This document shows, piece by piece, positions 1 to 64,000 of a stretch of 64,000 nucleotides of DNA (positions within the stretch are counted from its first letter, which is position 1; each line of letters starts with the position of its first letter). The position numbers and the translations under genes are program-made. The notes under the pieces are model-generated. The model worked only from the letters and a program-made list of their open reading frames with translations, was not told the DNA's origin and made no database searches. The DNA lies in contig JANFAH010000041.1 in assembly GCA_024663395.1 (NCBI GenBank), positions 1 through 64,000 of the forward strand, written 5' to 3'. Source of the stretch: Pisolithus tinctorius (Eukaryota; Basidiomycota; Agaricomycetes; Boletales; Pisolithaceae).

Positions 1-268
1 CAGGTCATTTAGGCTGGAGAATCCCCCAGGATACCCAGGAAATAGGTCTATTAACTCACTGGGGAAAGCCCCATTTGGACCCCAGGCACTCTGTTATAGA
101 TGTAATAATCCTGGAGAAAGTCCATGTCTGACACCTTGCTCTGGAGAATCTCCAGGGCCTGGCAAATCTCCAGCAGTCACTGGGAATACCCAGGTGGTCA
201 ACACCTATTAGGTGGATACATCTATAAGAATATATGAACCTAATAGGTCCCCTGGGGGGGGTGACTGA
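1..268. other. Unassigned sequence at left edge
   Basis: No convincing reading frame. The stretch contains short self-complementary motifs, such as CTGGAGAATCTCCAG near 140 and a 10-bp inverted repeat CCTATTAGGT / ACCTAATAGG at about 206-250. Homology to element A begins abruptly at about 269-272, so this is probably the end of another insertion that interrupted A-prime. I cannot name it. Confidence 0.4.
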
Positions 269-544
269 AGTGTTCCCTCCGCTTTCCTTCCGGTGATGTC
301 AATTCTGTTTCATTCTATGTTACTCTGTTGGATTCTTCTTGTTCGCTGGTATTAGGGACACAACTGGCTCACCTGCTTCAATCTGTCAATTGACTGGGTA
401 CTGGGCAGTATATCATTTAAACCACCGCTACAGGGAATGCCAATGCCCCAGGTGCCTCCATCACCCTCCACTGTGACCTCCACTCTGATCTGACACCCTC
501 TGCTCTGACTGCAGCTCTGACTGCAGCTCCAACCAACTTGCTGC
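269..544 (+). pseudogene. A-prime pol fragment: protease C-terminal part and linker
   Basis: The stretch reads like the segment just after the DSG protease motif of element A (its 12111-12290 region), including the SLVLG strand typical of retropepsins and the following proline/threonine-rich linker. An extra G in the GTATTAGGGACAC stretch shifts the frame relative to A, and stops follow. The catalytic DSG itself would lie upstream of position 269 and is absent. The fragment ends at the CTGC duplication that flanks D1. It is non-functional. Confidence 0.75.
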
Positions 545-2349
545 TGTCACACACCAAAGGTGTTTGGTGAGGTGGACATGGATGCAGCTGATGAATGGAG
601 ATGAAGACCATAGCCTCATGTGAAGGACAGCCAGAAATGTTGACAGTCATCCCTCACACAAGAACAAGTCGTCAGTGCCAAAGAAAAAGGAAGGAAGTGA
701 GTTAAGTGCTGATGAAAATTCTTAAGTGCCCATGTATGGCATTCTGGTTTTCAACATATCTCCACCATTTCTGCAGATAACGAAACCATTCCCACACTCG
801 CTTGTAGTGCTCAGCCACGCGATCCTACCTTCCAAAATTGGAAAGGATTTGTGCACTCCACATGTTTCTACAGCACTCCCTCCAAAAGACACTCATTTTG
901 CTAATTCTTCTGATATGGCTGCCTCCACATCAATCATTTCACTTGTCCCCATTGCTAGGGACCATGGCTATGTATATCTACCAGGAGTGCCTACCAGCTT
1001 CCATCCTGAAGCATCCTGGTACATCCCATCCTTGTCTGCCCCCTCTCAGCCCATCCAGCTTGGACAGTGTGTTCTTTTTGTCAGTATGACCTCTAGGAGG
1101 ACATTCTTGGTTGCCTCAGGTCTGTCATTTGCTTAGAAAGGTCTTATGTGGTTGTTTCAGTCTCTCCAGTCCAAGAAGCATATGGATCCTTCCTCCCTGC
1201 TCCCTGCAATGTCTTCATACCAGTCTCATCCATCATTCTTCCAAAATTGCAACAGCTACAGTATAATCTACTGTTCTCCACTCTCCCTGATCGCATCCAT
1301 GATGAGTATGATGCACATCTTGCCTCCTTATTGCAAGATACAACAGAAGACGCTCCCCCTTCATCCTCTCTTCCAACAGAGCCTCATTCATGAAGTTTTA
1401 CTTGCTTCACTGAGAGGACAGTTAAGGGGGGGAAAGTTGCGATCCCTTATGCTTCTGTCACCCCACAGACCCCCAAAGCTTGACCCCTGTTGACATCTGA
1501 CTCACCCTGTCCACTTTTGGATGTACTATATCGGCATCAGATCAGTGCTGCCTCTCTGTCATCCCACTTTGGCCCAGAGGCAATCTCTTCAAGATGTGAC
1601 ATGCACAGCCTCCCCCTAATGCAATTCCAGTGCGCTTTCCCAGTTCCTGACATTACTTGACTCATACTTTGACATTCTGACTGTCTTTGACTCACCTATT
1701 GCCAATACTTACCAATCTTTGACTTTGCTTACTGATTCTTCGCTTTTTGGCTTACTTATCCTTACCAATGCTCACCAATGCTTTCTAAGATGACTACCCA
1801 CCACTTACATTCCTTATTCATCAGTTACCAATCACTTACCAAGTGTTTGCACCTTGTTTTCCATAGGCAACACACCTGTACTGTATATAAATCACTGTAC
1901 TTAGATAGCAAAAAAAAAAGAAGACATCAGAGAGCCCCTCTTGCTCGCATTTTATCATCTCTCAGTAAATCATTCATCAGCCTTGATAGTTGAGACTTTA
2001 TTAAGGGTCTAACTATCATCTACTTTGCTTATCATTGTCTATCATCAATATACTTCACTCCAAGTCCTCCCTGAGCTCAGTGCAGCTCAGAGCATTGAAT
2101 TAAGTCGCCATCCATCCTTCTGTAGGCTGACAGCAGTCTACCCCATCGCATTCTATCACATTCCTGCCCCTTCTTCATCAGGAGCATCCCCAACCCTCAG
2201 CACTCATCTTTGAGTGTTGTAGCTTGCAAAAACCCTTCCCAATCAAAGGTTCCACCATCTAGGTACCACATAGGCGCACCACCACTCGCTTCATTGTCTT
2301 TTGTGTTGTTTTGGTTGCTTTCCACCACTGAACCTCACTTTGACTCACA
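545..2349 (+). mobile_element. D1: solo-LTR-like element with embedded ORF
   Basis: The element runs from TGTCACACACC to TTTGACTCACA, so it has canonical TG...CA ends, and it is flanked by CTGC (541-544 and 2350-2353). The uninterrupted site in element A reads CCGC. A TATA box (TATATAA, 1884-1890) lies about 460 bp before the right end, as expected of an LTR with a long U3. The first bases contain the hairpin ACACC-AAA-GGTGT. No internal retroelement domain is linked to it, so solo LTR is the best reading, although a small non-autonomous element cannot be excluded. Three more copies occur: D2, D3 and D4. Confidence 0.7.
726..1393 (+). pseudogene. LTR-embedded ORF of D family (copy D1)
   Basis: The same protein is readable in all four D copies. 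D1 encodes the N-terminal part from ATG 726 to about 1110. A 1-bp deletion (ACATTCTTGG versus ACATTCTTTGG in D3) shifts the rest into another frame, 1148-1393. Recognisable shared blocks are YVYLPGVPTSF, QLGQ-VL-VSMTSRR, RSYVVVSVSP and LPDRIHDEYD, with a Pro/Ser-rich end. I do not recognise the family. The ORF sits in the U3-like part, upstream of the TATA box. Its retention over decayed copies suggests it was once coding, perhaps a captured host or gag fragment. Confidence 0.5.
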
Positions 2350-2772
2350 CTGCACTCTGCTCCACTCATCTCACTCATCAATGCTGCTGCATATGTCAGA
2401 GCCTGTGCTCTCCCTGGCTCTAGACAGTTCCACTTGCAGCTCTCCACTGATGATGTGAAGCTTCATGCATCCTCTGCTTCCTCTCTGCCTCCTGACCTCT
2501 CCTTGGTCCCTCCTGAGTATCACGAGTTTGCCAATGTCTATAGGAAAGACAAGGCTACTAAACTTCCGCCACACTGCTCATTTGATCTCAAGATCAACCT
2601 TGAGGAAGGAGCCTCTCCGCCCATTGGCACAATCTACTCTCTTTCTCTGCCAGAGCTTGAAGCTCTCCACACCTTTGTTGATGAGCATCTTGACTATGGC
2701 TTCATCAAACAGTCCACCTCCACTCTCAGTGCCCCTGTCCTCTTCATAAAGAAGAAGGACAGTTCACTCTGC
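2350..2772 (+). pseudogene. A-prime pol fragment: RT N-terminal region
   Basis: The readable frame 2434-2770 matches the stretch between protease and RT fingers in element A: an LSTDDVKL linker, a [16 protein letters not shown] block, then the SLPELEALHTFVDEHL helix and the KKKD strand. The copy is interrupted by E at the CTGC site 2769-2772, exactly where A reads CCGC before LCVDYRGLN. It continues after E at 5678. Many CpG sites of A are TpG or CpA here. It is non-functional as it stands. Confidence 0.85.
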
Positions 2773-3236
2773 TGTGGGACACTACCTCTGGGTCACATGC
2801 AGATAGGGGAAGGCTGTAGGGGAAATCCCTAGGCTCGACCCAAGGGGTGCTGAGTAGGAAGGAGATGTAGAGTACAATGAAAGAGTCGGTTGAAGAGTCA
2901 AATGTAGAGCACAGAATTTAATTCCACAGAGTTGTAGGTAGGAATAGACTTTGCTTCTGAAATTCCAAGAGACAATCTTGACCCAACAAAGTAACTCCAA
3001 GACAAATTAGGCACACAGGAGAGAAAACAAGGAACTAGCAGATCAAAGACACAAAGACACAGAAGACACAGTAGATGCAAGTGATGCAAAGACACAGAGG
3101 ATGCAAGGGCACTTAGAACACCTTAGACTCACATATGACATGGATGGTGAGTCCCAAAGATGATTCTTTTTCGTCGCTAAGGCGGACTTATATAGTACAT
3201 GGATAGTAAGGTACTGATTGGAGAAATGTGGGGCAG

Positions 3237-5095
3237 TGTCACACACCAAAGGTGTTGTGGACATGGTTACAGCTGACTCTGCCTAACTTGTTGACGAGTT
3301 GTGCACAATGCCCAAGCATGCAGATGAAGACTAAAGGCCTCATGTGTAGAAAGACTGTCAGACGTTAACAGTTATCCTTCGCACAAGAACGAGTCATCAG
3401 TGCTAAAGAGAAAAGAGGAAGCAAGTTAAGTGCACATTAAAGGTTTTTAGCACCTGTGTATGGCATCCCGGTTTTCATCGTATCTCTGCCATTTCCAAAG
3501 ATATCAACTTGGTTGTCACACTCGCTTAAAGTGCTCAGCCCCACAATTCTTCCTTCCAAATTTGGAGAGGATCCTCGCACCCTGCGCATTTCTACAGCAC
3601 TCCATCCATCAGATGCTCACTTCGCTAAGTCCATCAATCATGGCCACCTCTTCGTCAATCATCTCACTTGTCTCATTTGCCAGAGACAGTGGCTACATAT
3701 ATCTGCCAGGCATTCCCACCAGCTTCTGTCCTGAAGCCCCCTGGTTCATCCTGTCATTGTCAGCCCCATCTCATCCCATGCAGCTTGGTCAGCATGTTCT
3801 CCTTGTCAGTATGACTTCCAGAAAGATGTTCTTTGGTCGCCTCAGGTCTGTCACTTGGTTAGAAAGGTCTTATGTGGTCGTTTCAGTCTCTCCAGTTGAT
3901 GAAGCATATGGATCATTCCTCCCTGCTCCCTGCACCGTCTTTGTTCCAGTCTCGTCCATCATTCTTCCTGCATTGTGACAGCTGCAGTATAATCTACTGT
4001 CCTCCAGCCTCCCTGATCACATTCATGACGAGTATGACATGCATCTTGCCTTCTTACTGCAGGATCCAGCAGAAGACATCCCCCCTTCTCCTCCTCCTCC
4101 ATCAGAGCCCCATTCATGAAGTTTTTGTTAACTTTGCTGAGAGGATGGAAGGGTGGGAGACGTGATCGCATATGCTCTCATTTCCCCACAGACCCCCAAC
4201 ACCCTAGCCCCCTTTGACACCTGACTCATGCCCTTCAATTCTGGAGTTAATACTTCCCTATCTGGAAACACTGTCCATCTGTCATGCTGTCTTTGGATCT
4301 AGAGATGTCTCCACCAAGATCTAACTTGCATCACCACCCCCTAATGTGATATCAGTGCACTTACTCAGTTTCTGATTCTATTGACTCATTTTGTGATATT
4401 TTGACTATCCCTGACTCATTCATTGCCAATACTTACCAATCTTCTTTGCTTGCTTACTTTTCATTTCTTGCTTACTCATCATGATTACTCAGTCCTTACT
4501 CATTACTTACCAAGTGTTTGTGCCTTGTTTGTCACAAGCTGTGCTCCCCCCTCAGTATATAAACCCCCATGTACTTAGCTACCAAGAAGCAATCAGAAGC
4601 CATTCACTCAGCAGTCAGTCAGTTCTTCAGTGCATAACTCATTGTCGACAGTTGAGGCTCATTCAGAAGAGTCTATCTGTCTCCATTCATATCATTGGTA
4701 GTTGAAGCTCCACGAAGGGGTCTATCTGCCTCCATCATTCATCTGAAGCTTTATCCCCACACTTAGTCAGCAAGTTTGCTTAGTCACCCATCCACTCCTG
4801 CATAACTCGTCAATGACTTGTGCCAGGAGCACGTTGTATCAAAGTCCATCATTCCAGAAGTCCTTTCGGCTGAACACCCCTGCTCTGTTCAGCATCCCCT
4901 TCTCAATCAGCATTCATTCATCCTCTCCTGTGTAACTCATCGATGACTTGCGCCAGGAGCACCCCTGCCATTGAAGTTTCCCCTCTTAGGTTTCTGCACT
5001 CCAGGTTCCACGGAGGCACACCACCACTTGCTTTACATTTGTCTTTTGTGTTGGTTTTGGTTGGTTTTCACCACCTTTCCACACTTTGACTCACA
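3237..5095 (+). mobile_element. D2: solo-LTR-like element inside E
   Basis: It is the second D copy, TGTCACACACC to TTTGACTCACA, 1859 bp, with a TATA box TATATAAA at 4556-4563. The flanks are GCAG (3233-3236) and GTGG (5096-5099). Both are one transition from GCGG, as expected if a GCGG duplication lost its CpG on different strands. It lies in E and is therefore younger than E. The ORF is described separately. Confidence 0.7.
3456..4120 (+). pseudogene. LTR-embedded ORF of D family (copy D2)
   Basis: Two overlapping frames (from 3456 and from 3460) carry the N-terminal and main parts of the D protein. The main frame is stopped by TGA at 3976-3978, where the D3 copy has CGA (ALRQLQ block), a CpG transition. 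Downstream the same frame continues to the Pro-rich end PSEPHS at about 4120. The intact middle includes SARDSGY-like and PAPCTVF blocks. The function is unknown; the family is not recognised. Confidence 0.5.
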
Positions 5096-5677
5096 GTGGG
5101 TAAAGCAAAATTCCGAAAAAACAAAGAGGGCGACATGTCAGACATCAAAGCCATACAGAATCATGTGAAGACAAACTGTTAAGTAGTAACCGAGAAAAAC
5201 AAATGGGAAAAGATGGGTATCTTCCAACAGGACAAGTGTACATCGTACCATGGAGTGCATGAAGGATAGAGGCCATAGATGCAAGGGGGTACTCACATTG
5301 CAGAGAAAGGTTCGCAGGAGAAGAGTGAGAGAGGTAACCAGAGTTTTTACTGATGATCTGTGTGATTTCCTGGCTACATGGCGAGGTGGAGGTTGAGGTG
5401 ACACGACTGCAGAATTCCAGATAGACATGTGTCAGGTTGATGTTGACACAGAATTCCAGGATGATGACTGGTGTGTGTTATTGATGGACAGGGGAGCTCT
5501 GAAGGTTCAATGGGTGAGGCAGTGCACGAGGCAGATGCACGAGGCAGATGCATGAGGCTGATGCAATAATTCCGAAGACAACAGATGTGGAACTTTGATA
5601 GGGGTCGACTTTGGTAACAGCAGAATTTTGGTGTTGGCATCCCTATTTTGGCCTCAGGGAGTATACTACTCCCTACA

Positions 5678-6524
5678 CTGCCTCTGCATAGGCTATCAAG
5701 GACTCAATAAAATCATGAAAAAAGATCGCTATTCACTGCTGCTCATCTCCAAGCTGCACCAAAGTCTACACAAAGATCGACCTCTGCCATGCCTATCATC
5801 TGGTCCACATCACAGACAGAGATGAATGGAAAACCACTTTCCACACTCATTATGGTTCTTATGAGTGGCAGGTAATGCCCTTCGGTTGGACAAATGCACC
5901 TGTGGCTTTTCAGCAATTCATTAATAGCATCTTTGCAGACATGCTCAATGTCTGCATCATGGTATACCTCGATGACGTCCTAGTTTATTCGCAGGACATG
6001 GAGTCGCACCGCAATCACATAAAAGAGGTACTCTGCCACCTTCAATAGCATGGTCTTTATGCCAAGTCAGAGAAGTGTGGGTTCCACTCTGACTCTGTCA
6101 AGTACCTTGGCTATATTCTCTCTCCCTCCAGTCTCACCATGTCTGCCAAGAAGGTTCAGGCAGTCCACAACTGGCCTGAGCTGCAGAAGGTGCAAGACAT
6201 CCAGTCTTTCCTCGGCTTCACAAATTTCTACAGACAATTCATTAATAACTACTCTGACATTGTCATTCCACTCACTCGCCTCACATGAAAGGGTGCTCCT
6301 TGGAACTTTTCCAAGGAATGCCACTCTGCTTTCCTCTGCCTGAAGGATGCCTTCAGCTCCACTCCTATTCTCACTCACTGGGTCCCTGACACTCTGCTTA
6401 CAGTTGAAACTGACACCTCCAACTATGCCATTGCTGGCATTTTGTTGCTCACCTGCTCTGACAGTGAACTCCACCCAGTCACTTTCTACTCCCATACCAT
6501 GACTGCACCAGAACTCAACTATGA
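5678..6524 (+). pseudogene. A-prime pol fragment: reverse transcriptase palm and start of RNase H
   Basis: This resumes A-prime after E. The sequence gives [13 protein letters not shown], then the catalytic YLDD box (about 5968, VYLDDVLVYSQ), the YAKSEKC and YLGYILS connection strands and the start of the RNase H fold (TVETDTSNYAIAG). There are several stops and indels. A TAG at 6046-6048 after HLQ is shared with element A at the same codon. The segment ends in ELNYD, where element A inserted and duplicated TATGA (6520-6524 and 14604-14608). Confidence 0.85.
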
Positions 6525-7238
6525 TGTCAAGTCTGGGCCTACTCTGACCAACTCCGATGCTTAATAAGGTCTAGAGGAGGGTCCAGAAGCAAGTCCAACA
6601 CACAGGGACAGAACTCCGACTAGCGGAGTGTTGGCAGGAACGAAGACTGCCGAGACAAAGGCGGAGTGGAGTGAGGGCGTCGGGTTTAGCTCGTGTGCTA
6701 CCCCCTTGCACGATCTCAGCCCTCGTATTTCAGAGGGAGAGTACAGAAGGAGAGTTGGAGATAGCTCTGACAGACAGAAGACAGAATCAGAGGGAGTAGG
6801 AACTAAGTTGATATTCATACTGAAGAACAGCAGAGTACAGTACATGCTTTTATACTGCTACAGAGGTACAGTAACTGGAATCGGAACTGACATACAGAGA
6901 CTCATAAATTTTCAAGTAAAATTTCCTGGATGACGAATGAAGGGTAGATGGAGGACATACGAATGGGTAACACAGAACATCTAGAAAAGGAAATAGTCCA
7001 GATGCTGGGCCATGTGGTGAGCACGCTGCAGAGTACCTGACTGTGAAGGTAGTCACATGATCCCTCAGAGAATGGACCGCTCGGTCCAGTAGGAGAGAAA
7101 CACAAGTCCGACAACAGTCGGAGCAGAGATGGTTTGTAGATGATAGAAGGTGGGCGGAGTTGGTGCGGAGTGAGCGAATGACCGGTGGAGAAGGTTGCAG
7201 AGTGAGTAAAGACCTATGATGAATGCACGGTTATGACA
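6525..7238 (-). repeat. Element A 3-prime LTR
   Basis: The LTR is 714 bp with TG...CA ends. Compared with 13891-14603, most differences are C/T or G/A at CpG sites, for example TCTGGGC versus TCCAGGC from an inferred TCCGGGC. Confidence 0.9.
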
Positions 7239-7252
7239 GTGCCCCCCCCTTA
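7239..7252 (-). other. Element A polypurine tract
   Basis: Read on the - strand, TAAGGGGGGGGCAC directly precedes the 3-prime LTR. This is the expected plus-strand DNA primer and fixes the orientation of the element. Confidence 0.75.
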
Positions 7253-7431
7253 GGGCCTGAACCCCTGAAGGCCATATGTACGGAACGAGATCAACACGAG
7301 TTGATCATTTGAAATTACTTTGATGCCTCGAGGATAATGGCTTTAGCTGTGGCGGAGCTCCGTCGGAGTTCGAAGTACTGCTTAAAAACACGTGTTAGGG
7401 TACTGAACCTTCGTCCTTTCTTCCCATCATC

Positions 7432-8643
7432 ATGCCTTCCCAGCGCCAGAGCAACACCCCCCAGCCAACCCCCGGCCACATCCGCGACTACTCTCAAGTC
7501 GCAGATGAAGAACTGGTCGTCCTTACTGATGACTCCACCGACACTGAGCGGGAGAAGTCCGCGGAGAAGGCGCGCCAACGAGAGGAGACCAAGCGGAGAG
7601 AGAGAGAACGTGAAGCAGAGCACAAGGCCAAGCATGAGGAGGCCAAGAGGCGGAAGGTGGAGGAGGAGAGGTTGGAGGCGGAGTGGAGGAAGAGAGCAGA
7701 GGAGGAAGAGGAGGCTCGAAGGAAGAAGGCGGCAGAGGAGGAGGCAGAAAGGCAGAGGCAAAGGGCCTCTGAAGAGAGGGCTCAGGCCAGGCAGGATGAG
7801 GCCGCACAAAGGTGAGTGGTGGAGTGCTGTGAGTCAGGCGGAGCTGACTTGCAGTCTTATTTTCTTAGATTATGCGGCGCGGTGTATGATGTCAACACCG
7901 CCCAGAGGGTCCCTGGGACCTCTGTGGTGGTTACCACGACCAGGCGGCCCCCCTGTACTCGCTGTGTAGCGAGCTTGACAGCGGGGCAAGGCAAGACCAG
8001 GGCTTGCCTGCCCTGTCACAAGAAAAAGAAGGTATGTAGCTGGATGAGGGAGGACGTGGTGGCAGGGCCATCACGGAAAAGAGCAGGAACAGGGAGCTCA
8101 CATGGGGAGAAGAAGAAGAGACCGTGAGGGAAGGGGAAGGAGAGGGCGATGGAGACGGAAGAGGCGGATGACAAGCGGGAGGCGGGCGGAGAAGAAGACG
8201 AGCCTGCGACACCGCTTGAGGGTCCCTCAGGGGCAGGAGTACACACGTGGTGGGTGGAGTGGGAGAGGGAGCGGCAGCTGCAGGCCATGGAGAAGCAGGC
8301 TGAAGCGCACGAGACCGCTGTGCTGGCCTTTGAGAGGATGGCAGAGGCAGCGGAGCGGATGGCGGTGGCCACAGAGCAGACAGCCAACGAGTGGGCGCTG
8401 TACCGCACCTGGGCAGAGTGGGTGGAGATGAGGAGGAGGGAGGATGCATGAGAAGCCAGGATGGCCGAGCTCGAGCGCACAGGCAGAGGATGGAAGAGGC
8501 CTCAGTCGGAGGCGGCGGAAGACAAGAACGAAGAAGCGGATGAAGGTGCGGAGGGGGATAACGAGGAAGAGGAAGAAGTCAGAGGAGAGAAGGAAGGCGG
8601 AGAAGAACAGGAGGGTGGTGGAGGACAAGCGATGGAAGAGTAG
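7432..8643 (+). CDS. Antisense accessory gene of element A: charged coiled-coil and Cys-cluster protein, spliced
   Basis: The gene lies on the strand opposite to gag-pol, between integrase and the 3-prime LTR. Exon 1 is 7432-7811 and exon 2 is 7869-8643. The 57-nt intron starts GTGAGT, has CTGAC at about 7844 and ends TTCTTAG; removing it keeps the frame. About 384 codons result. Residues about 40-126 are almost pure Glu/Lys/Arg/Ala heptad-like helix, a likely coiled coil. Exon 2 has a Cys cluster, CTRC followed by CLPCHKKKKVC, possibly zinc-binding, then a second helical segment (MEKQAEAHETA, EWALYRTWAEW) and an acidic C-terminus. Two in-frame TGA codons (8125-8127, 8449-8451) are each explained by CGA mutation. 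The role is unknown; related fragments sit at 17009-17302 and 46723-47088 in two other elements. Confidence 0.7.
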
Positions 8644-8842
8644 AGTTGTTTTGTTTTGTTTTTCTTTTTTCTTTTTTTTTTTGTCTTTAGTTTGTATATT
8701 TTGTATTACTACGAGATAGACTTGTGATTTTGTTTGTGACTCTGAGAAGTGAAACGGATAAGCGGAGAAAATTCTAAAGTACTTAAGGTAGTTCGGTAAG
8801 AGGTGGAGTTGGCCTGCGGAGGAGGTTTATGTAGGCGGAGTA

Positions 8843-10465
8843 TTATGGCGGAGGTTGGTATGGGCCAGGTTTGTGTGGATAGCATTCATGGAAGGCGGAT
8901 ACTATGTTGGAAGCGTGATCTAGCTCAGTTGCAAGCAACCAAGAGGTTTCTTCGTCAGTGTTCTCATAACCAGCCCAGCGGACTAGATACAAGAGTTGAC
9001 AGTGGCGGCGATGGCGGTCCACCTTAGAGTCGAGTATCTCTGATACTTTGTACTCAAGGTCACCGTCGACATCCACTGGCGGAGGCAGAGGTTGTTGTCG
9101 GTTTGGGAAAGGGTTAGCTGCTGTGGCTTCCAGTTGTGAGACATGGAAGACCGGATGTACTGAGCGCATAGAGTCAGGGAGCTTAAGGGTGACAGAATGC
9201 ATACCTGGCCTGGCCAGGATGGTGAACAGACCTAAGTACTTTTCAGAGAGTTTTTCTGAAGGACGAGTGGAGCAGAAGTACTTGGCTTTGACGTAGGCCT
9301 GTTCTCCGACCTTGAACTCAGGCGGAGGTATGTGTTTAGCATCTGCTGGACCCTGGTAGTGCTGTTGAGTGGCAGACATTTCGGAGCGGAGGAAGTCATG
9401 AAGGGCGGAGAGTTCAACGACGTAGTCGTGAGCCCTTGGAGAGGTGAAGTCTTGGTCAGGGACCACAGACAAGTTTGGATGGTATCCCTTGTTAGCGAAG
9501 AAGGGAGAAACTCCAGTAGTCGCACTTGGCGCGTTGTTGAAAGTGAACTCCGCTAGAGGTAACAGCTCAGCCCAGTTGTCTTGTTGGTAGTTACAGTAGA
9601 CACGAAGGTACTGTTCAAGGGTCTGGTTCGTTCGCTCGGTCTGGCCATTGCCTTCTGGGTGGTAACCCGAAGTGAAGTGAAGATGCATATCAAGGGCCTT
9701 TCCTAAAGAGCAGAAGAAGTGTGAGATGAACTCAGGACCTCTGTCGGAGGTGACATTAGCTGGTACTCCGTGTTTGGAGAAGACATGGGTAAGGAAGAGC
9801 TTAGCGAGTTCGGCGGAGGTGACGGAGTCGTGGGTGGGGATGAACACTGCTTGCTTTGAGAGGCGATCCACTACCACGAGTATGGCAGAGTAGCCATCGG
9901 AGTTGGGGAGGTGTTCAATGAAGTCCATGGAGATGGAGTTCCAAGGTCTCTCTGGGACAGGGAGTTGCTTCAGTAGACCATAAGGGCGGTGACATGGAGT
10001 TTTGCTCTGTCCACAGGCAGTGCAAGACCTGACATATTCTTTCATGTCGGAGCGGAGGTTAGGCCACATGTAGTCCCTGCGGACAAGTTCTAGGGTGTGG
10101 TTTTGCCCGAAATGGCCTGCTAGAGGATGATCATGCTTGAACCGAAGCACTCGAAGGCGGAGGTCATCAATGTCAGGGACAAAGATACGACCATCAAGGT
10201 GGAGTAGACCGTCGGAGTCCAGGGACCACTGAGGCTTAGTCGGAGTTGGGAGATGGCTGGCGGAAACAGGGTCGGAGGGTAGGGTGGAGATGATGTCAGA
10301 GTGCAAGCACTCAACATCGAAGACCATGGCGGCACAGAGCACAGGTGCCATGAGGGTGGTGGTACGGAGGGATGACGTGAGTTGCTCCTGTGTAAACATA
10401 GGGCGGAGATTGTGAGGATTTACCTGCGCATAGTCCCTATCCCCCCTTTTGGGTAGACATCCCAA
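8843..10465 (-). CDS. pol: Element A integrase with chromodomain (pol C-terminal half)
   Basis: The 540-codon open frame encodes the integrase part of the polyprotein. It has the zinc-binding HHCC module (HDHPLAGHFGQNH followed by CTACGQSK), the catalytic core with Asp in SMDFIEHLP, Asp in TSDRGPEF and the downstream Glu region, a GPY/F-like segment, and at the end a chromodomain (YKVSEILDSK, LVRWAGY, ETSWLL). The chromodomain places the element among chromoviruses and would target chromatin. The frame is joined to RNase H upstream but shifted by a 1-bp loss in a G tract near 10441 (six G where A-prime has seven), so the apparent start is not a real start codon. Everything within the frame is intact. 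Confidence 0.92.
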   Translation of the reverse strand: MGCLPKRGDRDYAQVNPHNLRPMFTQEQLTSSLRTTTLMAPVLCAAMVFDVECLHSDIISTLPSDPVSASHLPTPTKPQWSLDSDGLLHLDGRIFVPDIDDLRLRVLRFKHDHPLAGHFGQNHTLELVRRDYMWPNLRSDMKEYVRSCTACGQSKTPCHRPYGLLKQLPVPERPWNSISMDFIEHLPNSDGYSAILVVVDRLSKQAVFIPTHDSVTSAELAKLFLTHVFSKHGVPANVTSDRGPEFISHFFCSLGKALDMHLHFTSGYHPEGNGQTERTNQTLEQYLRVYCNYQQDNWAELLPLAEFTFNNAPSATTGVSPFFANKGYHPNLSVVPDQDFTSPRAHDYVVELSALHDFLRSEMSATQQHYQGPADAKHIPPPEFKVGEQAYVKAKYFCSTRPSEKLSEKYLGLFTILARPGMHSVTLKLPDSMRSVHPVFHVSQLEATAANPFPNRQQPLPPPVDVDGDLEYKVSEILDSKVDRHRRHCQLLYLVRWAGYENTDEETSWLLATELDHASNIVSAFHECYPHKPGPYQPPP

Positions 10466-11181
10466 CGTCGCATAAGTGCGTCGGGTTTGGCTCCTAAGTG
10501 GCCAGGTCGGAAGCGGATGGAAAGATTAAACTGGGAAAGGTACTCCGACCAGCGGGCCTGTCGACGGGTGAGAACCTTAGAGGTGGAAAAATACTCAAGG
10601 TTTTTGTGGTCCGTCACCATGTCGACAGGTAAGGCAGAGCCTTCTAAGTAATGCTGCCAATGGTGGAAGGCCTCAAAGATAGCCAACAGCTCTTTGTTGT
10701 GGGTATCATAGTTGAGTTCTGGTGTGGTCATGGTGCAAGAGTAGAAAGCGACTGGGCGGAGTTCACTGTCGGAGCAGGTGATTGACAAAATGCCAGCAAT
10801 GGCATAGTCGGAGGCATCAGTTTCCACTGTAAGCAGAGCATCAGGGACCCAATGAGTGAGAACAGGAGCGGAGCTGAAGGCATTTTTCAGGCGGAGGAAA
10901 GCGGAGTGGCACTCCTCAGAAAAGTTCCAAGGAGCACCCTTTCGCATGAGGCGAGTGAGTGGAACGATGATGTCGGAGTAGTTATTAATGAATCATCTAT
11001 AGAAATTTGTGAAACCAAGGAAAGACTGGATGTCTCGCACCTTCCGCAGCTCAGGCCAGTCGCGGACTGCCTGAACCTTCTCAGCGGACATGGTGAGACC
11101 GGAGGGAGAAAGAACATAACCGAGGTACTCGACAGAGTCGGAGTGAAACTCGCACTTCTCTGGCTTGGCATAGAGGCCATG
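10420..11181 (-). pseudogene. pol: Element A RT connection and RNase H
   Basis: This continues pol after the TAG at 11182-11184: YAKPEKCEFHSDS, the NFYR connection with an in-frame TGA near 11000 (CGA in a functional copy), then from 10947 the RNase H fold with TVETDASDYAIAG, ELNYDTHNKELLAI and TDHKNLEYF, the usual D-E-D landmarks. The frame ends at 10420 because of the G-tract deletion that separates it from integrase. It would act as part of the reverse transcriptase to remove the RNA template. It is broken in this copy by two stops and one frameshift. Confidence 0.85.
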
Positions 11182-12561
11182 CTATTGAAGGTGGCAGAGT
11201 ACCTCTTTTATGTGTTCGCGATGCGACTCCATGTCCTGCGAATAGATTAGGATGTCATCGAGGTATACTATGACGCAGACATTGAGCATGTCTGCAAAGA
11301 TGCTATTGACGAATCGCTGGAAAGCTGCAGGCACGTTAGTCAGACCGAATGGCATTACCTGCCACTCGTAAGAACCATAACGAGTGCGGAAAGCCGTTTT
11401 CCATTCATCTCCATCCACTATGTGGACTAGATGATAGGCATGGTGGAGATCAATCTTGGTGTAGACTTTAGTGCGGCTTGGAGAGTTGAGTAGGTCGGAG
11501 ATGAGTGGCAGCAGATAGCGATCTTTTTTCATGATTTTGTTGAGTCCTCGGTAGTCTACGCAGAGGCGGAGTGAACCGTCCTTCTTCTTTACAAAGAGGA
11601 CAGGGGCACCGTGAGCGGAGGTGGACTGTTTGATGAAACCATAGCCAAGATGCTCGTCAATGAAGGTGCGGAGAGCTTCAAGCTCTGGTGGAGAAAGAGA
11701 GTAGATTGTACCAATGGGCGGAGAAGCTCCTTCCTCGAGGTCAATCTTGAGATCGAACGAGCAGTGTGGTGGAAGTTCAGTGGCCTTGTCTTTACTAAAG
11801 ACATCGGCAAACTTGTGATACTCAGAAGGAACCGAGGAGAGGTCAGGGGGTGGAGATGAAGCGGAGGACGCACGAAGCTTCACATCATCAGTGGAGAGCT
11901 GTAAGCAGAACTGTCTAGAGCCAGGGAGAGCACAGGCTCTGACATACACAGCAGCATTGATGAGTGAGACGAGCGGAGCAGAGTGCGGTGAGTCTGTCGG
12001 AGGTGCAGTCAGAGCTGCAAACAGAGTGGAGGGTGTCGGATCCAGAGCGGAGGTCGCAGTGGAAGATGATGAAGGCGCCTGGGGTGTTGGCATTCCCTGT
12101 AATGATGGTTTGAACGATATACTGCCCAGTACCCAGTCAATCGACGGATTGAAGCGGGTGAGCCAGTTGTGTCCTAATACCAGCGAACATGAAGAATCCA
12201 ACAGAGTAACATAAAATGAAACGGAGTTGACATCGCCGGAAGGAAAGCGGAGGGAAAGATCTACTTCTTGGGAAATGACAGCATTTGTACTACCATCAAA
12301 CAAGCGGAGCAGAACTGGTGGAGAAACAGAGGAAACAGGAATGGCATATTTTTTGATTACAGACGGGTCTACGAAGCAATGAGAAGAACCAGAATCGATC
12401 AACGCAGAAAAAGTGTCAACAGAATAATCCGGAAGAGTTACAGATGGAAGTAAAGAATTGGGACTAGAAAGAGCAGACACATTGAGTCGGATGTCCGGTT
12501 GCGCACAGTTGGTATCAACGCTTCCTCCAGGCTGTGCAAGCTCCCTGGAGGAGCGGACTAA
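11182..12561 (-). pseudogene. pol: Element A protease and reverse transcriptase (pol N-terminal half)
   Basis: The frame opens at the end of gag in the -1 frame. The aspartic protease site is [12 protein letters not shown], followed by the SLVLGHNWL strand. RT follows with [29 protein letters not shown] and the catalytic box [11 protein letters not shown], about 250 residues in order. There is no separate start codon, so expression must come from frameshifting off gag. The frame stops with TAG at 11182-11184 (HLQ then stop). The same stop exists in A-prime, so it is either inherited from a shared defective parent or tolerated. Confidence 0.88.
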
Positions 12562-12567
12562 TTTTTT
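12558..12567 (-). promoter_or_regulatory. Putative -1 ribosomal frameshift site at gag-pol junction
   Basis: The - strand reads A AAA AAT TAG in the gag frame, so the slippery heptamer sits directly before the gag stop. Slipping back one base continues as AAA TTA GTC CGC into the open pol frame, which has no start codon of its own. Frame arithmetic confirms pol is -1 to gag. A-rich heptamers are known -1 slippery sites; a downstream stimulator was not assessed. Confidence 0.6.
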
Positions 12568-13829
12568 GGCTCTGCCTTCTCCTCAGTCGGAGTAGGCGGA
12601 GTTCCAGCCATAGCTGCATGGGATTTGGCTGCACGAGAGGTGGACTTGGGACAGTCCTTGGCGGAGTGGCCAGCCTCGCCACAGAAGAGACAGAGGTTGT
12701 TTTTCATCCTGCGCTGTCGTTCAGCAGAGGTGAGTTTGCCATCCTTGCCCAGAAGATGGGCAATATCGGACTTGGGCAGATCTTTCTGTTTGCCCTTGCC
12801 CTTGGCATCGGACTTTGGAGTGGAGGACGAGGAGGACGACGATTTAGCTTTATTGTCGGAGTTGGAAGACTGCGACTTGTCGGAGGCGGACTTGGTGGTG
12901 TGTGAGATCTCTGCTTTGCACTCCCAGTAGTGCGCATCAATGGTCTGAGTGAGTTCGCGGAGTTGTGCAAGGGTAGAAGGTTTTCTGATGCAAGCGATCT
13001 CGTCCTTGATGCGGTCTGGAAGTCCACTATAGAAGCGGTGGCAGAGTGCACCGACACCGTAGTCCTTGACCTGTGAAGCCCAGCGATTGAACTCCATGAC
13101 GTATTTAGTAATTCAAGACCCATCTTTCATGGTTAGGTTCTCGAGTTGTTGGACGGCATCTGCTATGGCATCATGTGGACCGAAGTTGGATGTGAGCTCT
13201 TGTAAGAACTCATGATAGTCGTCCATCCAGAGTGGGCGGTCATAGTTGTCGGGGTTTAGTAGATCTGGCTCGAACCAAGCCAGAGCCATGCCCTTAAGAT
13301 AAGATTGAGCAAAGGTAACCTTTGCTCTGTTGGAGCGGAATGCGCGAGGGCGGTCTTGGAAGTTTAGCTCGCATTGTACGAGGAACTCACGGAGTTTCTT
13401 GGGGTCGGAGCCATCGAAGGTATCAGGCTCGCGGACTTTGGTTTTCGGAGCGGAGTCCCCAGTGTGCGAACTAGACCATGCAAGCGCATGAACGGCTCTA
13501 GCAAGAGCTACGAGGGGATCCTCTGGCGTCTCAGCCAGGTCTTCGGGGACATCCCTGTCACCGCTGCCCCTGCCATTGGGATCACCATCAGGATAGTCAG
13601 GGTCGGGGTCGGGTCCATCATCTCGGTTACAAGGAGACGGAGTATGGAAAGTTGTTGGGTGGAGGTCGGAGCGACCAGCTTGCGAAGCGCTTTCGCCTTC
13701 AGTGCGAGAGCGGTGTCGAGCAGAGAAAGACTGGAATTGTTCAACGACGGAAGGGAGTTGACGCGGATTAGCTAGCGCTACAGTGAGGTTCTCAGCGACC
13801 TCTCTCTGGGATTGAGCTCAAGTTCTCAT
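12558..13829 (-). pseudogene. gag: Element A Gag with CCHC knuckle
   Basis: The frame begins at ATG 13829, about 60 nt inside the 5-prime LTR. It has a disordered N-terminus, a retrotransposon Gag capsid-like domain (PDTFDGSDPKKLREF, LKGMALAWFEPDLL, ELTSNFGP), a Ser/Lys-rich linker, and a nucleic-acid-binding knuckle CLFCGEAGHSAKDC near the end. It stops with TAG 12558-12560. Two in-frame TGA codons interrupt it, one at codon 4 and one near 13107. The first is CGA-type decay and the second probably replaced TGG. The 12558-13097 part is open. It would form the virus-like particle shell. Confidence 0.85.
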
Positions 13830-13890
13830 AATGGCGTAAGTTTTTCGGAGGACAGAAAATGAGATCGTACAAGTGCGAGTACAAATATAC

Positions 13891-14603
13891 TGTCAAGTCC
13901 AGGCCTACTCCGACCAACTCCGACGCTTAATAAGGTCTAGAGGAGGGTCCGGAAGCAAGTCCAACACACAGGGACAGAACTCCGACTAGCGGAGTGTCGG
14001 CAGGAACGAAGACCACTGAGACAAAGGCGGAGCGGAGTGAGGGCATCGGGTTTAGCTTGTGCGCTACCCCCTTGCACGATCTCAGCCCTCGTATTTCAGA
14101 GGGAGAGTACAGAAGGAGAGTTGGAGATAGCTCCGACAGACAGAAGACAGAATCAGAGGGAGTAGGAACTAAGTTGATATTCATACTGAAGAACAGCAGA
14201 GTACAGTACATGCTTTTATACCGCTACGGAGGTACAGTAACTGGAATCGGAACTGACATACGGAGACTCATAAATTTTCAAGTAAAATTTCCTGGAGATG
14301 AATGAAGGGCAGACAGAGGACATACGAACAGGTAACACAGAACATCTAGAAAAGGAAATAGTCCAGATGCTGGGCCATGCGGTGAGCGCGCTGCAGAGTA
14401 CCTGACTGTGAAGGTAGTCACATGACCCCTCAGAGAACAGACTGCTTGGTCCGGTAGGAGAGAAACACAAGTCTGACAACAGTCGGAGCGGAGATGGTTC
14501 GTAGATGATAGAAGGTGGGCAGAGTTGGTGCGGAGTGAGCAAATGACCAGTGGAGAAGGTTGCGGAGTGAGTAAAGACCTATGACGAACGCACGGTTATG
14601 ACA
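13891..14603 (-). repeat. Element A 5-prime LTR
   Basis: The LTR is 713 bp with TG...CA ends and pairs with 6525-7238. The flanking TATGA at 14604-14608 matches 6520-6524. Confidence 0.9.
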
Positions 14604-16132
14604 TATGATACCCATGACAAGGAGCTGTTGGCCATCTTTGAGGCCTTCCACCATTGGCAGCATTACTTAGAAGGCTCCACCTTACCTGTTGACATGGTGA
14701 TGGACCACAAAAACCTTGAGTATTTTTCCACTTCTAAGGTTCTCACCCATCAACAGGCCTGCTGGTCGGAGCACCTTTCCCAGTTCAATCTCTCTATCCG
14801 CTTCTGACCTGGCCACTTGGGAGCCAAGCCCGACACACTTGCACACCATTGGGATGTCTACCCAAAAGGGGGGGATAGGGACTATGTGCAGGTAAATCCT
14901 CACAATCTCTGCCCTATGTTTACACAGGAACAGCTTGTGTCATCCCTCCATACCACTACCCTCATGGCACCTGTGCTCCACACTGCCATGGTCTTCAATG
15001 TTGAGTGCTTGCACTCTGACATCATCTCCACCCTACCATCTGACCCTGTTTCTGCCAGCCACCTCCCAACTCCAACTAAGCCTCGGTGGTCCCTGGACTC
15101 TGATGGTCTACTCTGCCTTGACAGTCGCATTTTTGTCCCTGATATTGATGATCTCTGCCTCTGAGTGCTTTGGTTCAGGCATGACCACCCCCTAGCAGGC
15201 CATTTCAGGCAAAACTGCACCCTAGAACTCATCCGCAGGGACTACATGTGGCCCAACCTCCACTCTGATGTGAAAGAATACATCAGGTCTTGCACCACCT
15301 GTGGACGGAGCAAAACTCCGCGTCACTGCCCTTATGGTCTACTGAAGCAACTCCCCATCCCAGAGAGACCTTGGAACTCCATCTCCATGGACTTCATCAA
15401 ACACCTCCCCAACTCCAATGGTTACTCCGCCATCCTCATAGTAGTGGACTGCCTCTCAAAGCAAGCAGTGTTCATCCCCACTCATGATTCCATTACCTCT
15501 GCCAAACTCGCCAAGCTCTTCCTTACCCATGTCTTCTCCAAGCATGGGGTACCTGCTAACATCACCTCTGACAGAGGTCCTGAGTTCATCTCACACTTCT
15601 TCTGCTCATTAGGAAAGGCCCTTGATATGCACCTTCACTTCACTTCAGGTTACCACCCAGAAGGTGATGGCCAGACTGAGCAGACAAACCAGACTCTCAA
15701 GCAGTACCTCTGCATCTACTGCAACTACCAACAAGACAACTGGGCCAAGCTCTTACCTTTAGTGGAGTTTGCTTTCAACAACACACCAAGTGCAACTACC
15801 AGAGTTTCTCCCTTCTTCGCCAACAAGGGATATCATCCAAACCTGTTGGTGGTCCCTGACCAGGACTTCACCTCTCCACGGGCTCACGACTATGTCATTG
15901 AGCTCTCTGCCCTTCATGACTTCCTCCACTCCGAAATGTCCACCACTCAGCAGTGCTACCAAGGTCTGGCAGATGCCAAATGCATACTTCCACCTGAGTT
16001 CAAGGTCAGAGAACAGGCCTATGTCAAAGCCAAGTACTTCCACTCCACTCCTCCTTCAGAAAAACTCTCCAAAAAGTACTTGGCTCCATTCACCATCTTG
16101 GCCAGGCCAGGTATGCACTCTGTCACCCTTAA
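14604..16132 (+). pseudogene. A-prime RNase H and integrase, part 1
   Basis: This is the continuation of A-prime after element A: HDKELLAIFEAFHHW, HKNLEYFSTSKVL, then integrase. The integrase frame 15165-16140 is still open for about 320 codons, with HHCC (HDHPLAGHFRQN, CTTCGRSK), SMDFIKHLP, TSDRGPEF and the C-terminal strand up to HSVTLN. A stop after SIRF at about 14805 and one at about 15160 split the frame. The MITE at 16133 interrupts it. Integrase is the best-kept part of this old copy. Confidence 0.88.
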
Positions 16133-16469
16133 CACTGCAAGCATTTCACAATTTTTCATGACCAAACATGTTGAAAAAATTGAAGGAAGAGATACCATGT
16201 TATAATGGATGTTTTCACAGACAAGTTCCAAAAATAATATTTCATTTTCTTTGCCCTCTCCACCAGCAAACATGAATTGACAGTAATTTTCATTAGACTA
16301 GAATCTAATGGTCATTACCATCAATCAATATTTATAGGTGGGACATGCAAAGAAAATAAATTATTACTACTGGATTTTTTGTTTGAGAACATTTAAAATG
16401 ACATTGTATCTCTTCTTTCAATTTTTTTCAACATGTTTTGTCATGACAAATTGTGAAATGCTTGCAGTG
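16133..16469. mobile_element. MITE-like element with long terminal inverted repeats, CACTG ends
   Basis: The insertion is 337 bp. About 64 bp at each end are inverted repeats, starting CACTGCAAGCATTTCACAAT on both sides with only a few mismatches. It is flanked by TAA (16130-16132 and 16470-16472), and the empty site in element A reads TTAAGCTCC. It has no coding capacity. CACTG termini with a 3-bp duplication suggest a CACTA-type (CMC) non-autonomous element; a PIF/Harbinger-like origin (TAA duplication) is the main alternative. Confidence 0.8.
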
Positions 16470-16812
16470 TAAGCTCCCCAACTCTATGTGCTCAGTACAC
16501 CCAGTCTTCCATGTCTCGCAACTGGAAGCTGCAGTGGCAAACCCCTTCCCAAACTGACAACAACCTCTGCCTCTGCCAGTGGATGTCGATGGTGACCTTG
16601 AGTATGAGGTGTTGGAGATACTCAACTCTAAGGTGGACCGCCGTCACCACCACTGTCAACTCTTGTATCTAGTCTGCTGGGCTGGTTATGAGAACACTGA
16701 TGAAGAAACCTCTTGGTTGCTTGCAACTGAGCTAGATCACACTTCTGACATAGTCTCTGCTTTCCATGAATGCTATCTGCACAAACCTGGCCCATATCAA
16801 CCTCCACCTTAG
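16470..16812 (+). pseudogene. A-prime integrase C-terminus and chromodomain
   Basis: This resumes right after the MITE with SQLEA-type sequence and, in the frame 16579-16812, the chromodomain (YEVLEILNSK, LVCWAGYENTDEE, TSWLLATELDH) ending in stop at 16812. Of the conserved aromatic and acidic positions of element A, most are kept. One indel after the proline-rich stretch near 16556 separates it from the upstream part. Confidence 0.8.
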
Positions 16813-17008
16813 TACTCTGCCCACATAACCTTCCTCTGTGGGCCAACTCTGCCACTTATCGAACTAGCTTAAGTACTTATAGTTTTCTCCACTTATCCAT
16901 TTCACTTTCTCAGAATCACAAAACAAAATCACAAGTCTATTTCGTAGTAGTACAAAATGTACAAGTTAAAAACAAAAGACAAAAAAAAAAAAAAAGAACA
17001 CAACTACA

Positions 17009-17302
17009 CTACTCTTCCATTGCCTGCTCTCTGCCACCCTCCTGTTCTTCACCACCTTCCTGCTCCCCTTCAACTTCTTCCTCATTATCCCCCTCTGCAC
17101 CTTCGTCTGCTTCCTCATTTTTGTCCTCCGCCACCTCCGACTGAGGCCTCTTCCATCCTCCTCCTGTGCGCTCGAACTTGGCCATCTTGGCCTTGCACAT
17201 GTCATCCCTCCTTGCCTCCACCCACTCTGCCCATGTGCAGTACAGTCCCCACTCATTGGCTGTCTGCTCTGTGTCCTCTGCCATCCGCTCTGCTGCTGCC
17301 AC
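17009..17302 (-). pseudogene. A-prime antisense accessory gene, C-terminal fragment
   Basis: Antisense to A-prime pol, the 97-codon frame matches the C-terminal third of the antisense gene of element A: ERMAEDTEQTANEWGLY, TWAEWVEAR, GGGWKRPQSE and the acidic tail ending QAMEE then stop. The rest of the gene is cut away at 17302 where D4 begins. The position downstream of the chromodomain and the opposite strand are the same as in element A, so the gene belongs to the family and is not private to one copy. Confidence 0.75.
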
Positions 17303-19128
17303 TGTGAGTCAAAGTGTGGAAAGGTGGTGAAAACCAACCAAAACCAACACAAAAGACAAATGATGTGCAAGTGGTGGTGTGCCTCTGCGGAACCTGGACT
17401 GCAGAAAAATCTAAGAGGGGGAAACTTCAATGGGAGGGTGCTCCTAGTGCAAGTCAATGATGAGTTATGCAGGAGAGGATGAATGAATGCTGATTGAGAA
17501 GGGGATGCTGAACAGAGCAAGGGTGTTCAGCTGAAAGGACTTGGGAGTAATGGATTTCGATAGAATATGCTCCTGGCACAAGTTGATGACGAGTTATGCA
17601 GGAGTGGAAGAATGACTAAACAAGAGGTTGCTGACTAAGCACTGATGATACTGCTGATGATGAATGAAGGTAGATAGACCCTTGATGGAGCCTCAACTAC
17701 CAATGATAAGAATGAAGACAGATAGACTCTCCCAAATGAGCCTCAACTGTTGATGACAAGATAGGCACTGAACTGACTGCTGGACTGCTTCTGATTCACT
17801 TCCTTGTAGCTAAGTACATGGGGGTTTATATACTGAGGGGGGAGCATAGCTTGTGACAAACAAGGCACAAACACTTGGTAAGTAATGAGTAAGTGAGAAA
17901 TGAAAAGTAAGCAAGCACAGAGGATTGGTAAGTATTGGCAATGAATGAGTCAAGGATAGTCAAAATATCACAAAATGAGTCAAATAGAATCAGAAACTGA
18001 GTAAGCGCACTGATATCACATTAGGGGGTGGTGATGCAAGCTAGATCTCGGCGGAGACATCTCTAGATCCAAAGACAGCATGACAGATGGACAGTGTTTC
18101 CAGACAGGGAAGTATTAATTCCAGAATTGAAGGGCATGAGTCAGGTGTCAAAGGGGGCTAGGGCATTGGGGGTCTGTGGGGCAATGAGAGCATATGCGAT
18201 CACGTCTCCCACCCTTCCATCCTCTCAGCAAAGTTAACAAAAACTTCATGGATGGGGTTCTGATGGAGGAGGAGGAGAAGGGGGGACATCTTCTGCTGGA
18301 TCTTGCAGTAAGAAGGCAAGATGCATGTCATACTCATCATGAATGCAATCAGGGAGGCTGGAGGACAGTAGATTATACTGCAGCTGTCGCAATGTGGGAA
18401 GAATGACGGACAAGACTGGAATAAAGACAGTGCAGGGAGCAGGGAGGAACGATCCATATGCTTCATCAACCAGAGAGACTGAAACAACCACATAAGACCT
18501 TTCTAACCAAGTGACAGACCTGAGGCAACCAAAGAACGTCCTTCTGGAAGTCATACTGACAAGGAGAACACGCTGACCAAGCTGCATGGGATGAGACAGG
18601 GCTGACAATGATGGGATGAACCAGGGGGCTTCAGGACAGAAGCTGGTGGGAATGCCTGGCAGATATATGTAGCCACTGTCTCTGGAAAATGAGACAAGCG
18701 AGATGATCAATGAAGAGGTGGACATGATTGATGGACTTAGTGAAATGAGTGTCTGATGGATGGAGTGCTGTAGAAATGTGCAGGGTGTGAGGATCCTCTC
18801 CAAATTTGGAAGGAAGAATTGTGGGGCTGAGCACTTTAAGCGAGTGTGGGAACGGAGTCAATATCTTTGGAAATGGTGGAGATACGACGAAAACTGGAAT
18901 GCTGTACATGGGCGCTAAAAACCTTTAATGTGCACTTAACTCGCTTCCTCTTTTCTCTTTAGCACTGATGACTCGTTCTTGTGTGAAGGATGACTGTTAA
19001 CGTCCAACAGTCTTTCTACGCATGAGGCCTTTAGTTTTCATCTGCATGCTTGGGCATTGTGCACAACTCGTCAACAAGTTAGGCAGAGTCAGCTGTAACC
19101 ATGTCCACAACACCTTTGGTGTGTGACA
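17303..19128 (-). mobile_element. D4: D element at the A-prime / B junction
   Basis: The D copy is in reverse orientation (TGTGAGTC at 17303, GTGTGACA ending 19128), with TATA on the - strand at 17825-17832. Its two flanks belong to different elements: the A-prime antisense gene on the left and an LTR of element B on the right. The flanking tetramers are CCAC (17299-17302) and GTGC (19129-19132), which do not match. This is best explained by recombination between two D copies. Confidence 0.75.
18246..18909 (-). pseudogene. LTR-embedded ORF of D family (copy D4)
   Basis: The frame 18246-18803 (185 codons) is open from the ERILTPCTFLQHS block through DSGYIYLPGIPTSF, SMTSRRTFFG, RSYVVVSVS and LPDCIHDEYD to the stop, and is almost the whole D protein apart from the N-terminal part, which reads in a second frame from 18909. 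The same two-frame split occurs in D2 and D3, pointing to a shared old indel. The function is unknown. Confidence 0.5.
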
Positions 19129-19292
19129 GTGCACGAAGTGTACCATATGGTATTCGCAGAGTAAGATGTAGAGACAAAAAGGATCCTATCTAAATTTTTC
19201 AACGCAACATTTATATACAAGGAGGCATGTGATACTGAGGTATCACATGCCTATACTAAGTAGCTACTACTTTCAGGGTATAACCCCTAACA
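19129..19292 (-). repeat. B-outer 3-prime LTR, truncated
   Basis: It matches the last about 164 bp of the 197-bp B LTR (GAAGTGTACC...CCCCTAACA on the + strand). The first about 34 bp are replaced by D4. A PPT-like GCAGGGGAGGG (- strand) adjoins it at 19293-19304. Confidence 0.85.
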
Positions 19293-19485
19293 CCCTCCCC
19301 TGCAGAGCCGACCCAGGCTCAGAAAGTAAAGAGAAAAGAAAGAGAAAAAGGAAAAGACAGTTGTGCGAAGGTTAGGCTTCGCAAACTAATACTTTGAGGG
19401 TTAGGCCTCAAAGTCCAAACACAGAGAAGGGGTGTTGAACCCAATCCTTTAATCGGAGAGTTGAGTCTCCAGAAGGAACATCCCC

Positions 19486-22018
19486 TCACATTCGTGACCT
19501 ATCCTCGTCCTCGAATAGGTCATCAGTCATTTTGCCCTCCTCGGGCTCAGAGTCTTTAGCAGGGGGATTTCCCCTGACAGTGGATGCTCCCCCACGAGGA
19601 CAGTGGGGGAGGTCATAGATGAACGCCACAGAGGCGAATGCAGAGATGATCTGCTGATCATCAGCCCGTAAGGGCATGTGACCCGGAGGGACCTGGTTGA
19701 TGGTGCAACCAATGGCCTGAGCCTGACACTTGTACCACTCCCTCAATCCAACATCGCTTGGGGGGGCAAGGTTTGGTGAGAGCCTTCTTCAGGGGCTCGA
19801 TTTTTGCCATAACCTGAGGGTTATTCTCCCCTCCATTGGCAACGATGCCATTGACATACTCTCAACCAGCTTGTCGAGCCCATTGTAGCGCGTCATCAGC
19901 GTCATATGCGCTGACCCCATTAGCAGCGAGATACGCTGCAATCGAGGCCCAGTCAGCTGAGGCGGTGAACTCACCGTCCCAGGGATGTGATGCACCTTCG
20001 ACTGGACTGACTTCTGCCCAGTTGAGGAGGGACCAATATTGTCCCCTTACTGCAAGTAGGCAAGCCAACTCGTGCATCCAGACATTTCAAGCCCTATGGC
20101 TCTGGGGAACTGGTGCCAGGTGCTCGTAAAGGAGGAACCCTCGGACGTTGTGCAGAGATGGAGGGTCGGCCTCTGCGTCGGAGTCGTCTGGCCTGCTAGA
20201 TGTCCCCAGTACCCCTGGGAGCATGGCCACAAGTGTGGACTTGCTGTCTTCGCCCCAGCGAGGGCGCCTCTGCTCTTTGTTGATGAACTCCCTTCAAGCT
20301 TTGATGGAACTGTCGAGGGGAGGGGCATTTGATGGTAGCTCAGGAATGCCCCTAGACTTCCCACCAGTGGGCTTGGCCCCTTTTGCCTTGTGAGGAGGTT
20401 GTGTCCTCGTGGAGGACTGAGCTTGGGAGCTTGGCCCGGGCCTTTGTTCAGAGACCCATTGAGTCTCATGCAGTTGAACCGCTACGTGGTCGATGAGAGT
20501 GGGAGTAGGGGTTGAACCTACATCAGACGCTGGAGTCGAGCCCAAAGGAGTGTCTGCTATCCGCTCCTGCAGTGCTGGAGCACCTCCAGAGGGGCCAGAT
20601 GTAGGTGGGGGTATCCCCACAGCGGGTGCTTGTTCCTCTTCCCCTTGAGGTCAAACCGCCTTCCCCTTTTCCTTGAGGGCCCCTCTCCTCTCGCAAGATT
20701 TCTTGGAAGACCATGCAGGAGGCTTCCATTCGCTCAATGCGAGGTTGATGACCTCATTTGACCCCAACTTGCATCTTTTCCACAAGTTGAGGTAAGTTAT
20801 AAGGTCCTGTGCCTTTCAGACGCAGGGAGCCTTATCCTCTGGCTCCTGTAATGCTTTCGCGTAGAGCTGGTGGATATCATCTGCGGTGTTGAAGAGGGCA
20901 ATGGGCCCCAGGATGCCTCCTTCAAACTGTATGGCCCAGCCATATGGTCTCTTGCCCACCAGGACCGGTGGGACGATGCGCAGCCTGAGGTTGCGCTTCA
21001 CACTGTCAATCTTTTCGCCCTCATAGGTGTAGAGATTGTTGTTGATCCTCATGAAGAGGATCTTATTCTTACCATCTGAGCCTTCGCCCAGACTAAGCAC
21101 GCAATGGGGCCATTCCGTCCCATCAAACTCAGGGAACATTGTTCCCTGTGCAGGAACAGAGGGTGCTCCCTCATCCAGAGTCATCTGGACATCACTAGGG
21201 ACATCTGGAAAGCTGACAGCATGGTCGGTCATCATCTCATCCTCTGTAGGAGGATGGTGAGGCCATCCATGCTGTGACAAGGGTTGCTCCCTCGAAATAT
21301 GAGAACCAGCAGGCTTTGCCTGCACCCTCCCCCCTGAAACAAACATCGCAGCAGGTCTGGGATGTCGAGGGACCAGCTCCAGGCTGGTTGAGAATGCAGT
21401 GGTCAGGGCCACCAAGAGACACAACTCATGCGCATTTGAAATCCTGTGCCTCCTGCTCAACTGACGTGGGAGCTGGAAATGTACAACAAAGCTTGTCAAT
21501 TTTGTCTTGTAAGTGACAAATCTCATCGTCATGGTCGTTGAGATCATCCTCAAGGTATGCAATGCAACAATGCATGTTGTTGTATGGAGAACGGTGGACG
21601 ATGCATGCAGCTTCGTCCACAAGGTTGAATATTGCAGGAGTGAGGCCTGCTTCAGAGAGGGCCATGCCCTGGGAGATGTGCAACTGGAATTGTGATGCCA
21701 GATGAACGGCAGTTGTGGGTGGCACACCCAGAAAGGTCCTCCAGGGCATTTGTCGCAATGATCATTGTGCTCTCGAGACAAGGCACGTGATGACACGATG
21801 GATGGGGAGCAAGCATGCTTCTGGCCACTGCTGACCGTATGTGTGCTGCACTGAGCAGCGGGGGATGGCGAGTGAGGAGCCTCACTATCATGTCATGCAC
21901 CTCGATGTGCAGAGAGCTCACCACAATCGCATGTGGCTGACTCCCTGCGAGAACGGCATGGGGAGCGCTGTGGGGAGCACGAGCTCTGGGTACTGCGATG
22001 ATTATTGTGGGAAGACAT
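19486..22018 (-). pseudogene. B-outer ORF3, uncharacterised protein downstream of pol
   Basis: This is the older copy of the B accessory ORF. From ATG 22018 one frame carries an Arg/Ser-rich N-terminus, a helical segment, and from about 21380 to 20816 the best-conserved block (MFPEFDGTEWPH, KNKILFMRINNNLY, RNLRLRIVPPVLVGKRPYG, ALFNTADDIHQLYAKAL). After a CGA-to-TGA stop at 20816 the frame continues with a Pro/Ser-rich stretch. A homopolymer G insertion (seven versus six in B2) near 19770 shifts the last part, which ends at 19486 with an acidic tail. I see no known fold and no signal or membrane segment. It occupies the position where some gypsy elements carry env. Confidence 0.55.
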
Positions 22019-22351
22019 TCTGGATGGTTTGTTGTGGTGGAAAAAGGCGGTGCTACGAGGTGGTACGAGTGAGGAAGAAGCAAGAGTAAAAAAGGAGGGC
22101 ATGAGGTGTAATTAAAAAACTTAAGTAATACTCGACATAGAAAAAACACGTGAACAAGGAGTGATCAGCAGGTGGCTACATTATACTATCTACCTTTGAC
22201 AGAATGTGGTGTCCAGTTATTTTTAGGCTTTTGATCTTTATCTTTGTTATTTCATTTTATTTTTTATTTGACTTTGTTTTTTCTCTGAGTCCATTTGGTT
22301 CTGTTAGTAGTACACGACTACTCGTAGTCACTATGTGGCTACTACACATTC

Positions 22352-23679
22352 TCACGTATCTTGTGCCTTGCGAGGCAACTGGCATACATTCCGCATGCCT
22401 TGAAGTTTGAGGTACCTGTCTAGGGCCTCGAGCTTCTTGCAGTGGGATGTCGGTTCCCATGTGGAGTCTCCCAGATTCCACTTAACAAGGAATTCTACCT
22501 TGTTTCCAGACCACCAGTGGGTGAGTACCTTGTCCACTATCCATTCATTGTCGTCAGTCGTACCGATGTCATAGAAGGCATGTGCATCACATCGTGGAAA
22601 CAGTGAGTCGTCGTTTGGCTCATACTTGCACAGAAGCCCAACATGAAATGTTGGGTGTATGTGTCTCACTCTTAGCTGCTCTGGCAGCTCGAGTGTATAT
22701 GTATCACTCGCACTTTTACAGTGTAGAACCTTCATCGGCCTGATGAATCTTGGCATGAGCTTATGAGCTTGTCCTTTGGGCATGGTCAGGTTCTTTGTGG
22801 AGAGATACACCAGGTCTCCAACTAGAAGGTGAGTTCCTTTCACTCGTTTCTTGTTGGTGTGGTACATCTGCACCACCCTACTCTCTATTATGGTGTCATG
22901 TGCCATCTCTAAATTTTCCAGTGCTTGTCAGACGAACATCCTTACTCCTGGGGATGACGTAGTCATCCCTTTCTCGATGTGTTGCATCATTATGGGCATA
23001 TGTCCGTAGTTTAGTTCGAATGGGGCAAACCCTGTAGAACTGTTGATGCTTGAGTTTATTGCAAACTTGACCATTGGCAGCTTCAACACCCAGTCCTTCT
23101 GGTCTGGACAGACCATCAACCATAGCATCTGCGCTACATTGCATATGGCTCATTCGGATGCACTGTCCATCTGCGGGTGAAATGCAGTTGACACTAGGAG
23201 CTTCACTCCTAACATTCTGTGCATCTCACACCAGAACATCGACATAAATTTTGTGTCTCTGTCCGAGACGATTGTTTCTGGTAGCCCATGTAAATGGATC
23301 CCTTACAGATGGCGTCCAGGAATTCTGGCACATCTCTGTAGGTTATTGGCAAGGTTCATGAGGCCTCAGCAGATTCAAATATCGATGGATCCTCTTCCAC
23401 AATTGCGAGAGGAGTATCCTCGTCATTCCTTTCTGCAGCCGAGGCCATCTCCTGAGCCTCCAGGATACGGTTTTCCTGTTTTTCCTTTAGCTGGTTACTC
23501 TTACAAAGAGTCCCTTCCTGCTCTTTCATTGCTGATAGTCTCAGCTCTTGCCATCTGTCCTGAGGGAGATCATCTCCCTCTGGGTCCAGGCGTATGTCGG
23601 CATTTGCCCACTTGACGTTCTCGTCAGAGATGTTGTCTCCTCCTTCCTCCTCATAGTAACAGGATAGGCAATCCGCCAC
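22352..23679 (-). pseudogene. B-outer integrase and chromodomain with internal deletion
   Basis: The C-terminal part 22352-22906 is open: GDLVYLSTKNL, PRFIRPMKVL, HPTFHVGLL and the chromodomain WIVDKVLTHWWSG, EFLVKWNLGDSTWEP. Upstream the sequence jumps near 23297 from the core after the first catalytic Asp to the linker before the HHCC module. Relative to B2 about 523 bp (B2 31024-31546) are absent, removing the zinc module and the first catalytic Asp. The N-terminal linker (RLDPEGDDLPQDRWQE) is at 23356-23679. It cannot encode an active integrase. Confidence 0.8.
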
Positions 23680-25161
23680 TCAGTTCTCTGAGCCTTTGGT
23701 GTATACTATGTTCGCGTCAAAGCACGACATATAATCTATCCACCAGACCTGTTGGCTTGACAGTTTTCGTTGGGTTTTGAGGTATCCCAGGGCCTCATGA
23801 TCTGTCACTATCATGAACTTAAACCTGAGGAGTTTATCCTCCCATTTTAGTAAGGCTTCAATTATTGTGAGGGTCTCTCGCTCAAAGGTCCTATAGTTTT
23901 GTTGGGCATCGCTCAGTTTTTTTGACATGAAACCTGCTGGTTGGCAGGTCTTCCATTTGGGTCCTTGCCTGTACAGTGCACCCACTCCATAGAGTGATGC
24001 ATTGCAGATGAGCCATACTGGCTCTTCCTTCTTTGGATCTATTGGCCACAGTACTGGGTATTTGCAAGCCAGGTCCTTAATCATCTGGAAGCATCGGTCG
24101 TGGATTTCCCTCCACAGGAACGGATGTCCATTCCTTTGTATCCCAGTTAGTGGCGTCGTGCACACTGAAATATCTGGCATAAACTGTGCCAGGTACTCTA
24201 CAAGGCCAACGAATTGTTGAACCTCGTTGAGTGACTTAGGTACTCTCCAGTTCCTAATTCGAGACATCTTGTCTCTATCTGCATGCATGCCCTTGGCATT
24301 GATTATGTGCCCAAGGCAGTCGAGTTTCTCAGCATATAAGTCGCACTTCTCTCTTTCGAGGAAGAAGTTGGCCTGACACAGTGTTTCAAACACTATCTGG
24401 AGGTGCTGCTTGTGCTCCTCCAGTGTATCACTGTAGATGAATATATCATCAAGACAGATGTATACAAAACATCCTATGTGATCTCTAAAGATCACAGTCA
24501 TAAGGCATTGAAACGTCGCAGGGGCATTACAATCCCCCTGCTGCATGACTTGGCTTATAAAAGTGCTGTAAATCATTGAGAAGGCTGTCTTCCAGACATC
24601 TTCAGGCTCGATGCATACCTGTTTGTACGCATTCGACAAGTCGATCTTTGAGCGATACTTTGCTCTCGCAATGTCCATCCTGATCTGATCCTGATCAGGG
24701 AAGGGAGTTACATCCCTTATTGTATTTTCATTTCTTTTATGACAGTCAATGACTGTTTGTAGTTTGCCATTCTTTTTTGGTATACACAGCATGGGTGTGG
24801 CTTGTGGGATGCTTTTTAGCACCCACCACTCCATGTCTGTGTACTGACGGATTTTATCCGACAACTGTTGCTTTAGTGTGTCAGTGCAACGAGGCAAGTG
24901 GTATGAGTACCGCTTGTCCTCATTGATCAGGGGAATCCTGTGGTTTACCTCCCGTAAAGGAGGTAATTTCGGATCGACACCTTCGAACCTTCATCTAAAC
25001 TTTTCGAACCATCACTCCCTTAGGCGAGGTATATCTTTGTCCCCCAGTGTTCTTTTTTGTATTGGTTTTATTACTGCGAGTGTAGGCTCGCTTTTCAACT
25101 CTAACTGCCCTCCCCCCAGCAAGCCCTCATGAGGCTGTGACAGCCTTGCAGGGCATGCTAG
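23680..25161 (-). pseudogene. B-outer reverse transcriptase and RNase H
   Basis: The frame from 24897 to 23680 is open for 405 codons. It holds CIPKKNGKLQTVID, SKIDLSNAYKQV, the catalytic box YICLDDIFIYSD, LYAEKLDCLGHI, and the RNase H segment VWLICNASLYGVGALY and IVTDHEALGYLKTQRKLS. The Y-x-DD box reads C-L-D-D here where B2 has Y-L-D-D, and the first RNase H Asp (CDAS in B2) reads CNAS, so two catalytic positions look altered. The region 24900-25161 gives the linker ahead of RT. Confidence 0.85.
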
Positions 25162-26786
25162 TCATTTGTTCGAGGAGGAGCTGGCTTTAGGGAGGCATGA
25201 GTGCCCCTCTCTGGCGACCTCAGGCTCCGTGAGCATGAGGACCTTTTCGCCTGCAATCGTCATCAACTTTTCAGCGAAGTTGAGCACCACTTTGTGCTGC
25301 CTAAGGAATGGGATTCCTAGAATACAGTTGTAGCAATCGTTATTAGCCACATCAAAATAACAGCTGTTCTGTTGGTGGCCCATCTTTATCATGAAGAGTC
25401 CTCCATGTGTAATTTTCGATTGGCTACCTCTGCAGCCCAATTGCAGCGTAAGCTGCTGATCGAGCGGAAACACTTTCATCTTCGTGACCTTGGCGAAAGC
25501 TGGGCTCACAAAGTTTCCAGTGCTTCCAGTGTCGATCATTGTGTAGGCTTTACAGCCGTTTATGATGGTGTCTACTGTTACACACATGCGCAATTCTGGT
25601 GTGATTTGCAGGCGGGTTCCCGCTTCCTGCTTAGTATGCATTGCATACTGAAAAGCACGTGTCAGTGGCTTTGCTATCAGTTGCAAATCCATTGCAGCCA
25701 TACGTGGGTTATCGTGGATGCGATGTCCCTCAATGATTATATCTCCATGTGGTGTTTCCACCACCATATCGTTGGGGTATATCCTGACTTTGTTGTTATT
25801 TGGGTTAGGCCGACTTATGCGACACTCAGTTGCACAGAGCTGATCATATAGCTCCCCAGGAATATCATTCCTGGTCGGCGCAGTTGTGCGCAAGCGTTGG
25901 ATATCACACAACACTTGTACCCATTGTGCTTCGAGGGACCTGATGTGATTAGCCATCGTATGTATTGCACACTGAATGCGATCGGTGTTCATACCGTGCC
26001 CCTCCATTTGGGCACAGTCGCAGTCTTCCCAGCCCCTATTGTACTCGTGGAACGTGAGTTGCGCAGGGAACTGCAGTGCGATGGTGAGCGAGGTATTCTC
26101 CTCAGCTATGGCCTCGTCAATGTGTTCCCTGCATTGTTGGCATTTGGGGCAATGCTCGGAGTGAGTAGCTCCATAAACCGGTGACCAAGTCCAGGTCCCA
26201 CCTGTGATTTCAGGATGTTCTGCTTGACGAGGGTCTAGACCATCTCATCTTCATTTATTCTGAGCGATGCACTTCTTACTATATCGTCCTCTTCTCGGGA
26301 GGTAGGCAGGTGTTCTACCGTCCCATCTCTATTTATCCACACCATTCCCCATGGTGTTTCGATGACCAATGTGTCCAGATATATTTGGACATTAGGGGTC
26401 ATTACGCTCTGCAATTGTAGATTGATCATAGCGTTCCACAAGGGCTCATCCAAGGTTAATTGGGGTTGAGCTGCATGACACATGCCTTCGCGTGCTATCG
26501 ATATTTCTCGAAGGGCATCCCTTCGATGTCCTTCCATACACCGGAGATGATATGCTAGTAGGTGAAGGGCCATCCTAGTGCACCACACACTAAGATTTGG
26601 TGTCTCCATCGGAGCATGCCTTCCATCCTCCCTACCCCTTTTGTATTCCTGTCATGCATGATTCTCGTTATTCACAAGAACCCTGACCAGAGATGGATTA
26701 CCGTTTAGTAGCCCTTCAGCTACGTGATCCACTCAGTGGCTACACTCATCACACGTGAACTCATGTACAGCTCCGTATAGGTCCGA
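25162..26786 (-). pseudogene. B-outer pol N-terminal region with aspartic protease
   Basis: The frame 25162-26007 carries the protease: MIDTGSTGNFVSPAF, and NCILGIPFLRQHKVVLNF as the C-terminal strand. Upstream, 26235-26609 holds a duplicated helical/strand unit (MALHLLAYHLRCMEGHRRD, QIYLDTLVIETPWG). The element breaks off at 26786 at the TCCGA site used by B2. A TGA ends the frame at 25162 (after SSSNK) at the same place as in B2. Confidence 0.8.
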
Positions 26787-26983
26787 TGTAAGGTTGTAGT
26801 GGAATTGCCTCAAGCTCACATGCGCGAAGTGTACCGTATGGTATTCGCACAGTAAGACATAGAGACAAAAAAGATTCTCTCTAAAATTTTCGAGGCAATA
26901 CTTATATACGAGGAGGCATGTGATACCGAGGTATCACATGCCCATACTAAGTAGCTACTATATTCGGGGTATAACCCCTAACA
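26787..26983 (-). repeat. B2 3-prime LTR
   Basis: The LTR is 197 bp. On the - strand it starts TGTTAGGGGTTATACCCC, with a GGGGT-TAT-ACCCC hairpin. A PPT-like purine run GCAGGGGAGGG adjoins at 26984-26995. Confidence 0.92.
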
Positions 26984-27197
26984 CCCTCCCCTGCAGAGCC
27001 AACCCAGGCTCGGAAAGTAAAAAGAAAAACAAAGAGACGAGAGAGGAAAAGAAAAAGAAAAGAAAAAGACAGTTGCGCGAAGGTTAGGCTTCGCAAACTA
27101 ATACTTTGAGGGTTAGGCCTCAAAGTCCAAATGCAGAGAAGGGGTGTTGAACCCAATCCTTTCATCGGAGAGTTGAGTCTCCAGAGGGAACATTCCC

Positions 27198-29749
27198 TCA
27201 CATTCGCGACCTATCCTCGTCCTCAAATAGGTCGTCAGTCATTTCGCCCTCCTCGGGCTCAGAGTCTTTAGTAGGGGGATTTCCCCTAACAGTGGATGCT
27301 CCCCCACGAGGACAGTGGGGGAGGTCATAGATGAACGCCGCAGAGGCGAACGCAGAGATGATCTGCTGATCGTCAGCCCGTAAGGGCGTGTGACCCGAAG
27401 GGACCTGGTTGATGGTGCAACCAATGGCTTGAGCCTGACGCTTGTACCACTCCCTCGATCCAACATCGCTTGGGGGGCAAGGTTCGGTGAGAGCCTTCCT
27501 CAGGGGCTCGATTTTTGCCATAACCTGAGGGTTATTCTCCCCTCCATTGGCAATGATGCTGTTGACATACTCTCGACCAGCTTGTCGAGCCCATTGTAGC
27601 ACGTCGTCAGTGTCATACGTGCTGACCCCGGTAGCAGCGAGATACACTGCGATCGAGGCCCTGTCAGCTGAGGCAGTGAACTCACCATCCCAGGGATGTG
27701 ATGCGCCTTCGACTGGGCTGACTTCCGCCCAGTCGAGGAGGGACCGATATCGTCCCCTTACCGCGAGTAGACAAGCCAATTCGCGCATCCAGACATTTTG
27801 AGCCCTATGGTTCTGAGGGACTGGCGCCAGGCACTCGTAAAGGAGGAACCCTCAGACGTTGCACAGAGACAGAGGGTCGGCCTCTGCATCGGAGTCATCT
27901 GGCCTGCTAGAAGTCCCCAGTACCCCTGGGAGCATGGCCACGAGTGTGGACTTGCCGTCTTTGCCCCAGCGAGGGTGCCTCTGCTCTTTGTCGATGAACT
28001 CCCTCCAAGCTTCGATGGAACTGTCGAGGGGAGGGGCATTCAATGGTAGCTCAGGAATGCCCCTAGACCTCCCACCAGAGGGCTTGGCCCCTTTTGCCTT
28101 GCGAGGAGGTTGTGTCCTCGTGGAGGACTGAGCTTGGGAGCTCGGCTTGGGCCTTTGTTCAGAGACCTGTTGAGTCTCATGTGGTTGAACCGCTACGCGG
28201 TCGATAAGAGCGGGAGTAGGGGTTGAACCTACATCGGATGCTGGAGTCGAGCCCAAAGGAGTGTCTGCTATCCGCTCCTGCAGTGCTGGAGCACCTCCAG
28301 AGGGGCCAGATGTAGGTGGGGGTATCCCCACAGCGGGTGCTTGTTCCTCTTCCCCTTGAGGTCAAACCGCCTTCCCCTTTTCCTTGAGGGCCCCTCTCCT
28401 CTCGCAAGATTTCTTGGAAGACCATGCAGGAGGCTTCCATTCGCTCAATGCGAGGTTGATGACCTCATTTGACCCCAACTTGCATCTTTTCCACAAGTTG
28501 AGGTAAGTTATAAGGTCCTGCGCCTTTCGGACGCAGGGAGCCTTATCCTCTGGCTCCTGTAATGCTTTCGCGTAGAGCTGGTGGATATCATCCGCAGTGT
28601 TGAAGAGGGCGACAGGCCCCAGGATGCCTCCTTCAAACCATACGGTCTCTTGCCCACTGGGACCGGTGGGACGATGCGCAGCCTGAGGTTGCGCTTCACA
28701 CTGTTGATCTTTTTGCCCTCATAGGCGTAGAGATTGTTGTTGATCCTCATGAAGAGGATCTTATTCTTACCGTCCGAGCCTTCACCCAGACTAATCACAC
28801 GATGGGGCCATTCCGTCCCATCGAACTCAGGGAACATTGTTCCCTGTGCAAGAACAGAGGGTGCTCCCTCATCCAGAGTCATCTGGACATCACTAGGGAC
28901 GTCTGGAAAGCCGACAGCATGGTCGGTCATCATCACATCCTCCGTAGGAGGATGGTGAGGCCATCCGTGCTGTGACGAGGGTTGCTCCCTTGAAACATGA
29001 GAACCAGCAGGCTTTGCCTGCACCCTCCCCCTGGAAACAAATGTCGCAGCGGGGAGGGCCGTCTGGGACGTCAAGGGACCAGCTCCAGGCTGGTCAAGAA
29101 TGTGGTGGTCAGGGCCACCAAGGGATGCAACTCATGCACGTTCAAAATCCCGCACCTCCTGCTCGACCGACATGGGAGCTGGAAATGGACGACGAAGCTC
29201 GTCGATTTTGTCTTGTAAGTGACGAATCTCATCGTCACAGTCGTTGAGGTTGTCCTCAAGGTACGCAATGCGACGACGCATGTCGTTGTATGGGGAACGG
29301 CGGACAATGTGTGCAGCTTCGTCTGCGAGGTTGAATATTGCAGGAGTGAGACCTGCTTCGGAGAGGGCCATGCCCTGGGAGACGTGCAACGCATAAGCAT
29401 TGCACGTCGTGCAACCGGAATCGTGATGCTGGATGAATGGCAGTTGTGGGTGGTACACCCAGAAAGGTCCTCAAGAGTGTTTGTTGTGATGATCATCGCG
29501 CTCTTGAGACGAGGTGCGTGACGACGCGACGGATGGGGAGCGAGCATGCTTCCGGCCACTGCTGACTGTACACATGCTGCGCTGAGCAGTGGGGGATGGC
29601 GAGCGAGGAGCCTCGCTATCAGGTCGTGCGCCTTGACGTGCAGAGAGCTCACCACGATCACGCGTGGCTGACTCCCTGCGAGAACGGTGCAGGGATGGCT
29701 GGGGGGAGCACGAGCTCCGGGTACTGCGACGATAATCACGGGAAGACAT
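27198..29749 (-). pseudogene. B2 ORF3, uncharacterised long protein downstream of pol
   Basis: From ATG 29749 to the stop at 27198 about 850 codons are readable. Order: an Arg/Ser-rich basic N-terminus (SSRDYRRSTRSSCS), a coiled-coil-like segment (ALSEAGLTPAIFNL, RRRIAYLEDNLNDCDDEI), a conserved core (MFPEFDGTEWPH, KNKILFMRINNNLYAYEG, LRLRIVPP),  a Pro/Ser-rich linker (GIPPPTSGPSGGAP), a helical C-terminal domain (ACLLAVRGRYRSLLDWAE, VMAKIEPLRKALTEP) and an acidic end. A 13-bp deletion near 28640 relative to B-outer shifts the frame, and several TGA codons interrupt it. B-outer has CGA at one of them (the CNV-stop-GFL site). The family is not recognised. A Gag-like accessory or a DNA-binding protein are possibilities, unproven. 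Confidence 0.6.
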
Positions 29750-30077
29750 TCTGGACAGTTGGTTGTGTTGGAAAAAGGCAGTGCTACGAAGTGGTACGAG
29801 TGAGGAAGAAGCAAGAATAAAAAAGGAGGGCATGAGGCGTAATTAAAAAACTTAAGTAATACTCGACATAGAAAAAACACATGAACGAGGAGTGATCGGC
29901 GGGTGGCTACGTTATACTATCTACCTTTGACAGAATGCGGTGTTCGGTTATTTTTAGGCTTTTGATCTTTATCTTTGTTATTTTTATGTTTATTTGACTT
30001 TGTTTTTTCTCTGAGTCCATTTGGTTCTGTTAGTAGTACACGACTACTCATAGTCACTATGTGGCTACTATGCATTC

Positions 30078-32012
30078 TCATGTATCCTGTGCCTTGCAAG
30101 GCAACTGGCGTATATTCCGCACGCCTTGAAGTTCGAGGTACCTGTCTAGGGCCTCGAGCTTCTTGCAGTGGGACATCGGTTCCCATGTGGAGTCTCCCAG
30201 ATTCCACTTAACAAGGAATTCTACCTTGTTTCCAGACCACCGGTGGGTGAGTACTTCGTCCACTATCCATTCATCATCGTCAGTCATACCGACGTCATAG
30301 AAGGTGTGTGCATCACGTCGTGGAAATAGTAAGTCGTCGTTTGGCTCATACTTGCACAGAAGCCCAACGTGAAACGTTGGGTGTATGCATCTCACTCTTA
30401 GCTGCTCTGGCAGCTCGAGCGTATATGTATTGCTCGCGCTTTCACAGCGTAGAACCTTCATCGGCCCGATGAATCTTGGCACGAGCTTACGAGCTTGTCC
30501 TTTGGGCATGGTCAGGTTCTTCGTGGAGAGATACACCAGGTCTCCAACTCGAAGGTGAGTTCCTTTTGTTCGTTTCTTGTTGGCATGGTACGTCTGCACC
30601 ACCCTACTCTCGATTATGGCGTCATGTGCCATTTCTAAATTTTCCAGTGCTTGTCGGACGAACGTCCTTACTCCTGGGGACGACGTAGTCGTCCCTTTCT
30701 CGATGTGTTGCATCATTACGGGCATATGTCCGTAGTTCAGTTCGAATGGGGCAAACCCCGTAGAACTGTTGGTGCTTGAGTTTATTGCAAACTCGACCAT
30801 TGGCAGCTTCGACACCCAATCCCTCTGGTCCGGTTGGACCATCGACCGTAGCATCTGTGCTACATTGCGTATGGCTCGTTCGGACGCACCGTCCGTCTGC
30901 GGGTGGAATGCAGTTGACATTAGGAGCTTCGCTCCTAACATTCTGTGCATCTCACGCCAGAACGTCGACATAAATTTTGTGTCTCTGTCCGAGACGATTG
31001 TCTCTGGTAGCCCGTGTAAGTGGGCTATTTCTTTTATGAATATCCATGCGAGTTCCAAAGCTTGCACCGTCGTCTTCACCGGTATCAGGTGTATCATGGA
31101 CGTCAGACGGCATAGGACTACCCACAGGTAGTCATACCCTTCGCTCGGTGGGAATGGTCCCACAAAGTCCATTGCTATTGACCCCCACAGTCGTCTCGGC
31201 ACAGGTAGGCTGTGCAGTAGTCCTGGAGGCCGCTGATTGTCAGCCTTCGTTGCCTGACAGATGGGGCAGGTTCTGCAAAACCTGTCCACTTCTCGACCGA
31301 GCTTTGGCCACCAGTACCACCTGCAGATATAGTCCGCCGTTCTCTGGGATCCAAAATGTCCCAGCGTCCTGTGCGCCTGGTCTACGACCCGTGCAATAAT
31401 GTCATCGTTTTTGTACTTTGTGTGAGGAAGGCACAACACTTCCTCTCCACCACGATTTTTCGTGTAAAGCAGACTGTCTCTTTCCTCAAACTGAGGGTGA
31501 TGTGACGGTTGCGCTAGTATCTTCACGAGCGTAGGCTCGTTCTTGTATCCCTTACCGATGGCGTCCAGGAATTCTGGCGCATCTCCATAGGTTATTGGCG
31601 AGGTTCGTGAGGCCTCAGCAGATTCAAATATCGATGGATCCTCTTCCGCAATTGCGAGAGGAGCATCCTCGTCGTTCCTTTCTGCAGCCGAGGCCATCTC
31701 CTGAGCCTCCAGGATGCGGTTTTCCCGTTTTTCCTTTAGCCGGTTACTCTTACGAAGAGTCCCTTCCTGTTCTTCCATCGCTGATAGTCTCAGCTCTTGC
31801 CATCTGTCCTGAGGGAGATCATCTCCCTCTGGGTCCAGGCATATGTCGGCATTTGCCCACTCGACGTTCTCGTCAGAGACATTGTCTCCTCCTTCCTCCT
31901 CATAGTAACGGGATAGGCAATCCGCCACTCGGTTTTCTGAGCCCTTGGCGTATACTATGTTCGCGTCAAAGCGCGACATATAATCTATCCACCGGACCTG
32001 TCGGCTCGACAG
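30078..32012 (-). CDS. pol: B2 integrase with chromodomain
   Basis: The open frame has 633 codons including the end of RNase H. It contains the linker DDLPQDRWQELRLS, the zinc module (HRTLGHFGSQ, CRTCPICQATKADNQRP), the catalytic core with Asp in IAMDFVGPFP, Asp in IVSDRDTKF and the following Glu region, the GPY/F-like module (RVGDLVYLSTKN, PRFIGPMKVLR) and a C-terminal chromodomain (WIVDEVLTHRWSG, EFLVKWNLGDSTWEP). The catalytic residues are in place. The frame is continuous with RT apart from one TGA at 32016, where B-outer has CGA (KTQRKLS), so this copy was almost intact. Confidence 0.92.
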   Translation of the reverse strand: MSSRQVRWIDYMSRFDANIVYAKGSENRVADCLSRYYEEEGGDNVSDENVEWANADICLDPEGDDLPQDRWQELRLSAMEEQEGTLRKSNRLKEKRENRILEAQEMASAAERNDEDAPLAIAEEDPSIFESAEASRTSPITYGDAPEFLDAIGKGYKNEPTLVKILAQPSHHPQFEERDSLLYTKNRGGEEVLCLPHTKYKNDDIIARVVDQAHRTLGHFGSQRTADYICRWYWWPKLGREVDRFCRTCPICQATKADNQRPPGLLHSLPVPRRLWGSIAMDFVGPFPPSEGYDYLWVVLCRLTSMIHLIPVKTTVQALELAWIFIKEIAHLHGLPETIVSDRDTKFMSTFWREMHRMLGAKLLMSTAFHPQTDGASERAIRNVAQMLRSMVQPDQRDWVSKLPMVEFAINSSTNSSTGFAPFELNYGHMPVMMQHIEKGTTTSSPGVRTFVRQALENLEMAHDAIIESRVVQTYHANKKRTKGTHLRVGDLVYLSTKNLTMPKGQARKLVPRFIGPMKVLRCESASNTYTLELPEQLRVRCIHPTFHVGLLCKYEPNDDLLFPRRDAHTFYDVGMTDDDEWIVDEVLTHRWSGNKVEFLVKWNLGDSTWEPMSHCKKLEALDRYLELQGVRNIRQLPCKAQDT

Positions 32013-32015
32013 TTT

Positions 32016-33410
32016 TCATTGGGTTTTGAGGTATCCCAGGGCCTCATGATCTGTCACTATCGTGAACTTAAACCCGAGGAGTTTACCCTCCCATTTTAGT
32101 AACTCTTCAATTATCGCGAGGGTCTCTTGCTCAAAGGTCCTATAGTTTTGTTGGGCATCGCTCAGTTTTTTTGACATGAAACCTGCTGGTTGGCAGGTCT
32201 TCCATTTGGGTCCTTGCCTGTACAGTGCACCCACTCCATAGAGTGATGCGTCGCAGACGAGCCATATTGGCTCTTCCTTCCTTGGATCTATTGGCCGCAG
32301 TACTGGGTATTTGCAAGCCAGGTCCTTAATCATCTGGAAGCATCGGTCGTGGATTTCCCTCCACAGGAACAGATGTCCATTCCTTTGTATTCCAGTTAGT
32401 GGCGTCATGTATGCCGAAATATCTGGCATAAACTGTGCCAGGTATTCTACGAGGCCAACGAACCGTTGAACCTCGTTGAGCGACTTAGGTACTCTCCAGT
32501 TCCTAATTCGAGACATCTTGTCTCTATCTGCATGCACGCCCTTGGCGTCGATTATGTGCCCAAGACAGTCGAGTTTCTCGGCGTATAAGTCGCACTTCTC
32601 TCTTTCGAGGAAGAAGTCGGCCCGACATAGTGTTTCAAACACTATCTGGAGGTGCTGCTCGTGCTCCTCCAGTGTATCGCTGTAGACGAATATATCGTCG
32701 AGATAGACGTATACAAAATGTCCTATGTGATCTCTAAAGATCACAGTCATAAGGCGTTGAAACGTCACAGGGGCATTACAATCCCCCTGCTGCATGACTT
32801 GGCTTATAAAAGTGCTGTAAATCATTGAGAAGGCTGTCTTCCAGACATCTTCAGGCTCGATGCATACCTGTTTGTACGCATTCGACAAGTCGATCTTTGA
32901 GCGATACTTTGCTCTCGCAACGTCCATCCTGATCTGGTCCTGATCAGGGAAGGGAGTTACATCCCTTATTGTATTTTCATTTCTTTTACGACAGTCAATG
33001 ACTGTTCGTAGTTTGCCATTCTTCTTTGGTATACACAGCATGGGTGCGGCTTGTGGGACGCTTTTTAGCACCCACCATTCCGTGTCTGTGTACTGATGGA
33101 TTTTATCCGACAACTGTTGCTTTAGCGCGTCAGCGCAACGAGGCAAGTGGTACGAGTACCGCTTATCCTCGTCGATCAGGGGAATCCTGTGGTTTACCTC
33201 CCGTAAAGGAGGTAATTTCAGTTCGACACCTTCGAACCTTTGTCTAAACTTTTCGAACCATCGCTCCCTTAGGCGAGGTATATCTTTGTCCCCCAACGTT
33301 CTTTTTTGTATTGGTTTTATTACTGCGAGTGTAGGCTCGCTTTTCGACTCTAACCGCCCTCCCCCCGGCAAGCCCTCACGAGGCTGTGACAGCCTCGCAG
33401 GGCGTGCTAG
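32016..33410 (-). CDS. pol: B2 reverse transcriptase and RNase H
   Basis: The open frame has 451 codons: APMLCIPKKNGKLR, YRSKIDLSNAYKQV, the catalytic VYLDDIFVYSD box, YAEKLDCLGHIIDAKG, the connection segment, and RNase H with LVCDASLYGVGAL and IVTDHEALGYLKTQ. Key Asp residues are present, unlike in B-outer. There is no own start codon in context; it is a polyprotein part. A TGA in front (33411-33413, after SSSNK) separates it from protease, and the same TGA exists in B-outer. Confidence 0.9.
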   Translation of the reverse strand, partial: LARPARLSQPREGLPGGGRLESKSEPTLAVIKPIQKRTLGDKDIPRLRERWFEKFRQRFEGVELKLPPLREVNHRIPLIDEDKRYSYHLPRCADALKQQLSDKIHQYTDTEWWVLKSVPQAAPMLCIPKKNGKLRTVIDCRKRNENTIRDVTPFPDQDQIRMDVARAKYRSKIDLSNAYKQVCIEPEDVWKTAFSMIYSTFISQVMQQGDCNAPVTFQRLMTVIFRDHIGHFVYVYLDDIFVYSDTLEEHEQHLQIVFETLCRADFFLEREKCDLYAEKLDCLGHIIDAKGVHADRDKMSRIRNWRVPKSLNEVQRFVGLVEYLAQFMPDISAYMTPLTGIQRNGHLFLWREIHDRCFQMIKDLACKYPVLRPIDPRKEEPIWLVCDASLYGVGALYRQGPKWKTCQPAGFMSKKLSDAQQNYRTFEQETLAIIEELLKWEGKLLGFKFTIVTDHEALGYLKTQ

Positions 33411-35119
33411 TCATTTGTTTGAGGAGGAGGTGGCTTTAGGGGGGTGTGAGCACCCCTCTCTGGCAACCTCAGGCTCTGTGAGCATGAGGACCTTTTCGCC
33501 TGCGATCGTCATCGACTTTTCAGCGAAGTCGAGCACTACTTTGTGCTGCCTAAGGAACAGGATTCCTAGAATACAGTCGTAGCGATCGATATTAGCCACA
33601 TCGAAATAACAGTTGGTCTGTTGGTGGCCCATCTTTATCATGGAGAGTCCTCCATGTGTAATTTTCGATCGGCTACCTATGCAGCCCAATTGCAGCGTAA
33701 GCTGTTGATCGAGCGGAAACACTTTCATCTTCGTGACCTTGGTGAAAGCTGGGCTCACAAAGTTTCCAGTGCTTCCAGTGTCGATCATCGTGTAGGCTTT
33801 ACAGCCATTTATGACGGTATCTACTGTTACGCACATGCGCAATTCTGGTGTAATTCGCGGGCGGGTTCCCGCTTCCTGCTTAGTATGCATTGCATACCGA
33901 AAAGCGCGTGTCAGCAGCTTTGCTATCAGTTGCAAATCCATTGCAGCCATACGTGGGTTATCACGGATGCGGTGTTCCTCGATGATTATATCTCTGTGTG
34001 GTGTTTCCACCACCATATCGTCGGGGTATATCCTGACTTCATTGTTATTTGGGTTAGGCCGACTTATGCAATGCTCAGTTGCGCAGAGCTGATCATATAG
34101 CTCCCCAGGAATATCATTCCTGGTCAGCGCAGTTGTGCGCAAGCGTTGGATATCACACAACGCTTGTATCTGCTGTGCTTCGAGGGACCTGATGCGATTA
34201 GCCATCGTACGTATTGCACACCGAATGTGATCGATGTTCATACCGTGCCCCTCCATTTGGGCATGGTCACACTCTTCCCAGCCCCTATTGTACTTGCGGA
34301 ACGCAAGTTGTGCAGGGAACTGCAGTGCGATGGTGAGCGAGGTATTCTCCTCAGCTACGGCCTCATCAATGTGTTCCCTGCATTGTTGGCATTCGGGGCA
34401 ATTCTCGGAGTGAGTAGCTCCGTAAACCGGTGACCAAGTCCAGGCCCCACCTGTGATTTCAGGTCATTCTGCTTGACAAGGGTCTAGATCCATCTCGTCT
34501 TCATTTATTCTGAGCGATGCACTTCTTACTATATCGTCCTCTTCTCGGGAGGAGGTCAGGTGCTCTACCGTCCTGTCTCTATTTATCCACACCATTCCCC
34601 ATGGTGTTTCGATGACCACTGTGTCCGGATATATTCGGACATTAGGGGTCATTACGCTCGGCAACTGTAGATTGATCATAGCATTCCCCAAGGGCTCATC
34701 CAATGTTAATTGGGGTTGAGCCGCACGATGCACGTCTTCGTGTGCTATCGATATCTCTCGAAGGGCATCCCTTCGATGTCCTTCCATACACCAGAGGCGA
34801 TATGCTAGTAGGTGAAGGGCCATCCTAGTGCGCCACGCACTGATATTTGGTGTCTCCATAAGTAGCCCTTCAGCTACGTGATCCACTCGGTGGCTACACT
34901 CGTCACATGCAAACTCGTGTACAGCTCCGTATAGTTCCGACCAATCCCATCGATCGGTATCTTGTACCATGTCAGGCATAGATCCGGTCGATCCATTTTC
35001 AGTTCGTGGGGCATCATTACCTGCACTGTCTTCTCGTATCAGAGGGTCATCCTCTTGCATCGAGGCATCATCCTCGGAGGGCATCTGCCCTTCCTGAACT
35101 TCTGCACGTATTGACGCGC
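33411..35119 (-). pseudogene. pol: B2 pol N-terminal region: duplicated Cys-motif unit and aspartic protease
   Basis: The frame 34464-35084 and the frame 33411-34256 are in register, split by TGA after PCQAE. The first contains HEFACDECSHRVDH and a unit MALHLLAYRLWCMEGH ... VRIYPDTVVIETPWG. The second begins with a similar Cys motif, ENCPECQQCREHID, and a similar unit ending EVRIYPDDMVVETPH, then the protease MIDTGSTGNFVSPAF and DCILGILFLRQHKVVLDF. So a Cys/His motif plus strand unit appears twice ahead of protease. Element C interrupts the upstream acidic region at 35120. Confidence 0.8.
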
Positions 35120-35478
35120 TGTAGGAAAAGGGATTATAATGGGAGAAGACTGGTAGTTGAGGAGAGTAGGGATATCTGAGGGGAGTGAGTAAGCCAAAGG
35201 GGCTTCTATAACCTGGGCAAGGATCCTGGTAGTCGTCTGAAGGCTTCTATGGCTGTCTTGGTGCAGGGAACGACCTGCTCGAGCTCGTCTCTCATCTTAG
35301 GGTAACTCATCTATTCCGTTGTGAGGAAAACTAACTATGCCAGTCACTAGGTAGTGCTGACTAAGCAACAGAAAAGCGAAATTCTAAGAACAAGTAGCAG
35401 AGGGATAGCTAGAACAAAAATAAAGTAAAATCATCAAAATAAAACAATTCCCCCAGTAGGGAAATTACATTCCCTACA
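35120..35478 (-). repeat. Element C 3-prime LTR
   Basis: The LTR is 359 bp. On the - strand it begins with the hairpin GTAGGGAA-TGTAAT-TTCCCTAC. It is more diverged from its partner at the end away from this hairpin. Confidence 0.88.
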
Positions 35479-35589
35479 TCCCAGGGGTACTCGAGATCTT
35501 GACTGTCCCCAGTCAACCCGAAGGCAGCTTGACTACACAATAATCCATGGTCACGAGGGAGGAGGCGAGACAACAACTCGTTGACGAAA

Positions 35590-36880
35590 AATGGATGCTC
35601 GGAATGCCGCGATACGAGATATGATGACAGAAGGGAATGCAGCGAGTACCTTGCAAAATGAGCAGAGAGAATCCGCGTGCCCGATCCTGAGATATCTACA
35701 AATCTGCCCAAGGGTACCCTCGTTCACCAAAAAACCAAATGTAGCCACGAGTTCTGCAGCGACGACGACGGAAAAGCTACCATTCTGAAGCTGTCGAATA
35801 GTAGCATCAGGATCCCGAAAAGCGAGATATCCGGTCGAGAAACGAGCGAGATACTCGCAGAGTCGTCCTAAAGTGTCTGCAACAACAAAACAGCGCGTAT
35901 CTCCACGACGGCGGTAGTGAGCATGATGTATGATATACCGTCAGAAAGCCCTCGACGAGTAGTACCAAGTCCCTGAAAAGCGAGAGGTCCGGTGGTGAAA
36001 TGGGCGAGTTATCATGCATACAGCGTTGTTGACTGAAAAGGGGAACACTGCAGACCAACGACGGACGCTCGGGATGTGGCGAAACTGCCAGTAACGATGG
36101 AGGGGAATGTAGCGAACATGCTGAAAAAGAGACGGAGGGAATCCGTCTACGCGGGCCTGAGATATTCGCAAAGATGTCCGAAAGTGCCTCTAACCACGAA
36201 ATGGACTGCCAGAAAAGCGAGAGGAACGGTGCCCGAGTGCGCGAGATACGACGAGAGGACCTCAAGGGCAGGGAGAAGGGGTCGACTTGCACAACAACGG
36301 CTGGGACGATCAACACGAAGTTCCGGGAGGCAGTAGAGGATCTCCGGACGAACAGGGAGAATGCAGAAATACGCAGATTGGACCACCCGATTGTGAGTTA
36401 CATACCAAATCGTCCCGAAACCCTCTGGATATGAAAACGCTGATATCTCGACAACGGTTGCTCGGAATTTTACAAAGCAGGTGTCCCCAGGAAGGGTTCG
36501 GCGAGAGGGATGAACAACCCGAAAAGCGAAAGGAGCGACGCAGAACTGCGCGAGCGACTACGGCACGACCTCGAGCATGGGCCTTCGCACAAAAATGCAA
36601 ATATCTCCGGAGCTACTGGACCAATCTGAACAATCCTGATATCAACATGGAGCATTCGTCGTGGACTACAACCCTCCCAAAAAGCGAGAGGCGCGGCGCG
36701 GAAACGAGTGAGATACAACCACAGGACCCTGAGAATGGACCTATCCACAAAAACGCGAATATCTCCTCAATGGCTGAGCGCATGCAAGCGAGCTTGGTAC
36801 CAATAGACAGCTGACTTCGAGTAGTACGATCCTTCCAAAAAGCGAGAGGCACAGCACGATAATGAGCGAGATACGCACTC
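35590..36880. repeat. Degenerate about 158-bp tandem repeat in element C
   Basis: The motif AAAAGCGAGAGG or close variants recurs near 35817, 35976, 36213, 36522, 36680 and 36838, usually followed about 25 bp later by GCGAGATAC. Several spacings are 158-159 bp. A longer match between about 35591 and 36062 (offset 471, about three units) shows the same period. Units are strongly diverged. No reading frame runs through them. Confidence 0.65.
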
Positions 36881-37211
36881 AGTACGAGGGAGGTAGCACT
36901 TGTCTTGATGAGCGACGAGCAGTGTCAACAGTGACTTCGTCAACGGCATGCCTCATTAGAACTGTATCCGTGGATGGGAGGCGTTGTGTAGAGCGCGGGA
37001 AGGTGCTAGGTGCGATGCTAAATGGCGTTCCGTGGGGAACTCGAGCCTGGGGGGGGTAAAAGATGAAGGGCAAAACAAGAAAATTCGAACATATCTAATG
37101 TACCAAAAATTCCGCATTACGATGTAGGTAGATCCATACTAGATACTGTAAGATCCATAAGCAAAAGAAGTAAAAAAAAACAACATAATGGAATTCGTGT
37201 GACACGCAGCG

Positions 37212-38585
37212 TTAACGCGCTCTTCGAGAGCGCCAGGGCGTGCGACTGCGGCTGCGCGACCGCTTCGGTTTGGAACGGATGTATGAACACGCCTTCCTCG
37301 AACGTGAACGAGAGCGCGAGTGCAAGGACGACGACAATGAGGAAGAAGGGAGTGAGCTATTGGTCGAATATGAATATGAGCGCCTTTGAGGGTGATAACG
37401 CACCGAGCTGCGGGCATATGACCGGACTGGTATAAAATCATCTCTCGAACGTGTATATGAACCCGTTCGAGTCTGTGAGCGCGAATGTGAACGATGACGT
37501 GAGGGCGATCGACCTCGGCCACATGGCCACCTCGACTGTGGCTGCGCATGCGGTGAGCTGCGAGAGCGCTCGGCTGACAAGCGACGAGACCGAATGGCTG
37601 GTGGGTCAGGTACTACTGGCTTGAGCTGGACAGTAGGTAGGGACTGAGTATGCATGATGCTCGTCTGAGTGGGTATGCACGATGGTGTGTCGGACACGCT
37701 TCGAGAGGGTGCGGCTGTGGGCGAAAGCGAGCGAGCAAGCGACGAGCCCCTACGAGTCTCAAACTGGCTTGTCAACGAAGACCAGTTGTCGAGACGGTCT
37801 CGTAGAGTCCGTCCGGCAACTTCGCGCGGGATTTCCTGACCTGTAGGTAGAACAACACGACCGTTTACAAGTAGACACTTTCCCGAAGCTAAATACAACT
37901 TGAATGAATGGCAACCCACTCGAATATGGCCTGAAATTCTGCAGAAGAAGCAGAACGAGTACAAACGGCGGGGAGAGTGATTGTCCGAGGCGCGTGATGG
38001 CTGCGCGCGTGAACTGTTGACCTTGCGGCTCTTCCAGAGGCCATTGCCGAGTGCGAGAACCCGTCCTGCTGCAGCTATAAGACTAGGTAGAGTAAAGGTT
38101 TGAGCCGGTGGGTCATGAAACTCAAGAAGCTCTTGTCTGAACTCAGGCGGGAATCCATAAAAGAAGACGGATGTTAGGTGGGGTTGCGGCCCATGTTCCT
38201 TCTCGAGAGACAGCGAAAAGCGACGAAAAATGCGATAATATTCGCCCAGGGATGATATCGAGATGGTGTCTGAGCTTGCGAGCACCTTGCGAAGCTTGTA
38301 GAACTTGTTTCGAGCGACCTCCTGTAATTCCGGATACTGCTGAGTGACCTCCAAGGTAAAACGAGCCCAATCTCCATTGCTACTCTCCACGAGGTGGGAC
38401 CAGAGGTCCGCTGACTCAAAAGGCGCATATTTGAGCGCAAATTTGATGCGCGCGAGCCCGTCCGAGAGGCCGAATCTATCACAGAAGTCGATTATGTCAT
38501 CAAAATAGCTTCGAAGGTCCTCGGGGCGCCCAGAGAAGCTCGGTGCTTCGGGCGAGCCTCGACACGGAATCTTGAGGCCGAGCAT
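37212..38585 (-). CDS. gag: Element C Gag-like protein with CCHC knuckle and RS-rich tail
   Basis: The intact 457-codon ORF starts at ATG 38585, about 230 nt after the 5-prime LTR. Residues about 10-170 form a Gag capsid-like domain (SFSGRPEDLRSYFDDII, PFESADLWSHLVES, GFPPEFRQELLEF). A single knuckle CFFCRISGHIRVGC follows near residue 215, then a Ser/Arg linker and a long Arg/Ser-dipeptide tail to the stop, reminiscent of SR proteins. There is no protease, RT or integrase in the element. It would package the element RNA if it works in cis; the RS tail suggests RNA or splicing-factor contacts, which is inference. It is the only fully intact retroelement gag in the window. Confidence 0.85.
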   Translation of the reverse strand: MLGLKIPCRGSPEAPSFSGRPEDLRSYFDDIIDFCDRFGLSDGLARIKFALKYAPFESADLWSHLVESSNGDWARFTLEVTQQYPELQEVARNKFYKLRKVLASSDTISISSLGEYYRIFRRFSLSLEKEHGPQPHLTSVFFYGFPPEFRQELLEFHDPPAQTFTLPSLIAAAGRVLALGNGLWKSRKVNSSRAQPSRASDNHSPRRLYSFCFFCRISGHIRVGCHSFKLYLASGKCLLVNGRVVLPTGQEIPREVAGRTLRDRLDNWSSLTSQFETRRGSSLARSLSPTAAPSRSVSDTPSCIPTQTSIMHTQSLPTVQLKPVVPDPPAIRSRRLSAERSRSSPHAQPQSRWPCGRGRSPSRHRSHSRSQTRTGSYTRSRDDFIPVRSYARSSVRYHPQRRSYSYSTNSSLPSSSLSSSLHSRSRSRSRKACSYIRSKPKRSRSRSRTPWRSRRAR

Positions 38586-38791
38586 GACTTCGGGAGTTTA
38601 TACGAGTGTGAATGCTTGATAAGTGAGTGCGCGCGAGTGGGAAAACACGAAAATGCGAGCGAAGTGACTGCAAAAATGAGACCGAAAGGCGAAATCTGCT
38701 AAACCGAGCCTGAAAATTGCGAAAATGAAGCTGGAGACTGCAAAATATGAATCTGGGAAGGTTGGGGTGGGTGCCAGGCTAAGACAGAAGC

Positions 38792-38809
38792 CCCTCGCGG
38801 TGGGCTCCA
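38792..38809 (-). other. Element C primer binding site
   Basis: Two bases after the 5-prime LTR the - strand reads TGGAGCCCACCGCGAGG. The complement has the form of a tRNA 3-prime end (T-stem CTCGC, acceptor GGTGGGC, then U and CCA). I cannot assign the amino acid without a tRNA set. Confidence 0.65.
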
Positions 38810-38811
38810 GT

Positions 38812-39167
38812 TGTAGGAAAAGTGATTTAAGATGGATGAGTAGAAGTAGCTGAGGCAGTAGAGTCTGAAGGGAGTGAGTAAGCCAAAGGGGCTTCTATAG
38901 CCTGTGCAGGGATCCTGGGAGTCGTCAGATGGCTTCTAAGGCTGTCTGGGTGCAGGGAAATGACCTGCTCGATTTCGTCTCTCGTCTGTGGTAACTCGTC
39001 TATTCCGTTGTGAGGAAAACTAACTATGCCAGTCACTAGGTAGTGCTGACTAAGCAACAGAAAAGCGAAATTCTAAGAACAAGTAGCAGAGGGATAGCTA
39101 GAACAAAAATAAAGTAAAATCATCAAAATAAAACAATTCCCCCAGTAGGGAAATTACATTCCCTACA
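38812..39167 (-). repeat. Element C 5-prime LTR
   Basis: The LTR is 356 bp and pairs with 35120-35478; the shared core starts GTGAGTAAGCCAAAGGGG and the last about 180 bp (+ strand) are nearly identical. Confidence 0.88.
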
Positions 39168-39535
39168 GCGAAATAGACCACCTCTTCCTCAAGAGGTTCG
39201 TCTTCGGGATTCATTGCGCCAAAATACGCTACTGGCTCATCTTCCTCGTCTACCTCCGAGTACGTCTCGAGGGTATCAATAAATTCGTCAGGTTCTACTG
39301 ACTCTGTATTTTCGGGGGCAACCTCTGTAGTTCCCTCATATGCCTGTACCTCCTCATCATCATCAGGGTTGTCTGGCACTTCCTCTACTTTGTCCTCTAC
39401 GCATGCATGTTCATGCTCTGCATCCTCTCGGACGTCGACTGCATATAGCCACGGCTTTGCCTTTATCCTTGCGAGGAAGGGGACAACTTGGCGCCATATG
39501 GCCTTCTCTGTTACAATTGTAGCAGGTGATACCTG
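39168..39535 (-). pseudogene. pol: B2 pol start: acidic region after +1 shift from gag
   Basis: The reading frame lies +1 to gag and overlaps its end. It opens after a TAA near 39535 and encodes a strongly acidic stretch (DNPDDDEEVQAYEGTTE, EVDEEDEPVAYFGAMNPE). Element C cuts it at 39167, and the frame resumes at 35119. The uninterrupted version is readable in B-outer (42020-42397). The acidic region has no known fold. The overlap suggests a programmed +1 shift, but the exact site is not evident. Confidence 0.65.
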
Positions 39536-41777
39536 TTAGAAACTTCTGGGGTTGCTTCCCCCTGTCATATGAGCGATTCTGCTCTTTCTGACGAGATTGA
39601 TGGTCCGAGCCATCCCTCTTTATGAATTTATTTCCCTTTGAGGGGGGATTCGTCTTTCGTCAATAAAGGGTGTCCCCTTTCTTTATGTACTTAAAGTTCT
39701 CGGTTGTTGGAGAGTTATGATCGCCCTTCCTCCTGTGTGAGTGCGAACCACTTCGTCCTTGGAAGGATTTCCCTCCAGGGCCGGTGTGGCTCGATCTCAT
39801 ATGCATATTTATCGCTTTTTGTGCCATTTCCATGCGGCGCACTTCTTCGAGGATCTCCTCGATTGTCGAGTGTTCAGCTGAAATTCCGCGAGCTTCAAAT
39901 ATACTCTTGATTATCATATGCGGTAATCCACGCAAGAACTTCCTCCAGAATGAATAATCATCTGGAGGTTGCACCATTCGGTGTGCATGACGTTTTAGGT
40001 CGTTGTAGAATGCGAGAGCCCCTTTCTCATATTCATATCTTGTGCGGTCGAATTGATCAGCTGCGTTCTGTGCGGATGCTTCGTGGACGAATCGTTTGAA
40101 GAGTCCACAGATCAGGTCCTCGAAGGACCAGTCCCTAATCTGCCTGTTAGGGGATTCGACCTCCTGGTCATACCATTGGGAGGCCAGCCCCTCCAAGTAT
40201 GCGTAGGTGTACAGGACCCTGTCCGCATCGTGGTCCGGGCCTGTCACTTTGAACGTACAGAAGTACTTGAGCAGTTGTCCTAGCCAGTTGTCGAACTCCT
40301 CAAGGTCATCCTGGCCTTTATATTTCCCTGGCTTTGGGACACCCATGGCTTTAACCTCTGGTCCCAATTGCCCTGTGGGCTGGCCCACTTGTTCCCAGAT
40401 ACGCTGAGCGTACCTGTGTTGCATGTAGTCGATATACCTTGTATTTCCCAGGGTGAATCCCCTTAAATAATTAGGTCGATTTCTCTGACCTCCTACGGGG
40501 CCTCCCCCGTGACCTCCACGACCATAATGATCGTCGTCATCTTCGTCATCGGAGGGGAGATCCCCTCCAGGGAAGCCTGGATCTCCTCTGGGGAAGCCAC
40601 CTCCCAGTGGGCCTCCCCTATGATTCCTTCCTTTGGGGGGACTGTCCCTTGGCGGTCCATTCCCTCATCCCAGATAGGGACGTCCGTGCTCTTCACTCCT
40701 TCATGGGGGGTTCCAATCCTCCCCGTCACCATCTCCGTCACCATCAGGGGGTCCTCTGTCATCCGGAGGTCCACCTCTGACTGCGTTCCTCGCTGCAATA
40801 GCACGGTCTCGTGCCATCTGATGGAGGATGGCTGTTCCTCTTCTAGTTCCATACATATGGCGAATGATGTCTGAGTCTCGCCCGGACAGATATGCCGGTC
40901 GATTTGGCATACTAGGAGTGAGGCCGCTCCTGTTGCCTCTACTTCCGACCGGGGCACTAACGCTTCGCCCTGTTGGTAGCCTTCCTGGGGTTAAATACCC
41001 CTGTGTTGAACGGTGTTCTCATTCGTTTGTATGGATTTCTCTCGAGGCAGGTCTGTCCTGCAGGGCAGGGGTGGTTACCTCTTCCCTCTTTGTTGCTGTC
41101 CTAGTGTCTGGGCTGCTAGCCCTACTAGTTTGTTCCTTGAGGTTCTCAATTGCGAGCGCTCGTCTGATACGCTCTATCATATTGGCGTGATGCTCGCCCG
41201 GGTCTATCCCGTGGTTATGGAAGCTTTTGGGTCCATACCCGTAGTCTCTCCATTGCTGCTGGATATTTTCCAGAAATTCGTTCATAGCCGCTAAGGCTAC
41301 CCGAGGATTGAGAGGAACTTCCTCGTCGATTTCTCTCATTGAAGGCATCTCGCCTTCAATGTACACTCGACTTAAGGGGTTCTCGATATCCTGAGGATTG
41401 TTTGGGTTTTGCATCACCCGTGAGTTCTCTAATTCAGACGGTTGAGGAGTCAATGGACTCATCACTTCGACGAATACCTCTGCCAGGCTCGCTTCCCTCG
41501 TACCTCTCTTGGTACTTTCTTCCATTGTTACTGATGCTTGGAACTCTCCGGGCATGGGCGCTTCATTTTCGGGCCACATAGCACCCGCTTCTTGATTAGC
41601 GCCCTGCGCTATGATCCTTGAGGTTGGATCCTCTTTTTGTTTCTTTTTCTTATGCTTTTGGACCTCGGGAGGTCCTTTTTCCTTCTGACAATTATTTTCA
41701 TCTGGAGGGGGTTCACCCCCTCCGTCGGGCGGTTTAGTCGCCGTTGCTCTTGCGTAAGAGCGGGTTGTGCGCATCAT
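39411..41777 (-). pseudogene. gag: B2 Gag
   Basis: One frame runs from ATG 41777, 30 nt inside the 5-prime LTR, to about 39411. The N-terminal about 250 residues are disordered and charged (MMRTTRSYARATATKPPDGG). Then come a Gly/Pro-rich section, the capsid-like domain (MGVPKPGKYKGQDDLEEF, YAYLEGLASQWYDQEV, RKFLRGLPHMII) and the knuckle CYNCNREGHMAPSC. In-frame TGA codons occur at 41019 and 40701 (CAA and CGA in B-outer), at about 40660 and at 39660. The last two are shared with B-outer. The native stop is probably a little further on, since B-outer has CGA where B2 stops. Confidence 0.8.
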
Positions 41778-41808
41778 TGCGAATACTCGTTAATGCACTT
41801 CAAAAAAT

Positions 41809-42005
41809 TGTAAGGTTGTAGTGGAATTGCCTCAAGCTCACACGCGCAAAGTGTACCGTATGGTATTCGCACAGTAAGATGTAGAGACAAAAAAGATTCT
41901 CTCTAAAATTTTCGAGGCAATACTTATATACGAGGAGGCATGTGATACCGAGGTATCACATGCCCATACTAAGTAGCTACTATGTTCAGGGTATAACCCC
42001 TAACA
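41809..42005 (-). repeat. B2 5-prime LTR
   Basis: The LTR is 197 bp and pairs with 26787-26983. TCCGA follows directly at 42006-42010. Confidence 0.92.
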
Positions 42006-43949
42006 TCCGACCAATCCCATCACTCGGTATCTTGTACCGTGTCGGGAATAGATTCGGTCGATCCATTTTCAGTTCGTGGGGTATCATTACCCAGACTGTC
42101 TTCTTGTATTAGAGGGTCATCCTCTTGCATCGGGGCATTGTCCTCAGAGGGCATCTGCCTTTCCTGAACTTCTGTGCATATTGATGTGCAATAGACCACC
42201 TCTTCCTCAAGAGGTTCATCTTCGGTATCCATTGTGCCAAAATACACTACTGGCTCATCTTCCTTGTCTACCTCCGAGTACATTTTGAGGGTATCAGTAA
42301 ATTCATCGGGTTCTGCCGACTCTGTATTTTCGGGGGTAACCTCTGTAGTTCCCTCATACACCTGTACTTCCTCATCGTCGTCAGGGTTGTCCAGCACTTC
42401 CTCTACTTTGTCCTCTACGCATGCATGTTCGTGCTCTGTGTCCTCTCGGACGTCGACTGCATATAGCCACAGCTTTGCCTTTATCCTTGCGAGGAAGGGG
42501 ACAACTTGGCGCCATATGGCCTTCTCTGTTACAATTGTAGCAGGTGATACCTGTTAGAAACTTCTGGGGTTGCTTCCCCCTGTCATATGAGCGATTCTGC
42601 TCTTTCTGACGAGATTGATGGTCTGAGCCATCCCTCTTTATGAATTTATTTCCCTTTGAGGGGGGATTCGTCTTTCGTCAATAAAGGGTGTCCCCTTTCT
42701 TTATGTACTTAAAGTTCTCAGATGTTGAAGGGTTATGATCACCCTTCCTCCCGTGTGAGTACGAACCACTTCGTCCTTGGAAGGATTTCCCTCCAGAGCT
42801 GGTGTGGCTCAATCTCATATGCATATTTATCGCTTTTTGCACTGTTTCCATGCAGCGCACTTCTTCGAGGATCTCCTCGATCATCAAGTGTTCAGCAGAA
42901 ATTCCGCAAGCTTCAAATATGCTCTTGGTTATTGTATGCAGTAGTCCACGCAAGAACTTCCACCGGAATGAATAATCATCTGGAGGTTGCACCATTCAGT
43001 GTGTGCAACATTTTAGGTCATTGTAGAATGTGAGAGCCCCTTTCTCATGTTCATATCTTGTGCAGTCGAATTGATCAGCCACATTCTGTATGGATGCTTC
43101 ATGGACGAATCGTTTGAAGAGTCCACAGATCAGGTCCTCGAAGGACCAGTCCCTAATCTGCCTGTTAGGGGATTCGACCTCCTGGTCATACCATTGGGAG
43201 GCCAACCCCTCCAAGTATGCATATGTGTACAGGACCCTGTCTGCGTCGCAGTCTGGGCCTGTCACTTTGAACATACAGAAGTACTTGAGCAGTTGTCCTA
43301 GCCAGTTGTCGAACTCCTCGAGGTCATCCTGGCCTTTATATTTCCCTGGTTTTGGGACACCCATGGCTTTAACCTCTGGTCCCAATTGTCCTGTGGGCTG
43401 GCCCACTTGTTCCCAGATATGCTGAGCATACCTGTGTTGCATGAAGTCAATATACCTTGTATTTCCCGGGGTGAATCCCCTTAAATAATTAGGTCGATTC
43501 CTCTGACCTCTTACGGGGCCTCCCCCATGACCTCCACAATCATAATGATCGTCGTCATCTTTGTCATCAGAGGGGAGATCCCCTCCAGGGAAACCACCTC
43601 CCAGTGGACCTCCCCTATGATTCTGTCCTTTGGGAGGACTGTCCCTTGGTGGTCCATTCCCTCATCCCAGATAGGGATGTCCATGTTCTTCACTCCTTCG
43701 TGAGGGGTTCCAATCCTCCCTGTCACTATCTCCATCACTGTCAGGGGGTCCTTTGTCATCCAGAGGTCCACCTCTGACTGTGTTCCTTGCTGCAATAGCA
43801 CGGTCTCATGCCATCTGATGGAGGATAGCTGTTCCTCTTCTAGTTCCATACATATGGTGAATGATGTCTGAGTCTCGCCCAGACAGATATGCCGGTCGAT
43901 TTGGCATACTAGGAGCGAGGCCACTCCTGTTGCCTCTACTTCCAGCCGG
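42006..43949 (-). pseudogene. B-outer pol start and Gag C-terminal half
   Basis: 42020-42397 is the acidic region uninterrupted by element C, which gives the empty site for C near 42190. 42996-43442 and 42678-42995 hold the capsid-like domain (PKPGKYKGQDDLEEF, WYDQEVESPNRQIRDW) and its end, split by a TGA where B2 has CGA. The knuckle lies near 42530. 43511-43924 holds the Gly/Pro-rich section. D3 separates this from the Gag N-terminus at 45666. CpG decay is heavier than in B2. Confidence 0.8.
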
Positions 43950-45665
43950 TGTCACACACCAAAGGTGTTGTGGACATGGTTACAGCTGACTCTGCCTAAC
44001 TTGTTGACGAGTTGCACACAATGCCCAAGCATGCAGATGAAGACTAAAGGCCTCATGCATAGAAAGACTGTTGGACGTTAACAGTCATCCTTTGCACAAG
44101 AACGAGTCATCAGTGCTAAAGAGAAAAGAGGAAGCGAGTTAAGTGCACATTAAAGGTTTTTAGTGCCCGTGTATGGCATTCTGGTTTTCATCATATCTCC
44201 ACCATTTCCAAAGATATCGACTCCGTTCACATGCTCACTTAAAGTGCTCAGCCCCACAATTCTTCCTTCCAAATTTGGAGAGGATCCTCGCACCCTGCAT
44301 GTTTCTACAGCACTCCATCCATCAGATGCTCATTTTGCTAAGTCCATCAATCATGGCTGCCTCTTCATCAATCATCTCACTTGTCTCATTTGCCAGAGAC
44401 AGTGGCTATGTATATCTGCCAGGTGTTCCCACCAGCTTCTGTCCTGAAGCCCCCTGGTTCATCCCATCATTGTCAGCCCCATCTCATCCCATGCAGCTTG
44501 GTCAGCATGTTCTCCTTGTCAGTATGACTTCCAGAAGGACATTCTTTGGTTGCCTCAGGTCTGTCACTCAGTTAGAAAGGTCTTATGTGGTTGTTTCAGT
44601 CTCCCCAGTTGATGAAGCATATGGATTGTTCCTCCCTGCTCCCTGCACCATCTTTATTCCAGTCTTGTCCATCATTCTTCCTGCATTGCGACAGCTGCAG
44701 TATAATCTACTGTCCTCCAGCCTCCCTGATCGCATTCATGACAAGTATGACATGCATCTTGCCTTCTTACTGCAAGATCCAGCAGAAGACATCCCCCCTT
44801 CTCCTCCTCCATCAGAGCCCCATTCATGAAGTTTTTGTTAACTTCGCTGAGAGGATGGAAGGGTGGGAGACATGATCGCATATGCTCTCATTGCCCCACA
44901 GACCCCCAATGCCCTAGCCCCCTTTGACACCTGACTCATGCCCTTCAATTCTGCAATTAATACTTCCCTGTCTGGAAACACTGTCCATCTGTCATGCTGT
45001 CTTTGGATCTAGAGATGTCTCCACCAAGATCTAACTTGCATTGCCACCCCCTAATGTGATATCAGTGCACTTACTCAGTTTCTGATTCTATTTGACTCAT
45101 TTTGTGATATTTTGACTATCCCTGACTCGTTCATTGCCAATACTTACCAATCCTCTGTGCTTGCTTACTTTTCATTTCTCACTTACTCATCATGATTATT
45201 CAGTCCTTACTCATTACTTACCAAGTGTTTGTGCCTTGTTTGTCACAAGCTATGCTCCCCCCTCAGTATATAAACCCCCATGTACTTAGCAATCAGAAGC
45301 AATCAGAAGCAGTCCAGCAGTCAGTTCAGTGCCTATCTCGTCATTGACAGTTGAGGCTCATTTGGGAGAGTCTATCTGTCTTCATTTGTATCATTGGTAG
45401 TTGAGGCTCCATCAAGGGTCTATCTACCTTCATTCATTCATCTGAAGTATCATCTGTGCTCTGTCAGCACACCTGCTTAGTCATCCATCCACTCCTGCGT
45501 AACTCGTCGACAACTTGTGCCAGGAGCACTCTACTTGAAGTCCCTCCCCCCACATCAGGTTTCTCTGCCCTCCAGGTTCTGCGGAGGTAAACCACCACTC
45601 ACTCGTATTTGTCTTTGGTGTTGGATTTGTTTGGTTTACACCAGCTTTCCACACTTTGACTCACA
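43950..45665 (+). mobile_element. D3: solo-LTR-like element in B-outer gag
   Basis: The insertion is 1716 bp, TGTCACACACC to TTTGACTCACA, with TATATAAA at 45267-45274. The flanks are CCGG (43946-43949) and CTGG (45666-45669). The empty site in B2 (about 40952) reads CCGG, proving the 4-bp duplication and one later C-to-T change. Confidence 0.8.
44163..44829 (+). CDS. LTR-embedded ORF of D family (copy D3, longest)
   Basis: The frame 44173-44829 is open for 218 codons, the longest version of the D protein. It shares with the other copies the blocks DSGYVYLPGVPTSF, APWFIPSLSAPSHPMQLGQ, SMTSRRTFFG, RSYVVVSVSPVDEAYG, LRQLQYNLLSSSLPDRIHD and a final Pro/Ser run before the stop. A second frame from 44163 gives the N-terminal MPVYGILVF-type start seen joined to the core in D1, so one indel near 44345 separates them in this copy. 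No known domain, signal peptide or membrane helix is evident. Confidence 0.5.
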
Positions 45666-46494
45666 CTGGGGCACTAACACTTCACCCTGTTGGTAGCCTT
45701 CCTGGGGTCAAATACCCCTGTGTTGAATGATGTTCTTGTTCATTTGTATGGATTTCTCTTGAGGCAGGTCTATCCTGCAGGGCAGGGGTGGTTACCTCTT
45801 CCCTCTTTGTTGCTGTCCTAGTGTCTGGGCTGCTAGCCCTACTAGTTTGTTCCTTGAGGTTCTCAATTGTGAGTGCTCATCTGATATGCTCTATCATATT
45901 GGCATGATGCTCGCCTGGGTCTATCCCATGGTTATGGAAGCTTTCAGGTCCATACCTGTAGTCCCTCCATTGCTGCTGGATATTTTCCAGAAATTCGTTC
46001 ATAGCCACTAAGGCTACCCGAGGATTGAGAGGAACTTCCTCATCGAGTTCTCTCATTGAAGGCATCTTGCCTTCAATGTACACTTGACTTAAAGGGTTCT
46101 CGATATCCTGAGGATTGTTCGGGTTTTGCATCATCTGTGAATTCTCTAATTCAGATGGTTGAGGAGTCAATGGACTCATCACTTCAATGAATACCTCTGC
46201 CAGGCTCGCTTCCCCTGTACCTCTCTCAGTACTTCCTTCCATTGTTACTGACACTTGGAACTCTCCAGGCATGGGCGCTTCATTTTTGGGCTGCATAGCG
46301 CCCGCTTCTTGATTAGCACCCTGTGCTATGATCCTTGAGGCTGGATCCTCTTTTTGTTTCTTTTTCTTATCCTTTCGGACCTCGGGAGGTCCTTTTTCTT
46401 TCTGACAATTATTTTCATCTGGAGGGGGTTCACCCCCTCCGTCGGGCAGTTTAGTTGCCGTTGCTCTTGCATAAGAGCGGGTTGTGCGCATCAT
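45666..46494 (-). pseudogene. B-outer Gag N-terminal part
   Basis: The frame starts at ATG 46494 (MMRTTRSYARATATKLP) and runs to a TGA at 45877, where B2 reads CGA (RIRRALAIENLK). The charged, disordered N-terminus and the helical NEFLENIQQQWRDY segment are conserved with B2. D3 interrupts the rest at 45665. Confidence 0.8.
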
Positions 46495-46525
46495 TGCAAA
46501 TACTCATTAACGCACTTCAAAAAAT

Positions 46526-46722
46526 TGTAAGGTTGTAGTAGAGTTGTCTCAAGCTCATGCATGCAAAGTGTACCATATGGTATTTGCACAGTAAGACATA
46601 GAGACAAAAAGGATCCTATCTAAATTTTTCGATGCAACATTTATATACGAGGAGGCATGTGATACCGAGGTATCACATGCCCATACTAAGTAGCTACTAC
46701 TTTCGGGGTATAACCCCTAACA
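46526..46722 (-). repeat. B-outer 5-prime LTR
   Basis: The LTR is 197 bp and is the most CpG-depleted of the complete B LTRs (for example ATGCATGCAAAG where B2 copies have GCGCGAAG-type sequence). Confidence 0.9.
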
Positions 46723-47088
46723 CTTGTCCTGCACCTTACCCTTCAGCTCCCCTACTTTCTGCTGTGCCTGGGCCTCCTGTTCCTGGCATTCGGCCTCCAA
46801 CTGCTCCTGCTCTTTCCTCTTGGCCTCTAACCACTCCCTTTCACACTGTTTGGCTTCCACTCACTCCCTCTCATGCTGCTCTGCCTCTAGTCACTCCCTC
46901 TTGAGCCTCTCTGCCTCCAGCTGGGCAGCCTCTTCCCTCACAGCCTTGCGCCACTTGCACTTGGCCATCTTAGCCCAAATGTCAGCTTCTTCATTGTTGC
47001 TGGTAATCTGGAGCTTGGGTGTGGTGGCCTTTTGGAGACCAGATGGGTCATTGGATTTGTGCAGAGAGACTTGACAAGTAGAGGACAT
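46723..47088 (-). pseudogene. Element F antisense accessory gene, N-terminal fragment
   Basis: The frame starts at ATG 47088 and runs antisense to the LTR that follows. It has a polar N-terminus (MSSTCQVSLHKSNDPSG) and then a Glu/Arg/Lys/Ala-rich helix (KAVREEAAQLEAERLKRE), with two TGA codons, before B-outer cuts it at 46723. Position (just upstream of PPT and LTR), strand and composition mirror the antisense gene of element A, but the sequences are clearly different, so this is a second lineage with the same arrangement. It contains no visible Cys cluster because the later exon is missing. Confidence 0.6.
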
Positions 47089-47226
47089 GATGGAGGGTTG
47101 GGGAAAGCAGTCTTCACTATGATGCACCTTTTAACCCTGGGGGACACATGTTCTACCAATGTGGCAACTGCCAACCTCATGTACCTTAGGGCAGGTCTCA
47201 AGGGCTCAACCCTAAAGGGAGGATAC

Positions 47227-47700
47227 TGTCATATGCCAACAAACCCATGGCTTGGTTTTATGACCTGGACACTGAACACCGAAATGCACTCTGTTCCTTA
47301 CTATACTTTTCTAGTTAGCTTTTGTACTGCCCTTGCTTGTGCCAAGGCAGTGTCTGTCTTCAGCTTTTTGATCCCTGCCTTCTCACCTAACTTTTAGTTA
47401 GTTCCTTGCACAGCTATTTAGTCCCTCACTGGTAACCTTGGCCTTCAGGTTGCCAGTCTTCAGTATATATACTCTACATAGATTGTACTTAGCTCCTCAG
47501 TCTGAATATCAATCTAGTTCACCCTCTGCTCCTAGCTTAAGCCCAAGACAACTCTTGGCTTTCACTCCTGACCCCCCTCAGCTCTCTCTGACTTCAACCC
47601 AGCTTGTGAAAGGGTCTAGTGCATGAGCTAAGACCAAGGGTTGTTGCACCCAGCATTCAGCCTTTGGCCTTCAACCCCTGACCTAGTCACAAACTTAACA
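47227..47700 (+). repeat. Element F 3-prime LTR
   Basis: A purine-rich AAAGGGAGGATAC ends at 47226, followed by TGTCATATGCC...AACTTAACA (474 bp), with a TATA box (GTATATATAC) near 47462. Only the right end of this chromovirus-like element is left. The next base starts the transposase reading frame. Confidence 0.7.
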
Positions 47701-50521
47701 GATGGCATCAATGCTGCATCACAATGATCGAGCACCCTATACTGATCATGCTGACTTACATAGGATTATTGATGCCATTCCACTTGGAGATGTTCCTTGG
47801 AAATCAATCCAAGTGCAGTATGCAGGTAACTTACCAGAAGCCATAGCACCTGACTGGATGACAAAAGGCTATGATGTCTGGTTCCATGACCCAAATGCTG
47901 TTGTCAAGAGTCTTCTCAGCGACCCAGACTTCCATGGCCACTTCAATTACACCCCTTATCATGAATTTCAGCCCACAGGCCAGTGTCAATGGGAAAACTT
48001 TATGTCAGGTAATTGGGCATGGTGTCATGTGGTATGTTTCTATTAGTACACCCATGACACCCAGGCTAACAGGTAAAAGGATGTGCTTGCAAAGGACCCA
48101 GCTATGCATGGTGCCATGTTGGTGTCTATTATTCTAGGTAGTGATAAAACTATGGTGCCCATTGCAACTGGGCAAAATGATTATTACCCACTTTACCTTT
48201 CAATTGGCAATGTTCACAACAACACTTGCCATGCCCATCAGAACTCCCTTTTCTTGGTTGCATTCCTCACAATCCCAAAAAGTATGTCATTTCTCATAGT
48301 GGTATTTGTTATACTGACATGAAGCTCTATGATCATAGTGGACTGTGAAAATGAGGATATGGCTGAGTTCTGCAAGTTCTGATGCCAGCTATTCCATACT
48401 ACCCTCACACACATTTTATCCTCACTGTGGCATGGGATGTCTAAGCCAGAAGTTCAGCAATGTCCAGATGGGCATTTCAGGCATGTTGCATATGCTCTTG
48501 CAGCCTATATTGCTGACTACCCTGAACAGGTGTTACTGTCCTGCCTTGTACAAGGATGGTGTCCTCTGTAAGTTTAGATTCAATGAATGTGCATGCAGCT
48601 CAAGTGTGAATGGATTTAGATGTACAAACACATCCAATAACCTTGATGGGCACAGCAGTATTCCATGATCACAGGAGCATGCTGAATACTGTGTTCATCA
48701 ATTTGTGCTTGCTGAACCATGGGACCAATATGGTATAGTGGATGATCTAATGGCATGTAACTTAGCTGTGCCAACCTCATCATTTGTGCACATCTGAATA
48801 CTTGTATGACAGCCATTTACAAACAATTTTCCTCATGTGGACATCTACAAAATGTTGATGCTGGATCTCCTTCACCAAATCATAAAAGGTGTTTTCAAGG
48901 ATCACCTTGTAACCTGGGTTGGTGAGTACCTCAAGATTACATATGGTGAAGCAGAAGCCAATCAAATCCTTGATGATATTGACCAGAGGTGAGTAGGGGA
49001 GAACATGCACTAACACATCAAACTTAAGCCATTGTTTGAAACAGGATTGCTGCTGTTCCTGTCTACCCAAATTTACAATGCTTTCCAGAAGGATGCTGAT
49101 TCAAGCAATGGACAGGGGATGATTCGAAGGCATTGATGAAGGTCTATATTCTGGCAATTGAAGGTCACATACCTCCAGGAGTTGTGTGCACACTTAGTGC
49201 ATTTCTAGACTTCTGCTACTATGTATGAAGGAACTCACTCAATGAAAGTGCACTGGAAAGTCTTCAAGATGCACTTGAACATTTTCACAACTACTGCTGC
49301 ATCTTCCAGGAGACAGGTGTTCATCAGCATGGACCAAAAGGCTTTTCATTACCTCACCAACACTCCATGAACCATTATCGACATCTTATCCAGGAATTTG
49401 GTGCACCAAATGGCCTATGTTCATCTATTATGGAATCTAAACATATCAAGGCAGTCAAGAAGCCTTGGAGATGCTCAAACTGCTTTAAAGCATTGGGTCA
49501 AATGCTAGTCACGAACCAGTGTATGGACAAGCTTGCTGCCACACAAGTTGATTTTGAAAACTGCCACATGCTTGAGGGCTCTGTCATCTCAGTGGCCATG
49601 GGTGAAGTTGAGTTCCATGGTGAACAAGGCCTGTCTACTCACAATTTAGATGCTGGAGCAGAATTTTTTCATGGGAACAACATTGGTTGCCCTCAACACT
49701 ACACTGGTGATGATGAGGACTATAGCTTGGATGGAAGTGATGAAGAGGCCCAGATACATGATGGCCCATGTGTTCTAAACTATGTCTGTCTGGCAAAAAT
49801 ACCAGGTAGGTCTACTCTATGGCAGTGTTTCATGTGGCTGATCCTGTCCTGATCACATGCTACAGCATGCAAATATCCCAGCAGCCTTTATGCACTTGCT
49901 CACCATATCCAGCAACCAAAACTCCCACTCCTTACTTGCCAGCTTCTCCATTTCCAACTTCAGAACAACATTGACCCCAATGATGACAACATAGTGCTAC
50001 TGGACCTTTCAAGTCTGCCATTATCTGTTTTTCATAGCACCACCTCAACTTTCTATGCCCCTAGTGACTTATCTGGCCTTGGTGGCATGCACTCAGAGTG
50101 TACTCGGAGTACACCATCCTGGTGAAAAGGTCCAGCATGCTATGATACCATTTTTCTAGAGAAGGACCCAGAAATACCTGGAATGGGAGGACTCCATGTC
50201 GCCAGGGTCTTCCTATTTTTCTCCTTTCACTTCAATGGCATCAGATATCCATCCACGCTCATTCAATGGTTCATAACAATCTCAGATCAGCCTGATGAAG
50301 ACACCAGAATGTGTATCATTCAACCAGACTTTGATGCCAATGATGAGCATGAACTAGAAGTTGTTCATGCACATTGTATACTGCATGGGGCTCATCTTAT
50401 TCCTGTCTATGGACATGATCGTCTTCCCTCTGACGTTCATCACACTGATGCTCTTGATATTTTTCATGCATACTATGTTAACAAATACATTGACCATCAT
50501 GCTTTCGAGATCACCTTTTAG
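47701..50521 (+). pseudogene. Plavaka (KDZ superfamily) transposase, decayed
   Basis: The segments, read across frames, match the Plavaka transposase found widely in basidiomycetes: IDAIPLGDVPWKSIQVQY, FMSGNWAWCHV, AMLVSIILGSDKTMVPIATG, PDGHFRHVAYALAAYIADYP, the GEYLKITYGEAEA block, HYRHLIQEFGAPNGLCSSI, ESKHIKAVKKPWR and the C-terminal NGIRYPSTLIQWF, VYGHDRLPSD, DIFHAYYVNKY end with stop at 50521. A short intron (about 48030-48077) restores one junction. There are many stops and shifts. The N-terminus is lost at the F LTR, and no terminal repeats are visible. It would have catalysed cut-and-paste transposition. Confidence 0.88.
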
Positions 50522-51794
50522 ACTGCATAGCTAGCACAATGACAATTTTTTGTCCCATTCTAATATGTCTGGACAGTCTGACTCATCTGTGTAATGTCTG
50601 TTAACATCTGATACTCTGACATGTACTTTGTCAGGCTGGTAAGTTGATCAGGCAAGATCAGAGAAAATCAGACACAATCAGACTACATCAGTCACATTGG
50701 ACAAATTAGACTGTTTGTAACTTTGCTGATGTGGGAGAAGGTCAAAGAGTTACAATGACACTCACATCAGAAATGAGCAAGAAGGCTTGGTCGATCAAGA
50801 TGCATTTTCCACTCATTTAGAGCAGTCAATGCAATGTGCAAGACAGAATGGGTCAGTTTGTAACTGCTAGCGCAAGCTGCAATGATCAAACAATTCACAT
50901 TTGGTTCCAGCACATCATAAAAGCACATAGGACAGCAAACAACTTTGACTGATGAGATCAGGTACAAATTCATCCTGGAGTTGCAGCATTCAGTACACAC
51001 AATGTATGTATACAAGGCTCAGAAAATATTGTAAATAAGTTTATCTGTGCATCTTACAACAGTGTGAATACCATATAGTACACTTGACACATGCAAGCAT
51101 GAGATAACACCCCACAACCTTACACTAGGCATGTTGCAATGGAGATTGGATATTGAACATGCCATATAACTTGATGAAAAGCATTAGTCCCATGCCCCAA
51201 CATGCTACTCTTCTTTTTGACCATACATAGACTTCATTGGCCTTCTGGCCTTATCAACAGTTGCTTTGCTGAAAACATGTTAGAATAATAACTCCATAAA
51301 TGGTGAAAATATCCACTTACAACACTATGCACATAGATGTTTTTGAAATTTAATGGTTAATCCCACTGGAGACATTTGTAAGAAATGTGACATTGTGATG
51401 GCAATCAAGATTTTGAATGTATATGGGACTTTGGAGATTGTTGGAATTGCCAGATTTCAGCAATCTATATGGGGTTATACAAAGGCAGCATGAATTCCCA
51501 ACTTCTGATGGCAAGAAATCAGGTCTCAAATCTGAAGGTTGCATAGGACTATATGAGGGGACATGGCTGTACACAATAACAAGCAGATTCCAAATTTCAC
51601 AGGATTCTCCACAGCAATAGGGGATTTCAAAAAAGACACTGGTAGGCATTGAGATGCTGCTATCAAATCATCATACTGGTTAGCAGATGGAAACTGAGGG
51701 TCTTACCAAGAACAGTGAACTGCATAAGAGCTGAAATTCTCTTTTTTTCATTTGAGGAATATCTTGGCTGTGGACAGTTCAAATAAGACTTCCA
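50522..51794. other. No gene seen between transposase and GTPase gene
   Basis: The stretch is AT-rich with only short frames. A block at about 50880-50985 resembles 61197-61310 (shared ACAATTCACATT, CATCATAAAAG and ACATAGGAC cores, same orientation). The first 200 bp probably belong to the transposon tail. The rest may be 3-prime flank of the GTPase gene. Confidence 0.4.
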
Positions 51795-52760
51795 TCATTG
51801 TGGTAAAGAATATGTCTTACACATCTGGTTTGCTTGTGCTATATCCACAAGCATGGGGCATAAATCATCCACACTTTCACCATGCTTCTGGAAGGCCACT
51901 GCAATTTGTGCATTAACAGTATTTTGGACACTGGATTGCTGATATTTTTGGATGACTGTTGTCAGATCCAGCTGTAAATCATTCTTTGCAATACCACTAT
52001 CCTTGACCTGTGACTGGAAAAATAAGTATTCAAAAACAATTACACAACCTGTAATCATGAGCTTCATATTCAAGCAGCACCAAATGAGATAATGATACAT
52101 TACCAATGCCATGTTCAGCAAGTGCCATCAGGGAAGGCTGCCTTGACATGGACAATGTAGGGATGGAAATGGAATAGCTTCCCTGTTTGATGGGTTGCTA
52201 TGACCAACCAATTCAACACATCATAGACAGCTAGGGAAAGAAAGGAATTGAAACAAACCACCTGACAAGAAATCAAGGGTAAAACAGGACCCAACATGAA
52301 AGTAGGAAAAAGAGTGACAAACCAACTGTAAAACATATGAGCAATACATGAGTGTGGGATGTGGAACAAAACCATACATCCTGGAAATAGGTTAAACTGT
52401 GTCAGGACTGTGGAGAATTATGACAACTAACATGCTGAGAAAGATGTAAGAAAAGCAATAAGAAAAAGGAATACTCCACAGGAAGACTGTACCTACATCC
52501 TAACACAACATGTCAACAATATTGTGGAGATACATGCACTGAGCAAGCTCACCATCTAATTAATGAGAAGACCTTGTGAAAAGCATGCTAAATGGGCAAT
52601 TTCCACAACACTCACTCTCTGAGATACAGATGCGAAAAGTGAAATAGTAAGGATTGTGAGTATATATCTTGCACCAACAGATGCTGCCACAACATCACTC
52701 ACATTCTGTGCATGCAAGTCAAGCAAAGTGGTGGTAAATATAATCAGTATGCATCCACCA
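51795..52760 (-). pseudogene. C-terminal exons of the GTPase gene, apparently decayed
   Basis: Three exon-like pieces on the - strand read as the C-terminal hydrophobic region that follows the G domain in this Agaricomycete family: (i) about 52760-52556, ILIIFTTTLLDLH, NVSDVVAASVGARYILT, VEIAHLACFSQGLLIN; (ii) 52230-52104, VYDVLNWLVIATHQTGKLF, HVKAAFPDGTC; (iii) 52013-51795, KDSGIAKNDLQLDLT, VDDLCPMLVDIAQAN, then stop. Acceptor sites TTTCCCTAG and TTTTTCCAG fit. In-frame TAG after LLIN, TGA after DGTC and a phase mismatch between (ii) and (iii) suggest decay or mis-set boundaries. The minisatellite separates this from the G-domain exons. Confidence 0.5.
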
Positions 52761-55700
52761 CCATCTGCCATGATTCCACTCACATACTATGAACCCCAGT
52801 CCAACAGGGTGGGAGTGAACATGTCAGCATGCATCCACCACCATCTGCCATGACTCCACTCACATCCTATGAACCCCAGTCAAACAGGGTGGGAGTGAAC
52901 ACGTCAGCATGCATCCACCACCATCTGCCATGACTCCACTCACAAGCTATGAACCCCAGTCAAACAGGGTGGGAGTGAACATGTCAGCATGCATCCACCA
53001 CCATCTGCCATGACTCCACTCACATCCTATGAACCCCAGTCCAACAGGGTGGGAGTGAACATGTCAGCATGCATCCACCACCATCTGCCATGACTCCACT
53101 CACTCCCTATGAACCCCAGTCCAACAGGGTGGGAGTGAACATGTCAGCATGCATCCACCACCATCTGCCATGACTCCACTCACATACTATGAACCCCAGT
53201 CCAACAGGGTGGGAGTGAACATGTCAGCATGCATCCACCACCATCTGCCATGACTCCACTCACTCGCTATGAACCCCAGTCCAACAGGGTGGGAGTGAAC
53301 ACGTCAGCATGCATCCACCACCATCTGCCATGACTCCACTCACTCGCTATGAACCCCAGTCCAACAGGGTGGGAGTGAACATGTCAGCATGCATCCACCA
53401 CCATCTGCCATGACTCCACTCACAACCTATGAACCCCAGTCCAACAGGGTGGGAGTGAACATGTCAGCATGCATCCACCACCATCTGCCATGACTCCACT
53501 CACATACTATGAACCCCAGTCCAACAGGGTGGGAGTGAACATGTCAGCATGCATCCACCACCATCTGCCATGACTCCACTCACATCCTATGAACCCCAGT
53601 CCAACAGGGTGGGAGTGAACATGTCAGCATGCATCCACCACCATCTGCCATGACTCCACTCACAACCTATGAACCCCAGTCCAACAGGGTGGGAGTGAAC
53701 ATGTCAGCATGCATCCACCACCATCTGCCATGACTCCACTCACATGCTATGAACCCCAGTCCAACAGGGTGGGAGTGAACATGTCAGCATGCATCCACCA
53801 CCATCTGCCATGACTCCACTCACATGCTATGAACCCCAGTCCAACAGGGCGGGAGTGAATGTGTCAGCATGTATCCACCACCATCTGCCATGACTCCACT
53901 CACTCCCTATGAACCCCAGTCCAACAGGGTGGGAGTGAACATGTCAGCATGCATCCACCACCATCTGCCATGACTCCACTCACTCCCTATGAACCCCAGT
54001 CCAACAGGGTGGGAGTGAACATGTCAGCATGCATCCACCACCATCTGCCATGACTCCACTCACTCGCTATGAACCCCAGTCCAACAGGGTGGGAGTGAAC
54101 ATGTCAGCATGCATCCACCACCATCTGCCATGACTCCACTCACAAGCTATGAACCCCAGTCCAACAGGTTGGGAGTGAACATGTCAGCATGCATCCACCA
54201 CCATCTGCCATGACTCCACTCACAACCTATGAACCCCAGTCCAACAGGGTGGGAGTGAACATGTCAGCATGCATCCACCACCATCTGCCATGACTCCACT
54301 CACATCCTATGAACCCCAGTCCAACATGGTGGGAGTGAACATGTCAGCATGCATCCACCACCATCTGCCATGACTCCACTCACAACCTACAAACCCCAGT
54401 CCAACATGGTGGGAGTGAACATGTCAGCATGCATCCACCACCATCTGCCATGACTCCACTCACTCCCTATGAACCCCAGTCCAACAGGGTGGGAGTGAAC
54501 ATGTCAGCATGCATCCACCACCATCTGCCATGACTCCACTCACAACCTATGAACCCCAGTCCAACAGGGTGGGAGTGAACATGTCAGCATGCATCCACCA
54601 CCATCTGCCATGACTCCACTCACAAGCTATGAACCCCAGTCCAACAGGGTGGGAGTGAACATGTCAGCATGCATCCACCACCATCTGCCATGACTCCACT
54701 CACAAGCTATGAACCCCAGTCAAACAGGGTGGGAGTGAACATGTCAGCATGCATCTACCACCATCTGCCATGACTCCACTCACTCCCTATGAACCCCAGT
54801 CCAACAGGGTGGGAGTGAACATGTCAGCATGCATCCACCACCATCTGCCATGACTCCACTCACATACTATGAACCCCAGTCCAACAGGGTGGGAGTGAAC
54901 ATGTCAGCATGCATCCACCACCATCTGCCATGACTCCACTCACATGCTATGAACCCCAGTCCAACAGGGTGGGAGTGAATGTGTCAGCATGTATCCACCA
55001 CCATCTGCCATGACTCCACTCACTCCCTATGAACCCCAGTCCAACAGGGTGGGAGTGAACATGTCAGCATGCATCCACCACCATCTGCCATGACTCCACT
55101 CACAACCTATGAACCCCAGTCCAACAGGGTGGGAGTGAACATGTCAGCATGCATCCACCACCATCTGCCATGACTCCACTCACAAGCTATGAACCCCAGT
55201 CAAACAGGGTGGGAGTGAACATGTCAGCATGCATCGACCACCATCTGCCATGACTCCACTCACTCCCTATGAACCCCAGTCCAACAGGGTGGGAGTGAAC
55301 ATGTCAGCATGCATCCACCACCATCTGCCATGACTCCACTCACATACTATGAACCCCAGTCCAACAGGGTGGGAGTGAACATGTCAGCATGCATCCACCA
55401 CCATCTGCCATGACTCCACTCACATGCTATGAACCCCAGTCCAACAGGGTGGGAGTGAATGTGTCAGCATGTATCCACCACCATCTGCCATGACTCCACT
55501 CACTCCCTATGAACCCCAGTCCAACAGGGTGGGAGTGAACATGTCAGCATGCATCCACCACCATCTGCCATGACTCCACTCACTTGCTATGAACCCCAGT
55601 CCAACAGGGTGGGAGTGAACATGTCAGCATGCATCCACCACCATCTGCCATGACTCCACTCACTCCCTATGAACCCCAGTCCAACAGGGTGGGAGTAAAC

Positions 55701-56110
55701 ATGTCAGCATGCATCCACCACCATCTGCCATGACTCCACTCACTCCCTATGAACCCCAGTCCAACAGGGTGGGAGTGAACATGTCAGCATGCATCCACCA
55801 CCATCTGCCATGACTCCACTCACATCCTATGAACCCCAGTCCAACAGGGTGGGAGTGAACATGTCAGCATGCATCCACCACCATCTGCCATGACTCCACT
55901 CACAACCTATGAACCCCAGTCCAACAGGGTGGGAGTGAACATGTCAGCATGCATCCACCACCATCTGCCATGACTCCACTCACAACCTATGAATGCCAGT
56001 CCAACAGGGTGGGAGTGAACATGTCAGCATGCATCCACCACCATCTGCCATGACTCCACTCACAAGCTATGAACCCCAGTCCAACAGGGTGGGAGTGAAC
56101 ATATCAGCAT
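52751..56110. repeat. 80-bp minisatellite, 42 units, one hypervariable triplet
   Basis: The unit is 80 bp and repeats 42 times in register. Nearly every position is invariant, except a trinucleotide in CAC-NNN-CTATGAACC that takes ATA, ATC, AAG, TCC, TCG, AAC, ATG or TTG. Since 80 is not a multiple of 3 and each unit holds stops, it does not encode a repeat protein. On the - strand each unit has GTGAGTGG directly after the variable triplet and CATGGCAG shortly after, resembling splice sites. It lies between G-domain and C-terminal exons of the GTPase gene, so it is probably intronic. The left unit merges with exon-like sequence at 52751. Confidence 0.95.
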
Positions 56111-56274
56111 GCATCCACCACTATCTTCAATGAGTCAACTTACATGCTGTCAATCACAGTCAAACACAACAGCAACAATCACCTTCAGCATCAGTTATAC
56201 TTGCTCTTGCAGCATTTCACACACCTTCTGTAACCTAATTAGCCTCTCATTCACCCAAAATACAGGTTGCTTAC

Positions 56275-57605
56275 AAATGGGAACCATGTTGAAATGGCAT
56301 ATTCTACAGATGCCAGTCCAATCTTGTCAGCCCCATTCTTCATGATCTTCTTCAATGTTCTTTCTGTAGTCAGCACCATGTAGAACTTGATTTTTACCAC
56401 TCACTTCATTATGGCAAATTCCATGCAGAGTCCCAAGTTTGACTGCTGTGATGATATAAGCAGTCCTTGCAACCCTTCCTCTGTCAAAGCATTTGCTGTG
56501 CATTTCAATAGCTCTTCAAAATCTGCCCTCTCCTGTTCCATGCCTGGAGAGACACATGCCAATCTGCAGTTTTTTTATTCAAGGCTTACTTACCAGTGAG
56601 CACCACATAGCTTTGAGGTGGAAACTTCAATCCATTCAGCCAACCTTTGATCTTTTCCAGACAGCCCTTCTGCAACTGTTTTTCTACCTCTGGTGCCCCT
56701 TTCATTGCATCATCTACAGTTAACCCCCTCTTCATAAGCTCCTGAACTGCATCAAGATTTAAGGTGTCTGCCTTTGTTAGTAGCACAATCACAGGAACTG
56801 TGCATATCCTAAACCCTTGCATTAAATATGATGTGATATTTGTGTACACATACCATGTCCTGAATCACACTCATTAAAGAACTTCCTTTCAGCTGCCATG
56901 ACCATCCTATGGCTTTCATTCAAAGGAATGCAATACCTAAATCGATCAAAAAGACCACATCAGTGGATTCCCAGTGGCACTAGTCATACATTTCCCTACC
57001 AAATTGCATGTATTCTCTTCTCCAGTTTGGTGGACTTCGCTTGATCTGTAACAAATTTCTTCATCTTATCAAACTCTTCCTCGCTCCCCGCCTCAAATCC
57101 ACATGAGTCATGGAACACATAGCGTGGGTTACTTTTAAACACTAGCTCATCCTCAATGTTATGGTAGCCACGCTGCATAAGTTTGACGTGAGCATCATGT
57201 AATCTCACGTGGTAGCCTTACCCCGAGTGAACCCTGCACCGCCCCAGTATCAACCTGGCAGAATGGCATGTTGACAAATACAAAGCACATAACGCACCCA
57301 CATACCTTCTCCCCGTTCCCATCGAAGATCTCAGGCTGATCCGTAGTGTTACAGACCCGCTGTAAAACAGTTGTTTTACCCGCGTTTGCTCTGCCCATGA
57401 CAAGAATGCGAAAACGAGGAATGCGATCAATCTGCTTTTTAGCCTCGGTAGGATCTAAGCGATAGTCTGAAGCCTGTGTAGGGACGATTTCGTGCGAGGC
57501 AACTGAAGGAGTGGCTTCAGTGGGGAGTGATACACCAGCATCGCGACTCGGAGGTTGAGAACGCCGCAACGAACGCCACAAGGAACAAAGAGACCTCGGC
57601 GCCAT
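56275..57605 (-). CDS. P-loop GTPase gene, G-domain exons 1-7
   Basis: The gene starts at ATG 57605. Exons: 57605-57306, 57254-57222, 57172-57000, 56936-56854, 56797-56594, 56543-56405, 56359-56275; introns are 45-63 nt with GT...AG ends, and all phases agree. Residues about 65-95 hold the Walker A site GRANAGKTTVLQRV, preceded by RIPRFRILVM. The second half has the D-x-x-G-like FHDSCGFEAG (GFEAG is typical of this family), the base-recognition LLTKADTLN and the hydrophobic ISTWFPF end. The protein belongs to a GTPase family expanded in Agaricomycetes, of unknown role. The coding sequence up to 56275 shows no stop. An alternative acceptor (56363) would end the protein soon at 56327 with 322 residues; the longer reading fits the family better. 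Confidence 0.8.
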
Positions 57606-58644
57606 GGCGATGTGAAGATGAGAAAACAGCTCTTAGGATGTCTTGAACAGTAAGCGTGCTATGAGTGTAGGGGACGATGGTGGTGAAGTGCAAACAGCAA
57701 AGGACTGCGGAGTCAAGTGGCGTTGAATCAACGTGCCCATCTGTGGTGCACAGCCTGACTCACGTGTGAACTACGACCACCAAGTTCCCGCTGGACCGTC
57801 CCACTTCATCTCGTCGTCTGACCGAGTCCCGGTGATACACCGACGAGAGAAAGACTCGACCATCGGTCCTTCAGGGGAGCTTGCCCCATACTCTCCGCGG
57901 CACCAAGCCTGCTCGATAGGTACACTAATTATACTCCTGGTGGAACGGACTACCGATCTTCTCAGCGGCTTTGTGTTTCCGTGCTCGCCCCGTCCTTTAC
58001 ACCAGGCACCGCACCACAGTGGGGCTTCCCCAGCTCCTCCATCGAGGATCTGGTTTCCAAAATCATTGAATCTTCCACAATACTCTGCCGTGCAGTTGGG
58101 AAAACCACAAGCAACATGTCTCTTTGCTAACCCACCCTAGTATTCGCACGAGGGGTATAAACGACAAGTGACTTGTCCAAGGCACCTGCACAATCACGGG
58201 GTCAAGATCTGAACCACGAACCGACGTGCTATAACCACATCTGCCGGTGGTGCCGATGACGGCCTTCGCTGAGCCTGCCAACTCTATGGCCACCCGTCCA
58301 CAGTACAGTTCCGTCTCCAAAATGCATCACCAGTGAGTGCTGTGTTCCGGCTACCCCCTTAATCCCCCTTAATTCCACCCAGATGAGATCCTATCCTTTA
58401 CGCTGTGGGTCACTGCAACGGATAGCCATGGAAGTGACAGACCCTCTGGTATAAAATGTGCATGACAATCTAATGGTACACCTATCAATCTCCATGCCAG
58501 TCATTCATATGCCACTACGTAGTTTTCTAGCTAAACATCATAGAATAACCTTTAAAGCTTGTGCCTTGGTGCTCCTTCCCATGACGGGGTTTCGTCGCCC
58601 TCTGAAAGGCGAAGGCATTTCTAAAGTCACAAATACATATCGCA
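57606..58644. other. Intergenic region upstream of GTPase gene
   Basis: It contains the GTPase promoter side. A 135-codon frame at 57733-58140 shows no family features. A patch on the - strand (about 58270-58130) has TGGTTATAGCACGTCGG and GTGGTTCAGATC, similar to tRNA A and B boxes, and could be a SINE remnant. Confidence 0.35.
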
Positions 58645-59290
58645 TTACCCTTTCCCCACATATCGCTGCTTCTCATACTCCCTCCAGAGCGACTTCATGA
58701 GAGTCTTGCCTCCGGAATCCAGTGCAGACCATCAGAACATCTCGATTGTACCCACCGAGCATTTCACATAGTGAGAATAGCCCAGGCTCGAGTTCTCTTC
58801 GTACATCTAGTGTCTCGATATACAACGGGTCGTTCATAGAGTCGATGTATGCCAAGAGGATGTGTCCTATATGCTTTGCGAAAGGCTTCGCCAGAGATTC
58901 AGCGTTTTGTGTTTCGGCGGCAATCGCGGTGTGTTGTGTTGTGTGCACACGAGTGACAGTTTTGACAGCGAGTGCGGTGAGAAGTCCACTAAGAGCACGG
59001 CTTTCGTACGATGCCGGGGGGCTGAGATGGTGAAATCCAAGAGAAGTATTCCTGCGATGTGTTTATCCTGCTTAGCTCCTGGGACACATGCGCCTGGTTA
59101 TCAGCAGCAGTTGATGCAAGACGAAGGCCAGATGCGGGAGCGTATGTTTAACTCTGTCGCGTCTCAGACGAACGAGAGAGCCTGCTAAGGAAACGATGCA
59201 GTGAAAAATCGCAAACGAAGTGGGGGTGTCGTGGTCGGTGGAGCCCGATAGGATTTTACAGCGCTGCCATTGAATACACACATCCAAACC
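58645..59290 (-). pseudogene. Urb2/Npa2-like C-terminal fragment
   Basis: The - strand pieces match the C-terminal part of Urb2/Npa2, a nucleolar factor for early 60S ribosome assembly: FHCIVSLAGSLVRLRRD, HTLPHLAFVLHQLL, RALSGLLTALAVKTV, ESLAKPFAKH, VRRELEPGLFSLCEML, then after a frameshift SLWREYEKQRYVGKG and stop at 58645. The part between about 59060 and 59120 contains stops, and a shift occurs near 58720. The N-terminal bulk of the gene is absent, since the kinesin fragment starts at 59312 on the other strand. It reads as a truncated, decayed copy. Confidence 0.65.
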
Positions 59291-59311
59291 TCGCCTCCCA
59301 TTGCCACATAA

Positions 59312-60617
59312 TTGGTGGCCATCTCTCGTGCCTCCAGAACCTGTCTCTCCCGCACCGTCCCCTTCACACCCAGGCGGCCGGCTTCCGTTTCATCGAGCTC
59401 AGACATTCCCCGCGCTACCGCACCATCCATCCTCGGAACAACAGCCAAAAAATACAAGGCAGCATTATCAGCAGAGTCCCGTCTCCGAACCAACAAATCT
59501 TCCTCACCCGTACTGCTTTCCCCCGTTCCTGGGTCACCACCTAAAGCATCATCCTACGATGGCATACGGCCAAGGACACCCTCCATGCCACGTGGCACGA
59601 GTCCAAATCCCGCCCTTTCCATGAGTCCAGGCGATATGTCTAGGATGTCAGCAGTGTCGATCCGGAGGAGGTGCTCGTAGACTATCAGACTGTTGAGCCC
59701 GGAGATGTGTCGGGGGACTTGAAAGATGACAATCAAATACCTGACTATGGAAAGGAAGACAAGATCCTCGTATCTATTCGGTACATACCTTTTCTTGTTT
59801 TGAGAGACCGCGACGTTCTCACCCATCTCCCAGCATTCGCCCTACGACCGGTCACCAGGCTTAGGGTGCATCAATACCGAAATGCATCAATCCCCTTCCG
59901 CAACACGCAAAGTCAACGCTTAACACCCCTCCCGAATTTCACTTTGACGAGGTCCTATAGCATCAGAGAACAAACCTGTTTACAACGCTGTCGCAAGAAG
60001 TCACGTATGTGCCGCCATGGAGGGTTACAATGCAGTGATATTCACCTACGGGCAAACTGCCGGTGGAAAGTCATTTACCCTTGTGCGTTTTCACGTGTGC
60101 ACCCGCTCACTGCTCTGACACCTACACACGCGTACAGTCGGGAAATGAAGATCAGCCCGGTATCATTCCTCGTGCTATGAAGGACGTCTTTGCTCACATC
60201 CGTCGCACGTCCACACGTGAATATCTCCTTCGCTGCTCCTACCTCGAGATATACAACGAAACCATTTATGATTTGCTCGCGCCACCTTCCGTGGCCGCAA
60301 CACAGCCTGTACAACTAATTGGACAGGGCATATTGTCTCCGCTAAGAGAAGAGGTAGTCACCAGTTTGAAGAGCGTACGGGAGGTGATGGAGAGGGGTGA
60401 AAGACATCGAAAAACCGCCAGTACGGACTGGAACGAAAGAAGTAGCAGAAGTCACAGCGTGTTCAGGCTTGTGATTGAGAGCAGGGAAAGAGGCGAGGGT
60501 AAGCCAAGGGCAAGTGGGCGACAAACTCCCGGCTTGCGACCAGGCACTCCTCGCATCCAGGCCGCCGATGACAATGGCTTTCTGATCACGGGAATGGTCA
60601 ATACCAGTTGCTTGTAA
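59312..60617 (+). pseudogene. Kip2-like kinesin, N-terminal tail and first half of motor
   Basis: The fragment opens without a good ATG (TTG at 59312) and reads SRASRTCLSRTVPFTPRRP, KKYKAALSAESRLRTNKSS, SYDGIRPRTPSMPRGTSPN, the basic Ser/Pro-rich N-terminus of fungal Kip2/kinesin-7. A shift near 59645 leads to VDYQTVEPGDVSGDLK. An intron (about 59780-59830) joins VSI to RIRP. Then come FHFDEVL, AMEGYNAVIFTYGQ, the P-loop GQTAGGKSFT, a second intron (60082-60136), YLEIYNETIYDLLAP and the switch I motif NERSSRSHSVF. The sequence loses homology after RQTPGLRPGTPR near 60560, before switch II. Two stops and at least two frameshifts make it a pseudogene or broken gene. Confidence 0.8.
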
Positions 60618-61473
60618 TGGTCCGGGTACACATACCAGCATTACGATGGTGCTACATACATTGTGTCCGAGCAGCCTGGTGGGCGGGGAGCCAGGATTCA
60701 ACAGTTCGTCAAGGCTTGCACTTTGAGACCAAACGAGTCCGGGACACAGCGTGTTTTAGTTTAGAATTCTTCCCCGAGGTCATCTACGTATGTATTCTAC
60801 TCTCGAGAACAGCTGATGGACGACGTTTGTCTACATCCATCCCACGAGCCAGGACGTCAGCACTAGAGGCGCCATGATACATTGCACAGCAGAACAAAGT
60901 GATATCTTCTTCTGGACGCAGAACAGAGTCGAGGGAGAACGGCCACGAGAGGGCCCGATAGAAGGGTAAGTGTATGCTACATTTGCTAGGCGACGAATCG
61001 AGCGATCGGCGTGCGAACGAGGCGCTTGGGGTTGTCTTTTTCTTTGGCCTTGAGAGAAAGTCGACGTCCAGATCGGACACGAGCGGGAAGGTTTAGTTGG
61101 ATGTAACAGAAGCATATTGGAGGGATAAGTCTATTGATGAAAACTCGTTTCCACCCGTGTAGACGAAATAGATCAATTTGCAACCCCCAGGCCGAGTTGT
61201 AACAAGCAGACAATTCACATTCAGTTATGGAGCAACATCATAAAAGTACATAGGACATCGAACAACTTTAACCGCTGAGGAGATCGAGTACATAGATGAA
61301 CAATGTACCTAATCATCCATGTCCGATGTTGAGAGAAGAATTTTTTTCTTCTGTTTTATTCTTCTTTGCGCCAGGGAGTACTTGCGGATTTCAAGTTGAC
61401 TGCAGTGACAGGTCAGAGAACCCTTACTAGTCATTCATCGCAGAATGTTAGCGTACTTACATGCTTCCCCTCA
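60618..61473. other. No supported gene
   Basis: Short overlapping frames on both strands with no family features. 61197-61310 resembles the block at 50880-50985. The remainder may be flank of the gene at 61474-61705. Confidence 0.35.
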
Positions 61474-61705
61474 CTAGTTAACCGGCATGTTGTACACAGT
61501 TCCGCCTAAATCAGCGGTCCTGTTGATGGCATCGTCGACGGCAGTGTCGCTGGCCGGCTCGTACCAATCAGTGAACACCACTCCATCGATTGATTCCAGA
61601 TACGTGATGAAAGACTGTTTGGCAGGCTGTGTTGGCGAAAGCGGATACCTGGCGACGGCCACTGCTACTGAAGTAGGCAACAATATAAGGGTTGGGGCTG
61701 GCCAT
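61474..61705 (-). CDS. Small hypothetical gene with TATA promoter
   Basis: An ATG at 61705 follows a CT-rich leader about 130 nt downstream of TATAAAAG, a promoter layout usual for well-expressed basidiomycete genes. The first frame reads MASPNPYIVAYFSSS. The longer frame that ends at 61474 reads SFITYLESIDGVVFTDWYE, SDTAVDDAINRTADLGG, then TVYNMPVN and stop. The two frames are offset, so either a very short intron near 61650 or a 1-bp change links them. The product would be about 75 residues. I do not recognise the family. Confidence 0.4.
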
Positions 61706-61833
61706 ACTAGAGAAGAGGAGGGTTGTTAGATCCCCTGAAGGGGAACATTTGAGGAGAGAGATGCTCGTACACGATGGTTGTTGAATCTGTGGTGGTCGAG
61801 TAAACTAAAGGACAACGAGCAAGCAATGGGCTG

Positions 61834-61841
61834 CTTTTATA
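61834..61841 (-). promoter_or_regulatory. TATA box of the small hypothetical gene
   Basis: TATAAAAG on the - strand, about 130 nt ahead of ATG 61705, followed by a pyrimidine-rich leader. Confidence 0.5.
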
Positions 61842-62740
61842 TGTTGGACCGCAGTTCATCCAGTGATAGATAGTATAAGCAGGCTTCGTCATGATTTGGC
61901 TGGCCGTACGCACTGCCGTTACATCTTCAACATGACGTTGGAGTTGGGTCCTCATGACCTGGCACGTGTATTCGCCAGAACTGCTCTTTAAATTGGAAAG
62001 GAATGGCCAAAGCGATGAAACCAGCGCACGGATACTTTGAAATGGTAAAGATCGTGCAGGAATCCACAACACACGTCAACAGAAATTGTGCGAAGATCGC
62101 AAAGGCTCCGAGGGCGTTGTGACGGGCTCCACAAGTCAAGCAAGACTTCCACAGAAATTGGGCAATGTGGAACTGGGAGAATAGGAGAGAAGAGCGAGCT
62201 CGTACACCAACTTCGACGTACCCTGTATGGTCAAGTTTGTATTTCATTCGTTGGCTCCCAGTACAGTGCGATAATGAGTTGCATTGTACTGCGATCAAGG
62301 GGGGAACCGAAAGAAGTGGGGTACCTGTTTAATGAAATCCAACGAAGTACCGGCCAGGTTCCTGAAGGGATATGGGCTTTGTGGTGTTTTACATCGCCGC
62401 ACGTTGTCGCTTCCGGAGGGATTTTGGGGGGTACTTCCCTGACCCTAGACCATGTTTGTGTCTGATGGGGAAAGCGAAGAGAAGGACATGCACAGACCTG
62501 CACACATGTATGTGTAAAGATACAGTTCAAATAATGTCAACCGTCCGAGAGTTTTGATCATGTCAAAGCCAATCACGTCGGAGTACTTCAGGAATGTCTG
62601 ATTTATGCCTCTACGTGAGTGAAGGCACCACTCACCTTCCAGGTGGTAAATAACAATTCTTAGATATCATAAGCAATGCAAAGCGAAAGCAGTAGACAAA
62701 CATGCATACAGACACAAAATTTTAATCTCAAAACTACGCC
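61842..62740. other. No supported gene
   Basis: A 123-codon hydrophobic frame (61927-62298, -) and others show no conserved motif. The region probably holds upstream sequence of the small gene and the 3-prime flank of the kinesin tail. Confidence 0.35.
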
Positions 62741-64000
62741 CTACAGTGGTATATTCTCCTTTCGTCCAAGTACCTCTTTCAAGGGACTCTCAGCTCTCTT
62801 CCCCCCAACCTTTAGCTTGCTAGCTTCTACCTCAAAGCTCGCATCTTCCACAATGCTCCAATCCTCTTCCGGCGTTTGATCCAACAACCTCGGCTGATTC
62901 CTCACATCCATTCTCATCGGCGATTCTTCCGGGATGATGATAGTGTTGAGGTTCATACTGTGTCGGTTCTGTTGACGTTCAACAAAGGCTGTCGTTGCGC
63001 CGCCCGGGGTGGGTTTCGCAGGCTTCAGCTTCGAACTCAGGTTGCTTCCGGCGCCCAAGCCTAGGGAATCGAATTTGCTGACGAATGCTGCCAATGCACG
63101 TCGTTCCTCCTCCAACTTTGTACGCGCTCGCTTCTCTTTCTCCAGTTGACGCACCAGTTCCGTCGCCCACGCCTCCTTTTCTTCTCGTTTTTGCACCTCG
63201 GCTTGCAGGCGCTCGCCCCACTCCCGCTCAACATCTTCCTTGACTTGTCGGAGGGGCTCTCCGAGGTTATTTTCGTACCCGCGAACGACGATCTCGAGCT
63301 CTCTGATCGTCTTCTGCTGTTCGGCGATAAGTTTATCCTTTTCGGATTCAGGTGCGTCCGGTGAGATTTCTGGACGCGCTAGCAGGGCTGCCTCCAGAGA
63401 CAAGATCTGATTCGATTGAGATTCAATTTGCCGGCGCGTGGCTAGAAGCTCTTGTTGGAGCTTTAAACAAGTTTGATCTTTAAATAAACGCAATAAGAGC
63501 GCAACATTGTGTACCACCCACCTGATAAGGTGACATGTCGAAATCAACCTTGGAAGGGCTCGCCGGCCTCGATTCATCTCCCTTGTTCTCGTCGACGGAT
63601 TGGCTCGTCAGGATGAGTTTGGTAAGTTGCTGTATCCTCGAATTAAGGTCCCTCATTGCCTTTGATTCGTCGACTTGCTGCAGATGTCACGTCCGTTCTT
63701 TGAGGAAACACCGAAGGCAGAGAAAAAAGAAGAGGTAACCTACTTCTCTTGCGCTCAGTCTTCTGTTCCGGGCTGGTGCCTCTGCTTCACGTTCTACAAG
63801 CTTCTGCTTCAATTCTTCGATCTCCTTGCGGTACCGCTCGATGAGGGCTTCTGTGTCTACGACCTCTTCTTCTTAGCATGTAATTGCACGCGTTTGATTC
63901 GTGCGGCGAATCCGAGAGTGCTAGTCGTTTCCGTAACAGCATTGGCGTCTGGGTTGACGGTACAGACGACACTGATGCGTGCATCACCCGAGAGGGAGGG
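62741..64000 (-). CDS. Kip2-like kinesin, end of motor, neck and coiled-coil tail (5-prime end outside window)
   Basis: The - strand exons are 64000-63744, 63677-63522 and 63460-62741, with introns of 66 and 61 nt (GTAGGT...CTGCAG, GTGGGT...TTTAAAG). The first exon starts inside the motor (SLSGDARISVVCTVNP, STLGFAARIKRVQLHAKKK) and continues with the neck (ALIERYRKEIEELKQKL). The second holds SKAMRDLNSRIQQLTKLIL. The third is a long coiled coil (LLATRRQIESQSNQILSLE, ERRALAAFVSKFDSLGLG) with the conserved end PEEDWSIVEDASFEVEAS and KENIPL then stop. A base seems missing near 63872 (AAGAAGAAGAGGTC), shifting the frame. Kip2-type kinesins move on microtubules toward plus ends in nuclear and spindle positioning. 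Confidence 0.8.

What the first reader, a model, noticed from the sequence alone, without database searches (positions are those of the whole stretch)
7432..8643. Spliced antisense gene carried inside a Ty3/gypsy chromovirus
Seen: a 384-codon reading on the strand opposite gag-pol, with a clean 57-nt intron (GTGAGT, CTGAC, TTCTTAG) whose removal keeps the frame. It has a coiled-coil N-terminus and a Cys cluster (CTRC / CLPCHKKKKVC). An intron cannot survive in an LTR element if it is on the genomic RNA strand, because it would be spliced out; the antisense position avoids this, so the gene must be transcribed from its own promoter. Both stops are CGA-to-TGA decay. Some plant gypsy elements carry antisense ORFs; I know of no described fungal counterpart with this protein.
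Basis: partly seen in the sequence, partly recalled or inferred. Interest (0 to 1): 0.85.

Follow-up and report, generated by a model that had tools for sequence, protein, structure and literature searches.

The report
Spliced antisense gene in fungal retrotransposon
A jumping element of the mushroom Pisolithus tinctorius carries, backwards to its own genes, an extra gene with an intron that natural selection keeps intact, much like the backwards regulatory gene of a human retrovirus, but with a protein for which no described family was found.

Summary
Confirmed and extended. The window lies in a 92.5 Mb Pisolithus tinctorius genome. A complete chromovirus (6525-14603, minus strand, 5-bp target-site duplication) carries, between integrase and 3' LTR and on the opposite strand, a two-exon gene (7432-7811, 7869-8643; 57-nt GT-AG intron). 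The window copy is dead: two in-frame stops and a 15-nt deletion that removes one Cys. Of 67 other copies examined, 23 keep a whole spliced reading (382-404 aa). Their introns are 54-78 nt, in all three classes modulo 3, with exon 1 always in one phase; keeping the intron truncates all 23. The nonsynonymous/synonymous ratio is 0.23 of a mutation-matched neutral expectation (integrase, 18 of these copies: 0.20). 39 of 60 GenBank models place the same junction. Whole copies encode a long charged helix, a six-Cys zinc-cluster-like motif, a basic stretch, a second helix and an acidic tail. Relatives: Pisolithus orientalis and, weakly, Scleroderma citrinum. Most likely a nuclear DNA-binding accessory protein, antisense and spliced as HTLV-1 HBZ is; this role is inferred and no transcript was seen. 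Antisense genes are known in plant elements and fungal Boty; this is a new variant.

The parts
6525..14603 (-). complete Ty3/gypsy chromovirus with 5-bp target-site duplication TATGA, inserted in the RNase H part of an older related gypsy element
   Evidence: LTR ends and flanks; domains; the flanks match the RT-RNase H and integrase stretches of this element (arms I3, I7, I1, I5)
13891..14603 (-). 5' LTR
   Evidence: 713 aligned sites, 40 transitions, 0 transversions, 94.4% identical to the 3' LTR
13113..13817 (-). gag capsid (DUF4939 above cut-off; Ty3_capsid and Retrotrans_gag below cut-off)
12558..13112 (-). zinc-knuckle part of gag
   Evidence: zf-CCHC
11182..12582 (-). protease and reverse transcriptase
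   Evidence: RVP_2, RVT_1
10420..10992 (-). RNase H
8843..10525 (-). integrase with chromodomain
   Evidence: Integrase_H2C2, rve, SH3_Tf2-1, Chromo
6525..7238 (-). 3' LTR; with the leader the likely site of antisense initiation (inferred)
7239..7431 (+). leader between 3' LTR and antisense ATG
7289..7306 (.). inverted repeat GATCAAC-ACGA-GTTGATC; found near -143 from the ATG, with up to 2 mismatches, in 63 of 64 modelled copies
7432..7811 (+). exon 1: short N-terminal motif and long charged helix
7812..7868 (+). 57-nt intron, GTGAGT...CTGAC...TTAG
7869..8643 (+). exon 2: Cys motif, basic linker, second long helix, acidic tail; two in-frame stops in this copy
7954..8037 (+). Cys motif; five of the six Cys of whole copies
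17009..17296 (-). remnant of exon 2 (81.6% identical), at the matching place of the older related element

Best explanation
The locus is a dead copy of a genuine accessory gene carried by a chromovirus family of Pisolithus tinctorius. SHOWN from sequence: a two-exon antisense gene sits between integrase and 3' LTR in nearly all copies whose flanks were held, its intron has to be removed for the frame to read through, and its protein is under purifying selection about as strong as that on integrase. INFERRED: an antisense transcript starts in the 3' LTR or the leader, is spliced by the host spliceosome and exported; because the splice signals face away from the genomic RNA, the intron passes through reverse transcription unharmed. 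The roughly 390-aa product most likely dimerises through its long helices, enters the nucleus through its basic stretch, and binds DNA or chromatin of the element through a zinc-cluster-like six-Cys motif. There it tunes LTR transcription or the silent state of the element, as HBZ does for HTLV-1.
For: Whole spliced reading in 23 of 67 copies; intron retention truncates 23 of 23; intron lengths 54-78 nt in all three residue classes mod 3 with exon 1 always 2 mod 3; CTGAC in 64 of 64 modelled introns. N/S 0.23 of neutral, bootstrap 0.19-0.28, lowest in the Cys part (0.17) and C-terminal helix (0.18); integrase 0.20 against 0.22 for this gene in the same 18 copies. Stop-creating differences across 28 copies 0.27 of expected, the lowest of six frames. 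LTR match upstream in 29 of 29 copies and integrase downstream in 24 of 29; integrase on the opposite strand in 39 of 40 further loci; 180-217 nt between the two stop codons in 21 of 23. Same junction in 39 of 60 GenBank models. Six Cys in 21 of 23 whole copies; the six Cys columns 0.96-1.0 conserved. 318 places carry the Cys-motif DNA against 5 for the reversed control. The same Cys motif in Scleroderma citrinum P0084/P0085. Predicted long helices at residues 35-120 and 236-317 of P0006.
Against: No transcript data. Zinc binding, DNA binding, dimerisation and nuclear entry are untested; the basic stretch is my reading of the sequence. The Pfam zinc-cluster match is far below cut-off and covers only the second half of the motif (E 0.4 and 7.1); the Cys region of the model has pLDDT about 44-56. 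A reverse-strand frame that shares the wobble position gives almost the same N/S ratio (0.36 against 0.34 in five intact copies, 0.40 against 0.35 in 28), so the choice of frame rests on discordant sites and stops. Stop-creating differences are also reduced in two other frames (0.45 and 0.47). In one intact copy, L021, a second forward frame is open for 408 codons (155-178 in the other four), though its N/S ratio is 2.1.
Confidence: 0.6

Rival explanations
1. The antisense RNA, not a protein, is what matters: a spliced antisense long noncoding RNA that pairs with the genomic RNA and feeds RNA interference or dampens copy number.
For: Spliced antisense noncoding RNAs of transposons, including Ty3/mdg4 elements, are reported in the fungus Blumeria hordei (PMC10648671, passages). 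Here too the transcript would overlap the 3' end of the sense RNA.
Against: Noncoding RNA does not predict a ratio of 0.23 in one frame, frame-keeping through varying intron lengths, or conserved Cys and Trp columns. It may act in addition.
Confidence: 0.07
2. The protein acts in the particle or the pre-integration complex (RNA chaperone, nuclear import or integration factor) rather than as a regulator of transcription or silencing.
For: The Cys motif and basic stretch would also suit RNA binding; nuclear roles of this sort are proposed for plant antisense ORFs (PMC7264820).
Against: Antisense expression uncoupled from gag-pol is an awkward way to make a particle component (inference). No direct test was possible.
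Confidence: 0.25
3. The region is constrained through an overlapping sense-strand reading or sense RNA signals, and the antisense frame is a shadow of that.
For: The reverse frame sharing the wobble position shows an N/S ratio of 0.36-0.40 of neutral. In five close copies the intron is less diverged than third positions (0.049 against 0.150).
Against: In five intact copies, sites synonymous in the antisense frame only are 2.4 times expected against 1.5 for the reverse only; in 28 copies 1.62 against 0.93. Stop-creating differences over 28 copies are 0.27 of expected in the antisense frame and 0.89 in that reverse frame. The longest reverse open stretch per intact copy is 161-260 codons, in three different frames.
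Confidence: 0.03
4. A passenger: a captured host gene, or a nested element, multiplied by hitch-hiking without function for the element.
For: Intron-bearing genes are typical of hosts; capture by LTR elements is known (PMC7264820).
Against: The hits found by three capped protein searches are copies of this family or Sclerodermatineae relatives; constraint equals that of integrase across diverged copies; same place in the element.
Confidence: 0.05

Closest known systems
HBZ of HTLV-1 (antisense bZIP gene)
   Same: Antisense gene near the 3' LTR of a reverse-transcribing element; transcripts start in the 3' LTR and are spliced (PMC1459196, title in the search listing only).
   Different: Retrovirus, not a fungal chromovirus. 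HBZ is a bZIP; this protein has a six-Cys motif and two long helices. Initiation and splicing here are inferred.
brtn, antisense gene of Boty-like elements (Botrytis cinerea, Zhao et al. 2011)
   Same: Fungal Ty3/gypsy element with gag, pol and chromodomain and an antisense gene between pol and 3' LTR (PMC7264820 parts 1-2 of 3 read; passages of PMC8365987 and PMC4227169).
   Different: Ascomycete. The original paper was not held, so protein similarity, introns and selection could not be compared.
Plant antisense aORFs: Grande gene23, RIRE2, Retand (TRP28), PvRetro13
   Same: [quoted passage not shown] Grande's product is nuclear and transcribed from its own promoter (PMC7264820; PMC11963269 passages).
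   Different: Other proteins (TRP28, SMC-like). The word 'intron' does not occur in the Retand paper's main text.
Spliced TE-antisense lncRNAs of Blumeria hordei
   Same: Fungal transposons, gypsy-type among them, with spliced antisense transcripts (PMC10648671, passages).
   Different: Reported as noncoding; here the reading frame is under selection.
Antisense homing-endonuclease genes with spliceosomal introns in mobile group I introns
   Same: Antisense, intron-bearing protein gene inside a mobile element (PMC9548176, search listing only).
   Different: Not a reverse-transcribing element; a nuclease gene.
Fungal Zn(II)2Cys6 transcription factors (PF00172)
   Same: Six Cys in two CxxC-containing halves; second half C-x2-C-x6-C; basic residues between.
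   Different: First half is C-x2-C-x8-C (x9 in Scleroderma) rather than the recalled x6; Pfam match far below cut-off.

Membership tests
Ty3/gypsy chromovirus (carrier element) | LTRs, target-site duplication, gag, PR-RT-RH-INT order, chromodomain | tested here: met
[quoted passage not shown]
Antisense accessory ORF between pol and 3' LTR (aORF-3R) | protein under purifying selection | tested here: met
Antisense accessory ORF between pol and 3' LTR (aORF-3R) | antisense transcript exists | not testable with these tools
   no RNA data; GenBank gene models only
Fungal Zn2Cys6 cluster (PF00172) | Pfam match above the curated cut-off | tested here: not met
   E 0.4 on the Cys piece and 7.1 for the first member of A1; 11.3 and 7.3 bits against a cut-off of 21
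Fungal Zn2Cys6 cluster (PF00172) | six Cys in two halves (spacing rule recalled) | tested here: inconclusive
   six Cys in 21 of 23 whole copies, first half longer than the recalled rule
HBZ | bZIP domain | tested here: not met
   no Pfam family at E up to 10 for the whole 389-aa protein of L021
brtn of Boty | homologous protein | not tested

The most novel reading that the evidence does not exclude
The antisense protein is an element-encoded anti-silencing or master regulator that recognises CGG-containing sites which the element has accumulated along its whole length. In the window element CGGAG/CTCCG is 1.7 to 7.5 times over dinucleotide expectation in LTR, leader, pol, gag and, weakest, this gene, and not in window 1-6500 or 20000-64000; it holds 11% of all CpGs in the loci of whole copies, 15.5% in their LTRs and a third in the intron. 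An inverted repeat GATCAAC-N4-GTTGATC in the leader would be an autoregulatory operator. This would be a fungal counterpart of plant VANC-type anti-silencing proteins (recalled), made by a spliced antisense gene.
Probability: 0.13. Interest if true: 0.85.

Novelty: new variant of a known kind. Interest (0 to 1): 0.66.

Why it matters
Antisense accessory genes in LTR elements have been known for years with no firm function assigned. This family gives a tractable case: about 300 places in one genome, many whole reading frames, selection as strong as on integrase, a compact Cys motif with candidate DNA sites, and an intron whose removal reports antisense expression directly. It also suggests that the HBZ design (antisense, spliced) arose independently in a fungal chromovirus, and that dozens of 'hypothetical proteins' in the Pisolithus proteome are transposon genes.

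Tried and rejected
Tried with little or no result. PDB sequence search: best E 0.12 and 0.034, no convincing relative. Pfam: no family above cut-off for this protein. Viral contigs: 75 pattern matches, none confirmed. Structure: mean pLDDT 64.9, pTM 0.32; only the two long helices are confident, so no fold search was run. Spacing of CCG/CGG pairs in one LTR plus leader (L072): both orientations are raised (15 against 5.6 expected, 12 against 5.6), no single spacing stands out. Protection of CGGAG from decay: rejected, CpGs in that context are lost in other copies as often as others (0.67 against 0.64). The first splice predictor, which took the longest reading, chose wrong starts and was replaced by a homology-guided one. 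One search failed through a script error and was repeated; the first copy alignment had unturned minus-strand loci and was redone.

Considered and rejected: chance reading, host passenger gene, sense-strand constraint, RNA-only function as the sole role (see rivals). Zn2Cys6 membership is not claimed.

Limits. The 67 copies are not a random sample: 27 are the best DNA matches to the window's exon 2 (L002 and L003, near-duplicates of the window copy at contig ends, left out), and 40 are the best remaining matches to a Scleroderma protein, which favours intact exon 2. N/S ratios come from pairwise comparisons that are not independent; the bootstrap (40 rounds) resamples codons with 60 random pairs per round. 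The integrase control leaves out 5 of the 23 whole copies (4 with a stop inside the integrase stretch, 1 too short). The distance table leaves out L021 and L063. Acceptors were chosen within 15 nt of the exon-2 homology, preferring strong donors and then in-frame joins. Junctions were recognised by a motif; 4 of its 43 hits join a few residues away and are not counted as the same. The protein searches were capped at about 8,000 scored candidates. The CGGAG control stretch 1-6500 is decayed, CpG-poor gypsy sequence, part of it from the older related element. Dating of other copies by LTR pairs could not be done.

Full report
WHAT WAS CLAIMED. A reading of about 384 codons opposite to gag-pol in a gypsy chromovirus, with a 57-nt intron, a coiled coil and a Cys cluster.

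CHECK. The reading is exactly there: exon 1 7432-7811, intron 7812-7868, exon 2 7869-8643, two in-frame stops. The element's two LTRs (6525-7238 and 13891-14603) differ by 40 transitions and no transversions over 713 aligned sites, which fits CpG decay, and a 5-bp duplication TATGA flanks the element. Pfam finds gag, zinc knuckle, protease, RT, RNase H, integrase and a chromodomain on the minus strand. The flanks match the RT-RNase H stretch on the left and RNase H to integrase on the right, so this element sits inside an older related one in the opposite orientation, and that older one keeps an 81.6% identical remnant of exon 2 at 17296-17009.

HOST. The window is contig C41, 1-64000, of a 92.5 Mb assembly. 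All 60 relatives listed by the first protein search carry the name Pisolithus tinctorius (about 8,000 best candidates scored), an ectomycorrhizal (recalled) Boletales fungus (lineage). A published survey reports chromovirus expansion in Boletales with large genomes (PMC5689174, passages).

COPIES. A DNA search scored 40 of 325 candidates, all 40 matching. With minus-strand loci turned, 5 of 29 fetched copies keep the whole spliced frame. In the enlarged set of 67 copies (L004-L030 and L043-L082), 64 could be modelled and 23 are whole, 382-404 aa (24 by the script's cut-off, L015 dropped as truncated; L063 has a different C-terminus). A 17-base Cys-motif pattern with up to 2 mismatches occurs 318 times genome-wide against 5 for the reversed control. 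An LTR match, partial in some, lies upstream in 29 of 29 copies and an integrase match downstream in 24 of 29 (two of the five misses are contig ends); integrase lies on the opposite strand in 39 of 40 further loci. In the 23 whole copies the stop codons of this gene and of integrase are 180-217 nt apart in 21 (64 and 423 in the others).

THE INTRON. In the 23 whole copies the intron is 54, 55, 57, 58, 75, 76, 77 or 78 nt; lengths fall in classes 0, 1 and 2 modulo 3 (7, 15 and 1 copies), yet exon 1 is always 2 modulo 3. Keeping the intron truncates the reading in 23 of 23. The donor is GTGAGT in 56 and GTAAGT in 4 of 64 modelled copies, and CTGAC occurs in 64 of 64. Gene models in GenBank place the same junction in 39 of 60 proteins and one a few residues away in 4. 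On the genomic RNA strand the intron reads CT...AC and cannot be removed by the standard GT-AG rule, so it survives retrotransposition (inference from established splicing rules).

SELECTION. Each observed difference was compared with the same base change, in the same CpG or non-CpG context, placed anywhere in the same sequence. The five intact copies of the first alignment gave an N/S ratio 0.34 of neutral in the true frame and 1.6-2.1 in the other forward frames. One reverse frame that shares the wobble position gave 0.36; the other two gave 1.7 and 1.9. Sites that separate the two low frames favour the antisense one: synonymous-only-there sites are 2.4 times expected against 1.5 for the reverse (five copies) and 1.62 against 0.93 (28 copies). 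Stop-creating differences over 28 copies are 0.27 of expected in the antisense frame and 0.89 in that reverse frame; the other four frames gave 0.45, 0.47, 0.70 and 1.02, so stop depletion alone is not specific. In L021 a second forward frame happens to be open for 408 codons, against 155-178 in the other four intact copies. In 23 whole copies the ratio is 0.227 (codon bootstrap 0.188-0.281), lowest in the Cys part (0.168) and C-terminal helix (0.179), highest in the acidic tail (0.416). In 18 copies with an open integrase end the ratio is 0.197 for integrase and 0.223 for this gene. Against a simple picture, the intron is less diverged than third positions in the five close copies (0.049 against 0.150), though more diverged than the exons in 21 copies (0.192 against about 0.12).

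PROTEIN. Whole copies share an N-terminal motif, a long charged helix, C-x2-C-x8-C-x9-C-x2-C-x6-C in 21 of 23, a basic linker, a second helix with invariant Trp, and an acidic tail. AlphaFold on P0006 with 28 relatives gives confident helices at 35-120 and 236-317 only. A profile search (capped) added Pisolithus orientalis P0072 (E 7e-34) and two Scleroderma citrinum proteins at weak E (0.024 and 0.95). Profile alignment supports these two (hhalign probability about 96%, single comparisons), and they have C-x2-C-x9-C-x10-C-x2-C-x6-C-x-W. Searching the genome with P0085 returned 107 places at E up to 0.1, best 3.8e-8. No Pfam family is matched above its cut-off.

CIS FEATURES. The leader carries GATCAAC-ACGA-GTTGATC, with up to 2 mismatches, near -143 in 63 of 64 modelled copies; mean identity of its arms is 0.997 against 0.940 for other non-CpG leader sites (63 copies). 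CGGAG/CTCCG in the window element, observed against expected: LTR 7 and 1.2, leader 3 and 0.4, integrase 21 and 3.5, RT 12 and 2.7, gag 13 and 3.6, antisense gene 9 and 5.2; at 1-6500 3 and 3.3, at 20000-64000 43 and 60.5. In the loci of whole copies 11% of CpGs are in this context, 15.5% in the LTR stretch, 33% in the intron, against 2.8% for the same three bases after a G that is not in a CpG. These sites are not protected from decay. CGG as the half-site of Zn2Cys6 factors is recalled, not tested.

MOSAICISM. Among 21 whole copies pairwise distances of exon 1 and exon 2 correlate at only 0.29, exon 1 with integrase at 0.19, exon 2 with integrase at 0.47, while exon 1 and intron correlate at 0.76; mean distance is about 0.12 for the exons and 0.05 for integrase. 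This suggests recombination between subfamilies (inference).

LITERATURE. [quoted passage not shown] passages of PMC8365987 and PMC4227169; Retand, passages of PMC11963269). Spliced antisense noncoding transcripts of transposons, Ty3/mdg4 elements among them, are known in Blumeria (passages of PMC10648671). HBZ transcripts start in the 3' LTR and are spliced (PMC1459196, title in the search listing). The listings of searches (titles and starts of abstracts; 59 and 69 list 12 of 38 and 12 of 16 papers) show no spliced antisense protein gene in a fungal LTR element; subscription papers, including the brtn paper, are not held.

VERDICT. A real, selected, spliced antisense gene (my confidence about 0.95 for that part). 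A regulatory DNA- or chromatin-binding role is the best guess (about 0.45-0.5 alone). New variant of a known kind.

Noticed in passing
window 7289-7306: Inverted repeat GATCAAC-ACGA-GTTGATC at a nearly fixed distance from the antisense ATG in 63 of 64 modelled copies, arms nearly invariant; possible operator or signal for second-strand synthesis.
   Followed up: partly
window 6525-14603 and loci of whole copies: CGGAG/CTCCG enriched 1.7 to 7.5 fold over dinucleotide expectation across the element, in coding and noncoding parts, but not in window 1-6500 (decayed gypsy sequence) or 20000-64000.
   Followed up: partly
21 whole copies among L004-L082: Exon 1, exon 2, LTR and integrase distances are poorly correlated between copies, as if subfamilies exchange pieces; the exons of the antisense gene are more than twice as diverged as integrase.
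   Followed up: partly
L002 and L003 (ends of contigs C168 and C73): About 97-100% identical to the window element's LTR, leader and exons, ending at contig ends; probably alternative assemblies or haplotypes of the same locus.
   Followed up: no
window 23680-40664: Further gypsy elements on the minus strand with protease, RT, RNase H, integrase and chromodomain matches and a below-cut-off capsid match, including adjoining long open frames at 30078-34463; DNA search with both exons found no copy of the antisense gene there.
   Followed up: no
GenBank proteins P0001-P0083: 82 of the 83 proteins P0001-P0083 are labelled hypothetical proteins of Pisolithus tinctorius and by similarity belong to this transposon gene family; the other, P0072, is from P. 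orientalis. Their own genomic places were not checked.
   Followed up: partly
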